A stretch of DNA of 64,000 nt from Trissonchulus latispiculum (lineage: Eukaryota; Nematoda; Enoplea; Enoplida; Ironidae): positions 23,786 to 87,785 of the forward strand of contig JASAND010019798.1 in the NCBI GenBank assembly GCA_030248195.1, in the 5' to 3' direction. Below, one piece after another: positions 1 through 64,000 of the stretch. The notes under the pieces were generated by a model. It did not search any database. It saw only the letters and a program-made list of their open reading frames with translations, and had not been told where the DNA came from. Position 1 is the first letter of the stretch, and each line of letters opens with the position of its first letter. A program made the position numbers and the translations under genes.

Positions 1-183
1 AAAATTCGCTTCTAGAAATTAATTTTGAGCGCTCCAGGCATTAATATTTTAGTTTCAGTAATAAATTTCCTTTGGTTCGTTAACTGAAAAAAAGATCCGG
101 ATCCGGATGCTTTTTCTGCCGGATCCGGATCCGGATCTGCAATATCCGGCAGGATCCGGATCCGGATATCCGGTCGATCCCTA
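1..183. mobile_element. hAT-like element, one end, with GGATCC hexamer array
   Basis: Positions 88-170 hold repeated CCGGAT units in broken tandem and inverted order. The segment closes at 181-183 with CCGGTCGATCCCTA. The same terminal sequence, reading TAGGGATCGACCGG inward, ends the element at 2423-4183, so this is the end of a related element whose other part lies before the window. No transposase is visible. The hAT assignment rests on that resemblance and is inference. Confidence 0.5.
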
Positions 184-838
184 ATATATATACATAGTAT
201 ATAATTTGGTTGTGCTGGACTACTGCAAGCAACGAGGAAAAAAACCAAAGCTATAATTGTAACGCTAACGGTTAAATAGAAATAGAAGATCGTCGGAGAG
301 AGTTCTGATCCTGAACTTATTGTTGAAATATATACTTTTCTTATAAATGGTTAAAACGCTCAGTAGATAAATATTAAGAGTTTATCGAAAGAAATGTTTG
401 CTTCCACTAAAGCTCGTTTATCATAGTCGTATATTATTTACGTACCGTAACTAAATCTGAACACTGGTATGTACGTATAACTTTTTCAGTCCGCGAATAT
501 GGGTTGCTCGGCGAAGCTGTGCCCATATTAATTCGCCCACAACCTAGTCCTCTTCGTTTTTTGAACCTAGCCCCATATTAGGCATTTTTAAGACTAGTCC
601 TCTCTTGATTTTACAACCTCACCACTACCCATATTACTTTTTCATGCTCCGGAGGAGCATTTTTATTACTTGTACATCTCCTGAATTTTTTGAAAGCACT
701 CAATGAAATACCGTAAGTTGAAGGTTGTACGTATACGTATATATATACATTTGTTGTCACAAAGAAAATTAGGCATCTTTTTTGATTTGCTATATGTACG
801 TTGTACGTATGTATTATTAATAATTATTTTTGTTTTAG
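184..838. other. Non-coding stretch, probably NDUFA11 intron
   Basis: AT-rich sequence with TACGTA-rich tracts and, at 497-640, three loosely repeated CCCATATTA / CTAGTCCTCT motifs of roughly 60-70 bp spacing. It ends in a splice acceptor (TTTTAG at 833-838). I see no convincing first exon of NDUFA11 here; the N-terminal exon is probably upstream of the window. Confidence 0.4.
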
Positions 839-3800
839 TGTGTTTTGCAACACTGCATCATTGTACAATGTATGACCCAGTCAAGACAACGTGGGAAGGC
901 CTCAGACGCTATCCACGTCTGTCCGTTATGCCTCGTAAGTGTGGGTTTCTGATGGACTATTTTTATGCTGGTGTTTGCTCTTAAAAATATACACCGTTTA
1001 CAGGTTTCGTTACAGCTGGCTTATCCCTTGGCATTTTTTATGGGGGGGGCTTCATGGGGCGGGGGTCCCCATCGATGGCGGGGCTCACCCAAAGGGGGGG
1101 GCATATTTTTAGAAAATGTTTTCGAATTTTTGTGGGTTTTTGTGTACTAACTGCTAAAAATCGCTAAAAAATGACTAATTTTAGGTGTTTTTTAAGCTAA
1201 AACAGCGAATATTTAGTCAAAAATCCGGCGAAGCCGGAAAAATTTTTGAAAATTTAGGGTAGAAATGGTAAAATTTGGCAATTTTTTGGGTTATGGGGGG
1301 AGGTCGGGATTTATGGGGGGGAGGTCGCCGAATGGGGGGCGGCCCCCCGCCCCCCCACTAGGGATAAGCCAGTATAGTAACGTTTACTGTTGTTTCTGAT
1401 TTCCGATTACGTACTGGTTCGAATTAGACCACTGCCACAAAGCTGTCTCAAATGTCCTTGAACACGCAAATAATATGCACCTATCAGTTTACCGTGAGGT
1501 CTAGCTAATCTCCTAAGTATCCGTCCTTAATTGGTCGGTAAATTGGTACCACTTTGGCTATTTCCTAGGCAAAGATTTCTGGGTCTGGGATGTGTGGTAC
1601 GGAGGGGGGGAGGGCAAACTGTTTTCGAAAGTTGCTGAAAAAATAGCTATTGGTTGTTGCTGAGCTAAAAATTAAGCAAATTTTAAGCTTAAAAACGCGT
1701 AAAAAGTTGCTAAAAAATCCGGCGAGACCGAAAATGTTTTGCAAATTTACCCTTTCGGTTCTGGGGGTGGAGACCCGAATCCTGTGGGGGGGGCCCACCC
1801 TAGACCCTACATTTTAGGGTGACAAAATTCTCCAGCTTTAGGCATAATCTTTAGTTCTGTGCTTTATTGTTGTTTCGGTGTACGTACCTGCGTATGTTTT
1901 TTTATTTTTTCAGAGGCGTGTGGTGCTGTGTTTTCCACGACGACCTGTGTAACCTGTGCTGTTCGAGATACAGACGACCTGTGGAACTATGGCTTCGGAG
2001 GCCTAATGGGTGGCTTGCCCATCTATTTGAGTAGGTTTGCGAGCGTTTGACTGCACATTTTGGTAACAGTTTATCGTCTGAGGTCGTTCTGTTTTATACA
2101 CTGCTTTGCTTACAACTAAGCTATAAAAGGCGCTCAAAACATCCGGCACCAATAGGATGAATATAGACCAAAAAATCCGAGAAAATTCTGTGCACGATAT
2201 GTGTGTCAATAACGCTGAAGTGGATGCAGCAAGATTGGCTCTTTTTACGGGAGGGGGGGGGGGGCTTTCCCCCCTCCATTCAAGGAGCCATAATTTTTCG
2301 GTTTGGTTTGATATTGATTTGTTACACACTTGTGTGTCGTATGTAAATTCTAGATTTTCAAAAATACACTAAATAAAATTCTTTTTAAAATTTAAAAAAT
2401 ACTTCTTAAACATTATTAAACTTAGGGATCGACCGGAACTCCAAAAAACCGGAACCGGAACCGGAACTGGTTTTAAAAAACCGGAACCGGAACCGGAACC
2501 AGCTCTTTAACACTACAAAAATCGAAAATTTTTTCTGACGTTTTGGACAATCTTTGCACAATTTTTAGCTTTTTTGCAGTTACTAGAACATTGTAATAAC
2601 GTTTGAATTATATTTGATATAGTTATTTCAATGCACGAACATGAAATTTGCAATTTAGTAAGAGATTTTTGTCATATAGCATTGTTAAACTTTACTCAAT
2701 AGCTTTAAATTTAAAATTTAACATTTAAAATTAATTGTACACGGTATGAATATGCTATATTAATATTATTCGAGCACATTTTCTATGAATAAACGGCATC
2801 TATATTTTTACATTGTATATATATACGAATTTCGATGAATAATTTAATCGAATGCTAGTTTACTTTTAAAGGAGATTTACTGGCAAATAAAATTTAATTT
2901 CTTAATTATATATATATACGTATGTAGTTAAGCTGAATATTCAATTAAGCAGATAGAAACTGATTCCACGAAATTTTTGCGCGCACCACATGTTTGGTTT
3001 TTATCTGGCTTGTCTGATAATTTTTAGTCACAATCAAAAAGTTCATTTAACTTTACTAGAGCACTTGGAAAAGTTGCAGCATTTTCAAAACGCAAAAAAT
3101 AATGATGCCAGTTACATTTTTAGAAAACATAAGATATCTATTACCATTTTAGTTTAATTTTATTCTCTCTGTATTTCAGACAAAATTAAAATTTTTCTGA
3201 AAATTACTGGTCTTGTACAAATTCCGTATTGTAAAATCCAATCTGGCTATGAACTTAGGTATTACATCAGCTATATACGAAATTGGACTTATTTAGAACA
3301 TCGGCTTTCAATTCCTTAGATTGTTATTATATCTCAGTATAATTACTTTGTTATTGGAGTTTTCTGATTAAAATGCAAATGTTTTTTACATGGTTGAAAT
3401 ATATAGATTTTCATCCATTAAACATATATATAAGCCAAAAGTATTTTTCACAAGTTTCAAAGAAAGTAGAAATGCACAATTTCTCCAACTTGAATTAAAC
3501 GAAATTTCTTCCTTTTGGCTAGCTTCATCAGGATTTTTAAATTTGAAATGACGTTTCTTCAAAAGATTTTTAAAAACCATTGCTATATGTTCCATCCATA
3601 ATTTTTGTAATTCTGTTCATCTGTGCACTGGAGTAATTACTAAACAAATAGTAATAAACTTAGTCCAAAAAGTCCAGTCACTATTTAAACTATTAAAAAG
3701 ATTAAATTTAAGCTAAAACTGACATTTGATTATGCAACAGCGCACTCTATATACAATTTTGAAATATCATAGGTTGACGCCAAGGCTTCAATAATTTCAA

Positions 3801-4638
3801 TACAGCATTAGGTATCTTTACCACTACTTAAATTTAAAAGTTTCGGCGGTCTTGTGGTATCTAATCTGAGTTAAGTATTATTTTTGTTTTATAATATGTT
3901 AATATTCATAACAACGATACATTAGACATTATTATTACAAATTCTAAACATTCTAAGTAATGCAATAGCGCCGCAGGCGAAAATTTTTGAATAAATCATA
4001 TTCTGGTTATTAGAGAATCGCAGTTTTTCAAAAAGTTTTAAATAAGTTTGATAAAATTTTTGAAAATTTTGCTTTTGATAATAGGCTAAAATTGGTTCCG
4101 GTTCCGGTACGTTTTCAAAAACCGGAACCGGAACCGGAACCAAAAAGTACCGGAACCGGAACCGGAATTCCGGTCGATCCCTAGAAAGACTGTCACACAA
4201 ATTCGCCCCTCCTCCACGGATTAGCTTGAGTTTGAGCTATCCCCTCGTCATAACAATAGGGCCAGATGATGTTTGTAAGCAAGTGAGATTATAACGATTT
4301 CGATAGCAGTCTCAAGAATGAAACCTATTCGACACATTAATTTCTGTTTACATTTCTTTTAGCTTTCTTTTACTGCCTTTTTTCCTTCTCTTCTTTTTCC
4401 AGAATACAATCTGCAGCGCGGCATTGGCTATGGTCTGTTGTTTGCTGCCGCGACTATGACCTACAAGTATATGTCGGAAACCTACGGGGGGCCGCTGATT
4501 CGTGACATGATCCCCAACCTCTGGATCAGTCCCAACGGTTGGCGGTGGTGGTTGAGCTTTCGCCAGCTGCCCTCGGATGACACGACCCGGGAATTGCGAG
4601 CCGTTTACGGAATTCCGGAAACTCCCACCCCATGCTAG
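839..4638 (+). CDS. NDUFA11: NDUFA11 (complex I subunit B14.7), 3' three exons
   Basis: Accessory subunit of mitochondrial NADH:ubiquinone oxidoreductase, a Tim17-like protein of the inner membrane. Three exons are read: 839-934 (acceptor TTTTAG, donor GTAAGT), 1914-2030 (acceptor TTTTTTCAG, donor GTAGGT) and 4403-4638 (acceptor TTTTTCCAG, stop TAG). All junctions are phase 1 and join cleanly. The recognisable stretch is GAVFSTTTCV followed by a charged turn and DLWNYGFGGLMGG, which aligns with the GAVFGLTTCI...DPLNYFLGGCAGG region of vertebrate NDUFA11. The preceding exon carries the expected loop (MYDPVKTTWEGL, like the NPPGTFLEGV region). The third exon adds a C-terminal tail longer than the vertebrate protein, ending PETPTPC. 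The N-terminal exon with the first membrane segment is not found, so the gene is partial in the window. Intron 1 and intron 2 host transposon derivatives. Confidence 0.8.
1016..1372. mobile_element. G-rich inverted-repeat MITE (CTGGCTTATCCC ends)
   Basis: The ends are CTGGCTTATCCCT and AGGGATAAGCCAG, perfect 13-bp inverted repeats. The interior has long G and C runs and the hairpin CCGGCGAAGCCGG followed by AAAAATTTTTG. It lies in NDUFA11 intron 1 and has no coding capacity. Superfamily not assigned. Confidence 0.6.
1580..1800. mobile_element. Degenerate relative of the 1016-1372 MITE
   Basis: Shares with the neighbouring MITE the G-runs, the GCTAAAAA tracts, and a CCGGCGAGACCG hairpin remnant (near 1718-1729), then GGGGGGG before its end. 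Terminal repeats are not intact. Assigned by resemblance only. Confidence 0.35.
2423..4183. mobile_element. hAT-like non-autonomous element with CCGGAA hexamer arrays
   Basis: Terminal inverted repeats TAGGGATCGACCGGAA and TTCCGGTCGATCCCTA bound 1.76 kb. Just inside each end are tandem CCGGAA (or TTCCGG) hexamers at about 2450-2500 and 4096-4170. The interior is AT-rich and has no transposase. The flanking 8-mers ATTAAACT and GAAAGACT agree at only four positions, so a hAT-type 8-bp duplication is not proven. The element occupies most of NDUFA11 intron 2. Confidence 0.6.
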
Positions 4639-5630
4639 ACGGTTTTTTCGGAAATATCTGGTGACGACGAATTTGCATCTTTTTTCCGGGAATTCGCCTT
4701 TCTGGGTTGTATGTTGAAAGAACAGAAGACGCTTCTCTCTCGTAATAGTTGAAAATAATACTTTGCGTTTTTTGTTGTTTTCATTTCAACCCTGGAAAAA
4801 ATAGTGTGGCTGTGTTTCGGTGTCTAGACAGGGGGTTGGTGCAGTTTTATGTAGCTGACTGATAATGTGTTTTCTGTGTTGTTTGTGGCTGCAGCACCCT
4901 AATAATGCTGTGGCTCTAAATACCGCATTTTGCGGAGATTCTGAAAATTGGCCGATTTTTTTCGGTAATTCGGTGGTGTGCAAATTAGTTTTGTACTTTG
5001 GTTACAGTTCAGTCCAAAATGTCATTAAAAACCAGCATTGGTTTGCATGCAATTTAACATGATGTTTTATGTACGTATATACCGTTTTTCTGAGTATTAG
5101 CTTGTACACTGTTGTGAAGAGCAATTTGTCTAGAGTTCTACTGCCCTTGTATCTGTATCTGTTTGAAATTGATTGAATTATCCATTGTAGTTTTTTTGAT
5201 AATTATTAGTAAATTGGTTTGGCGTTACTAAAATAGATAGTATTTTGAGCTCTGGTGGTAGGTTAGGTAGGCTTTTTACCTATGGTTGTGGCTTAGGCAT
5301 ACGCTTTGGTAGCTCTCAGTTGTGTGGTCGGACTGCGGACCGGTTCACACGGAGTTTTCAAGAACTGAAAAGGATAATTGTAATTGGTCTTCTCATGATT
5401 TGATTGAAGACTAAAGCAGTACATTCAACATTAACATTGTGAATCGATAAAAGTACACAACACGCTGCTTTTGTGTCCTTGACTCGTCAAAAACAAGTCG
5501 CTGTCCTAAACTGGGCTTCCCAAATTCGAACTTTACTGTCAGTCAGCTTTTGTTTCTGAAATGAGAATCGGACCAGATTTGTCTTTCCGTTCTCTGCAAA
5601 CTAATATGTACTTGGTTAACCCCCCGAGTC
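4639..5630. other. NDUFA11 3' flank, nothing recognised
   Basis: Follows the NDUFA11 stop codon. There is no clear AATAAA signal close by; AAAATAATA at about 4750 is the nearest weak match. The rest is AT-rich with no recognisable gene or repeat. Confidence 0.4.
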
Positions 5631-6153
5631 TTAGGGCCGTATTCACCAAGTCGTGGTAGCCTTACCAGTGGTAGGGTTACAGACGGTAAGAAAACCAATT
5701 GGTTAGCCGAGCGTATTCACAACCAATTGGTTAAATTACCGGTGGTTAACCAGTGGTTTACTTACAGTAGTTAAAGCAGAGCATTGTTTAACGCATATTG
5801 GCACGTGTTTCCCCTTCTTACTGACACAAGAAGTGTTTTAAGACTACAGTGTGGATCTTTTAATTTAGTTTCTTGTATCCTAAAGTGTTTCATAAAGTTA
5901 AATCATTTCATATTCGCACGTGTACTTATATATTTAATTAGTGACAATAAATCAAGTCTGATAAATCAATTATATTTGATGTACTTTTAAATTTTCTTAT
6001 TTTCTTAGTGGTCGTTTTCCCATTTATTCTTTCAAACATTTTGTTAATTGCTTTCTTATAAGCTAGTCACTCTGACTGGGGACATATAATTTTGGCAAAT
6101 ATTTAATAGCATATATACTCGCAATGCGACAGCTACAAAAAATCTAGCTGCAG

Positions 6154-7174
6154 TTAAGGTGCTGGTTCGGGTATTTGCAGCAAATTTTATGTAATTTGCT
6201 GTGACTGTAATTTGCTCAATTTTTGGAGTTCAACAATAATTTTTATATCATTTTACAGCTTAGAATGTGCTTGTTACAACTAGGTGCAGTATAGCTGTCT
6301 CATTTCAACTCTTCGGCTTGAACAACATGATATTTGAACAACGACTTGCAATAACATGAAAACAATTTTTGAACATGGATTTCTCGAAGTGTGGGAAAGC
6401 TAACGAGAAGCGACCAGTTCAGGCTTCAAAAGAAATGTCTTCCCGAGGGCTATTTTTTCTGAAATTGTTTAACGAGTAAAGAAGCTCAAGATTTTGAGAA
6501 AAATGTAAATTTTGTCCCATTTTCGTCAAAACTTTCAAGTTTTGACGCTTATTTCTCTCGAACTGGAAGTCAAAATGCAAAACCATGAAAAATAGCCCTC
6601 GGCAATTGTCTCAAAATTACGTGTGTAAAGCCGTTTTTTAACTGATTGCATGAGTTGAGAGAAATCCGTGTTCAAAACAATCTAGTTGCGATTTTCAAAA
6701 TTTCACATTTTCGCTGCTGTGCGCCGGCAGAGATACCGTAAAGAGCTCTCCTTTGGGCGTAAGATGTCCTTTATGACCACAAATATGGACAATACTTGAC
6801 CGACGGATCAGCGCTGTTGAAGCTGTCGAAATCTTGCAATATTTGATTTTTCGAAAAATGGCCGGTTTTGGACCTCGAAAATCAATTTTCGCTGTTATCT
6901 CTTAAACCTTAATTAATCGAAGAAAACTCTCAAGAGCAAAGTTGTAGGTCTTGGTGAGAGGATTCGAATGACTATAAGTTCATCCATGTAGGGTGATCAC
7001 AGTGCAAGTCATGGCGGAATAAAGCTAATTTCTCCAAAACTCAAATTTTCAAGCCGCGACTTCTCTAACATGTTTTATAGGGTAAATAATGTAATTGTAG
7101 CAAATTTGAATAAATTTCAACGACAATTGCGCTTTTAAAGCCCAAAAATACACGAACCCGAACCAGCACCTTAA
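6154..7174. mobile_element. TTAA-flanked element, GGTGCTGGTTCGGGT ends
   Basis: Bounded by TTAA on both sides. The inverted ends are GGTGCTGGTTCGGGTAT and the complement of CGAACCCGAACCAGCACC. The interior contains paired stretches in opposite orientation (for example TTTGTCCCATTTTCGTCAAAACTT) and no open reading frame of note. The TTAA target is the piggyBac preference; family assignment is inference. Confidence 0.65.
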
Positions 7175-8536
7175 GGGGGGGGGGGCTACGAATCTCACTA
7201 AAAGTTCGATGTTGGAAAAGCTAGCTAGTCTTTTGCCATATAATAGTATTAGGTTTAGTGTAAAATAGTTTAAAGTTTGAAAGAAGCGTAGCGTCCTGTG
7301 GAGCCATCAGAAGTTGGTGTTGTCGGTCCAAAGCTCGACATGACACGTACACAAACTTCGCCTCGCCCTGATCGCTATGCGCAAGGTACGGTACCCAAAT
7401 TTTCCAGAAATAGTACTGACATATAGCGTTTTGATATCGTGTAAAATAATCCTTAGATCAGTGTATACTTTTCTGTGCGATACAATCAAAGTGCGAAAAA
7501 TTGGGTGCTGTAGGTCTATACGGGTGGAGGTTAACTAACGTCTAATGAGCTGTGGTTTATCAAAGGAGCCCAACTTTGCTCCAATTATCCAGTATCTGTC
7601 TTAACTTATGTAAAAATGACATGATTTCGTTAATCCCTGCGTTCGCAGTGCTAGATTACATTATATATCGATATTGTCGCTGTTATTTGGTCCCAGTTCG
7701 AAGATGTGAGTCAATTATTCCAAAGTTTTAGGCCAATGAGTGTACCAGGATGTGCCGATAGCTAGGTCACTAAACCTCGCTCCAATGTTTAGAAATGCTA
7801 GATTGATTTCTCGAAGTATGGATGCCGATCGCTCCAAAAAGATCTAAAACAGTTGTAAGCGCATACTGAACGGAAAGCGTCATATCGAAAAACGGATTTC
7901 ATATTCGAATTCAGCAGGCCAAATAACGCCTATAAGGACCTTTTCGGCAAAATCGGAGACAAAAAATTTTTTGACCCCATTTTTACTGCGCTTAGCTAGC
8001 TTTTCAGGCCTAAAAATAAGGGTTATTTCTTAACAAAAAGTTTGCTAGCACACAAACCAGAAAACCAAAACTCTCGAAACTCACAGACAGTTTGCCCCTG
8101 TTAGAGCCTAATATTTGTTAAAAAGCTGGGGTAGGCTAGGGGCTGTCAATTTTATTAGATCGAAAACGGCGCACGGTCACATCGCAACTTTTTGTCAAAT
8201 TTCAAACTTTGAGCTGTTATAGCTGAAGAAGCAAGCAACGCTCGAAAGCCGGAATACTTTTAATATTTAGCACTAGTAACAGTTAACATTTGTGGCAAAA
8301 AGTTTCAGAATTGGTCAAACCGTTAATCCACCAGAATTCAGAAAAGCTGTTTCAAAAAACCCACTTTTCGCACCAAAATTTCGACTTTGGCGTAGTGCCA
8401 GAATCGATGTGTGTTAGATATAATAATGCCCACTACGGACTATTTTACCTTACCTTGATATGTTAGCTAATCATATGCCAAAAGGTAGGGCTCTCTGAAG
8501 AAGTTGGGCAAAACCGTTCGTAGCCCCCCCCCTTAA
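7171..8536. mobile_element. TTAA-flanked element, poly-G/GCTACGAA ends
   Basis: Starts TTAAGGGGGGGGGGCTACGAA and ends TTCGTAGCCCCCCCCCTTAA. It abuts the preceding element and shares its TTAA, so one inserted at the edge of the other. No coding capacity. Confidence 0.65.
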
Positions 8537-8699
8537 TTAAGATTCAGATTAAATTTGGTTTTGTATCAGTTCTCACACACAAAGTGTTTTAGAAGAATGC
8601 AGTAAAGCAGCTGTTGAGAAAGAAAAGAACTAATGGTGCTGCAGCCAACTGAGGCAAATTCCGCAAATCAACTTCACGTTTTTAGCTTACATATAATTG

Positions 8700-8885
8700 T
8701 TTCAGTTTCCTATGTTTAATACATGCAGAAAGAACCCAACCCCAACGTTAACGTGAAATTACTCAAAAACCGTAAGAGATACGAGTTTAATATTACTCCT
8801 CGTTAAAATATCCCACTCAAAGATATGTGAAAATGAGCGAAATGGGAGATGGTCGAAAAATTGGCCAAAAATGGATCTCCCACCT
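8700..8885. mobile_element. Fragment related to the TTAA elements at 15155 and 36475
   Basis: Contains TTTCCTATGTTTAATACATG and, later, ATGTGAAAATGAGCGAAATGG with AGATGGTCGAAAAATTGGCC and AAAATGGATCTCCCACC. These match motifs near the ends of the elements at 15155-15865 and 36475-37054. The TTAA ends are not preserved. Confidence 0.4.
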
Positions 8886-9200
8886 GCAGTATTATATTTT
8901 GGGGCTTCCCGGCTATAATGCCTTAGCTAATTATCACATGTCATTATGTCTAGGATTTGATTAACGATGCTTTTGTTTTAGCTAAATGTTTTAACAATAA
9001 ATGTGCAATTGTGGAAAATTTAAAAATGGAGTTTTGGGATTATAATTCGAAAAAGTAATCTTGTATGACATAATGTTTTCCTAACCTATTTTTCGCTTGA
9101 TAAATGAAAAGCGTGCTGAACACTGAAGGCATTTTTGACTTTTTCTGACGAAAAATAGCACAAAAATTAGCATGTATTTCTAAAAATATGCGCTGCAAAC

Positions 9201-10369
9201 TAGTGATGTGGATAGGATCGGATCGGCAGCTAAACTTTCAACCGATCCGATCCAGCAAAATTATTTGTCGATCCGATCCGATCCGGCTATCCCAAATGAT
9301 TTCTTCAAAAAGCTAAGTGGAACTAGATTTAAAGTAGGTTTTTGCCGTGTGAACTGAACTGAACTGAACTGAACTGAACTGAACTGAACACATCTTACAC
9401 ACTATACTTTCACTAAAATGTCTTTATTAAATCAAATCTTTCCGAAATTCGTAATTCGAAAGGGTAATTCTACAAAATTATATAGATTAAGCAAAAGAAG
9501 TAAAATTAAACAAAATATTGAGCCAGATGATGATCGCGGCCTGCCTACCAAAATACAAATTTATCATAACCAATTTAAGATAATACAAATTAAACATTTC
9601 AATTAAAACTCCAATTTTGAGAATTAATTTCAGTTTGGATTAAAATATTATTAACTTGATCTACCAGACATCGAAATTGAAGTTGCAATTTTTTGGATCG
9701 AAAATCAAACTGACATTTTTTCTCGCAAACTGAATCTGAAGCTTGGACTGTTCCGCGAAAACGGACCAGAAACTTTAAAAAACATTGCGGCAAGTAAATT
9801 TTGAATGATCACAAAGTTTGACTTCGGGTTTTGGAATAAAGCCACAAAGAGATCAACCATAAAACTTCACTCCAAAATTCTGACAACAGTAAGCAACATT
9901 AATCACAAAGAGTTATGCATTAATTCATTAATTAATTAGTTTTTCTTTACTGTTTAGCAGTATAGTAACAGCGGGTCTTGGTTCTGCACTTTGATGTCAG
10001 ATGCATTGCATAAAATTATATAGTATGTAAAAGTGCTAAGTTGCTGTAATAAGTTGTTACATACTTACTGAATGCTAAGTTTGAGGGACCCAAAACCAAA
10101 ATTAAGTTTGGTTTGTAGAAGGAAAATATTGTACTAGCAACGTACGCACAAAACAGTGCAGTGATCTTAGCCAAGTTCAGTTACAAATATGCGTCGGGTA
10201 CGGTTTAATTTTATGTGAATTTGGGTATCAAGTCGGATCGCCGATCCGCCTGACCCAAGCGATCCGATCCGGACCGATCCAGCTGGCCTGCCGATCCGAT
10301 TCGATCCGATCCGATCCGGCCTCCGGATCGCGGATCGGATCGATTTTGCCGATCCGATCCACATCACTA
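9201..10369. mobile_element. hAT-like element with CCGATC hexamer arrays and 8-bp duplication
   Basis: Ends TAGTGATGTGGAT and ATCCACATCACTA. Flanking 8-mers CTGCAAAC (9193-9200) and GTGCAAAC (10370-10377) match at seven of eight positions, which fits a hAT target-site duplication. GATCCGATCC arrays lie inside both ends (about 9215-9285 and 10235-10358). It is 1.17 kb and has no transposase. Confidence 0.7.
9352..9389. repeat. (GAACT)n microsatellite
   Basis: About seven and a half direct copies of the 5-bp unit GAACT, inside the hAT-like element. Confidence 0.85.
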
Positions 10370-10662
10370 GTGCAAACCACGTCCACGGATGGTTTGCAAA
10401 ATACCTCTCGGTAAGCTACCAGTGGTATGCTACCACTGGTTAGAAAATGTTGGTGAAATGGGTCTCTGTAAGTAACCAATTGGTTTAACCACTGGTAACC
10501 TTTAAAAGCTACCAGTGGTAGGCTACCAGGGCTTGGTGAATACGGCCCTTAGGCAAAGGGACTTAGCCACTTACTTTGTGTCTGCAAGATGGCAATTTTG
10601 AGAAAATAGTTTTCAATAATAGCATTTATGACAATTACAACAATTTATACACAAAACAGTAG

Positions 10663-13600
10663 TCATGTGCTGCCATAGTAAATCCAGTACGCAATGTTGG
10701 ATATGACAAATAGTATTGGGTAGATGAACACGTAAGCAGTGTCAATTTTTAAGGCCAAATTTTTGTAGGTTTTGTCGGATAGGGTTTTGGAGGTTTTCCG
10801 TTTCGGTTTCACGACCGGTTTTCGGGGAGGGGGCGGGGACCACCGGACTAGAAGGGTTTCTTCCGGATTTCCACCGGAAGAAATTCCGCCAAGTCCGTTA
10901 CTGAATTCTTCCATGGAAATTTTCGTGCCACTCGACTGCGCTGAGACCCGTGACGTTCGACACCGGCAAACTTTGTCGATATCTGAAATAGGATAAAAAG
11001 AAAACAATGTAAAGAATTCCTACTTTCATTCAGAATCTTTGAAATATTACAAAGTTAAAAACTCAAAGGTCGGTTTATACTCCAACGGAGAACGGGTGAA
11101 CGGAACGGAGAATCAGTTCAAAAATAGTATCACAGGATCATGTTTACGTAAGCTGTGAACGTAGCAGCGGTTAAATGGATCCGTAAAAAACGTTGAAACT
11201 TAGAAAAATGTCAAGTTAAATTTTGGTTAACTTAGAGTTCTTCTGTGTGTAAATTTTTAAGGTTTTTTTCAGTATTTCTTATGCTAAATTATTCCGTATA
11301 GCTAAATAATTGTATCCAGGGGATAGTAACAGACAAAGTCAGGAGTCAGGGCTAGATTTACTAACATTTATTATGTTTTTATAGAAATCTGCCCGAAATC
11401 TAGAAGTCTGGACAGTAAATGCTTGCTTACTGTTATGGGATATGGGCTGGGGGGTGGCGCTAATCTGAGTTTGCTGTGGGGGCGGGGGTTGGGGGTAGGG
11501 CTGAAGAATGCTGGAGTGTTCCAATGGAAAGGTGGGGCCCTTGATTCGATTGCATAACCAGGTCACAACGGTGTCTTCGATGCAGCTGAGCAAAAGGAAC
11601 CCTGAAACAAAAGTCAAGTCAGCAAAATTAAACGTTAGCGTCAGACAAAAAGAGTAGGGCTGTAACTTCTTTAAAAGGTTCATTTTTGGTAAATATAAAG
11701 TTCAATCTACATTTTCTCTTGCACAGTTAAGGTGTGTCGCCTTAAGTCCTTAGGGACCTGAAATTTTAAGTACAGTAACTTTTACTATTTTTTCTTCTTT
11801 AGTTCCCTCTTGCTTGGGTTTAGCTGCGACTGAGCCCTTAAAAATTCCAAGCATCAAGATAAAAACTTTAGTGACTAATGAAATTCTGACTAGTGAAATT
11901 CTGACTAATGCGATTCTGACTGATGAAAGTAGACGACTCAATGCTTTGCTCTTTCTTGAAATAATCCGAGAATCCATTTTCTGACCTAACTTGGCTTCAA
12001 CCATATTAAAGAGAAAGAAAAAGTTATCCAACCCACGTGACTTGACTTGACTTGTGCCGACTCGTTTTATCTACGTAGAGTATTTCCACAAAATAGAATT
12101 AAGATACAATTAAATCGGCACAAAGTGCTCAAAAATTGCTTTTGACTTAAACCCTTTGTCAAAGAATCAGTGACACACAGTTCATGATTGAATAAATTGG
12201 GCAGAAGAAAAAGCTTATGCTTTGCATCTCTGGCTTAGCCAAAAGTTCAACCCGTTTGCCTTTTTGTCAGGTCAAACTAATTAAAGAACGACAGAAAGTT
12301 GCACACCACCAAACGTTCGGGAAAATAGGACACCTTTCGCAACTCGAACACGCAGTCTTTCGGCTCAACGCTCAAGCCTGCTTTAAGCACGGTTTCTGCT
12401 TACCAAGAACCAAAAGCAGCCAAACGTCCAACGCTTTGACGTAGCCCACTTTGGGTATCTGCCGGTGGATGTTGGAGTAGAGGAGCATCAGAGCCAGCAG
12501 GAGTGAGGCTCGAAGCTGAAGTCGGGAGGTCCGGGTCTCCAAACCCATGGTATTGTAGAGCCAAGATATGAAAAGGATTAGGTAGGACGGGGTGTAGGCG
12601 TGGAGTAGGTACCAACCGTTCAGTCGTTTGAATTTCAGCATCACATACAGGACATGGGAGGGTACGCCGTCGTCTGTCTAAAGCAGAGAGTAATAGAAGA
12701 AAAAAGAGTAAAAGTAGTTGTTATGTTGCTCTTCTTTTGGTTGAGATTAAATGGATTAAAATTCGTCCTTGCAAATTTATTTAGTTAAAATTAAAATTGA
12801 ACAGCTGATAACAATTGAGAGAGTAAAAATAAACAGAAAAAAGTAAAAGTAGTGGTAACGTAACCTTCTTTCGGTTGAGATTACCTAAATGGATTAGATG
12901 AAAATTCGTTCTTGCAAATTCACTTGAATTAGTTAAATTAAAATTGAACAGCTATTATATAACAGTCACAAATCTAGCCCTGCTGATTTTTCATCCGTTT
13001 CATGCGACAGTTTTAAGGATTCTATAATAAAATGGTGCATAGTTCTGATTTTGAGGTTCACCAAATTGTTAATAAACAGAGGTTTTTTGGACCATTAGAA
13101 TTTTGAAAGAGTTCGATCAAGGCCGCTTCGAAGACTGGAAATCGGAATATTAACGGAAAAATGAAAAAACACCGGTGATTCACCCCTCAGTAAGCTGTCA
13201 AATCCGTTAGCATGCACTCTGATTACGCTGAGATGTCTCACTTTCACGGACTCGGATTTCCCATTTACATGAGGGATCTTTAATATCCTTTCGATTTTAA
13301 TCAACTGATTGAAAACCCGGCACTTACTGCCTCTCGTTTTGTGGTCGTATTGGCTATCAGGGTATGCTGGGCGGTCCTAGGGATACTGGGGAACAGATTT
13401 GAGACAATGGTTCCTTGCTTTATCCAGTCTAAAGGCACATGGTTTGCGTCTTCCTCAGCTACTTTCATGGCAATGAAACAGCGAGCTTCGTCCATTGGGA
13501 ATTTCCTGAAATAGGAGAAAAATTGATATCAGTAGAATGTTTAGACTTAATGTTAATATTTGGCTACAAAATAGATAATTTGATAAATAACAGTAAATTA

Positions 13601-16381
13601 AAGTTTTTATAACGTTTTGGGAGTTAATGGTAAAGAATAAACCTCCAAACTACCTTGTATGCAAAATCGAAAACAGAAAATTTTTCGACTCCCCTTAGTA
13701 CCACCCCCTTGCGAATCGAAAAAAATTGAATTTAGCGAAATCGAAAACTTGCGATATTTGAACTCAGTGTGGCCGCAAACCTGTCCATAGGTACCAAATT
13801 TTTTAGCTGGATTAGCCAAGTTTCAAAATTTTAGCACTGGAAGGGTAATCTTAGAAAGATCTGACAAAGTTAATTACTAGTCATAAACACAGTCCCATAT
13901 ACCACGGAACGGAAATTGACCGGAAAATAATTCTAAGTTGCCAAAATTTTTGAAAAATGCTAAAATCACGTGTCTGATCAGGAATCTGAATCTGATGTCG
14001 GAGTCGAAATTTCAACCTAAGCTGTAAATTAAATAAATAAAAAGCTAAGGAACGTCGTCCAATCTATAAACGGGACCCCGTTTAAAACCCCAGGGAAAAA
14101 TTTCCAAAAATTCCCCGTTGCAGCTAAGCTTTAACCCCGTTGTCTGACGGGGGTTTCTAGTTTTTGATGCTTTCAAAAGACTATACTTTTGTAACAGCCT
14201 TAACATAAAGCTAGTTGGGAACTATATGTCTTTTATGTACTATAACGTATATGTGTTGCTTACAGTAAGCTCATGTGGCAGCCATGAAAAAACTTGTCTT
14301 TAATAAGAAAGGAAAGCTTTACACTAACTGACGGGAAAAATTTTAGTCATCATAAAAACTAACCCCGACAGAAATCCCGTCTAGAACGGTTTTATCAACG
14401 GGGTCCCGTTGTAATTTGGACGACGTTCCTAATCCAGAGCGGAGATCGAACCTTCTGATTTCAGGGCTCCCGTTGAGCGAACTATTGCTCAGCCACTCCA
14501 ACCAGACCGATTTCAACCTTTCTAGAGAAAACTTGGTTCAACCTCAGCGCTTCAGATAAACTTCAAAAGGTTAAAACTAGCGCAAACAGAGTAGTCTCAC
14601 TCTCTAGAGTAGCTGAGTGGTAGCATCTGAAAATCAGCGGTTCGATCCCCGACCTGTACACTTTTCTTCACATCTTTCAATCCTGATTTCAACCTTTCAC
14701 AACCTTTTATGTCAACACATTCAGACGTACTCCAGTTTCATATGACAGGGCACAACCAGGGTGTACTTGACTGACAGTTCCACTTCTCCGTTGATGGTAA
14801 ACTTGAACTCCTGCTTCGGGTAGGGCAGATTTGCCACCGTGGCAGAATCGGCGGAAAGAAAGTCTAGAATGGGGGACCAGAGCTTCTCGAAATATTTACT
14901 GGCAATAAATTTGAAGCTCCGAGTACAGGGTTTTCTTCCGTTGGCTTCCAACGCTTCAACTAGTCTGAAACAAGACTAAAAACATTACTAAAACAGTATC
15001 ATGAGATTCATTTTCCTAAAGTTTCATAAAAAACCAGGCGTCAAATTTAAAAAATGTCTTGGTGTAAATCGAACCCCAACCGGTCAATAGGCTATCGCCC
15101 TAACCACTAGGATATTCCTATCGGACATTGACAGCCAAGCTTTTACTTATTGACTTAAGGGGGGGGGGTCGCTTTTTTTGGACGATTATTCGACCTTCTC
15201 CGATTTTGCTCATTTTTACATATTTTGCACTTCCAATGGGTCCGCGAAACAAGACAAGTTGGTTTTGTGCAATATTGCTTCTATCGTTCTGTACAGTCCT
15301 TCAAAGGTGACTCCGACATGTGTTAAACATAGGAAAATGAAAAAGTTAAGGTAAAAAAGTTTGTGTCCAAAAATTTTTTCGCTGTGTAAGAGACTCAGCT
15401 CTGAAATTTTTTCACCCTTGTTAAGGACATAATGTAGAGTGCAGCGAGTGACTTTGGTGCAATTCTGCTGAGAATTAAAATTTTGGCAAAGTTTTAAAGT
15501 CAAAATTTGTGAAAATTCCTAGTTTGGCTATTTGCCAAAATTCCAATTCTCAACAGAATTGCACCAAAGTCACTCGCTGCACTCTACATTATGTCCTTAA
15601 CAAGTGTGAAAAAATTTCAGAGCTGAGTCTCTCACACAGCGAAAAAATTTTTGGACACAAACTTTTTACCTTAACTTTTTCATTTTCCTATGTTTAACAC
15701 ATGTCGGAGTCACCTTTGAAGGACTGTACAGAACGATAGAAGCAATATTGCACAAAACCAACTTGTCTTGTTTCGCGGACCCATTGGGAGTACAAAATAT
15801 GTAAAAATGAGCAAAATCGGAGAAGGTCGAAAAATAGCCCAAAAAAAGCGACCCCCCCCCCTTAATAACGTTTTGCATTGAACAGCTAATTAAGTTAAAA
15901 AAGAATTTTTAGATAAATGCACTAGCACTGTCATAAATTTAAATTTAATCACAATTTAAATAATTTAACATTAGAAGAACTGATGCTTGCCTGTGGGAGA
16001 CAGCAAACTAACCAAAACAGAAAATAAAAATCTGAGCCAAGCCGGGAATCGAACCCGGGCCTGTCGCTCGCTGACCCGGCAAGAAATAACTGCGCTAACT
16101 TCATACCGTTCATCCTTCCAGTAGGAAGTAATGAAAAGACATATCCCTGCGTGCCGGTCGGCTTCATTGATATCCTGAACTTTCTCCAGATGAATACTTA
16201 ATTCAACCGGAGTTCGTTTGGCGGGTCGTCGGGAAAACTCACCACCCGAGGCGTCCAAAATTTCCTGAATTGTGATGCAGTCCGGAGTGTCTTCGGCCTG
16301 TAGCGGCAGTTTTGCCACTGCAAACCGTTGCAATAGAGTTGCAATTAGCAATAGGATTGCAGTCACCTGCTTTGCAGACAT
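10663..16381 (-). CDS. Cys-loop ligand-gated ion channel subunit, complete, six exons
   Basis: Pentameric receptor-channel subunit of the plasma membrane. Exons on the minus strand: 16381-16107, 14964-14731, 13505-13328, 12677-12404, 11601-11431, 10982-10663. They sum to 1452 nt (483 residues plus stop), every junction is phase-consistent, and acceptors and donors are GT-AG (GTATGA, GTACGT, GTAAGT, GTAAGC, GTAAGC). Residues 1-22 look like a signal peptide. The ligand-binding domain includes SYWKDER and LWSPILDF. The signature loop runs from C165 to C179 with 13 residues between, including FPMD. TM1 is about 250-272, TM2 about 283-303, then IPKVGYVKALD, TM3 about 313-335, and TM4 at 457-480 near the C-terminus. 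A proline-rich, basic cytoplasmic loop lies between TM3 and TM4. The fold is closest to the GABA-A/glycine/GluCl branch, but the Pro-Ala before the TM2 arginine is replaced (TSR), so ion selectivity and ligand are not assignable. Confidence 0.88.
11867..11935. repeat. 15-bp tandem repeat
   Basis: Four imperfect copies of ACTAATGAAATTCTG within intron 4 of the channel gene. Confidence 0.6.
14048..14430. mobile_element. Small inverted-repeat element, AGGAACGTCGTCCAA ends
   Basis: Ends AGGAACGTCGTCCAA and TTGGACGACGTTCCT. Subterminal GGGACCCCGTT and AACGGGGTCCCGTT also pair. It is 383 bp long and lies in intron 2 of the channel gene. The target duplication is unclear. Confidence 0.6.
14448..14508 (-). 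repeat. tRNA-derived sequence (SINE head)
   Basis: On the minus strand it carries an A-box-like TGGCTGAGCAATAG and a B-box-like GGTTCGATCTC at tRNA spacing. No full cloverleaf forms, so it is read as a tRNA-derived repeat and not a working tRNA gene. Confidence 0.5.
14594..14700 (+). repeat. tRNA-derived SINE with CTTTTCTTCACATCTTTC tail
   Basis: A-box TAGCTGAGTGGTAG and B-box GGTTCGATCCC at tRNA spacing, followed by CACTTTTCTTCACATCTTTC and then TGATTTCAACCTTTC. The same tail follows the tRNA-like head at 19165-19290, so the two are copies of one SINE family. Confidence 0.6.
15062..15123 (-). repeat. tRNA-derived sequence
   Basis: On the minus strand, TAGTGGTTAGGGCGATAGCC then GGGGTTCGATTT, at A-box and B-box positions. 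It lies in intron 1 of the channel gene, just beside the palindromic TTAA element. Confidence 0.5.
15155..15865. mobile_element. Near-perfect palindromic TTAA element in intron 1 of the channel gene
   Basis: Bounded by TTAA, with GGGGGGGGGTCGC and GCGACCCCCCCCC ends. The two arms of about 340 bp are almost exact inverted copies around a centre near 15500-15525. Transcribed as part of the channel pre-mRNA, it would fold into one long hairpin. It has no independent coding potential. Related motifs occur at 8700-8885 and 36475-37054. Confidence 0.75.
16034..16103 (-). repeat. tRNA-derived sequence next to the exon 1 donor
   Basis: The minus strand reads TTAGCGCAGTTA, then CCCGGGTTCGATTCCCGGC, a good T-arm and B box. 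It begins within a few bases of the GTATGA donor of channel exon 1. Confidence 0.55.
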
Positions 16382-18297
16382 GACGGGCTAACATTAAGCA
16401 TTCGCAATTGAATTGATGTTTAATAAAAATTTTACAGAAAATACAGAAGAAGCCAAATTGAGTGAAAACTAAATGGATAACAAGTTTGCAGAGAAAATGT
16501 CTATAAAGACTGAGTTCAGTTTCTAGAAATCCCGCCAATTAAATAATAATTAATTAGATAATGCACAGAGACGTGTCAATTGTCACACTTATCAGGTCCT
16601 AAAAATAGTACATAAGTGGATGTGTATATATATGCGTAGACATAAAAACTACCGCTTTAGCTAAACTTTAGAAAGTTCGTCCTCGAATATTTTTTAATAT
16701 CCTAAATATAATAGTAGAAAGCTCCGCTTTAATTTTACTTTGGATTCGATTATAATTTTCATCACATTTGATTTGATGTCAATTGATTTGATTGTTCGAG
16801 TCGAGATGTCTGCGCTGACCTGAAGTTAACATTAACTCTAACTTTGCCATCTGAATTGACCAAAAGCACATTGCATCAGACAACCCGCTATGTATATATG
16901 TAGTTCAAAAATCGCAAAGAAATAGAATAAAATGGCTAGAAACCACGTTAATTTGATTTTTCATCTTCTCAATTCATTTATGAGTATCTACATTTTGTGG
17001 AAATATGACCGTAAGCTCAAATCATAGGAAATTACACCATGCGCGCCAAGCTCAAACAGCTGTTGTGCACAAACGTTAATTTAGGATCCACCATTTGTCG
17101 AAATTTAGGAAGCCACTTAAAACTCCGGTTTAATTCGGGGCAAAAATCTCAGGGGAGCTTTTTAGGAGAGAATGGGGAAGAAAACCCCAAAAAATAGCTG
17201 AAACCTAATGAGCAAGATTTGTAACTGTGCAGGCAGACGTTAGCTTGAACGTTCCCACAACAAAAAACTATCATTAATTAAATTAATTATGCACATAAAC
17301 GAAATTATTGGAACAAAAGGGACATAAAATCAGCGGTTTTGGAATTTATGATCGTAGCCAAAGCTTCAGACTTAGCAGACTAGAATAAAGTATAAACTAA
17401 GACTGTGCCGTAGACGTACATATAGAAAAGTTCTGTTTGGGCGAAAAGGTGCAAGTTCGATTGACGCCACACGGAGTTTCAAGAACAAAACCAAAAGATA
17501 AAATGTTTTATCCCACGTTGAGAAGAATTATATATATATACCTACACATCTTCATAATTTCATTTATACTAATTGATTTTGCTCTTTGCTATTAAGGGGC
17601 AATTCTTCTTCTTCTACATAAAATAAGACATAAAATAGTTTTCGATATGGTGACTAAGTAACAAATTATTTTAGCTGCAAAAATATCTGGCCAAAATCCA
17701 AAAAGTCAAACTTAGATTTGTCTCGTCAGAAATGTCAAAATTCGACATAAGGTTTCTGATAAGTCTTACAAAGTTTACATCTACAACAATATCACCCTAA
17801 ATTGACACAAGTTACAAGTTTTGTGCTCTAAAACTAGAAACATCCTGTTGAAATAAAACCTAAAATGTTTCAAAAGAGTACCTAAAATTTCCTCATAGCG
17901 CTCCAGGAGTCAGCAGCCCGTATATTGCTGATTTATCGAACTTGCCAAAAAAATAAAATACTCCCCAATCCATCAAGTTTGCGATTTGTGTTGTCAAAGT
18001 CTTGCTAAGTTGTGCTTAACACCCTCCTTAAGACACTACCCAACTCGTAATGTCTATGTATATGCTTGGTTTCTACTAGCAAGAAAATAGTACAAGCAAA
18101 TAAGCGTCACACTCTATGTAAGGTGATGAGCTAAGACTACTCCTGGGGTCGTCAGGTTTGCGGATAAAAAAAGATCTCGAATTGTATTAAAAAGAAATGT
18201 CTAAAGGGCTTTCAAATCAGTGTTTTAGAGGTTTTCAAGCTTGTGGCTTTTAGGAATGCCAGCATAGCACATAGGTTGATAATTGGGCATTTCAGTC
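16382..18297. other. AT-rich spacer upstream of the channel gene
   Basis: The 5' side of the channel gene. It has short (TA)n stretches near 16625, 16895 and 17530 and no open reading frame or repeat that I can support. A promoter for the channel gene would be here but no specific motif is claimed. Confidence 0.4.
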
Positions 18298-18374
18298 CCC
18301 AGCCTTATGGCGTAGGGGTAGCGTATCTGACTCCGGAGCAGAATGGCGCTGGTTCGATCTACGGCTGGGCCAAT
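18298..18374 (+). repeat. tRNA-Arg(CCG)-like sequence (SINE or pseudogene)
   Basis: CCCAGCC and GGCTGGG at the two ends can pair as an acceptor stem. Between them are GGCGTAGGGGTAGCG, an anticodon arm TCTGACTCCGGAGCAGA with CCG in the loop, and GGTTCGATCTAC. The T-stem is imperfect, so it is probably tRNA-derived and not functional. Confidence 0.5.
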
Positions 18375-18540
18375 TCTCGATTTTAGATTCTGATAAAGTT
18401 TCCCTCTGTCTCTGAGGAAGAAACTTCTCGGCTCCAATTTGCTTTTGGTAAAGTTGGTACAGGTACCAGTTACCTTTCCATCCAGTCAAAGAATGAAAGA
18501 AAGTTGCACCCCACCAAGCACCGCCACCCGAAACAATCGG

Positions 18541-18615
18541 GCACCTGACGGGAATCGAAACTGCGCTCTCCGGTCTCAACGCGCAGCCACTCTACCAACT
18601 GAGCCCCACAGGTGC
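18541..18615 (-). repeat. tRNA-like sequence with perfect 7-bp acceptor stem
   Basis: 75 bp on the minus strand, starting GCACCTG and ending CAGGTGC (perfect pairing). A-box GGCTCAGTTGGTAGAG and T-loop TTTCGATTCCC are present. The anticodon arm CTGCGC/GCGCAG closes an oversized loop, so no anticodon can be read. It may be a tRNA pseudogene or SINE head. Confidence 0.5.
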
Positions 18616-18743
18616 TTTAGTGGAATGAGCTTAAAAACCGGAATTCTGATTCAATGTAGCCACATAGGTAGCTATTATGTCGTAGATACTTTCTTAGTAT
18701 TAACGTTTTAGAATACGCGAACCTTCAACCAGGAAGCCCGGGA

Positions 18744-18858
18744 TTACGCCATAACCTTAGGGTCATTAGTTCCCTTTAACAATCTTGGCCATATGCCAAA
18801 GTTCTCAGTCAGTAGGTTGTACTCAGGCATGACGTCTTCAAGGACAATAGCATCGTGT
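18744..18858 (-). CDS. Candidate terminal exon of an unrecognised minus-strand gene
   Basis: A long pyrimidine tract (about 18862-18885 on the plus strand, purine-rich there) and CACAAG form an acceptor, followed by one spare base and an open frame of 37 residues beginning HDAIVLEDVMPEYNLL and ending NDPKVMA with a TAA stop. Composition is protein-like. I do not recognise the family. Upstream exons are not identified; the open frame at 21591-21932 on the same strand is one possibility. Confidence 0.35.
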
Positions 18859-19164
18859 CTTGTGGAAAAAGGAAAAAACTAAATGAAATTGAGAAAGGTT
18901 TCACCTATCCGTGACCTCACTCACGCAATGCGCGAACGACTGAAACTACCCTCAGCAGAAAGCCAATCTAAATGCTAAACACTAAACAAAAGAAAAGTCC
19001 AAAAATTAGATAACCACAGGATGCTAAGTTTAAGCTAACCAAAGGATGCTAAGCTAAGATTAATTTTAAATGAAATATGCAATTGCATAACCGTATCAAA
19101 ATGTCATAAGAGAGATTCAAAGCAGCAACCTCTAGTGTACCATTCGAGCATTTGTGCCGCATTG

Positions 19165-19292
19165 GAGTGTACCTGGAAAGGTTGAAATCAGGATCTGAAA
19201 GATGTGAAGAAAAGTGTCCAGGGCGGGGATCGAACCGCCGAGCTTTGGATCTTGAGTAGAGCATTCTACCACTGAGCCACACCTCCGGATAG
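19165..19292 (-). repeat. tRNA-derived SINE, second copy with CTTTTCTTCACATCTTTC tail
   Basis: A-box TGGCTCAGTGGTAGAA and a perfect T-arm GGCGGTTCGATCCCCGCC on the minus strand, then CACTTTTCTTCACATCTTTC and TGATTTCAACCTTTCC. The tail matches the copy at 14594-14700. Confidence 0.65.
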
Positions 19293-19971
19293 CAAGACAA
19301 GTTTTAGCGAAATACTAATGTCAGTGTGCATGACATCTCTTTCAACGTTGAGCGGTTGTACGACCTTGTTTAGTTTCACAGTAAATTTGAAACAAAATTA
19401 GGGGACCTGTCCAAAGTTATACCTACCCATGGTTGAAAAATGATGCCAGACAAGAAAAAGTTAAGCATCAAATTACCATCTTTGCACTAATTGGCTCTGA
19501 ACTTCAAGCATTATTAAAGAGTCCATCATATCAAACTTTTAGTGAAAGACAGAAAAATTAGAGACTTTCTTAGCAGTTTTTTTTATTTTTCAGCAGGGTC
19601 ACTTTTTTCTTTAAGAACCTTGCGACAGGTTCATTAGAACTATATTCTCTACCTTCCCTGTTTAGAGCTTTGATAATGAATGAAAAATGTCAGAGTTAGT
19701 TAGTTAGACATACGGACAGATTAATTAATTTTTAAAAGCTTACATGGAAAAATTACAAGAGGTTTTAATTTTTGATTTAAAATTTAAAGTTAGTTACGTT
19801 AGATCTAAGCAAATGTAGCTACCGTGGGAGAGGACCGGACAGATTTATAAACCGTAAAAGATTACAGGTCACTTATATAAAAAAATTAAACTGAAAATTT
19901 CAATTAAATTTCAAAATCATTTTAAGGTATACAAGTAAATTAAGTTTTCACCTTCGTGCAGTAGTAAGCTT

Positions 19972-20042
19972 CGGGTTGGATTCGAACCCACGACTTCCGG
20001 ATTAACGCTCCGACGCTGTGCCAACTGAGCTACAAAGGCTGC
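19972..20042 (-). repeat. tRNA-Asn(GTT)-like sequence
   Basis: The minus strand has TAGCTCAGTTGGCACAG, an anticodon arm with GTT in a seven-base loop, and GGGTTCGAATCC. Both promoter boxes are near consensus. The T-stem and acceptor stem pair poorly, which argues for a pseudogene or SINE. Confidence 0.5.
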
Positions 20043-21590
20043 AGTCGCATCAAGCTAGAAGGAGTTCGTATCTAAACTGGAGTGACAATAAACGCACAAA
20101 TTTTTTGCACATTGACAAGACACCAATGTGAACCAGAAATCACCCTATTCAATGGATGAAAGCAAATCAGTGTAGCTCTATGTCAAATCCTTCACATTCC
20201 TTTAGCTTCAAAACACCACACTGAACCAGGAATTATTTGTGAAAATAATGTGAACCAGGAATCATAAAGAGAAAAATGGAAAAATAGATTCTGTCTCAAG
20301 TTTGAGCTCAAAAAAGTCCAGAAATTTGGTCCTTAAATTTGGCACAAACAAAGCTGGAGAGGATGACCAAGGTTTGAAACTTCAGGCTAGAAGTGGAGGG
20401 CTTTAAGGAAGAAATGGATTTAAGTTAGACTCAGGTTTTCCGCTTTATTTTTGGAGGGAAGGGGGGGTAGAGAGATAATAAATGAAAAGTGGTCCAGTTT
20501 TCCGAGACGCGATTTGTGATGGATTGTTTTCAGGATGACTGGAGAATTTAAGTCACAAAAAGGGGCCAGAAACCTTGTAACGTAAGAAAGTTCCTGCCCA
20601 AACTGATTTTCTGTTCTTCTACACCTTTTGGTCCGGATATGCGCATCGCTCAATTGTACCGTTTTTGACTCTTACTCATTTTCTCATCCTAATCGTAAAT
20701 GATTAAGATCTGATTGAAATATTTGGCTACCACAATGAATTTTTGTAAATCCATTGACGAAATTTGATAGAAATATAAACTGTGTGTTAGCAGTGAAAGT
20801 CACAAGTTGAAAATCCGAACAAATCACTCATAAACTGAAATTCGACGTCCATGCTTTTAGACTGGAACACTGATGTTCTGCAGTGTAAACTACGTTTATT
20901 TTAATAATTAGTCCAACCAAAATTTGAAATTGCACCACTAATTTTCGAGAAGCAAATCATATTCGTATATAGCTTTGCATGCATATGTTTTCTTAAAAAC
21001 GAGGTCTTTTAAGGTATATATAGCAGTCGTCAAAAAATCGACCAACTTGTACCTTTACCAGGAGTACCTTACTTGAGTCTAACCTTACAGAATAATTAAC
21101 TGTTCAGAAAGGTTAGCAGTTGACCAAGAAACTAAGCTATTAGAGACAGCTAAGAGCCAGAAGAAATTACCCTATTTGGGGGTAATGAGAAAGTTCCCTA
21201 CAGTCTATAATTAGGCGAACCCGCTTTCGGAAGTTGATTACAGTGTTCTGAGTGTAGACCGAATGAGTTTGTGTTGACTACTGTTTGGCATAATCCAAGC
21301 CTATAGCATGGAGCAAGTCCGGTTAATAGACCTGGGGTGGGCTACATACCGGGTTAAGGGAGCAATCCTGCAAATTTATTTACTAGTCATATATGTATTT
21401 CTCACTTAATTTATGTATTTCTTATATATCCTTCTCTGAACCAAATGTGTCCACAATAAAGAAACAAAAAGGAAAATTCGGTCAGTTTGATTCACAGTTA
21501 ACAACGGGTCAGCCGTTAGCGTGCAGAGAATGTGTCACGCTGATAACACATATAGGAAGCCGTTTGTCATGCTTTACGTGGCACGAGCTT
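20043..21590. other. AT-rich spacer, nothing clear
   Basis: Contains two GTGAACCAG(G/A)AAT phrases near 20130 and 20250. No supported gene or repeat was found. Confidence 0.35.
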
Positions 21591-21932
21591 TCACTCAGTG
21601 TGGTACAATTTGAACGCTCCGGCAACCTTGGTGCGACTGCACAGCTGTGACTCAACACCTGGAATTTGGCACTGAGCTTGCCCGGAAGTGAATTCGGTCA
21701 GTGACAAAAAGCTTCCTTGTGGCTCAGCTATTGTTACCAAGTTCACACTCTTATGTATTATGTAACTCTTGCTGCCTGATTTTGAGGCAACAGGCACTAA
21801 TAATATTCCACCCTGTGCAATGTTGTAGTTTCCCGATATAGTCAACACAGAATATGTGACAAGCTTCACTAGCCTTTTCATGGCTTCATGAAATCTAATA
21901 ACTATTTTCAATTCTTTAAGACTAGCTTTCAT
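21591..21932 (-). CDS. Open reading frame of 113 residues, unrecognised
   Basis: Opens MKASLKELKIVIRFHE and includes a mixed hydrophobic and polar region without a clear membrane segment. CAG|GTGTTG near position 21658 could be a donor if this is a first exon. No family is recognised and chance cannot be excluded. Confidence 0.25.
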   Translation of the reverse strand: MKASLKELKIVIRFHEAMKRLVKLVTYSVLTISGNYNIAQGGILLVPVASKSGSKSYIIHKSVNLVTIAEPQGSFLSLTEFTSGQAQCQIPGVESQLCSRTKVAGAFKLYHTE

Positions 21933-22239
21933 TGTTAGCGTATTAATTTAATTAGAACGTGTATACTAAGGCGTAATAAGGAAGTCATCCGAAGAAAGGA
22001 AAATATGCCAAGCCCCAAGGTTCAAGAAAGTATAGAATTGAACTAATCTAGACGTACTTTAACTAATTTAAATTAACACTAATTAATAGTTAACCCAATT
22101 AATATTAGCTATGTGTGTACTCCTGTTGATGCGTTCTTCCGAAATCTGACAACCGTGGAATATTTCAATATTAAGCTTTGCGCAATTCTACCACTCGAAT
22201 TAAGTAGAATTCTACATAGCGGATGACCCAGTTATCTAG

Positions 22240-22500
22240 CCTTAAGGTGAATGAGTACCTACCATAGTTGTGACGCGGGCCGGCCAAAACTTTCTTATTT
22301 TTCTACACTAGTACCTGCCACCTGCGGTAGGAAGGCAATATGAGCCTGTATAGAAGGGTCTGCCCGGCCCCCTTCCACGGATGCAGTCATGAGTTCAGGT
22401 GACACTCCTGGCTCTACGGCTGAGAATCCGGGGATGAGCACCGACCGCACCCCATGTCTCTGAAGCAGGGATGGAGATATCTCCTGTCCTTGGGTAAACC
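22240..22500. repeat. GC-rich segment of unknown origin, probably an interspersed repeat
   Basis: About 260 bp of mixed composition in AT-rich surroundings, with GCGGGCCGGCC, ACCTGCCACCTGCGG and CTGCCCGGCCCCC. It ends TGGGTAAACCTTTACCTTAC, which could be a retroposon 3' end. No matching second copy is seen in the window. Confidence 0.3.
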
Positions 22501-22556
22501 TTTACCTTACAACTTCAGAATATTCCAAAGAAAGAAACTGGAAGTAGCAAAATACT

Positions 22557-23467
22557 AGTACGGCCAAAAAATGTGTGTACAAACTTTGGCCGTTTATAGC
22601 AGATTAACCATTGAAGTAAACCCTCAACAATGCATATACTTTTAGAATCTTCAGGAACTCGAGATTTTGAAAATCCGAAAAAATCTAGAATTCCTGGTTT
22701 CATTCACGGAAAATCTAAAATTTTTAGTTTTTCGAGCAATTTTTATCGCAATCTTAATTTTGCTTCCACGATCGAATAGAGCTGGTCCCGCTGCGAATTT
22801 TTGCTCTTAGAAGTTTATCACGAAAATGCACCCAATTTTTGAAATACCCGGTTTTCAAAATTTCCGGATTTTGAAAATTTTCTCTAATACACACAAGATG
22901 GGTCTCATTCGAAAGCTCTCATCGCGCTGAGCAACTTTTGTAGAATGGACTCTTGAAAATGCACTCAATTCCCGGAATTCGCGAAAACCGAATTTTCTGG
23001 ATTTTAAAAATTTTCTTCAATACCAACAATTTGGGCATCATTCGAAAGCTCTTGATGAGCTGAACAAATCTTGTAATAGAACCAATGCCCGAAAATGCAT
23101 CTAATTCCCGAAATTCATGACATCCTGATTTCATTCTAGCTTGGAAGTTTTTCGTGAATTCCAAGAACTGAATATTGGAGAAAATTTTTAAAATCCGGAC
23201 AATCTGGTTTCTTCGAATTTCGAGAATTGAGTGCATTTTCAAGAGTCCATTCTAATACAAAATTTGTTTAGCGTGGCAAGAGCTTTCGAATGATACCCAT
23301 CTTGTGGGTATTAGAGAAAATTTTCAAAACTCGGAAATTTTGAAAACCGGGAATTCCGGAAATAGGGTGCATTTTCGTGAAAAACTTCAAAGAGCAAAAA
23401 CATGCAGCGGGACCAGCTGTATTTGATCGTGGAACGGCCAAAGTTTGTACACACATTTTTGGTGGTA
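22557..23467. mobile_element. Foldback element, about 0.9 kb
   Basis: Outer arms pair: AATGTGTGTACAAACTTTGG at the left and CCAAAGTTTGTACACACATT at the right, followed inward by GGTCCCGCTG / CAGCGGGACC and CACGAAAATGCACCC / GGGTGCATTTTCGTG. Inside, the unit TTCGAAAGCTC / GAGCTTTCGAA with AAAATTTTC recurs several times in alternating orientation. GTAC occurs just outside both ends. No open reading frame. Confidence 0.65.
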
Positions 23468-26150
23468 CTTGTAGATTTATGATTGCGTTTATTTATCTCT
23501 ATTTTATAGTTTATGACCAAATAATAAGCATGGATCCCAAGCTAAGTATATCTGTAAAATATATCTTCTACATACCATAATAACACTAAATTCTAGTTCA
23601 GAAGCTAGACCAAGGTAATGACAAACCTGATAGTAAAAAAATGTTCTAAGCTCAAAAAGCTCAAAAGCTTAAAGTTAATACTTTTAAAATGCTTTAAACT
23701 GTCTATCCCACTCAAAAGTTTAAGCCATAGCTAATAACTAGTTCTCAGGTAAACCTGGGTTAATAAAAAGTTTTAAGCAGACGCTTTAAGTTAAAGGTAC
23801 TATTGGAGACTTTCATAAAGAGCTTAGCAGGTACCTAATTGCACTTTTGAAAGCTGGAACAGTTTGCTGGAGTTCAGTTTTGGGACACCCACAAACTTGG
23901 TTCCACTTTTCACTCTGTAAAGGGTGGAAACAGACTTGTGGTCTCTTTCACGGGTAAAGCTAATGGATAGGGAAAGTTGCAAAGGTACCCTAGCGTTTCA
24001 GGGGTTAGGGTTCTGCTAGTGGGATAAAAAAGTGTTAAAAGCCTTTAGGAATTATTAACCAGGATCAGATATGGAGGGTAAGTCAAGGGTATCCCTCGCT
24101 TTTCAAGATATCCAGGAACAATTTGACGTTTCAGTCAGAAAAGTTGGGGCGGGAACAGATTTGAAACGTTCTGAGATTTAATGCTCAAGTGACATTTGAA
24201 AGGTTGAAGTCAGAGTTGCCAAAAGCATCAAGGATAGAGAAATTTGGAAAATCAGGGTTGCTAAATGGGTTAGAAACTTGAGATAGCACCGACATTGTTT
24301 TCTTTCGAGGATTAGGAAGTTTATCATCTTTGAAGGAAAATTTGACTTTTGATGCTTAGGCTTGGCTCCAAGCTTTGCATTTCCATTAATTTTTTAGCTT
24401 ACATAAGCAGAGCTTTCGGGCGAGGGGCGAGAAGTCGTGTGTTCGATTCCTACCGGATGTTCAACTTTTCTGGTTCTCGATGCTATGGCTCTAATTTATT
24501 TACGGCTATGGATCTTTGATAGCCTAATTTCAGCATGTTTCTCATGCAAAATGTTAAATAGCTAAAAATTCTACCGAAGTTACAGCGACGTACTTTCACT
24601 GCCAAAGCCACTCAAATTAGGTTGAACTTTTATGAATAGACAGCTATCAAACCTCAACTGCAGTGTTATGAAGAATTACTAAAAATAGTTGGAAAAGAAT
24701 TGATGTTTACCCTCGAAGTTTTCGAAAAAATTATACAATCCTTGAGTAATCTCACGCACGTTCAAATAGCAAACGAACTTGGCCTATTTGACATTATGTT
24801 AAGTAAAGGCACCTTTTAGATAGATTAAAGCGCGAGAATTCTAGCTTGTTGTTTGTTTGAAAAATAGATATAAAATGGAATTAAATTTAGTCAAAACCTA
24901 AATTTCGCCAGCATTAAATCACACTTAAGTTTGGTTAGAAACCCAATTCCAGAGAAAAAACTTCCACAAGTCTAACATAGACAAGCCAAACGTCAACCTT
25001 TTGAGGAGTCAACTTAATTAACACAAGCAATTTCTATTGGGTGGGTAAACAGGAAATAAAAGTTTGCTCTTCATAACCTAATTGAAAACTGGAGACAACA
25101 GTCACACAAGACTGGAGGGTAGGTTAAAACTAATTCAACTGTGTCGAGAAAAGGATCTGCGAAAAAACCAGGTCTACTTGGACCAAAGTGGTACGGGATT
25201 CCGGCTTAAAAACGCAGCAAAACTTGTAAACAAAGACTGTTAATTAAAACATCCAGAACCTCATGTATTATGCAAATGAGATTTTGAAAGTTGGGGGAAA
25301 ACGGACAACAACAACAACAACTAAGCGGAAGAGGGTGTTTTCCCAGAAGGAATATTTGTCTGTTTCTTTCAGTTTCATTTTATCCTCGAAAGATATTCAC
25401 TTTCAAACAAAAGAAAAAGTGAAGTTCGTATCCTGAAAGCTTGATCGTAATCATACATGGGCAATGGATGCGACCGTGGCCTATACAGCCAACGAAAATT
25501 TTGCGCGGGGGTCAAAAAATTTCCAATTAGACTTGCTTATTGTACTTTTGCATGCATAAACTTTTATCAACTTTGTCAAGTGATTACTTTAGCTAAAAAT
25601 CAGTATTCGGGGCAACAAAAAAGGCTCTCGGGGTATTTTTGTGCAAAACATATCTGTTAGAGGGCAAGCGTGTGTATATTAAATGCCCCACAATCGCTGG
25701 AAAAACATCGGTCGAATATTCGCAAAAACTACATTTTCAATCATTACAGACAAAGAAATAACTGTTGGGTAATGATCACGCCTCGAATAGCTGGCCTTAG
25801 TGTGACCTTCAAATCGACAAATTTAGTTTAATTTTACGGCCTGCGTAGCTCGAGAAGTGATAGATTATTTGATTTCTGCAAAAAATGACAAGTTTTTGAC
25901 GCTAAAATATGAGAGTTTGTTGGCTACATCTCACAATAGAGAAAAGCTTGAAAGTTGCTTCAAAAAGCAAAACTGTAGGGCATAATGAGATCTTTCGAAT
26001 GAATATAGGTGTAACTATGCAGCTGCTAGCCAGCTGTCAGAAATCTGCTAAATCCACCCCGAACGGAAACGCCCACTTTTCGAAGCGGGACTACGTCGAG
26101 GGTGCTATAACACTAAAAAGAAGTAATTTTGGAAAGATTCATCAAATTTG
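23468..26150. other. Gene-poor spacer
   Basis: Mostly AT-rich sequence without supported genes. A tRNA-like B box (GTGTTCGATTCC, about 24439-24450) follows GAGGGGCGAGAAGTCGT on the plus strand and may be a decayed tRNA-derived repeat. A short (CAA)n tract sits near 25308. Confidence 0.35.
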
Positions 26151-26172
26151 AACGGGATTTGGGCCATGTATA

Positions 26173-26376
26173 TTAGGCCAAGAACCCCAAGAACCCCCAA
26201 CAAAAATTTACAACTAGACATATGTAGTTACAGAACAAATCTTATCGAACAGTTGAGAACCCAAGAAGCCCCAGTACACCAAAAACCCCCATCGAAAAAA
26301 TTGCAACGATGTAGTTGTGGATCAAATCTCTTAGTAAAATTAAGAACCCCAGAGCGTATAGAACCCCCACGAAAAT
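26173..26376. repeat. Degenerate tandem repeat of about 85 bp
   Basis: Three diverged copies opening AGAACCC(C)AAGAA or AGAACCCCAGAG; the first two continue through ACAACTAGACATATGTAGTT or GCAACGATGTAGTTGTGG to a GAACAAATCTTATCG-like end. Confidence 0.45.
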
Positions 26377-26744
26377 AAAAGCATCAGGAAAACAATTAGT
26401 GGATCTGAACGCAGCATAAAGTGACTTTTATCTTGACATGGGCCGTTGATTTTGAAAATTTCCTGACAGACCGAAGCAAAATGTCGGTGCGCCGAAGGCG
26501 CAAAATTTTTCTAAAAGGATTTCTGTAGCTCAAAACCTTTACAAAGCAATCTATTAAAGTTTGCATCTGATTATCAACAGCTGAACCTTTTTGTTGTCTA
26601 GGTGAGTTTAGAAATATTGTTGGAAGAAATATATCTGGAAGAAAATATATTCAAAACTGCATAAAAACCAAACGCAAACTGGTAAATTAGCATGTTTTAC
26701 AGATAATTAATCTGATGGGGTAAGACAAATCAAAATTTAAATTT

Positions 26745-29700
26745 AATTCCAACAGTGCTGATCCCCGCGCAGGGACGCCGCGAGGGTTCCAACAGTACTG
26801 ACTCCCGCGCAGAGACCTGTTACTCTGCGCGATGGTTTCAGCAGTGCTGACCCCTGCGCAGAGACACGCTGCTCTGCGCGAGGGTTACAACAGTGCTGAC
26901 CCCTGCGCAGAGACACGCTGCTTTGCGCGAAGGTTCCAACAGTACTGTCCCCAGCGCAGAGACCTGTTGCTCTGCGGGAGGGTTCCAACAGTGCTGACAC
27001 CTGCGCAGAGACACGCTGCTTTGCGCGAAGATTCCAACAGTGCTGACCCCTGCGCAGAGACACGCTGCTCTGCGCGAGGGTTCCAACAGTGCTGACCCCG
27101 GCGCAGAGACACGCTGCTTTGCGCGAGGGTTCCAACAGTACTGTCCCCCGCGCAGAGACACGCTGCTTTGCGCGAAGGTTCCAACAGTGCTGACCCCTGC
27201 GCAGAGACACGCTGCTTTGCGCGAAGGTTCCAACAGTACTGTCCCCCGCGCAGAGACCTGTTGCTCTGCGGGAGGGTTCCAACAGTGCTGACCCCTGCGC
27301 AGAGACACGCTGCTTTGCGCGAGGGTTCCAACAGTGCTGACCCCTGCGCAGAGACACGCTGCTTTGCGCGACGGTTCCAACAGTGCTGACCCCTGCGCAG
27401 AGACACGCTGCTTTGCGCGAGGGTTCCAACAGTTCTGACCTCTGCGCAGAGACACGCTGCTTTGCGCGACGGTTCCAACAGTTCTGACCCCTGCGCAGAG
27501 ACACGCTGCTTTGCGCGATGGTTCCAACAGTTCTGACCTCTGTGCAGAGACACGCTGCTTTGCGCGACGGTTCCAACAGTTCTGACCTCTGCGCAGAGAC
27601 ACGCTGCTTTGCGCGACGGTTCCAACAGTTCTGACCCCTGCGCAGAGACACGCTGCTTTGCGCGACGGTTCCAACAGTTCTGACCTCTGAGCAGAGACAC
27701 GCTGCTTTGCGCGATGGTTCCAACAGTTCTGACCTCTGCGTAGAGACACGCTGCTTTGCGCGAGGGTTCCAACTGTACTGTCCCCCGCGCAGAGTCCTGT
27801 TGCTCTGCGCGAGGATTCCAACAGTTCTGACCTTTGCGCAGAGACACGTTGCTTTGCGCGAGGGTTCCAACAGTGCTGACCCCTGCGCAGAGACACGCTG
27901 CTTTGCGCGAGGGTTCCAACAGTGCTGACCCCTGCGCAGAGACACGCTGCTTTGCGCGACGGTTCCAACAGTGCTGACCCCTGCGCAGAGACACGCTGCT
28001 TTGCGCGATGGTTCCAACAGTTCTGACCTCTGCGTAGAGACACGCTGCTTTGCGCGAGGGTTCCAACTGTACTGTCCCCCGCGCAGAGTCCTGTTGCTCT
28101 GCGCGAGGGTTCCAACAGTTCTGACCTTTGCGCAGAGACACGTTGCTTTGCGCGAGGGTTCCAACAGTGCTGACCCCTGCGCAGAGACACGCTGCTTTGC
28201 GCGACGGTTCCAACAGTTCTGACCCCTGCGCAGAGACACGCTGCTTTGCGCGAGGGTTCCAACAGTGCTGACCCCTGCGCAGAGACACGCTGCTTTGCGC
28301 GATGGTTCCAACAGTTCTGACCTCTGCGTAGAGACACGCTGCTTTGCGCGAGGGTTCCAACTGTACTGTCCCCCGCGCAGGGACACGCTGCTTTGCGCGA
28401 AGGTTCCAACAGTACTGTCCCCCGCGCAGAGACCCGCTGCTGTGCGCGAGGGTTCCAACAGTGCTGACCCCTGCGCAGAGACACGCTGCTTTGCGCGAAG
28501 ATTCCAACAGTGCTGACCCCTGCGCAGAGACACGCTGCTCTGCGCGAGGGTTCCAACAGTGCTGACCCCTGCGCAGAGACACGCTGCTCTGCGCGAGGGT
28601 TCCAACAGTGCTGACCCTCTGCGCAGAGACACGCTGCTTTGCGCGAGGGTTCCAACAGTAGCTGTCCCCCGCGCAGAGACACGCTGCTTTGCGCGAAGGT
28701 TCCAACAGTGCTGACCCCTGCGCAGAGACACGCTGCTTTGCGCGAAGGTTCCAACAGTTCTGACCCCAGCGCAGAGACATGGTGCTGTGCGGGAGGGTTC
28801 CAACAGTGCTGACCGCTGCGCAGAGACACGCTGCTTTGCGCGAGGGTTCAACAGTGCTGACCCCTGCGCAGACACGCTGCTTTGCGCGACGGTTCCAACA
28901 GTGCTGACCCCTGCGCAGAGACACGCTGCTTTGCGCGAGGGTTCCAACAGGTCTGACCACTGCGCAGAGACACGCTGCTTTGCGCGACGGTTCCAACAGT
29001 TCTGACCCCTGCGCAGAGACACGCTGCTTTGCGCGATGGTTCCAACAGTTCTGACCTCTGTGCAGAGACACGCTGCTTTGCGCGACGGTTCCAACAGTTC
29101 TGACCTCTGTGCAGAGACACGCTGCTTTGCGCGACGGTTCCAACAGTTCTGACCTCTGTGCAGAGACACGCTGCTTTGCGCGATGGTTCCAACAGTTCTG
29201 ACCTCTGCGTAGAGACACGCTGCTTTGCGCGAGGGTTCCAACTGTACTGTCCCCCGCGCAGAGTCCTGTTGCTCTGCGCGAGGATTCCAACAGTTCTGAC
29301 CTTTGCGCAGAGACACGTTGCTTTGCGCGAGGCTTCCAACAGTGCTGACCCCTGCGCAGAGACACGCTGCTTTGCGCGAGGGTTCCAACAGTGCTGACCC
29401 CTGCGCAGAGACACGCTGCTTTGCGCGACGGTTCCAACAGTGCTGACCCCTGCGCAGAGACACGCTGCTTTGCGCGATGGTTCCAACAGTTCTGACCTCT
29501 GCGTAGAGACACGCTGCTTTGCGCGAGGGTTCCAACTGTACTGTCCCCCGCGCAGAGTCCTGTTGCTCTGCGCGAGGGTTCCAACAGTTCTGACCTTTGC
29601 GCAGAGACACGTTGCTTTGCGCGAGGGTTCCAACAGTGCTGACCCCTGCGCAGAGACACGCTGCTTTGCGCGACGGTTCCAACAGTGCTGACCCCTGCGC

Positions 29701-30530
29701 AGAGACACGCTGCTTTGCGCGAGGGTTCCAACAGTGCTGACCCCTGCGCAGAGACACGCTGCTTTGCGCGACGGTTCCAACAGTGCTGACCCCTGCGCAG
29801 AGACACGCTGCGTTGCGCGATGGTTCCAACAGTTCTGACCTCTGCGTAGAGACACGCTGCTTTGCGCGAGGGTTCCAACTGTACTGTCCCCCGCGCAGGG
29901 ACACATTGCTTTGCGCGAAGGTTCCAACAGTACTGTCCCCCGCGCAGAGACCTGTTGCTCTGCGGGAGGGTTCCAACAGTTCTGACCCCTGCGCAGAGAC
30001 ACGCTGCTTTGCGCGATGGTTCCAACAGTTCTGACCTCTGTGCAGAGACACGCTGCTTTGCGCGACGGTTCCAACAGTTCTGACCTCTGCGCAGAGACAC
30101 GCTGCTTTGCGCGACGGTTCCAACAGTTCTGACCCCTGCGCAGAGACACGCTGCTTTGCGCGACGGTTCCAACAGTTCTGACCTCTGTGCAGAGACACGC
30201 TGCTTTGCGCGATGGTTCCAACAGTTCTGACCTCTGCGTAGAGACACGCTGCTTTGCGCGAGGGTTCCAACTGTACTGTCCCCCGCGCAGAGTCCTGTTG
30301 CTCTGCGCGAGGATTCCAACAGTTCTGACCTTTGCGCAGAGACACGTTGCTTTGCGCGAGGGTTCCAACAGTGCTGACCCCTGCGCAGAGACACGCTGCT
30401 TTGCGCGAGGGTTCCAACAGTGCTGACCCCTGCGCAGAGACACGCTGCTTTGCGCGACGGTTCCAACAGTTCTGACCTCTGCGCAGAGACACGCCGCTCT
30501 GCGCGAGGGTTCCAAAAATGCTGAACCCCG
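26745..30530. repeat. 49-bp GC-rich satellite array, about 77 copies
   Basis: The unit is 49 bp, with core phrases GGTTCCAACAGTGCTGACCC, CTGCGCAGAGACACGCTGCT and TTGCGCGA. Anchors recur every 49 bp across the array. A variant unit containing TGCGTAGAGAC appears at 27739, 28033, 28327, 29208, 29502, 29845 and 30237 (spacings 294, 294, 881, 294, 343, 392, nearly all multiples of 49), so there is higher-order structure of six or more units. The array is GC-rich against AT-rich flanks. All three minus-strand frames stay open over long stretches because the unit lacks stop codons there. I read those frames as a by-product of the repeat, not as genes. Confidence 0.92.
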
Positions 30531-30531
30531 C

Positions 30532-30610
30532 ACAGGGTCTTCTGCGCAGCGCTTTGCGCTGCGCGGGGCTCACAAATTTTGCTGCGCACTGCGCGGGGGT
30601 TTCGGATTCT
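30532..30610. other. GC-rich hairpin at the satellite edge
   Basis: GCGCAGCGC-TTT-GCGCTGCGC is a perfect 9-bp stem with a 3-base loop, followed by GCTGCGCACTGCGCGGGGG. A second palindrome, CCTATACATGTATAGG, lies at about 30613-30628. Confidence 0.6.
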
Positions 30611-30696
30611 GGCCTATACATGTATAGGCCCAGTATAGGCATTGCGCATGTGTGATCGTAATTAATCAATCCCAATGTTATCAGTAGATATGAGCA

Positions 30697-31309
30697 TAGG
30701 CCCATTTCACAAAAATCTTGCAACATGAACTTGCGCTTGAGCTTGCACTTGCACTTGAACTGTAAGTTCAAGGTGTCAGTGTTTCATAAAACTTTTCCTG
30801 CTACTTGCGGAAATTAGCTAAGCAAGTTGCAAGACTTGACAACTTGTAAACACAAGTGCAACTGCAAGTTGGCAAGTAGCTGATCTTTCAAAAATTAAAC
30901 AAAAATATTTGAAAATTCATATAAATTTCAAAAATTAAAGAAATTGTTTGAAATTCACAATGTATTACGACAATAATCCAACGAGTATTGTCATAAAATT
31001 TTTCCAAAAAATATTTAATTTAAAATAAGTTATAGCAGTTTTTGTTCCTTTGTTCAGTGAAAATTCACTCAACCACTTGCACCGCAAGTGCAAGTTGCAA
31101 GTACATGTATTGACGATCTCTATGAAACAGATTCTGACCGCAAGTGTTAGCCAACAACTTGTAACTTGCGGACTTGCAACTTGCAGTTCAAGTGCAGGTA
31201 CGCAAGTACCACTTGAGGGTTTATGAAACACTTTTCTTGTAACTTTCGCATGCAAGTTGCAACTTGCATATGCAAGTTGCAAGTTTCAAGTTTTATGAAA
31301 CTGGCCCCA
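30697..31309. mobile_element. Foldback MITE with repeated ACTTGC motifs
   Basis: Left end GGCCCATTTCACAAAAATC pairs with right end TTTTATGAAACTGGCCC. Both arms carry many copies of CAAGTTGCAAGT / ACTTGCACTTG. Length about 0.6 kb, no coding. Confidence 0.6.
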
Positions 31310-31561
31310 GATTTTTTCGGCGCGGCCTCACAGTCAAAAAATTCGCCTCGGGCCGTCACACCATCAAACAGAATTCGGCCTCGCACGGCTTGGCAAAAGC
31401 CAACTTTTCTAAAGTTTCTGACAATATTGTTTCAAAAGCTTCAATACACAATGGAAACGCAAAATTATACTACCAAATGTGACATTGTGCTATAAAATAA
31501 CCAGAATGAGTCAAGTTTTTATCTAATGTCAGTGCTTTCACAACATTACCTTCGAGTAGAC

Positions 31562-31726
31562 CAGACATGTGCAGGAGGGTAAGTTCTGTTGGGAGGGGGG
31601 GGGGGTGAACCGGCGGCCGGGGGCCGCCGAAAACCGGGTTCTCCCGGTTTTTTGCCCCAAAAAACCGGAAAAATCCGGATTCTGGGGAGGGTGTGAGGTC
31701 AAGGGCCCCCTCCAAGCACATGTATG
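31562..31726. mobile_element. hAT-like MITE, CAGACATGTGC ends, copy 1
   Basis: Ends CAGACATGTGCAGGAGG and CCAAGCACATGTATG, with G/C-rich interior CCGGTTTTTTGCCCC. Flanking 8-mers GAGTAGAC and AAGTCGAC match at six of eight positions. A second copy lies at 47238-47367. Confidence 0.65.
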
Positions 31727-31739
31727 AAGTCGACCCGCT

Positions 31740-32340
31740 GCGCAACTAATAAATTTCTCGGCCGTGGCGAGCTCAGTTAACCAATGGTTCTCGGGCAGAA
31801 CCGGTCTGACGGGCCGAAATGCTTATCTCCAGTTTGTATTATCAAAATTATCTTTGACAGATTCTGCAGATCAATCAGTAAAATCGAAGAAACCGAATTG
31901 AAGGGTGGGCAAAACGCAAAAAGCAATAAAAACCGCTCAAAATTAATGAAAACAGCTCCGCCAGAAAAAATCTCCAACGGTTTGTGTTGGAGTGAACTGA
32001 GTCAGATCCTATTCATGAAAAAGTTAAACAAGGGAAAGTCAAGCATGAATGGAGTCATGTAATGACTAGTCAACCACTCTAGTCTTCTGCCCTGAAAAAC
32101 AGATTCGTTCTGCCCTGGTCTACAAATTGCACTATAATTTAGATCTATAATTTTAGTAAGGAGGACTGTAAATAGGAAATCATTCCACAAAATCCTAAAA
32201 AGCAGTCGTGTCTGGCAACAGGTAAAACTATCTATCCGGTATTATAGATTGTAGGTTGCAACCCACAGATTTAGAGTCAACCTTTCCAAAATATTAAATG
32301 TGAATCAAAGAACGTCTATTAAATCTTGATTTCACGTTCA
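31740..32340. other. Spacer, nothing recognised
   Basis: AT-rich sequence between the MITE and the (AT)n tract. Short open frames only. Confidence 0.3.
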
Positions 32341-32346
32341 ATCATT

Positions 32347-32347
<1 letters not shown>

Positions 32348-32418
<71 letters not shown>
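32348..32418. repeat. (AT)n microsatellite
   Basis: About 35 uninterrupted AT dinucleotides. Confidence 0.95.
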
Positions 32419-32421
<3 letters not shown>

Positions 32422-32828
32422 ACATACATATACTTTATATTTATATGATACACTTAAATATACTACACAGTTAGTACATTCGATACTGTTGAACAAAAGC
32501 GGAATTGAACTATGTACAGACGGTTTTCGAGTGAACCTTGCTTACTCAGCTTGAGTTGTTTCAGCTGCGAGCTTCAAATCGCTAAACTTAACGGAAGGCT
32601 TGCCCTAAGCAGATATCAAAATTATCGTTGGGAATTTCGTCAAATTAAGGCTTAATTTTTTTTCTGCAGATTTTTGACGACAGGGAAGAAACAACCCAAA
32701 ACTAGTAGAGGTCTAGTCTGTATTTCGTAATCACCACCAGAGTAAAACACTGTCTTAAATCATCTAAAGCAAAAATGAATTTTATCAGATCAGAGTAGCA
32801 AACGTTTTTGTGTTTTTGTGCTTGGACT

Positions 32829-33000
32829 AGGTGTGCGAAACTTTTCAGCTTAGGGACCGAGTCGGGCCGGGGCAAAGTTGAAGCGGACCGGACCGGGCCG
32901 TGCCGTGGTCGAAAAATTGTGTAACGGGCCCGGCTGAGCAGAATTTTTCACGGGCCGGACCGGGTCGGCCCTGAAAATTCAGACCCGTGAAGGTCTGTGG
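32829..33000. mobile_element. hAT-like end with CCGGGC/CCGGAC array
   Basis: Opens TAGGTGTGCGAAACTTTTCA and soon contains TTAGGGACCGAGTCGGGCC and repeated GGACCGGACCGGGCC. The layout matches the other three hAT-like elements of the window (short end, then a GC-rich hexamer array). No opposite end was found. Confidence 0.45.
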
Positions 33001-34262
33001 CGCCCGGAATAAGTCCAATCACATGCGTATGCCGGCATTTGTTACTATGTATAAGTTTAAGAGTGAAGAACAGGAAGCTGTAAGCACTTTATGCTCAAAT
33101 GTGTGACAGAAACGCGCTAAACTCTTGAATATGTGCACAAAATAAAACTTTTACAGCTTTCATAAACTGCTTTGTTCAGTTTTTGAAGAAAGCATTAAGC
33201 GGGTCCTTAAAGGAGTTATTTCCAGATTTTTAAGCAAAAGTCCAATTTTCAGAACCTCAAGGAACCAATTTGTGAAATTGCTAATTAGCGGCTGGTCTAA
33301 TTTCGAGCGGAGCTCCTTTAATGAGGTATTTGCATGTTTTATGAGCCTCGTAAACTTTTCACCTATATTTGGTGATTCTGTACAGCTGCTAGAAACTTGA
33401 GGTTAACACAAAAACAGAAATGGGTGAAATAGTTGTTATAAAAGTTTGAAGATTCTATTTACTTGTTTGTTGAATTTTCTGAAAATATCGAATGTATTGA
33501 AGTAGTGGTCAAAGCAAAGGAATTCGAAGGTCTGCTTGTATGTAAGGGAATAAAACAATAGAAAATGAAATACTAAATAAAAATAAAAATAAGTTAAATG
33601 ACTTTCTTAAGCTTATGCTATGCCTTTCTTCATACGATGTGCTCCTGTGAATATCTGTTTTTGTACTTACAGGAATGTTGTTATGGCCGTGACATTCCAA
33701 TTAAATGTTAGGCCGTTAAATGTGTTATTTCGCCTACTGCTTCCTGCAGAACTTGCACCGAAGAAAGCTGACATGTGCCAAGTCAGTAGTTCGCTGTTTG
33801 CTAAGCTCAGCTCAGTTTAGTTTATTTCTCGTATACAATCAGACATGAACAAACTTTTTGTTGATCCTGGGGCGTTTTCTAAATTAATATTTGCAGGCAG
33901 TTATTTGACAAATTTTATTGGAAAGTAACGCTGATTACAGTAAAATTGTAGTATTATAGACGTTGTCGATCACGTTTAGGTTAGCGTGTTTGTGTATGAA
34001 TGCAGAGTTAATCAATATATTCACCAGACGTTAAGATATTTATTATTTTTTAGCTATTTGTTTAATCGGGCAATACTGAAACCTTATAAGAGTTAAAGAC
34101 AAAGACAAGAAAGCATAAGCATAGATATTCTGCAGGTTGTTTGAACTAAAAAACAAATGTCAAAGATAAGGAGTGAAATTTAGATAAGCTGAAAATAGAC
34201 CAGCCTTCGTTTATACTTATCTGATTTGGTCGGGTGTGTCATCGTTTTATATTGCCGCTAAG
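33001..34262. other. AT-rich spacer with weak exon candidates
   Basis: TTTTTGTACTTACAG at about 33661-33675 looks like a splice acceptor, followed by an open frame of about 48 residues ending at 33820. It may belong to the gene that ends at 34352 but nothing confirms it. Confidence 0.25.
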
Positions 34263-34352
34263 CAGTTATTTGATAAAGCTCTTTCTGCTTTGGATGACGA
34301 GCTGCGTGCTCTTTGTGATGCCACTCCCCGTTGGAGGAGGTACTTTGGGTGA
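34263..34352 (+). CDS. Candidate terminal exon of an unrecognised gene, with AATAAA
   Basis: After a CTAAG acceptor, 29 codons read QLFDKALSALDDELRALC and continue to PRWRRYFG and a TGA stop. An AATAAA polyadenylation signal follows at 34414-34419. The composition looks like a helical, charged tail. Family not recognised. A second acceptor-led open stretch at about 34551-34614 (TTTTTAG, then GTGAGC donor or in-frame stop) is too ambiguous to call. Confidence 0.4.
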   Translation, partial: QLFDKALSALDDELRALCDATPRWRRYFG

Positions 34353-34713
34353 CCACATTTAATTGGGGATTGATACATTGGCTGTGTTTCTACTCTATTA
34401 GATCAAAAAGCTCAATAAAGGTAAGCTTATGCCATTATGTGTCAGTTCGTTAGAGAAAATAATCAAGACTAGGATTTCATATTTTTTGTATTAAATATTG
34501 AAATCTAAATAAACATGGTTTAGATAAAAGGTGATTTGGAGGAAATTTTTAGGGATATTCAAGCAAGAGCTACACAGGAAGCCGCATCGCACACAGATTT
34601 GAATTTAGGCTAAGGTGAGCAGTCTACCTACGTCATAGTTGAATATTTAGAAAAATCCATACAGTATTGTGAAGAAGTATTAAAGGATTTTGTTACGTCA
34701 AGGCTATTCGAAT

Positions 34714-34966
34714 TCCCCCAGTTAGTCAACTCTAATCGTATAATTAAGATTGTCCCCAGTTAGTCAAGTCTTTCTGAGCACATCCCTACTTAGTCAACCC
34801 TTTTATAAGGCATCAGCAGTTTGTCAACTCTTTTTCGTGCCATACCCACTGTGTCAACGTGTTATCGTATCAATCAGTTATTCAGAGTTGACAAAGTGGG
34901 GACAGCATTAATTATAGGGATTGGAATTGACAAACTGGGGAGTTGACAAACTGACGACAGACCATT
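34714..34966. repeat. Short direct and inverted repeats of CAGTTAGTCAACTC
   Basis: Four or five copies of CCCCAGTTAGTCAACTC-like units (34717, 34752, 34785, 34816, 34847) are followed by three in the opposite orientation (GAGTTGACAAAGTGGGG, TTGACAAACTGGGG, GTTGACAAACTG). The whole can fold into a branched hairpin. Confidence 0.6.
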
Positions 34967-35296
34967 CTTTCCCCCTCTTCTTTGTTGTATTGTGTTGGGT
35001 GAACCTATAGGGTGAACTTGGCATGTATGAACGATGAGATTGTACGGACGGTGGCCCGGTTTTGATAAGCTAGTGTACTCAATATTTCGTCAACTGAAAA
35101 ACAATTAACACCATCGGAAAGCTGGTACAGAAAACAAAACATCATTTGTGTAGGATGTTTATGTCGCACGTTATTTGTCAGTTTTATCAATATCGCATAC
35201 TGTTTGACTTTTCAATAATTCTTTGCTGGCTCTAAGGCTATTGTACATTTTACGGGGACAGAAACTCCTGCAGTGCGTTAATTGCCTTTCTTCCGC

Positions 35297-36314
35297 TTAA
35301 GGTGGTGGTTTCCTTTTGTGTAAATTTGACCCTATAGGCTTCAATTCTTTATGAAAGTAGATGAAACTTTCCAAATATGCTATTTTGGTGCTCTTTAACA
35401 TTCTCGGACCAGTCCCGCATTTTTAGGTGAAAAGATGAGAAATTTTCGATTTTTGGCATAATACTCTCAGTAGCTAATCGATACATCAGATTGGTTGTTA
35501 TGGATGGAAAGAGGGTACAAAAGCGAACATTCTTGCTTTTACAACCTTTGAGCTATCTCTCAGGGTTAAGTCAGTATAAGCCAAAAACGATTTTTGGGGT
35601 CAAAAAACGGCCATTTTCGAAAAAATCAGTTTTTTCAAAATAACTGCTAAATGCTACGAACAATTTTCGGTTATTTATACTCAATCAATACGCGGTCAAA
35701 TTGCCCATTTTATCAGTGCCTATTAGCTGGGATTCGTTGCTTTAAGCTAGAGATTTGGCCGAAAAACCATTTCGGCAAAAACTGCGATTATTTTGTTTTA
35801 AACAGCGATTTCTCAAAAACTACCCAATGGATTCGCGTGATCTTTGCCAGAATGAAAATTCGTACTATTGCGGAGAGACTTTTTTCTGGGTTTGAGTTAA
35901 AACGTCTCCAGTTGCGAGAAAACTGAATACAAAGTTGCGAAATTTCGTGTCACCGCACATTTCCCGCATTTTCTGGAGTATTGAGGCTTGTTGAGCCAAA
36001 TCCAAAAAAATGTCCCTCGGCCCATATGTCCTTCATACCATGGGACAAGAAAAAATTTTGGCCGATTCTACAGTTTTGAGAAATCCATGTTCAAAAATTT
36101 TTCGTCTATATTTAGCCTGTTAGATGTCAGCATGTCAGAACATTTTTGCTAGTTTTGCGCTGATTTTTCTGGTTTCATAAGCTGATGTGAATCTGCAGAT
36201 TCTAAGCTTTAAAACGATGTATAAAGCTCTTTCCAACTCTCAAAATTGCGAAAGTATTAGCGTTTCAAAAGAATCACGACAAAAGCACTGCACAAAAGGA
36301 TACCACCACCTTAA
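35297..36314. mobile_element. TTAA-flanked element, GGTGGTGGTTTCCTTTTGTG ends
   Basis: TTAA on both sides; inverted ends GGTGGTGGTTTCCTTTTGTG and CACAAAAGGATACCACCACC. 1.02 kb. It shares most of its length with the copy at 38387-39392. No transposase. Confidence 0.75.
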
Positions 36315-36474
36315 GTCAAAACTCAGAGGCAATAGAGACCTGAGAAGGGTAGGTCAAAGGCTTAATGACTCTTCCCGTAAAATGAATAGGCAAGCAAAAT
36401 CTGTCCCAGCATACCAAATAGAGTTTTGGAAAATTTATGACTGTCGCTAAAGTTAAGTTCATAGTTTTGAACAC

Positions 36475-37054
36475 TTAATGGAGGGGGGGGTCCACCTTTG
36501 GGGTCATTTTTCCGACTTTCTATGATCTCACATATTTTTTTGTCCAGATGGTATATTTTAACGAATCTATAAAATTAAAGACGAAACTCTTACGGTTGTC
36601 GAGTAATTTCACCTCAAAGTTGAGATTTCATGTGTTAAACATAGGAAATTTAAACAGTTGTCATTTTTTCACGTTCGCCAAAAATCTCCTGACAAACATT
36701 GATGAATCTGGACAAATTACAAAAATGTTAAACTGCGGTACCCAAGAATTTGAATTCTAATTTAGGCTTTTAAAATTAAGGCCTTTCTTAATTAATTTTT
36801 GAAGGATTAAAATTTACACGACTGGAGCATCAAGTCAAAATTTAATCTCAAAGAATAATTAAAAATTCTTAAATTTCTAAATTAAAGTTCTAATTCCAGG
36901 TACCGCAGTTTTACATTTTAGCGTTATTTTAATGTATAATTTGTCCAGATTCATTACAAACTCGTTAAAATATACCATTTGGGCAATAAAATATGTGAAA
37001 ATCAGCGAGATCGGAGAAAGTAAAAAAATGACCCAAAAATGGACCCCCCCTTAA
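36475..37054. mobile_element. TTAA-flanked element, 0.58 kb
   Basis: Starts TTAATGGAGGGGGGGGTCC and ends GGACCCCCCCTTAA, with inner pairing of GGTCATTTTTCCGACTTTCT and its inexact complement. It is related to the palindrome at 15155-15865 by the ends and by the phrase TGTGTTAAACATAGGAAA. Confidence 0.7.
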
Positions 37055-38089
37055 ATTTCAATTTATTGACAAATTCATATATTTAAAATGATTTTAAGAG
37101 TTTTATGTTTTGAGTAACTTTTAATTTGATGTAATAGGAAAACTGATTTTTTAATGGCTTTGCTATTTAATAATTATTTAATCTTAACTTATATATAAGG
37201 TTTATAATGCAGAATACAGAGAAACAGTCACTTTTCAGTTTTGTGGAAATGTTATTATGTAAAGTTTTGATTTTACTTATATAGACAGTTTCAGTGCATG
37301 TAGTCCTTGAAAAAAGGATTTATGAGTTATGTAAGTTAAGCATGTCGTTCGTTTTTCTGTGTAATTATTAAAATGTCATTTCCATTTAGTTTATTTAGTG
37401 TGCGGGGACAGAGTTAGCTTTTTTACAGGGCAGTAGTTGAGGTCATTGTCTTCGACCTACCCTTCTCAGCTCTCTATTGTTTCTGAGTTTTGACTTGAGT
37501 GGAAAAAGGGCAATTAACGCACTGCAGGGGTTTCTGTCCCCGTATGTACGATGTACAACATAATGTACAACAGCCCTTTAGCTTAAGTTTAAATGACTAA
37601 TTTAATTTGTGAACTTAAGAACGAAACGAAACTAAACTTTTCTAAATTTTATATTAGTGGAAGGCGTGACAATTTGTTTATTCTTTGGTACGAATTTCAC
37701 TAGATGCAATTTAATTAAAAAGTTTTCTATAATTTATAACGAAATCTACTCATTTATTGTTGTATGGAGAGATTTCCCAAGTATTTAATAAGCAGTTTCA
37801 GGCAGCTTAAAAGCGTACATACAAGCAAAGTGGAGTTTCGGTAAATTTCAGCACGACAACTGAAGAATCTCCTATGATTTACATATGATGATGCAAATTT
37901 TGTGTGCATACCTGCCAAGTTGCGTCCATACAACAAACAAACAAACAAGGTAAAAGGCATGTCTGAGGTCCACATCTTCCATACATGCCAAGTTTACCCT
38001 TTATGATAATCATGCCCCTGTTTGCCATGACGTTTGCAGCGCTGCAGCCATACACAACATTCATTCTTAAATAACAACTGACTAACAGC

Positions 38090-40596
38090 ATGGATAATAG
38101 TTTTGAGAGGCATAAAGTTGTTCGAAGCTGCGGCGTTCTGTTTGGAGGATTTGGCGAATTATATGAGAGTAGTGAGTAAAGTGAACTAGTATTTGAATCC
38201 GAAATTTAGTTGAAAATTTATGAATCTGGTTTAACCATTATGAGGATATTTTAAAGAAAATACGAACAACTAACTTGTTTAAATAGCTTCGTTGCGATCT
38301 ATATAAGTTTTCCAAGCTTGACGCTAAACGATGTGTTATAAAATTGACAGTGCCGACGATTTCTGAAATCTAGCTATTTTGATGTCTTAAGGTGCTGGTA
38401 TCGCTTTGTGTAAATTCGACCCTACAAGATTCAATTCTTCATGCAAGTGGATGAAACTTTCCAAATACATTATTCTCGTGCTCTTTAACATTCTGGGACC
38501 AGTCCCGGATTTTTAGGTGTAAAGATAATGTTTTGGTTTTTGCCCTTATTCTCTCAGTACGTGGTCGCTACACCGGATTGGTTGTTATGGCTGGAAAGAG
38601 GACACCAAAATGAACATTTTTGCTTTTACAACTTTTGAGCTACCTCTACTGGTTAAGGCAGTATAAGCGAAAAACCATTTTTGGGGTCAAAAAATGGCCA
38701 TTTTTGAAGAAATCAGTTTTTTCAAAATTACTGCCAAATCTTACAAACAATTTCGGGTTATTTATACTCAATCGATACATCGTCCAATTGCGCATTTTAT
38801 CAATACCTATTCGCTGGAGTTAGTTGATTTAAGCTAGAGAATTCGCCGAAAAACCATTTTGGCAAAATTGCGATTATTTTGTTTTGAACATTGATTTCTC
38901 AAAAACTACCCAATGGATTCGCGTGGCTGAATGAAAATTTGCCCTATTGCGGAGGGACATTTTTCTTGGTTTGAGCTAAAACAACTCCAGTTGTGAGAAA
39001 ACTGAATAGAAAGTTACGAAATTTCGTGTCATCGCACATTTGCCGGATTTTCTGGAGTATTGAGGCTTGTTGAACCAAATCCAAAAAATTTCCCTCGGCC
39101 CACATGTCCTTCATATCATGGCACAAGAAGAAATTTTGGCCGATTCTACAGTTTTGAGAAATCGATGTTCAAAAATTTTTGGTCTATATTCAGTCTGTCA
39201 GATGTCAGCATGTCGGAAATTTTTTACTATTTTCTTGGAAATTTTGGTACTTTCGTAAGCTCAGGTTAATATACAGATTATAAGCTTTAAAACGACGTAT
39301 AAAGCTCTTTCCAACTCTCAAGATTGCGAAAGTTATAGCGTTTCGCAAAATCACTACAAAAAGCACTGCACAAAAGGATACCAGTACCTTAAATAAGTTT
39401 TGTTTACTTAGATGGCTTTGACAGTAATTTGCTTATGTGTATCCAATTCTTGTTCCTGAAATAAAAAACTTGACAAATATTTTACAGCGTTCTGCATCAT
39501 ACAGGGTATATTGACCATATTAGTTTATGCTAATAGTAAAACAGATGATTGCAAAAGCATGAATACATGGGTTTCTTAACCTTTTTCAGCTTCGTCATTT
39601 CGAAGTTGGACAGTTTGCATATGGTTTTTGGACTGTACTGTAGCCAGCTACTCACATGCAAGCTAAATCATTGTAAGGGTTGAATTAAAATGTATATTCC
39701 AAGGGGTCAGTAGCGGTGACTACGTTATCGTCACCGTATCCTAAATTGTACACATTTTTGGACTGTCGTCGTGAAATACTTTTTTATTATTATTTGTAAT
39801 ATAATGTTATCTACAAATTCTTGAAGAGTACAAGGCCTATAAGATTATACGAGTATGCATGATACAATAAGATGTTCTCAGACACATCAGGGATCTACAC
39901 TGAAATGTAAAGTACGTTAAACTTTCCTAATCTCTAACTTTAATCCTTACAGTCATTTAACTCTGAATTTACAAACTGCTAAACTTTAAGACAAATAGAA
40001 GCCTAAGTACAGCGCTATGGCTTTGTCTACAAGATATGTCTACGCTAACAATTTGAGAGTAAAAATTGCCTGAATAAGCGGACTAGAAAAGTAGGCCTAA
40101 GGCATAAGTTACTCATAATGTAAAGTCATACTTTCAAACAAAGCAGATCATTCGTATGAACATAATTATTATGTGCATTGTTTTTGATTAAATCCACGAA
40201 ATGTTTACGCTGTGGATCTGGAATAAGGATGTCTGGGATTTTGGCTGATATCGCGTCTACCATAAACGCAGCCGTGGGTACAACTCACCCTTTCAACTTC
40301 AGCAAACAAGTCTGATCCCCGACAATTCTAGTGGTATCAGGGTAACTGTTCGACGATCGAACTGATGTATAAAAACAAAATTTGTGCTTATACTTGTAAC
40401 TAATGTAAACCTAGGCTGGATAGTTCAAAGTTGGTGGTTAAAATACTTTTAACTATTGCCGTATTAAGAGTGCTCATTCTTATTGGTGGTCTTTGTGATT
40501 ACATTTGGAATAAACGCAAAAAAGGAATTTCACGACGAAATGGAGAAGATTCACTCGGGACTGCAATGGACAGTCAAACCGATATTTCCGAATTGA
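38090..40596 (+). CDS. Candidate two-exon small membrane protein gene
   Basis: Exon 38090-38171 begins with ATG (MDNSFERHKVVRSCGVLF...), ends in phase 1 and has a consensus donor GTGAGT. Exon 40469-40596 follows an AG acceptor in matching phase and reads CSFLLVVFVITFGINAKKEF then EMEKIHSGLQW and a TGA stop, giving one hydrophobic segment and a charged tail. The joined product would be about 69 residues. A TTAA element (38387-39392) would lie in the intron. I do not recognise it, and an intervening exon is possible. A second frame overlaps the same region (40431-40643) and could be the real one. Confidence 0.3.
38387..39392. mobile_element. TTAA-flanked element, second copy of the 35297 family
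   Basis: TTAA, then GGTGCTGGTATCGCTTTGTG, to CACAAAAGGATACCAGTACC, then TTAA. The interior closely follows the 35297-36314 copy (for example CTTTCCAAATA, TCTCAAAAACTACCCAATGG, AAAGCTCTTTCCAACTCTCA). Confidence 0.75.
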
Positions 40597-40599
40597 ATT

Positions 40600-42161
40600 G
40601 TGCGGATGAAAGACCGGCTTACTTCCCAACAACGTTAAACTGAGAAATGTTTTCTGCGTAGGAAACGTCAACAGTCAACGAAAGCGAATGCTGAGCAATC
40701 TTTTAGATTGGAAAACCCTCCCTTAAACAGTTCATGTTTAAGCTTTTATTAAGTTAACGTTTGATCTAATCGGAATGATTGTGACCTTTTATAGCCAATT
40801 CTTAATGTTGTTAAAATTAGAGTTTTTGAACTGAATGCTGAACAGTCAGAGCAATTACATTTGCTAAAGTTTTTAAATTGTCAAAGTTAAAGTTATTACT
40901 AAGTATTTTTAATATTAAAAAAACTTCACCCTTTGTCGTTATGCGAGCTCATAAATCATAAGCAAACTATATTAAATCCGAACATATTCTGCAGCAGCAA
41001 CTGGACCAAACTACAATAGCATCCTTCCTTAGCTCATGCGATCCAAGTGCGTTTCCAAATGTTGATTCAAGTAACCTAAGGTTCCAAATACTTTGATACT
41101 GCTCCCAATAATATTGGGCCACTCTTCAGACGTGGTCCAGTTTCATGTGGAGTATGCCTCTGACAGTTTCCTTCAGGTATTGTACCATCGGTTTGTTATT
41201 TCTATTAATGTTTACTTAGTCAAATAGCCATTGATTCAATACTCGGGATAATCAAAATTTTGTATTGAAGTACTGAAATAAGGCGCAAGCTTTAAGATAT
41301 TTGTTTGACTCTATCACCACACTGCCTGAAACATGAAGACATCACTTTAATGGCGATAATGGACTAGTATTCTTCAAAAATTTGCTTACTAATAACAGGT
41401 AAGAGTGTACTATGCATAGCAAGTTTCCTCCATGCTCTTTGGGAAATGTATATTACCAAAAATTTTTTCTAGTTTATCGAGTTCCGAGTTCAAAATGTGA
41501 AATGCGATTTGAAAGCAATTGAGACAAATACTGAAAGTTTTTGGATTTTAAAACAGTATTGTCAGTAAAATTTTATTTCAAAATGACTGGACGGAAATTT
41601 TAAACACGTAAAATATTTGTCCTAAACGCAAAAGTAGTCGATAATGTTTTAAGAATATAAACGTATTTACTTGGTTAAATATTTGAAATTATTCTTAAGG
41701 TTTGGAAAAGTACCAAGATACCAAGAACCGAGCCTTAAACGTATCAGCCTCTATCATCCGTTGTACAAGTTTAATTTGTATGAACTATGGACGACTCGAG
41801 TTTACCCTAAAGCTTGTTTGCTCAAGCTCTGCATATTCCTTCCGACATGTTTACAACTGAAGATACGAAAAAAATTTTGACAAAGGGTATATAATCTGTT
41901 CTGCTTTCTAGTAAAACTAACAAGTGTGGCTTCATGTTGTCAGTTTAAACTGTATACCCTTATAAGGTAGCATGAGAGCAGTCTATGTTTGGATATCAGA
42001 CAAATAGTGTGCATATTATGCATAGCCTTTTCTCCTACAACTGACAGTATTCCTGGTTACACACTATTATTATTAGATAATCTCATAATATAGTTTCTGG
42101 TAGAATTAAAATATTATTTTTGACTACTTCAACCGTCTTCGATAACTACCGGTTATTTCAG
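40600..42161. other. AT-rich spacer, no supported gene
   Basis: Only short open frames. Nothing recognised. Confidence 0.3.
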
Positions 42162-42439
42162 AAAATGAGGATGGAATACACAATGCAGACAATCTAATTG
42201 TGGAGATATGGAAGGAGGATATTGACGGTATATTGACTTCCAAACCATATATTTTAATCATTTTATCAGAATATTTATAGTTATCGTATTTACAGTTATT
42301 TATATTCATATTTATGCGAATATTTTTAGTAAAATATCTAAAATAATTGTCATATTATTTTTCAGCTGCGCTAAGTGATGAAGCGGAACCAGACTATGAC
42401 TCGGAATACCCACCGGAGTATCGTTGGCGCTGTATTTAG
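42162..42439 (+). CDS. Candidate last two exons of an unrecognised gene
   Basis: Exon 42162-42227 (acceptor TTATTTCAG, donor GTATAT, phase 1 at both ends) reads NEDGIHNADNLIVEIWKEDI. Exon 42366-42439 (acceptor TTTTTCAG) continues in matching phase with ALSDEAEPDYDSEYPPEYRW and stops at TAG. The predicted C-terminus is acidic and tyrosine-rich, as in some cytoplasmic tails. Family unknown; upstream exons not identified. Confidence 0.4.
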
Positions 42440-43280
42440 AATACTTTTTCATCATGAATGGTAAAAAGCATCAAACACTGATAACCAGTGAACGGTAGAA
42501 ATTGTTGCGTTGATAAAATCATCTAGAAATAACCACAAACACGTTCTTAAGAATAATTACAGTTGCATTCCTTTGCGCAGACTTAAACAATTACGGGAAT
42601 GACTGATATTTCTGTGATAGATCTTAGTTTTCAAAACATATAGATCAAATAACCGCGATACTGCTATTTTTGGTAGAGAATCCGTCTTATTCATCTGTAT
42701 CGGACTGAATACGTAGCGTCTGGAAATGACTTCGAGCACTCTTATCGTTCCGAAACGGCTCAGTCGTAAAATAATTTGAATTTTGATTACCGTTTTACTT
42801 TGACGGTCAGTTCAAATTACGATTTTATTTAGCATAATTTTAATTAATATATTAAGAAATGATCAATTGAGTCTAGCTAAGGTTGTGGCTAAAGAGCCGA
42901 TTTTTGAAAAACTGCAATCAGTTTGTTTTAAACAAGCATTTCTTTGAACTGCAGTCAAGCTGCAAACAATTTCACTGAATTTGTGTTGTTGCCAAGGATC
43001 AATTTTCTTGGTTTTTGCTGAAACTTTCACAAAGTTCTGTAACTCTTATTTGAAGTGTTGAAATTTGATTTGGCTGTTGGCTCCTACTTCAAGCATAAAG
43101 GAGTCAGTATTAATAATCAAAATCAGACAGTACATTTTTCTGTGTACATACTAGTGAATAAAGACTTACCGAAAACATAAAAGAGCTAGTTTAGCTGAAC
43201 TTTATGGTTTGAAGCTAAATAGAGGAGTGTGTTTTTACAGTAACTTCATAAAACCTAGTCAATGATTCACAGTCAAAAAG

Positions 43281-43320
43281 ATGGTTGATTTAATGCTGTT
43301 AGGATATTTGCTTTGCGCTG
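43281..43320 (+). CDS. Candidate signal-peptide first exon
   Basis: ATG followed by VDLMLLGYLLCA, a compact hydrophobic leader, then a consensus donor GTGAGT in phase 1. It may be the start of the host gene whose later exons are at 47723-47836 and 56381-56048, but the linking exons are not found. Confidence 0.35.
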
Positions 43321-43907
43321 GTGAGTGTGCTTAATACTTTATGGAGTTCAAAAGAGAAACCCGTAGGCAGAATTTCCAAGCATTTTGATGTCATTCCTGC
43401 TGTCCCAGATCTCTTTCCTGTGGCTTGTCTGCGACTTTCTGAAACAGTGACTACAAACTTTTTGAAGGGACTCGACTCAAGAATCGATTTGACATTTGCC
43501 AAGTATCGAAGTCTAGATTTAGAATTAATTGTGACATAACACCAACAAACGTTGTCTGGTATTTTGCAAATTAAGTTAAAGCGCGTATGTCTGTATTATC
43601 TGTCTTTTGTCAGCGCCGTAAAATTATCGCAACTGCGACCAAACTACATTCAAAATATTATTGGATTTATGACTAGCAAGAAGATTTTCCAACGACTTAC
43701 TTTCATGGAAGCCATTACGGGATTCATTGAACAGTTTTAAACATATTATATCCAGTTTCTAATTTCGTCGACAGTCTCGTCTGCCCGTCAGTTTTAGCAA
43801 CCACATCAGTTGCTAAAATCCACCACACCAATGTAATTGATATTGATCACTACTGGCGCTATCCACGTAAGTACTTCGAACTTTCAATGCTTTTTTGTTT
43901 TTTTTAC

Positions 43908-44245
43908 AGCCACCTCACCCCAGTCGGTACTCCGGTTAGGGGTAGTGCCACCTTAGAACGTATGCATTTTTTGAGGGAAGGGGGATGCTGACACTGAATA
44001 ATTGCCATAGCAATTACCCGAGGTGTTCTACAAAGCTATCAGGTCATCCATTACGTCCACCGTAATGGAGGTGCTGTGGTAGCTCCACCAAGTAGGCGGC
44101 CACCCCTTGACAATCTCGGTAAATTGCCCAGGAGGGATATTTGAAATACGGTGCTAGAGCTTATTTTTTGTTCAAGCTCTAGACTTGACATGATCCTCCA
44201 CTTGTAGCGCAGTAAGAAACCACTGCGCTACGGGAGGTTCGCTTT
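43908..44245. repeat. Structured repeat with several hairpins
   Basis: A GC-richer island. It contains GTAGCGCAGT-8 nt-ACTGCGCTAC (10-bp stem, 44205-44232) enclosed by CCTCC/GGAGG, and TAGAGCTT/AAGCTCTA with an 11-base loop near 44155-44181. On the minus strand TAGCGCAGTGG resembles a tRNA A box. Possibly a small-RNA-derived SINE. Confidence 0.4.
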
Positions 44246-44771
44246 TTTGTTCTTGCTTTGGCTGTGCTGATTGCTTGAATTTCAGCTTAACATGCCGGAC
44301 AAATCCATTTGCTAAAGTTGTTAAATTTGTCAAAGTTCAAACTATGACTGAGTAAATACAAACTTGTTTGTCATTGGGATAATATCAAGAAAGCTTCGGT
44401 TTTCTGGATATTGTCGGTTAAGAGCTCATATGTTATAGGCAAGATTTATTAAATCAAGTCTCTTACAGCCTAGATGCAGTAAATTGCAGCTTTCTTCCGC
44501 TGCACATACAAACAATGTGTTGTTTTCAAATGTCGGCGTAAATAATCTAATGTTTCAAATATATTGACACTTTTCTTAATGTAGCGAAAAAAGACAGCAA
44601 ACTGGTCAGATCGATATTGGTTTAATTTCAAGTGGAATATCCATCTGACGGCTTCAAGCAGGCAAAGCATCATTGTCTTGTTGCTCCATTTATGCGTATT
44701 TGGTAAAACGGGCATGGATTGAATGCCTTGGACAATCAATCTTTTATACTGAAGCAGTTAAATAGAGATTA

Positions 44772-45140
44772 ATGGGCATGTCACTCTGTATCTCACCACA
44801 AGTGCAGAAGGTAACTGAGAAAGTTGAGAAATTTGTCTCGAAAGTTGGAAATTTGTCTCGAAATATGTCTCGAAAGTTCAACCAACTTTCCAGACATTTT
44901 GAAAAACTTTCTAGACATCTTAACAAACTTTATAGACATTTTGACAAACTTTCCGGACATTTTGTCAAAACGTCTACAAAGCTGGTGAAGCTTTCGAGAC
45001 AATCTCCTTAAACTTTCGAGACAACTTTCAGGAATTGAAAAGTTTCGAGACATTGCAAACTTTCGAGACGTTGCCAACTTTGCTAACTGTAGTGACATAC
45101 TAAACTCGAGGCATTACTAACTGTCGAGACACTACGTTAG
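44772..45140. repeat. 21-22 bp degenerate repeat with both orientations, open in both strands
   Basis: Units of AACTTTCNAGACATTTTGAC run through 44880-44965; the flanks have the same motif in direct or inverted form (GTCTCGAAAGTT, AACTTTCGAGAC). Because the period is about 21, one plus-strand frame gives seven-residue repeats of the type LSRHFEK, and one minus-strand frame gives the type MSGKFVK. Confidence 0.6.
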
Positions 45141-45210
45141 ATGGATTACGAAACCTTTTTGATTCGTGTATGATGCCTACTTTAAATATATCTTATTATA
45201 TTTTGCTTAC

Positions 45211-45555
45211 AGATTGTCATTCAGCGACAAGCAGACATGCATTGCTTTACAAATCGAACTGCCAAGAATCCTGTATCATCAAGAAACTAGAACTCTGCAT
45301 ATAAATGTCACAGGACGTCAATGTGATGGCCCTTATTCAGAACCGGTGTACAGATTAAGCATCTTGTTGACGTATTTAAAATATCCTATCTACCTAAGAT
45401 GGACCAGGCAGCAGAGCTTTACTAACAATGAATATAACAAGCTAACAAATAAACAAATATTTTTCAAAGTTAGTTGTATCGATTTTTCATTTAAAATAGG
45501 AAATAGGATTTTAAGGGAATATAGACACACTAATATAGCATTTCAAAACTATTGA
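45211..45555 (+). CDS. Open frame after a splice acceptor, unrecognised
   Basis: TTTTGCTTACAG precedes an open frame starting LSFSDKQTCIALQIELPRIL and running to 45555. A second frame is also open at first (CHSATSRHALLYKSNCQESC) and would match the phase-1 exon at 43281-43320. The evidence does not decide between them or chance. Confidence 0.25.
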   Translation, partial: RLSFSDKQTCIALQIELPRILYHQETRTLHINVTGRQCDGPYSEPVYRLSILLTYLKYPIYLRWTRQQSFTNNEYNKLTNKQIFFKVSCIDFSFKIGNRILREYRHTNIAFQNY

Positions 45556-46976
45556 ACTTTTTTTAACACACCATTTATTAAAATTCAAATCTTAAGAGTA
45601 GTACATAAATCTTGAGAATATAATAATAAGGCTTTAAAGCTTACTTTGTTAAATATTTTGTATTATTTTTAAAGTTTGGATAGGTCAATGTAAAGCAGTG
45701 TTGTTTAAGTCACTTGGAATTATACTTAGAAAATTTAAAATGAAAAAAAGCAGAAAGTGGAACATTGCATTTCCAAAAACTATTAATTGAAAAACCTCGT
45801 TCCTTATAATATTGTGGATGCAGTCATATTATGAATTCATATTAATAAAACGTTCAAACTTTTCTATTCAGCGACATTGCTTTACCTCAAATTTAAAGGC
45901 GCCTTTAATATTATTTACATACGCAAATACCATTTCAGATCTCCATAACCACCACATTCACCAAGCAATTAGAATCTACAGTCTACCTACGTATAAATGA
46001 ATGTCTCTGTAAACAAAATAACAAAGATGAAACCTTATCTCACTTAATTTTAGATAAATATCTTCTAATGTACACCTCTACTAATCTTTGATTTAAAGTT
46101 AATATTGGGTGACAGTTCAGTTTGACATTCAGATCCATACCAATTTCGTGCTTACGCCTTTCCCGGTAAAAGAAAATCATGTATATTAGCGAGGAAATGC
46201 AAAGCGCTCCTTCCTTCTAGGTGCTGCGCTAACGAATTTTTCAATGGCCAATACATCCAGTTTACCAATTTTCAAGATCTTATTAACATTTTCAAAGAAT
46301 CTGTGAAACAGGTAACTTCCGTTCTGCGTTCTTAGATGTCATTTAGTTTACCTGTTCCCCGACTATGTGTCCAGCTCAGTGCAGACAGTAGATGATGGTT
46401 AGTGTTTTTTCAATTCTCTCTATGCTTTTGTCACATTTGGAAACTTGGTGCCTTAGGTTTGGTTCTGAGTACGCTTCATTGAAAGCAACGTCAGATTCTG
46501 CAACTTTGGCACAGCAACGAACTAGGCCCCTTTGGATTCCAGCGATGGCCTCAACTTTAATCTGAAAGGACTTAACTGTATTTGCGAAGCAAATGCACTG
46601 CGTTATTTTGTTTTGAACATAGGTTTCTCAAAAGCTACCCAAGGATTCGCGTGATTTTAACAGGATTAAAATTTCCACTATTGCGAAGGGATTTTTTGGT
46701 TTGAGCTAAAACATCTCCAGTTGCGAGAAGAGTCAATACAAATCTGCGAAGTTTCGTGTCACTGCACATTTGTGGATATTTGGATCATTGTTGAGCCAAA
46801 TCAAAAATGACCCTCGTCCCATATGTCCTTCATATCATGACACAAAAAATCTTGGCCGATTCTACTGTTTTAAGAAATCGATGTTCAAAAAATTTGGGTA
46901 TATATTTAGCATTTATGTCAGTGCTAATTTTTTGCTAATTTTGCTAGCCTCGTAAGCTCGTGTGAATGTATACGTG

Positions 46977-47120
46977 GTAGAAAGGTAGAGGTAGAGACAG
47001 GTAGAATAGCGTGCTAGGTATACATTTTCAGCAGAATGTCAGCAGCCTAGGCGGATTGCAGTCCGCCTGCAATTTTCAGGAAGATTGTGATCTGCCTTCG
47101 AATGCTATCTTTCTACGACA
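46977..47120. mobile_element. Small foldback nested in the TTAA element
   Basis: GTAGAAAGGTAG at the left pairs with CTATCTTTCTAC at the right; an inner AGGCGGATTGCAGTCCGCCT hairpin is nearly perfect. The uninterrupted copies of the host element lack this segment. Confidence 0.5.
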
Positions 47121-47237
47121 TATATGCTGCTTATAAGTTTTAAATATAAGTGTATAAAGCTCTTTCAGACTCCTAAAATAGCGAAAGTTATAGCGTTTCA
47201 AAAAATTACTTCAAAGCTCTGCACGAAAGGATACGAC

Positions 47238-47367
47238 CAGACATGTGCAGGAGGTGAAGTTCTGGGGGGAAACCCAGATTTTTCCGTGTTTTTTGCCCAA
47301 AAAAGCGGAAAAGTCCGGATTCTGGGGGGCGGGGTGAACCCCCCCAACCACCCAAAGCACATGTATG
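47238..47367. mobile_element. hAT-like MITE, CAGACATGTGC ends, copy 2, perfect 8-bp duplication
   Basis: Same family as 31562-31726. Flanked by GATACGAC on both sides (47230-47237 and 47368-47375). It sits inside the terminal repeat of a TTAA element, so it is the younger insertion. Confidence 0.8.
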
Positions 47368-47722
47368 GATACGACCACATTAACATTAACGAAATTCGAT
47401 AGTAATTCGATTAACGAATGTACGATTCCATGCAAACTATCATTTACCAACTATTCATAATTCCTAAGCAAAATTACACCAATTTTCTTAACTCTATTTT
47501 AATATTTATGTTTTAATATCTAGAGTACTGCTATATAGTTCAATGTAAAATTCTTCATGTACAATTTAATATAGTCTTTTAGGGTTAACCGTTATTTACT
47601 TCGAGCAACAGATTTCTAAGCAAAACAGTATCTGAAATAATTTTTTGTAACTTTTCACTAAATTTACCTAAAGTATCTGTTAACGTTCAACTATTTCATT
47701 CATCTTCACTTTATTTTTAAAG

Positions 47723-47836
47723 CGTTTGTGTGAGGTGCGTGTAACTGATGGTTCACCGTTACCTCTTGAACCTAACCAAGATTGTAATGATTTGATAGAG
47801 TGCAGCGCGGAAGGACCAGTTGGTATTTACGCTGTG
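47723..47836 (+). CDS. Internal exon of an unrecognised host gene
   Basis: Acceptor TTTTTAAAG and donor GTAAGC bound 38 codons, phase 0 at both ends: RLCEVRVTDGSPLPLEPNQD, then DCNDLIECSAEGPVGIYAV (overlapping by one residue). Cysteine-rich and likely extracellular. The exon at 56381-56345 on the opposite strand has the matching phase and would continue it; see the inversion finding. The BEL copy A lies in the intron that follows. Confidence 0.45.
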
Positions 47837-48037
47837 GTAAGCAGTTCTATTTCTTTGTTTAGAATTTTATTTTCAATTTAGCCACTGAGATCCAGTTTTC
47901 CTACATATTTAAAAACTAAATTAATTTGACCCATTTCACTGTTTCTAATATTAAGTATGTTTATTGCCTGGCGTTAACTGGCTTTATTTATTATAAAGTT
48001 TGCTTTACAAGGAACTCAGCTTACAAAAGTGGCTGAT

Positions 48038-48271
48038 TGACAAAAACTAAAGCCGAGAGCCTAATAGACTGTATTCAACAACGAATTTAATTGACAATAA
48101 AAGTGTAAACAACCAAGTCTTTGCCAAAACGTCTCAATCAAAACAATATGCAAATTAGGTTTGAGACTGAATTATGCAAATTAGTCTCACACCTAAGAAA
48201 GCTGTAGCTGGGAATGCTAACAGCAGCAAAAAACCAACGCAAACAATTTTAAATCGGGATAATTCCCGACA
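48038..48271 (-). repeat. Copy A 3' LTR
   Basis: 234 bp, TG...CA, starting TGTCGGGAATTATCCCGA (an inner palindrome) and ending TTTAGTTTTTGTCA. A short purine stretch, GGCGGGAG, precedes it and is the likely polypurine tract. Confidence 0.85.
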
Positions 48272-48284
48272 CTCCCGCCAAGAG

Positions 48285-49547
48285 TCAACGGGACGGTCCT
48301 TCATAAGGCGGTGTGGAGGCACGCTGATGCAGATATGGGGGATTCTTCATGGTTGGTCGTCTATCAATCGGATAGATTTTATCCGCAACCGAAAACGACA
48401 CCCTCTCCAAGAGAGGGAGAGCTTTGATCCATTGTCTGATCATTTGCCAAGTCCCATTAGGTGACAAGTGGAAGCCATCTTTATCAATAATATTAGGATC
48501 CACTTCCTTTCGCCAACCGGAAACAAATGGTGCACCAATAGTATACCAGTTCAGATACTTAATCCCCGTACGCTCCACTACATGATCTAGAATATAGTCA
48601 TTAAATTGGGAAACGTTTCGAGCCCCAGGCAACGGCATAGGGCCACAAAGCAAAACCGATGGGAAAGGGCGAAGACGTTGTAGTTTACGAATCAGACGGC
48701 GAAGATCGTGACACTCATCGGCCCAACTAGTAGGAGATTTAGCAACATTGACACCTCCGCTTATTACCACAATGCCATACTGCTCCGGGGATTCTTGTCT
48801 AGCAACCGCTCGAAAGTCAGAAAACGTTCCTCCTGAAAGAACGCGAGGGAAGCCTCCTTCAATATGTTTGATGTAGCGTGGAACTGAATCAGATATCAGC
48901 AGCACCGTTCTATGAAAGGACCACGCGTCAGGATCAGTTATACGATACTGCAGCAAATTGTCCACGAGCCATCTGGGGGAGGGCAAACCAAGGGCAAGTT
49001 CTGACAAAAGACGACCATAAAGATTTTGACCACGATGTTCTCCCTCCGGTGTCTGTCGGGCAAAAGATAGACCAGAGCCGCAGGACCAAACATTTTCCTT
49101 TCTGCCGGAAAGGACAATGAACTTGGGTGACAACCTAGTTCTTGAAGCCAGATCCTCCAACGTTCGATCCCAAGCAGTCCTCAAAGGACTGTTTGGGCGA
49201 TTAAGCTGATCAATAATAATCGCCATATAGAGCTCCTTGGCGTTCATCGTCCACATAGCTGAAATGTCGCACCCCTTGGCTTCAGGCCACGTAGAACAAT
49301 CAGCACCTTCACAACCCGATCTAACAAAGTCCCAGGCGGCCTGAAGGTATCCACTTTGGCGTAACGCAAGCATCCAACGGATATGTTCAACCGATGGTAG
49401 GGAAACCGAATTAGCAACGTTCTCACCGATCACAAGTTTGGGATCATGAGCATAGAATCTGGAGAGGGGATGGGTGGAACAAACATAAACAATAGAAGGA
49501 TCATTAGGATCAATTGAAGAATCCAAATTTTGAGCAGCCATTATCAT
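48285..49547 (-). CDS. BEL copy A third ORF: SGNH/GDSL hydrolase-like protein, 420 residues, intact
   Basis: Sits between integrase and the 3' LTR, where some BEL elements have an env-like gene. The C-terminal half shows the four SGNH blocks in order: block I LLISDSVPRYI (Ser221, in SDS instead of GDS), a glycine block SGG (239-240), block III VVISGGVN (Asn267), and block V DKDGFHLSPNG (Asp357, His360, the D-x-x-H pair). Beta-strand-like VVIS and PSVLLCGP segments fit the alpha/beta fold. Residues 1-210 are not recognised. There is no signal peptide or transmembrane helix. An acceptor ATAATTTTCAG lies about 20 nt upstream of the ATG, suggesting a spliced mRNA. SGNH esterase domains are known in ORF1 of CR1/L2-type LINEs; one in a BEL element is unusual to my knowledge. 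Enzymatic activity is inferred, not shown. Confidence 0.75.
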   Translation of the reverse strand: MIMAAQNLDSSIDPNDPSIVYVCSTHPLSRFYAHDPKLVIGENVANSVSLPSVEHIRWMLALRQSGYLQAAWDFVRSGCEGADCSTWPEAKGCDISAMWTMNAKELYMAIIIDQLNRPNSPLRTAWDRTLEDLASRTRLSPKFIVLSGRKENVWSCGSGLSFARQTPEGEHRGQNLYGRLLSELALGLPSPRWLVDNLLQYRITDPDAWSFHRTVLLISDSVPRYIKHIEGGFPRVLSGGTFSDFRAVARQESPEQYGIVVISGGVNVAKSPTSWADECHDLRRLIRKLQRLRPFPSVLLCGPMPLPGARNVSQFNDYILDHVVERTGIKYLNWYTIGAPFVSGWRKEVDPNIIDKDGFHLSPNGTWQMIRQWIKALPLLERVSFSVADKIYPIDRRPTMKNPPYLHQRASTPPYEGPSR

Positions 49548-49663
49548 AAAATAATATGTAAAATAACCTGAAAATTATATAATTGCACACGTCATTGTTA
49601 TCCTATACTCTAGAAAACACAAAGTAGCTTACTCACTTCCTCAAAGGAAGGAGTTGAAAAAAA

Positions 49664-50935
49664 TTAGATTTCTTCTGAACATTGAGTATAGGATTGCCAT
49701 TTTCTGCGAGCTGCAATTGCTGCTTTTCGAGCAATTTTCTCCTTATGAGGTAGTGTAGCATCTGCAGTTCCCTTCAAAGAGTCTGGCGCTTCCTCACCAT
49801 ATTCCAGTGGATAGAGTAATTTCAAAGGGCGGCGTAGGAGAGACCCAGTGGATGTGCGGACAGAAGCCGAACGGATGTGCCCATCTGAACTGGAGTGAAG
49901 ATGTTGAATCACTCCAAGGCGCCATGAAGAACGCGGAGTACCTTCTTTGATATGGACAACAGTGCCAATAGAAGGAAGCCAAGAACTCGTGCCGCGCTGT
50001 TGATGTAAAGAAACCCGTTCTCGAAGACTAAGTAGGTACTCCGTTTTCCATGATCTCCAAAAACCCTGGACAAGGCCTTGTAACCTTTTCCATCGGACCC
50101 TAAGGCTATCAGGCGAAGAATGAGGCGCGTACTCCACGTCGGATTCGCGACTAGAACAGTCTATGCCGCCAACTCTCCTCATAGGAGAGAGGAGTTGCAT
50201 AGGTGACAAAGAGGAGTCTCCTATATTACTCTCGACATAAACTAACGGCCGAGAGTTAATGACAGACACTATTTCTGAAACTAGTGTTTGAAGTTCGATG
50301 AGACTCACAAGCGACCTCAACAGAGTCTTTTTCAAAGCATTCTTAACCACGCCCACAAGCCTTTCGTAAAATCCACCCATCCACGGGGCCATCTCAGGGA
50401 GAAAAAGCCAATCTATCCCGTGGGAAACGAGAAATTCTTGCATAGCTTCTGTATTTCTAACATTAGCCCACAATTTCTTAAGAAATTTGGAGGCGGCGTG
50501 GAATTGCTTTGCATTGTCGGATACCATCACCAAAGGAGGCCCATACAATGCAACGAATCGACGAAGAGCCAACAAGAATTGTTCGGTGGTCATGTCCTCA
50601 ACCACTTCTAAATGAATCGCCCGGACAACCGCGCACGTAAACAAACAAATCCAAATTTTCTTCGGTATGCCTTCAACCTTTACAAAAAGGGGTCCCAAAT
50701 AATCAACCCCTGTATACGAAAACGGGGGTCCCTCCTCCAGACGAATCTTCGGAAGAGGGGGAACAGGCGGTAGGTGGTATCCTCCGCCTTGGATGCGACG
50801 ACAAGTACGGCAGTCACGGAGAACTCGCTTGACAGCAGCTCTGCCATGCACAATCCAGAACTTTTCTCGCACTGAAGCTAGAGTCTGTGCTACTCCAGCG
50901 TGCAGCACGTTCTTGTGGAAATTCATCACCAACAA
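49664..50935 (-). CDS. BEL copy A integrase region of pol, intact 423 residues
   Basis: Catalyses insertion of the element's cDNA. The zinc-binding part has H7-x4-H12 and C42-x2-C45 (H2C2 domain). The catalytic core has D78 in GVDYLGP, D140 in VSDNAKQF and E191 in GFYERLVG, a complete D-D-E set. The C-terminal part (VHIKEGTPRSSWRLGVIQHL) resembles the BEL integrase tail domain DUF5641. It is the downstream end of the polyprotein; its first residues overlap the frameshifted segment at 50926-51303. Ends about 116 bp before the third ORF. Confidence 0.85.
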   Translation of the reverse strand: MLVMNFHKNVLHAGVAQTLASVREKFWIVHGRAAVKRVLRDCRTCRRIQGGGYHLPPVPPLPKIRLEEGPPFSYTGVDYLGPLFVKVEGIPKKIWICLFTCAVVRAIHLEVVEDMTTEQFLLALRRFVALYGPPLVMVSDNAKQFHAASKFLKKLWANVRNTEAMQEFLVSHGIDWLFLPEMAPWMGGFYERLVGVVKNALKKTLLRSLVSLIELQTLVSEIVSVINSRPLVYVESNIGDSSLSPMQLLSPMRRVGGIDCSSRESDVEYAPHSSPDSLRVRWKRLQGLVQGFWRSWKTEYLLSLRERVSLHQQRGTSSWLPSIGTVVHIKEGTPRSSWRLGVIQHLHSSSDGHIRSASVRTSTGSLLRRPLKLLYPLEYGEEAPDSLKGTADATLPHKEKIARKAAIAARRKWQSYTQCSEEI

Positions 50936-53250
50936 ATCAATAAAGTATCCTGATTTTGGTAATAAAACAAAGGATACTTCGTTTCAAAGGAGACGTTAGC
51001 ATTATTCAACCTGCCAAAACATCTGAGCAGTCCCTGGTGATCCTTAAACACCTGTAAATTACGACAAAATCCTTTGGATGAATTAGGTTTATCAATCACA
51101 GTATTAGGAAAGCACTGTGATTGAATACGACGGACCCACCAACTAAGTGATCTAGATAGTTCCTGCTGGTTCAAAGGGCCCTCGTATCCGCGAGACGAGG
51201 TAATCTTGGCTCGACAGTTTGAGATGAATCTAAAAACATAAGCAGTAACTCGAAGTAGTTTTTGTGAACGAAGAATAGGTAGATTCGTCGATCGGCTTAT
51301 CAACTATAGCTGGAGGAATAGAAGTAACCAGACCTCTGGTTATAACGGGTGGTGCGCTCTCAGTGGAACACAGTTCCACTTGAGGCATCACGGGCCAATG
51401 AGACTCCGTGTCACACAACCATACAGGACCTGTCCACCAAGACTGTGATGTCTGTAGAGATTTCACATCACAGCCACGGCTTGGTAAATCGGCAGGATTT
51501 TCAGACGAGGGAACATATCGAAAACGTAAACCCCTAATACTACGTAGTTCTCGTAGTCGGTTCTCAACAAATCTAGTGGCCACTTGCTCACGCAACAGCC
51601 AATACAGGACACACTGTGAATCCGTCCACAGATAAGTATTTGTGATTGAAATATCGAGATACTTCATCACAAACTGAAGCAGGCGCGAACCAATAACCGC
51701 AGCAACCAGTTCCAGCCGCGGAATTGTTAGATGCTGTTTGAGAGGGGCGAGGCGGAGTTTTCGCCATTAGTAGATACGAAGAAATTGACCCGAATAGAAT
51801 TTTTCAGAACGCAAGTAAATCACAGAAGAACATGCTGAGCTGAAGCGTCACTGAAAACATGTAGCTGCAGATTCGTACATTCCGTCGTTATAGCAGTGAC
51901 GAGGCTATGCAATCGTTGATAATAGTGAAAGTTCAGAATTACAAAACGTCGCCAACTGTCGGCGGCAGTTTGTGGAAACGGATGTTCATCCCAACTGAGG
52001 CCTGCCTACATAAGTCCTGTACGCGTAATGTTTCGACCACAACGACCGGAGCAAAGAAGCCGCAAGGGTCGAATACTTGTGACAAAGTCTTTAGAATACG
52101 ACGTTTTGTGATAGTAAGAGTCTACATCGATAGTCCGAAGAGGGGCAACAACAAAGAACGTCTCGCATTTGGATCCCACTTGAGACCAAAAACCTTTGGT
52201 TCAGCTCGCGTCCCTCGATCGACAATAGGAATGTGACTAGCCACTTCTACAGAGTAAGTGTTTTCACTCACGTAGGTTCATAGAAGCGTCTGAAACCAAT
52301 TTCTTAGCCTCGAACGTATGCTGTTGATGAGCTTCTCCAGGAGAAGCTTCACCAGTGATAACATTATCGACATAAATGTCACGAAGAATACGGCGCGCCA
52401 GATCAGACCCGTCTTGCTTCAGATGAGAGAGAAACGGTGTGGTGGCCGAAAGAAGGAAAGGGCTGGAAATTACACCAAAGGGTACCCTAGTAAAGCGATA
52501 AGCAATAAGGTTGTAGCCCCAACTGGAGGTTCAGACAGATCACGCAACCACAAAAAGCGGGTGACGTCCCGTTCTGTCTGTTGCAAGCCAGCCTGCAAAA
52601 ATGCCTTTTCCAATGTCACTGACTAAAGCGACTGCATGGATACGAAACCTTAGAAGTAACCCACACAAATCCTCTAAAAAATACTGGTCCTCTGTGAAGA
52701 CAATCATTGAGACTGTTCATATCCTTGCGGGCCTTGGAGGAAGCATCGAATACAATACGTAATTTGGTAGTTGGTTTGTCAGGGCTGAATGGCGCATGGT
52801 GCGGCATATAGTAAAGGTTGTTCCCTGAAGGAACAACTAAGGAGCTTCTTCAATTATTCCCTGTTCCAACTGATTCTGGATTACCGAATTATATGCCTCC
52901 GAAGTTGCAGTCGAATCAATCCAGACGACGATGCAATGACTTCCAGCCGACCATACGCTAAGCCATAGTTATCGGAAAGCTCCATCAACGGCTTCTTCCA
53001 AGGCCATTGTACGTAGTAGCGCCCATCAACAAATTGGACAGTGGAGGAAAAAGACTGCAAAACTTCCTCATCCGCAGTACCCTTATCCTGATTTTCACGC
53101 ATGCCGAGCTCTTCCAACTCCCGAGTATCCGAGATAAGTCAGAGATGGAACTAGCAATAGGACTTAGCTGAGCTTGAAGTCCCGGAGACATATTGCCGAC
53201 ACTGTTTCAGGGCCAGATTCATCTGCAGGAACCCGCCCGGTAGCTATGAA
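50926..53250 (-). pseudogene. BEL copy A reverse transcriptase-RNase H region, frameshifted
   Basis: Pieces of one coding region in shifting frames: LNDCLHRGPVFF (RT, about 52690), the catalytic YVDN at about 52368, then RNase H with LWTDSQCVLYW (51230-51670) and the start of integrase. Each piece is matched by copy B. Several single-base gaps or gains, often in runs of one base, break the frame. Confidence 0.75.
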
Positions 53251-53353
53251 TCCCAACTTTGAGGTTCAAAAACCATAGATTAGGACCAGACTGAATACGC
53301 TCGGCTCCTATAAAGCTCGTAATAGTAGTCCATGCCAATCAAAGTGTCAATAT

Positions 53354-53725
53354 TCACTGGTTCAGCACGCTGTACAACCTGAGGCTCCAGCTAACGCCCA
53401 AGTAGGAATCACTGCCCCTGGAGATCCCAGAGTGACCTTCCAGTATTGGACAAGTGATTGCAGGCACTACACTAGCGACAATTAGAAGCGTCGATCCTTT
53501 TCTACATGGAAGTTTCCTTTCAACCATTTTGTGCTCAGCCGTTTGTGGCTGAGTATTCTGGAAGGTGGATACAGTAAGCCATTCTGACCGCACGATGGGC
53601 AAATTGAGTTCACGGCACTTTTCCTCAGTTATGAAAAACCGAGACGCTCCAGTGTCAAAAAATAAGCGTGCTTGCACACTAACACGAGAAGCACAGCTCA
53701 TGACGAATGTCAAAGCAGTTTGCAT
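53354..53725 (-). CDS. BEL copy A aspartic protease region
   Basis: Start of pol. Contains the active-site motif FFDTGASRFF (D24-T25-G26), typical of retropepsins (DUF1758-type in BEL elements). It begins at an ATG overlapping the end of gag by 16 nt in another frame. Copy B has DCG at the same place. Confidence 0.7.
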   Translation of the reverse strand: MQTALTFVMSCASRVSVQARLFFDTGASRFFITEEKCRELNLPIVRSEWLTVSTFQNTQPQTAEHKMVERKLPCRKGSTLLIVASVVPAITCPILEGHSGISRGSDSYLGVSWSLRLYSVLNQ

Positions 53726-55171
53726 GATTGTCCGATCTGTGGACTGGCTAGGAGATACAGCAATCGAAGAAACAGCCGTGCTAGAAGGAACAAAAGGCTC
53801 TGATGATGAAGATACACTGGATGCAAACTTAGCTTGTCCCGATGAGGGGGTGAGGCCCCAAACTTAGAATAGCAAAGACTAGGGATGGTGATTCTGGCGC
53901 TGACAATATTGACAGCGTTTAGCCCTACGACACTTGCGAGCAAGATGACCTTTGACCGAGACATCTGAAACAACGATCACGGAGTTGCGCCCTGCGAGAC
54001 TCAGAGTCTGTGTAGACGGAACAAGCTTCAGAAGAATGGCCACCATTGCAAAAGGCAGCAGGTCATCTCCCGACTCGCCCGTGTGGCATGCGAGCAGAGG
54101 TTGATGCTTCGTTTATAACGACTGTCTCCATGAGACCGACGTAGGCCCGCAGGAGCTTGCTCCTCCCCACGGTTGAATCGGCCGTTTCCAGAATTTTGAC
54201 TGCCTCTGTGAGACTGTCTGAATTCCTAGTTCCTGCCATATCAGATTTGCCATTTGCGGCCGCTAAGCCTACCAGCTTGCAAATGATGCAAACGCTCACC
54301 CATGTCCCTAGCTCGCAATTCCTGATGTAAACTATTCTCGCAAGTTTCATAGTGACCAATCCGGATTCCCATTTCTCTTGCGATGTGCCTCAACTTTCAG
54401 AAATCGCGGCAACTTAGACAAAATAATGGAATACAGAATCATATCCTGACCTTTACCAAGAGATTCCAGGTTGCGTAGATGGCGTTCGAGGCCATCATGC
54501 ACCGACAACAATGATGAAATATCTCCGCTAGCAGTAGGAAGCGACAAGAGCGCGCTCAATATGGGCAAAACTTCAGACCTTGTTTATCCCCATAACGTTC
54601 GTCGAGAGTTTTGACCACTTCAGCATAGCTGGCCGAGGTCACTCGGATAGTACCCTCAATCAACCGAAAGGCTTCCCTTTCAAGAGCTCCACGAAGATAA
54701 TTCAGTTTATCTATTTCGGCGAGGTCGGATCTATCGTCAATAGCAGCCTTAAAAGCATCCCAAAATTCTTGCCAACGAATGGGATCCCCCTCAAAAAGGA
54801 GGAATCTCTAATTTGGGAAGCTTCACCTTAGCCGGTCCCTCTTGAACCATTCCCTAAACTACCAGTAGCACCGACTTCGGGGACATGTTGTGTCTGGCCA
54901 ATCTGGGCATCTGCAATAGCAGCCATGACAGAATCATTGAACTGCCGTGACTGTGCAAGTTCTTGCTCAATATCCTCTTCCAAATGCAAAGATTGGAGGA
55001 CTTCAAGATCAATAGCCTCCAACTTTCTGAAGGTAAGATTGCAGCAAAACAGATTTGCGCCGCAATTGTTCCCCGGTGCCAGCCGCCGGGCTCGCCACTA
55101 ACGACTTGACCTCCCTTCATTTCACGGGAGGCACTCATGCGAAGCCCTTGACGTCGCTGCTTAGCAGACAT
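53710..55171 (-). pseudogene. BEL copy A gag, frameshifted
   Basis: Structural protein of the particle. The ATG is at 55171 (MSAK...). Recognisable pieces include LEVLQSLHLEEDIEQELAQS (near 55000) and cysteine-rich knuckle remnants near 53870-54070. Frameshifts near the start and in the middle prevent a continuous product. It ends at 53710 with the same residues as copy B (QIGQSCKLL). Confidence 0.7.
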
Positions 55172-55360
55172 CACAACAAAAGTTCTTGAATTAACCAATC
55201 AATTATTAGAATCAAATGGAGTTCCAACTGGCACCCTCCTGGCTGAAAAAAAAAGATTAATATCAATGGTGAATTGAACCTTCACCAGTGTGAAGGAACA
55301 AAAGTGAAAAAATTAAAAACTAACAGACAAATATGAGCAAAAATTTAATAAAAGTTAAAA

Positions 55361-55378
55361 GTTTCGCTCCGAGGACCA
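55361..55378 (-). promoter_or_regulatory. Copy A primer-binding site
   Basis: TGGTCCTCGGAGCGAAAC directly after the LTR, identical to copy B; TGG pairs with the CCA end of a tRNA. The tRNA species is not identified. Confidence 0.7.
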
Positions 55379-55590
55379 TGACGAAAACTAAAGCCGAGTA
55401 GGAGCCTAATAGACTGTATTCAACAACGAATTTAATTGACAATAAAGTGTAAACAACCAAGTCTTTGCCAAAACGTCTCAATCAAAAAACAATATGCAAA
55501 TTAGGCTTCTGAGATCAGAATTCATGCAAACACTAGTCTCACACCTAAGAAAGCTGTAGCTGGGAATGCTAACAGCAGCAAAAAACCATA
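55379..55590 (-). repeat. Copy A 5' LTR, truncated
   Basis: Matches the other LTRs from the CA end up to GGTTTTTTGCTGCTG, then breaks off; the first about 40 bp, including TGTCGGG, are missing. The sequence beyond is host-like. Confidence 0.75.
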
Positions 55591-55891
55591 TGGGTGACTA
55601 CAAGCATTATCCAAGGATACAAATTGTAATACGAATCAAGTTCTATGCCCTTTTTTGCTCTTGCTAGTTGCATGAGTTCTGCTGCTGCTGCTACTAATGT
55701 TGTGATTATTTTGTAAGGTTGCAAGGTCTAAGCGGCTAACGTCGTTGATAGAAAAGATTTAAACAATGAATATCAGATTTCAGGTCGCCTGATTTGATGC
55801 ATCTTCAATGGGGTCTCCAAAGATAGCATGACAGCTCTCTAACATCTATGAAAAGATTACGTAATAGTTATTAGGCTTACCTTTTTAACAG

Positions 55892-55969
55892 GATGACATT
55901 TCACGCTTAAGCTTCGACGGCTACTGTGATCCCGGTCAGTCTTCACTCTGGGTCTACAAATACAATTGA
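55892..55969 (+). CDS. Candidate terminal exon, plus strand
   Basis: CTTTTTAACAG acceptor, then 25 codons (DDISRLSFDGYCDPGQSSLW, then VYKYN) and TGA. It would end 79 bp from the convergent minus-strand exon at 56048. Family not recognised; other exons not found in the short spacer. Confidence 0.3.
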   Translation, partial: DDISRLSFDGYCDPGQSSLWVYKYN

Positions 55970-56047
55970 AGCTTTTTTCTTTCTGGACTCCAACCAGAAT
56001 TTGTTTGAACTTTTCTCTCATCTACAGACCCTGTTGCAGCTATCTTT

Positions 56048-56381
56048 TTACAGCCTCATCACTTTCTCCATGGCATCTATCAGGGTGCTGGCGGTTTGAG
56101 ACAATTTACGTGCTTGACTCTTAAATAAATCGACAAATATATAACTTTCTCGTCGGATCGCGCGCCAATATATCGGGTCCCTCAGCAGAGAAGTAAAGCA
56201 ATCGAAGCAATCGCAAACGGGAATATCCCGTCTCTCCTTTACTCTCTCCACCTTCCAATGTCTATTTGCCAACCAGTTAACACATCCTGCAAAACAATAT
56301 TAAAATGGCAATGTGGACAAGGGATTCCACCACATTTACTTTACGGTGACATGGCATTAGCTGGTCTGAGTTCCTCAATAT
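56048..56381 (-). CDS. Last two exons of a host gene in the spacer between BEL copies
   Basis: Exon 56381-56345 (acceptor ATTTTAAAG, donor GTAAAG) reads ILRNSDQLMPCH in phase 0 and ends in phase 1. Exon 56286-56048 (acceptor TTGTTTTGCAG) continues with CVNWLANRHWKVERVKERRD, a CDCFDCF motif and a helical tail ending MEKVMRL before TAA. The phase-0 start fits the phase-0 end of the plus-strand exon at 47723-47836. Family not recognised; cysteine-rich and possibly secreted. Confidence 0.45.
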
Positions 56382-56633
56382 CTTTAAAATCTCAATGTAA
56401 GGGAATCAATCTGTTCGTGTTTTTAATAGTAACTTGAAAGTATAATGAATAAAATAAAATTATGTAGACCAGTATTAACAACTTTTTTAATATCAGCTTT
56501 TATATGCTTAATAATTTTTCAACACGTTTAGTTGGGCACGAGGTTTAGGTTTGTTAATAATGGTATTATTGTTTATAGCTAAAAAGTTGCAAATTAAACT
56601 TGGTAAATAGTTTATCTGTTTTTAGTCAATCAG

Positions 56634-56871
56634 TGTCGGGAATTATCCCGATTTAAAATTGCTTGCGTTGGTTTTTTGCTGCTGTTAGCATTCCCAGCTA
56701 CAGTTTTCTTAGGTGTGAGACTAATTTGCATAATTCAGTCTCAAACCTAATTTGCATATTGTTTTGATTGAGACGTTTTGAAAATAATTTGTTTTGTTAC
56801 ACTTTTATTGTCAATTGGAAATTCGTTGTTGAATACAGTCTATTAGGTTCTCGGCTTTTAGTTTTCGTCCA
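56634..56871 (+). repeat. Copy B 5' LTR
   Basis: 238 bp, TGTCGGGAATTATCCCGA to TTTTCGTCCA. The first 22 bp recur at 63979-64000 as the start of the 3' LTR. Confidence 0.88.
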
Positions 56872-56889
56872 TGGTCCTCGGAGCGAAAC
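56872..56889 (+). promoter_or_regulatory. Copy B primer-binding site
   Basis: TGGTCCTCGGAGCGAAAC immediately after the LTR. Confidence 0.7.
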
Positions 56890-57075
56890 TTTTAACTTTT
56901 ATTATTTTTGCTCATATTTGTCTGTTAGTTTTTAATTTTTTCTCACTTTTGTTCCTTCACACTGGTGAAGGTTCAATTCACCTATTAGTATTAATCTTTT
57001 TTTCGGCGGAGTAGTGCCAGTTGGAACTCCATTTGATTCAATAATTTGATTGGTTAATTCAAGAACTTTGTTGTG

Positions 57076-58529
57076 ATGTCTGCCAAGAAAGTTGACGTCA
57101 TGGGCTTCTGCATGAGTGCCTCCCGTGAAATGAAGGAGGTCAAGTCGTTAGTGGCGAGCCCGGCGGCTGGCACCGGGGAACAATTGCAGCGCAAATCTGT
57201 TTTGCTGCAATCTTACCTTCAAAAATTGGAGGCTATTGATCTTGAAGTCCTCCAATCTTTGCATTTGGAAGAGGATATTGAGCAAGAACTTGCACAGTCA
57301 CGGCAGTTCAATGATTCTGTCATGGCTGCTATTGCAGATGCCCAGATTGGCCAGACACAACATGTCCCCGAAGTCGGTGGTACTGGTAGTTTAGGGGAAT
57401 GGTTCAAGAGGACCGGCTAAGGTGAAGCTTCCCAAATTAGAGATTCGTCCTTTTGAGGGGGATCCCATTCGTTGGCAAGAATTTTGGGATGCTTTTAAGG
57501 CTGCTATTGACGATAGATCCGACCTCGCCGAAATAGATAAACTGAATTATCTTCGTGGGCTCTTGAAAGGGGAAGCCTTTCGGTTGATTGAGGGCTATCG
57601 AGTGACCTCGGCCAACTATGCTGGAAGTGGTCAAAACTCTCGACGAACGTTATGGGGATAAACAAGGGATAATTTATGCCCATATTGACGCGCTCTTGTC
57701 GCTTCCTACTGCTAGCGGAGATATTTCATCATTGTTGTCGGTGCATGATGGCCTCGAACGCCATCTACGCAGCCTGGAATCGCCTAATCCAGGTCAGGAT
57801 ATGATTCTGTATTCCATTATTTTGTCTAAGTTGCCGCGATTTCTGAAAGTTGAGGCACATCGCAAGAGAAGCCAGAATCCAGATTGGTCACTAGCAAACT
57901 TGCGAGAATGGTTACACCAGAAATTGCGAGCTAGGGACATGGGTGAGCGTTTGCATCATTTGCAAGCTGGTGAGCAGTATCCGCCTTGGGAAATCTGATA
58001 TGAGCAGGAACTAGGAATTGCAGACAGTCTCACAGAGGCAGTCAAAATTCTGGAAACGTCCGATTCAACCGTGGGGAGGAGCAAGCTCCTGCGGGCCTAC
58101 GTCGGTCTCATGGAGCCAGTCGTTATAAGCAAGCATCAGCCTCCTGCTCTTGTCTCACAGGCGAGTCGGGAGATGACCTGCGCATTTTGCAATGGTGGCC
58201 ATTCTTCTGAAGCTTGTTCCGTCTACACAGACTCTGAGTCTCGCAGGGCGCAACTCCGTGATCGTTGTTTCAGATGTCTCGGTCAAGGTCATCTTGCTCG
58301 CAAGTGTCGTAGGCCTAAACGCTGTCAATATTGTCAGCGCCAGAATCACCATCCTAGTCTTTGCTATTCTAAGTTTGGGGCCCCTAAGCCTACCCATCCG
58401 GGACAAGCTAAGTTTGCATCCAGTGTATCTTCATCATCAGAGCCTTTTGTTCCTTCTAACACGGCTGTTTCTTCGATTGCTGTATCTCTAGCCAGTCCAC
58501 AGATCGGACAATCATGCAAACTGCTTTGA
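57076..58529 (+). pseudogene. BEL copy B gag with three zinc knuckles, frameshifted
   Basis: ATG at 57076 (MSAKKVD). A helical N-terminal part is followed by LPKLEIRPFEGDPIRWQEFW (57425-57484), the DUF1759 domain typical of BEL gag. Three CCHC knuckles follow at about 58178-58360: CAFCNGGHSSEAC, CFRCLGQGHLARKC and CQYCQRQNHHPSLC. Breaks occur near 57410 (GAGGACC where copy A has GAGGGACC), near 57640 and near 58000. The frame ends QIGQSCKLL-stop, overlapping the pol ATG by 16 nt. Confidence 0.8.
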
Positions 58530-59083
58530 CTTTAGTCGCGATCTGTGCTTGTGGTGTTAGTGTGCTTTCACGCTTATTTTTTGACTGTGGAGCGTCTCGG
58601 TCTTTCTTATATGAGGTTAATTGCGGTGAACTCAATTTGCCCTTCGTGCGGTCAGAATGGCTTACTGTATCCACCTTCCAGAATACTCAGCCACAAACGG
58701 CTGAGCACAAAATGGTTGAGTTTGCAGTTCCATGTAGAGATGGATCGACGCTTCTAATTGTCGCTAGTGTGGTGCCTGCAATCACTTGTCCAATACTGAA
58801 GGTCCCTTTGGGATCTCCAGGGTGTGTGAGTCTTACTTGGGCGTTAGCTGAGCCTCCTGTGCAGCGTGCTGAACTTGTGAATATTGACATTTTGATTGGC
58901 ATGGACTACTATTACAGCTTTATAGGAGCCGAGCGTATTCAGTCTGGTCCTAATCTATGGTTTTTGGAACTCAAAGTTGGGATTCAGGGCTACCTGGTGT
59001 GGGTTCCTACAGATGAATCTGGCCCTGAAACAGTGTCGGTAATGTTTTCTCCTGGACTTAGCTCAGCTAAGTCCTATTGCTAG
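58514..59083 (+). pseudogene. BEL copy B protease region
   Basis: Starts MQTALTLVAICACGVSVLSR; the active-site motif reads FFDCGASRSF, with Cys in place of the usual Thr/Ser, while copy A has DTG. This is expected to impair the enzyme. The domain continues to LNIDILIGMDYYYSF-like sequence (VNIDILIGMDYYYSF) and then shifts frame. Confidence 0.7.
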
Positions 59084-60880
59084 TTCCATCTCTGACTTAT
59101 CTCGATACTGGGAGTTGGTTGTTATCGGCATGCGTGAAAATTCAGGATAAGGGTACTGCGGATGAGGAAGCTTTGCAGTCTTTTTCCTCCACTGTCCAAT
59201 TTGTTGATGGGCGCTACTACGTACAATGGCCTTGGAAGAAGCCGTTGATGGAGCTTTCCGATAACTATGGCTTAGCGTATGGTCGGCTGAAGTCATTGCA
59301 TCGTCGTCTGATTGATTCGACTGCAACTTCTGAGGCATATAATTCGGTAATCCAGAATCAGTTGGAACAGGGAATAATTGAAGAAGCTCCTGTTGTTCCT
59401 TCAGGGAACAACCTTTACTATATGCCGCACCATAGTGTATTCAGCCCTGACAAACCAACTACCAAATTACGTATTGTATTCGATGCTTCCTCCAAGGCCC
59501 GCAAGGATATGAACAGTCTCAATGATTGTCTTCACAGAGGACCAGTATTTTTAGAGGATTTGTGTGGGTTACTTCTAAGGTTTCTGTATCCATGGAAGTC
59601 GCTTTAGTCAGTGACATTGAAAAGGTGATTTTTTGCAGGTTGGCTTGCAATGTAGACAGAACGGGACGTCACCCGCATTTTGTGGTTGCGTGATCTGTCT
59701 GAACCTCCAGTTGGGGCCAACCTTATTGCTTATCGCTTTACTAGGGTACCCTCTTTGGTGTAATTTCCAGCCCTTCCTTCTTTCGGCCACCATTTCTCAC
59801 CATCTGAAGCAAGACGGGTCTGATCTGGCGCGCCGTATTCTTCGTGACATTTATGTCGATAATGTTATCACTGGTGAAGCTTTCCCTGGAGAAGCTCATC
59901 AACATTACATTGAGGCTAAGAAATTGTTTTCAGACGCTTCTATGAACCTACGTGAGTGGTACACTAACTCTGTTTTAGCGGCTAGTCACATTCCTCATGT
60001 CGATCGAGGACGCGAAGCTGAACCAAAGGTTTTAGGTCTCAAGTGGGATTCAATGCGAGACGTTCTTTGTTGTTGCCTCTCTTTCGACCTATCGATGTAG
60101 ACTCTACTATCACAAAACGTCGTATTCTAAAGACTTTGTCACTAGTATTCGACCCTTGCGGCTTCTTTGCTCCGGTCGTTGTGGTCGGTAAATTACTCGT
60201 AAGAGGACCGGGTGGAGGTAAGGCCTGGGTTGGGATGAACCCGTTTCCAAAACTATTGCCGACAGTTGGCGATGCTTTGTGTCTGAACTTTCACTATTAT
60301 CAACGATTGCAGTTCCTCGTCAAGTGCTATAACGACGCAATGTACGAATCTGGAGCTACACGTTTTCAGTGACGCTTCAGCTGGTGCATGTTCTTCTGTG
60401 ATTTACTTGCGTTCTGAAAATCTATTCGGGTCAATTTCTTCGTATCTACTAATTGCGAAAACTCGCCTCGCCCCTCTCAAACAGCATCTAACAATTCCGC
60501 GGCTGGAACTGGTTGCTGCGGTTATTGGTTCGCGCTTTCTGCTTCAGTTTGTGATGAAGTATCTCGATATTTCAATCACAAATACTTATCTGTGGACGGA
60601 TTCACAGTGTGTCCTGTATTGGCTGTTGCGTGAGCAAGTGGCCACTAGATTTGTTGAGAACCGACTACGAGAACTACGTAGTATTAAGGGTTTACGTTTT
60701 CGATATGTTCCCTCGTCTGAAAATCCCGCCGATTTACCAAGCCGTGGCTGTGATGTGAAATCTCTACAGACATCACAGTCTTGGTGGACAGGTCCTGTAT
60801 GGTTGTGTGACACGGAGTCTCATTGGCCCGTGATGCCTCAGTGGAACTGTGTTCCACTTAGAGTGCATCATTCGTTATAA
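59077..60880 (+). pseudogene. BEL copy B reverse transcriptase and RNase H, frameshifted
   Basis: RT pieces: KLRIVFDASSKARKDMNSLN and LNDCLHRGPVFLEDLCGLLL (59460-59578), then the catalytic region RRILRDIYVDNVITG (59830-59877), with YVDN where many retroelements have YVDD. Copy A has the same residues, so YVDN is a family trait. RNase H pieces are TIPRLELVAAVIGSR and LWTDSQCVLYWL (60490-60625). The frame changes at least at 59600-59640, 60060 and 60370. Confidence 0.75.
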
Positions 60881-60916
60881 CCAGAGGTCTGGTTACTTCT
60901 ATTCCTCCAGCTATAG

Positions 60917-62595
60917 TTGATAAGCCGATCGACGAATCTACCTATTCTTCGTTCACTAAACTACTTCGAGTTATCGCTTATGTTTTTAGATTCATCTCAA
61001 ACTGTCGAGCCAAGATTAAGCTCCTCGTCTCGCGGACAGCGCGAGGGCCCTTTGAACCAGCAGGAACTATCTAGATCACTTAGTTGGTGGGTCCGTCGTA
61101 TTCAATCACAGTGCTTTCCTAATACTGTGATTGATAAACCTAATTCATCCAAAGGATTTTGTCGTAATTTACAGGTGTTTAAGGATCACCAGGGACTGCT
61201 CAGATGTTTTGGCAGGTTGAATAATGCTAACGTCTCCTTTGAAACGAAGCGGTCTCTTGTTTTGTTACCAAAATCAGGATACTTTATTGATTTGTTGGTG
61301 ATGAATTTCCACAAGAACGTGCTGCACGCTGGAGTAGCACAGACTCTAGCTTCAGTGCGAGAAAAGTTCTGGATTGTGCATGGCAGAGCTGCTGTCAAGC
61401 GAGTTCTCCGTGACTGCCGTACTTGTCGTCGCATCCAAGGCGGAGGATACCACCTACCGCCTGTTCCTCCCCTTCCGAAGATTCGTCTGGAGGAGGGACC
61501 CCCGTTTTCGTATACAGGGGTTGATTATTTGGGACCCCTTTTTGTAAAGAAACAATGCATACCGAAGAAAATTTGGATTTGTTTGTTTACGTGCGCGGTT
61601 GTCCGGGCGATTCATTTAGAAGTGGTTGAGTATATGACCGCCACCGAACAATTTTGTTGGCTCTTCGTCGATTCGTTGCATTGTATGGGCCTCCTTGGTG
61701 ATGGTATCCGACAATGCAAAGCAATTCCACGCCGCCTCCAAATTTCTTAAGAAATTGTGGGCTAATGTTAGAAATACAGAAGCTATGCAAGAATTTCGTT
61801 TCCCACGGGATAGATTGGCTTTTTCTCCCAGAGATGGCCCCGTGGATGGGTGGATTTCCATGAAAGGCTTGTGGGCGTGGTTAAGAATGCTTTGAAAAGA
61901 CTCTGTTGAGGTCGCTTGTGAGTCTCATCGAACTTCAAACACTAGTTTCAGAAATAGTGGGTTCACGGCTAACTTCGCCGTTAGCTTATGTCGAGAGTAA
62001 TATAGGGAGACTCCTCTTTGTCACCTATGCAACTCCTCTCTCCTATGAGGAGAGTTGGCGGCATAGACTGTTCTGAATGCGAACCACGTGGGAGTACGCG
62101 CCTCATTCTTCCCCTGATAGCCTTAGGGTCCGATGGAAAAGGTTACAAGGCCTTGTACAGGGTTTTTGGAGATCATGGAAAAAGGAGAACCTACTTAGTC
62201 TTCGAGAACGGGTTTCTTTACATCAACAGCGGCACGAGTTCTTGGCTTCCTTCTATTGGCCCGTTGTCCATATCAAAGAAGGTACTCCGCGTTCTTCATG
62301 GCGCCTTGGAGTGATTCAACATCTTCACTCCAGTTCAGATGGGCACATCCGTTCGGCTTCTGTCCGCACATCCACTGGGTCTCTCCTACGCCGCCCTTTG
62401 AAATTACTCTATCCACTGGAATATGGTGAGGAAGCGCCAGACTCTTTGAAGGGAACTGCAGATGCTACACTACCTCATAAGAGAAAACAAGTTCGAGCAA
62501 GCAGCAATTGCAGCTCGCAGAAAATGGCAATCCTATACCGCCAATGTTCAGAAGAAATCTTAATTTTTTTTCAACTCCTTCCTTTGAGGAAGTGA
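60917..62595 (+). pseudogene. BEL copy B integrase, frameshifted
   Basis: Zinc domain with CRTC (about 61410) and GVDYLGPLFVK (61519-61552) are readable; the second Asp (SDNAKQFHAASKF, about 61700-61750) and the Glu region are in other frames. The C-terminal DUF5641-like part is at 62077-62520. Confidence 0.75.
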
Positions 62596-62681
62596 GTAAG
62601 CTACTTTGTGTTTTCAGAGAGTATAGGATAACAATGACGTGTGCAATTATATAATTTTCAGGTTATTTTACATATTATTTT

Positions 62682-63965
62682 ATGATAATGGCTGCTCAAA
62701 ATTTGGATTCTTCAATTGATCCTAATGATCCTTCTATTGTTTATGTTTGTTCCACCCATCCCCTCTCCAGATTCTATGCTCATGATCCCAAACTTGTGAT
62801 CGGTGAGAACGTTGCTAATTCGGTTTCCTACCATCGGTTGAACATATCCGTTGGATGCTTCGTGTTACGCTTTTTTGTAAAGTTAGGAGGCCTTCAGGCC
62901 GCCTTGGGACTTTGTTAGATCGGGTTGTGAAGGTGCTGATTTGTTCTATCGGCCTGATAAGCCAAAAGTGTCACATTTCAGCTATGTGGTAGATGATTAA
63001 ACTTTTATGAGCTCTATATGGCGATTATTATTGATCAGCTTAATCGCCCAAACAGTCCTTTGAGGACTGCTTGGGATCGAACGTTGGAGGATCTGGCTTC
63101 AAGAACTAGGTTGTCACCTGTGTTCATTGTCCTTTCCGGCAGAAAGGAAAATGTTTGGTCCTGCGGCTCTGGTCTATCTTTTGCCCGACAGACACCGGAG
63201 GGAGAACATCGTGGTCAAAACCTTTTGCGGTCGTCTTTTGTCAGAACTTGCCCTTGGTTTGCCCCTCCCCAGATGGCTCGTGGACAATTTGCTGCAGTAT
63301 CGTATAATTGATCCTGACGCGTGGTCCTTTCATAGAACGGTGCTGCTGATATCTGATTCAGTTCCACGCTACATCAAACATATTGAAGGAGGCTTCCCTC
63401 GCGTTCTTTCAGGAGGAACGTTTTCTGACTTTCGAGCGGTTACATAGACAAGAATCCCCTGAGCAGTATGGCATTGTGGTAATAAGCGGAGGTGTCAATG
63501 TTGCTAAATCTCCTACTAGTTGGGCCGATGAGTGTCACGATCTTCGCCGTCTGATTCGTAAACTACAACGTCTTCGCCCTTTCCCATCGGTTTTGCTTTG
63601 TGGCCCCCATGCCGTTGCCTGGGGCTCGAAACGTTTCCCAATTTAATGACGGTCTTCGTGGATCATGTAGTGGAGCGTACGGGGATTGGGCTAATTGAAC
63701 TGGTATACTATTGGTGCACCATTTGTTTCCGGTTGTTGAAAGGAAGTGGATCCCACAGCAGGTTGATAAAGATGGCTTCCACTTGTCACCTAATGGGACT
63801 TGGCAAATGATCAGACAATGGATCAATGCTTCCCCTCTTTTGGAGAGGGTGTCGTTTTCGGTTGCGGATAAAATCTATCCGATTGATAGACGACCAACCA
63901 TGAAGAATCCCCCATATCTGCATCAGCGTGCCTCCACACCGCCTTATGAAGGACCGTCCCGTTGA
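62682..63965 (+). pseudogene. BEL copy B third ORF (SGNH hydrolase-like), frameshifted
   Basis: Same protein as in copy A, broken by several frameshifts and a short substituted stretch near 62860-62990. The catalytic blocks are still readable in separate frames: LLISDSVPRYI (63343-63375), VVISGGVNVAKS, and KDGFHLSPNGTWQM. An acceptor ATAATTTTCAG ends at 62661, 20 nt before the ATG. Confidence 0.7.
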
Positions 63966-63978
63966 CTCTTGGCGGGAG

Positions 63979-64000
63979 TGTCGGGAATTATCCCGATTTA
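63979..64000 (+). repeat. Copy B 3' LTR, first 22 bp
   Basis: TGTCGGGAATTATCCCGATTT after the polypurine-like GGCGGGAG at 63971-63978; the rest lies beyond the window. Confidence 0.85.

What the first reader, a model, noticed from the sequence alone, without database searches (positions are those of the whole stretch)
48285..49547. A BEL/Pao retrotransposon carrying an SGNH/GDSL hydrolase-like third ORF
Seen: an intact 420-residue frame between integrase and the 3' LTR with Ser221 in LLISDSV, SGG at 238-240, Asn267 in ISGGVN, and Asp357/His360 in DGFH, in the order and spacing of the SGNH fold. The same motifs survive in the broken copy B. Known: SGNH esterase domains occur in ORF1 of CR1/L2-like LINEs; extra ORFs at this position in LTR elements are usually env-like membrane proteins. 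This one has no signal peptide or membrane anchor. Inference: an independently captured hydrolase working in the element's cycle.
Basis: partly seen in the sequence, partly recalled or inferred. Interest (0 to 1): 0.88.

Follow-up and report, generated by a model that had tools for sequence, protein, structure and literature searches.

The report
Two-domain extra gene in retrotransposons
In one genome, some LTR retrotransposons of two different superfamilies (BEL/Pao and Gypsy) carry related copies of the same extra gene right after integrase; it is predicted to join an ADP-ribose-handling (NADAR-type) domain to an SGNH esterase, is likely made from a spliced RNA, and would point to an element-borne enzyme acting on some host-made chemical mark or on membranes.

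Summary
The 420-aa frame is real, on the minus strand (49547 to 48285), between a BEL integrase and the 3' LTR. Its C-terminal half is an SGNH hydrolase (Pfam GDSL_2 E 2.8e-5; profile-profile score 100.7, decoys at most 16.8). The host genome holds many divergent relatives: the ORF follows BEL integrases (21 of 96 places, a lower bound; none upstream) and, in 11 fetched loci, Gypsy integrases. Ser221, Gly239, Asn267 and His360 are invariant in 20 of 20 members; dN/dS is 0.18 against the nearest distinct family. NADAR ligand tryptophans are kept but its catalytic acid and lysine are lost here; clear NADAR-SGNH fusions exist elsewhere in the genome. TTTCAG precedes the ORF in 18 of 20 (1.1 expected), and one Gypsy copy looks like a reverse-transcribed spliced RNA (protease joined in frame to ORF3). 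Precedents: GDSL ORF3 in bdelloid Vesta elements, NADAR in Ectocarpus Gypsy Pol. The NADAR-SGNH ORF shared by BEL and Gypsy is a new variant; folds rest on profiles, and the substrate is untested.

The parts
48285..49547 (-). ORF3 of BEL element A, 420 codons: NADAR-derived domain plus SGNH hydrolase domain
48936..49490 (-). NADAR-derived domain, about residues 20-204 (E54, W58, Q64, W99, E151, W154, G157, G173, N175, Y177, G178)
   Evidence: profile-profile match of the family's N-half with YbiA plus 10 phage NADARs, score 76.9, 30 decoys at most 16.9; residue counts
48402..48914 (-). SGNH hydrolase domain, about residues 212-382 (S221, G239, N267, D357, H360)
   Evidence: Pfam PF13472 E 2.8e-5, 25.1 bits, under the 32.9 cut-off; profile-profile score 100.7, 30 decoys at most 16.8
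49568..49574 (-). putative 3' splice acceptor TTTTCAG just 5' of ORF3
   Evidence: read; TTTCAG in 18 of 20 members, 1.12 expected
49664..50983 (-). BEL-type integrase frame (Integrase_H2C2, DUF5641)
51230..51766 (-). open piece with Peptidase_A17 match (Pao-type pol), 1.7e-12
53354..53863 (-). open piece with weak aspartyl protease match (5e-4, under the cut-off)
54556..54807 (-). open piece with DUF1759 match (8.6e-18), a domain of BEL-type gag (that label is recalled)
48038..48271 (-). 3' LTR, starting TGTCGGG; end at 48038 shared by copies on two other contigs
55379..55588 (-). 5' LTR of A, outer end missing
56632..64000 (+). inverted copy B of the same family, cut off by the window end; frames broken
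62655..63965 (+). ORF3 of copy B, in broken frames

Best explanation
The frame is the third ORF of a BEL/Pao retrotransposon and encodes what profile matches predict to be a two-domain protein, a NADAR-derived domain followed by an SGNH esterase, likely expressed from a spliced RNA that skips reverse transcriptase and integrase. Shown by sequence: related ORFs sit directly 3' of integrase in several BEL families and in two divergent groups of Gypsy elements of one genome; the SGNH residues are invariant and dN/dS between intact families is well below 1; in this clade the NADAR part keeps the tryptophans that match ligand-binding ones but lacks the lysine and the catalytic acid; one Gypsy copy carries the protease-to-ORF3 junction expected from GT-AG splicing. 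Inferred: the SGNH domain is an active esterase, and the NADAR-derived domain no longer cuts N-glycosidic bonds but holds a nucleotide-sugar (ADP-ribose-like) group. Proposed mechanism: the protein works as an accessory enzyme in the element's cytoplasmic or particle stage, recognising an ADP-ribose-type mark put on element RNA, cDNA or Gag/Pol by the host and removing an ester-linked group with the SGNH site, so that it counters a host defence. It is probably not an envelope.
For: Anatomy. SGNH: Pfam 2.8e-5; profile-profile E 3e-15, score 100.7, 30 decoys at most 16.8, with TesA's catalytic blocks aligned to S221/G239/N267/H360; S, G, N, H in 20 of 20, D357 in 16 of 20. NADAR: Pfam at E up to 10 in 8 of 20, best 7.6e-7, of which four are seen under 1e-3; profile-profile E 1e-11, score 76.9, 30 decoys at most 16.9, reversed 11.4, other half 10.9; fusions L010 (NADAR 1.2e-17, GDSL 4.4e-8, both over cut-off) and L025 (2.1e-21; GDSL 6.8e-7, under cut-off) in the same genome, aligning with the ORF3 family over 307 columns. 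Spread. Selection: dN/dS 0.181 over 415 codons against L035 (first 204 residues 0.143, rest 0.215; integrase 0.114). Splicing: L067 joins two stretches of the C11856 element whose edges read GCAACG|GTGAGT and TTTCAG|GTGCGG, 98.4% and 99.0% identical, about 2.86 kb missing, in frame; TTTCAG in 18 of 20, and 7 of those 18 have no in-frame ATG between it and the first conserved block. Lost NADAR catalysis: the lysine place is not K in 20 of 20; no acid in line with YbiA's Glu eight residues before the Trp; W99 and W154 20 of 20, D/E151 19 of 20, read against PMC11543638 (passages).
Against: No significant match to any solved structure: for the family profile the two hits are a Csm4 chain (E 0.72, unrelated) and GDSL-like lipase 3p94 (0.81). 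The single-sequence AlphaFold model was uninformative (pLDDT 35.5), so the folds rest on profiles alone. P0001 itself gives no Pfam NADAR hit and only E 0.15 with my NADAR profile; its NADAR assignment leans on relatives. The SGNH match of P0001 is below Pfam's gathering score (25.1 against 32.9 bits), and 6 of the 10 GDSL hits in the family are weak (E 0.02-0.15). The first-204-residue part is less constrained than the rest in two of the other pairs (L050-L052 0.396 against 0.138; L053-L057 0.951 against 0.165), though there it includes letters upstream of the acceptor and, in L057, a shifted frame. The two edges of the L067 junction share 4 nt, so a deletion at microhomology is not excluded. 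The splice copy is from a Gypsy relative; for the BEL element only the acceptor is seen and no donor was identified. No activity, substrate, expression or particle association is shown. Only 21 of 96 BEL integrase places have the ORF nearby (a lower bound), so many BEL families may do without it.
Confidence: 0.45

Rival explanations
1. Lipid or membrane esterase: the SGNH domain binds or hydrolyses lipids to help the element's particle assemble on, enter or leave membranes, as proposed for ZfL2-1 ORF1p and for the GDSL ORF3 of Vesta; the NADAR-derived half is then only a scaffold or RNA-binding module.
For: ZfL2-1 esterase is active on esters and binds negatively charged phospholipids (PMC3905857, abstract and passages); a role in passing host membranes was suggested for GDSL ORF3 (PMC5408684, passages). 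Invariant SGNH residues. In two of the other pairs the N-terminal part is the less constrained one.
Against: Does not explain the invariant ligand-side tryptophans of the NADAR half or its low dN/dS of 0.143 in the pair P0001-L035. This protein has no strongly hydrophobic stretch, though that is a weak point against lipid binding at the surface.
Confidence: 0.33
2. Structural relic: both domains are catalytically dead and kept as binding or multimerising modules (Oskar's SGNH domain is called non-catalytic in PMC3905857, passage).
For: NADAR catalytic residues are lost in 20 of 20; D357 is lost in 4 of 20, three of them near-copies.
Against: S221, G239, N267 and H360 invariant at 24-30% identity is what an active SGNH site predicts.
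Confidence: 0.17
3. Envelope substitute: the ORF at env position, made from spliced RNA as env is, serves cell-to-cell spread.
For: Position and likely spliced expression are env-like.
Against: Highest 19-residue hydropathy 0.80 in this protein; the three highest values in relatives (1.64-1.90) start within the first 22 residues of frames that were taken from stop to stop, at or before the acceptor, and 1.63 in L055 lies in the SGNH core. Two enzyme-type domains instead. PMC5408684 argues the same for Vesta GDSL ORFs (passages).
Confidence: 0.05

Closest known systems
GDSL esterase/lipase ORF3 of Vesta LTR retrotransposons and Athena elements, bdelloid rotifers (Rodriguez et al. 2017, PMC5408684; abstract and passages seen)
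   Same: SGNH-type ORF as third ORF in LTR retrotransposons; ORF types shared between unrelated retroelements
   Different: There in Vesta and in Penelope-like Athena; BEL and Pao do not occur as whole words in the held text. Here a NADAR-SGNH fusion in BEL and Gypsy elements, with a likely spliced retrocopy
NADAR in Ectocarpus Gypsy Pol (N-terminal) and in Tx1 LINE ORF1 of Crassostrea gigas (PMC12477816, passages)
   Same: YbiA-family NADAR domain carried by retrotransposons
   Different: Different position (within Pol or ORF1), no SGNH partner mentioned in the passages read; the NADAR there is called highly conserved, here it is degenerate in this clade
SGNH ORF after the tyrosine recombinase in Ngaro elements (PMC9210276, passages)
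   Same: SGNH ORF downstream of the integration enzyme
   Different: YR retrotransposon, no NADAR mentioned in the passages read
ZfL2-1 ORF1p esterase of CR1-clade LINEs (PMC3905857, abstract and passages)
   Same: SGNH esterase encoded by a retrotransposon
   Different: ORF1 with a coiled coil, upstream of pol; no NADAR mentioned in what I read
YbiA and DarT1-associated NADAR (PMC11543638, passages)
   Same: N-terminal domain by profile; E54 and the two tryptophan positions
   Different: Catalytic acid and lysine missing here

Membership tests
SGNH/GDSL hydrolase superfamily | Four blocks with invariant Ser, Gly, Asn, His in order | tested here: met
   20 of 20 for S221, G239, N267, H360; D357 16 of 20; aligned to TesA blocks
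SGNH/GDSL hydrolase superfamily | Significant profile similarity | tested here: met
   Pfam 2.8e-5, below gathering score; hhalign E 3e-15 against decoys
SGNH/GDSL hydrolase superfamily | Alpha/beta/alpha fold | tested here: inconclusive
   single-sequence model pLDDT 35.5; no significant solved relative
SGNH/GDSL hydrolase superfamily | Esterase activity | not testable with these tools
   -
NADAR (PF08719, YbiA-like) | Profile similarity over the domain | tested here: met
   8 of 20 members by Pfam at E up to 10, best 7.6e-7, none of those seen over the family's cut-off; hhalign score 76.9, decoys at most 16.9; P0001 alone not significant
NADAR (PF08719, YbiA-like) | Catalytic acid (Glu, Asp or His) and the Lys of E-x6-K | tested here: not met
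   absent in 20 of 20 of this clade; an acid at that place is read by eye in L010 (Glu) and L025 (Asp). Filed as NADAR-derived, not as a NADAR enzyme
BEL/Pao retrotransposon | Pao-type peptidase region, DUF1759 gag, DUF5641 integrase end, LTRs | tested here: met
BEL/Pao retrotransposon | Target-site duplication | tested here: inconclusive
   flanks of A differ (CCATA against ATCAG), but A's 5' LTR is truncated
Vesta-type GDSL ORF3 | Sequence descent from the same GDSL ORF | not tested
   Vesta sequences not at hand
env-like ORF | Transmembrane anchor or fusion protein | tested here: not met
   hydropathy; no env family in Pfam scans
env-like ORF | Spliced subgenomic mRNA | tested here: inconclusive
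   likely spliced retrocopy in a Gypsy relative; acceptors in 18 of 20; no RNA data

The most novel reading that the evidence does not exclude
LTR retrotransposons of two superfamilies have passed between them a two-domain counter-defence enzyme: an NADAR pocket that has lost its glycosidase chemistry captures ADP-ribosyl groups placed on element nucleic acid or protein by host PARP-like enzymes, and the attached SGNH site cuts the ester bond, making it a new kind of ADP-ribosylation eraser carried by mobile DNA and expressed by env-style splicing.
Probability: 0.17. Interest if true: 0.92.

Novelty: new variant of a known kind. Interest (0 to 1): 0.7.

Why it matters
ADP-ribose-handling domains occur in animal RNA viruses and phages, where they are thought to undo host defences (PMC9503650, passages). 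Finding one fused to an esterase, in ORFs with a purifying-selection signal and apparently exchanged between BEL/Pao and Gypsy elements, would suggest that LTR retrotransposons meet the same defence, and would give a testable job to 'extra' third ORFs that are usually called env-like or unknown. The likely spliced retrocopy shows how such an ORF could be expressed.

Tried and rejected
Protein database searches with P0001 (whole, and residues 205-385) and with the 20-member alignment found nothing. Viral contigs: nothing for ORF3, integrase, the alignment or L025. Solved structures: nothing significant. Single-sequence AlphaFold: uninformative. A short GTGAGT...TTTTCAG intron in the gap between integrase and ORF3 was considered and dropped: that donor is absent in L035-L037. 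L038, L045, L058 and L061 were compared with the window element as possible BEL spliced copies: none shows a clean junction. Copy A against copy B as a selection test was dropped because the differences are patchy. The number of Gypsy integrases without the ORF and a genome-wide NADAR count were not obtained: server busy.

Statements that something is not in print rest on these searches of one open-access library alone.

Full report
What is there. On the minus strand a BEL/Pao element (copy A) runs from a truncated 5' LTR at 55588 to the end of its 3' LTR at 48038. Open pieces match DUF1759, aspartyl protease (weakly), Peptidase_A17 and integrase (Integrase_H2C2 plus DUF5641). After the integrase stop, ending at 49664, comes a 116-nt gap, then the 420-codon frame 49547-48285, ending 13 nt before the 3' LTR. 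Copy B (plus strand, from 56632) is broken; its agreement with A is not independent evidence, because differences lie in patches rich in indels with long identical runs between.

Family in the host genome. The host genome is held (733.8 Mb, 21,732 contigs, unnamed). A six-frame search with the protein gave 103 matches from the 100 of 375 candidates that were scored. Three are identical over 420 residues (the window and two other contigs), two full-length ones are 68-69% identical, several are pieces, and many of the rest are near full-length frames at 23-34% identity, some with stops. A search with a Gypsy-associated member gave 97 matches from 96 of 498 candidates. These counts are lower bounds, as the tool says.

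Genomic position. Of the 96 BEL integrase places returned (96 of 2044 candidates scored), 21 have an ORF3 place on the same strand within 1.5 kb downstream; none has one upstream and none on the other strand within 3.5 kb. Two of the 21 are pieces of one integrase (C17029), and two are copies A and B of the window. As the ORF3 searches were capped, 21 is a lower bound. In the fetched loci the ORF is directly 3' of a BEL integrase in L026 (same place as L063), L035, L036, L037, L050, L051, L052 and L065, besides near-copies of the window family (among L032-L034, L039-L044 and L046-L049), and of a Gypsy-type integrase in L053, L055, L056, L057, L059, L064, L066, L068, L069, L071 and L072. Pfam was run on four of those Gypsy integrases (L055, L056, L057, L059; rve in four, Integrase_H2C2 in three) and on two BEL ones (L026, L051; DUF5641 in both); the others rest on tblastn with the window and L056 integrases. 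No integrase was seen upstream at L054, L060, L067 and L070 (about 50 nt from its end) or at the partial copies L038, L045, L058 and L061; L038 has a Gypsy-type match downstream only. In contig C14541 the BEL integrase and ORF3 matches both report a 2251-residue open frame, so they seem to be one frame there.

Two domains. C-half: Pfam GDSL_2 at E up to 10 in 10 of 20 family members, four of them under 1e-3 (best 3.4e-6), and PF19040 SGNH in one (2e-4). A profile of TesA and seven other SGNH domains of this genome, none of them ORF3 of this clade, aligns with score 100.7 (E 3e-15), against at most 16.8 for 30 column-shuffled decoys, with TesA's blocks on S221, G239, N267 and H360. N-half: I recognised the NADAR pattern by eye in the Gypsy-associated members; Pfam then gave NADAR at E up to 10 in 8 of 20, four seen under 1e-3 (L066, L068, L069, L072; best 7.6e-7), and a profile of YbiA plus ten phage NADARs aligns with score 76.9 (E 1e-11), against at most 16.9 for 30 decoys, 11.4 reversed and 10.9 for the other half. 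P0001 alone does not reach significance for NADAR, and one member (L071) gave no Pfam hit at all. Some of the 20 are near-copies (L053/L057/L060, L050/L052, L070/L071). In the same genome L010 and L025 are clear NADAR-SGNH fusions (NADAR 1.2e-17 and 2.1e-21; GDSL 4.4e-8 and 6.8e-7), and they align with the ORF3 family over 307 columns. L010 lies behind a frame that matches a Gypsy-type integrase weakly (tblastn 4.5e-9, 30%); the setting of L025 is unknown. Solved structures gave nothing significant.

Residues. Of 526 columns 17 are invariant in 20 sequences: W58, Q64, W99, W154, G173, Y177, G178, D220, S221, G232, G239, G265, N267, H360, G365, W373 and Y392. Against solved NADARs (PMC11543638, passages: E43, K50, W89, E125, D130, W133 of P. 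nicotianae), E54 is E in 14, D in 5 and Q in 1; the Lys place is never K; W99 and W154 match W89 and W133; D/E151 matches D130 in 19 of 20; the catalytic acid is absent. The matching to P. nicotianae numbers is mine, through YbiA. One script row (labelled V148) read column 145 by mistake; the loss of the acid is read from the unaligned strings that the same call prints.

Selection and history. P0001 against L035: dN 0.227, dS 1.258, ratio 0.181; first 204 residues 0.143, rest 0.215; integrase 0.114 (dS is near saturation, so the ratio is approximate). Of the eight other pairs seven could be computed, from 0.148 to 0.473. By halves the N part is clearly higher in two pairs (L050-L052 0.396 against 0.138; L053-L057 0.951 against 0.165), where it includes letters upstream of the acceptor and, in L057, a shifted frame; in L064-L067 the C part is higher (0.658, on 6 changes). 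In a 21-row tree (L060 left out as a near-copy) Gypsy-associated ORFs L053, L055, L056, L057 and L059 group with the BEL ORFs (96/94) apart from the other Gypsy ORFs, so an exchange between superfamilies is the simplest reading. The tree does not force it: starred branches require only one change of label, 27% of bootstrap trees split BEL from Gypsy cleanly, and the direction depends on long outgroup branches.

Expression. A TTTCAG lies within 140 nt upstream of the first conserved block in 18 of 20 (1.12 expected by shuffling each window); the other two have TTTTAG and GTTTAG; in 7 of the 18 there is no in-frame ATG between it and the block. L067 (contig C7936) is 98.4% identical to part of the C11856 element up to the end of its protease, then jumps about 2.86 kb to ORF3 and continues at 99.0%; in C11856 the two edges read GCAACG|GTGAGT and TTTCAG|GTGCGG, and the joined frame of 771 codons is open. 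This is what a reverse-transcribed spliced RNA would leave. The edges share 4 nt, so a deletion at microhomology is possible, though it would have to hit a GT-AG pair by chance. No such copy was found for the BEL element.

Function. Inferred only. Kept SGNH residues, lost NADAR catalytic residues and kept ligand-side residues suggest a binding pocket plus an esterase. NADARs of animal RNA viruses are thought to act on ADP-ribose marks made by host defence (PMC9503650, passages); the SGNH domain of a LINE acts on esters and binds lipids (PMC3905857, abstract and passages). I favour a counter-defence esterase, with lipid handling as main rival. On checking I lowered the first from 0.50 to 0.45 (and the novel case from 0.18 to 0.17) and raised the lipid and relic rivals, because the half-by-half dN/dS is mixed.

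Known or new. GDSL ORF3s in LTR elements (PMC5408684), SGNH after YR in Ngaro (PMC9210276) and NADAR in Gypsy Pol and Tx1 (PMC12477816) are in print. The fused ORF, its presence in BEL/Pao and its sharing with Gypsy were not found in the searches.

Noticed in passing
L060:2-1213 (+); L086:1848-2990 (+); L067:349-2661 (-): Gypsy-type elements of this genome carry a UPF1-like SF1 helicase piece (Pfam AAA_12, E 6e-40, 1.9e-21 and 3e-31; 'UPF1-like' is recalled) fused upstream of the retroviral-type protease, in L086 behind a Ty3-like gag. One paper search returned a single paper on an insect cell line, not opened.
   Followed up: partly
G000 contig C14541:16361-18904: BEL integrase and ORF3 matches both report a 2251-residue open frame, a different expression layout.
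   Followed up: no
L001, L004, L007, L014, L022, L030: SGNH domains in other long frames (about 500-1500 residues); in the three scanned (L001, L004, L014) the rest has no Pfam match.
   Followed up: partly
window 26657-30800: 49-bp tandem array, about 75 in-register copies, that yields long overlapping open frames likely to be spurious.
   Followed up: no
window 48250-55588 and 56669-64000: Inverted copies A and B differ in clustered, indel-rich patches with identical runs up to 219 nt, suggesting assembly error or gene conversion.
   Followed up: partly
window 49637-49649 (-): TTCCTTTGAGGAA, a short palindrome 3' of the integrase stop, is also present in L035, L036 and L037.
   Followed up: no
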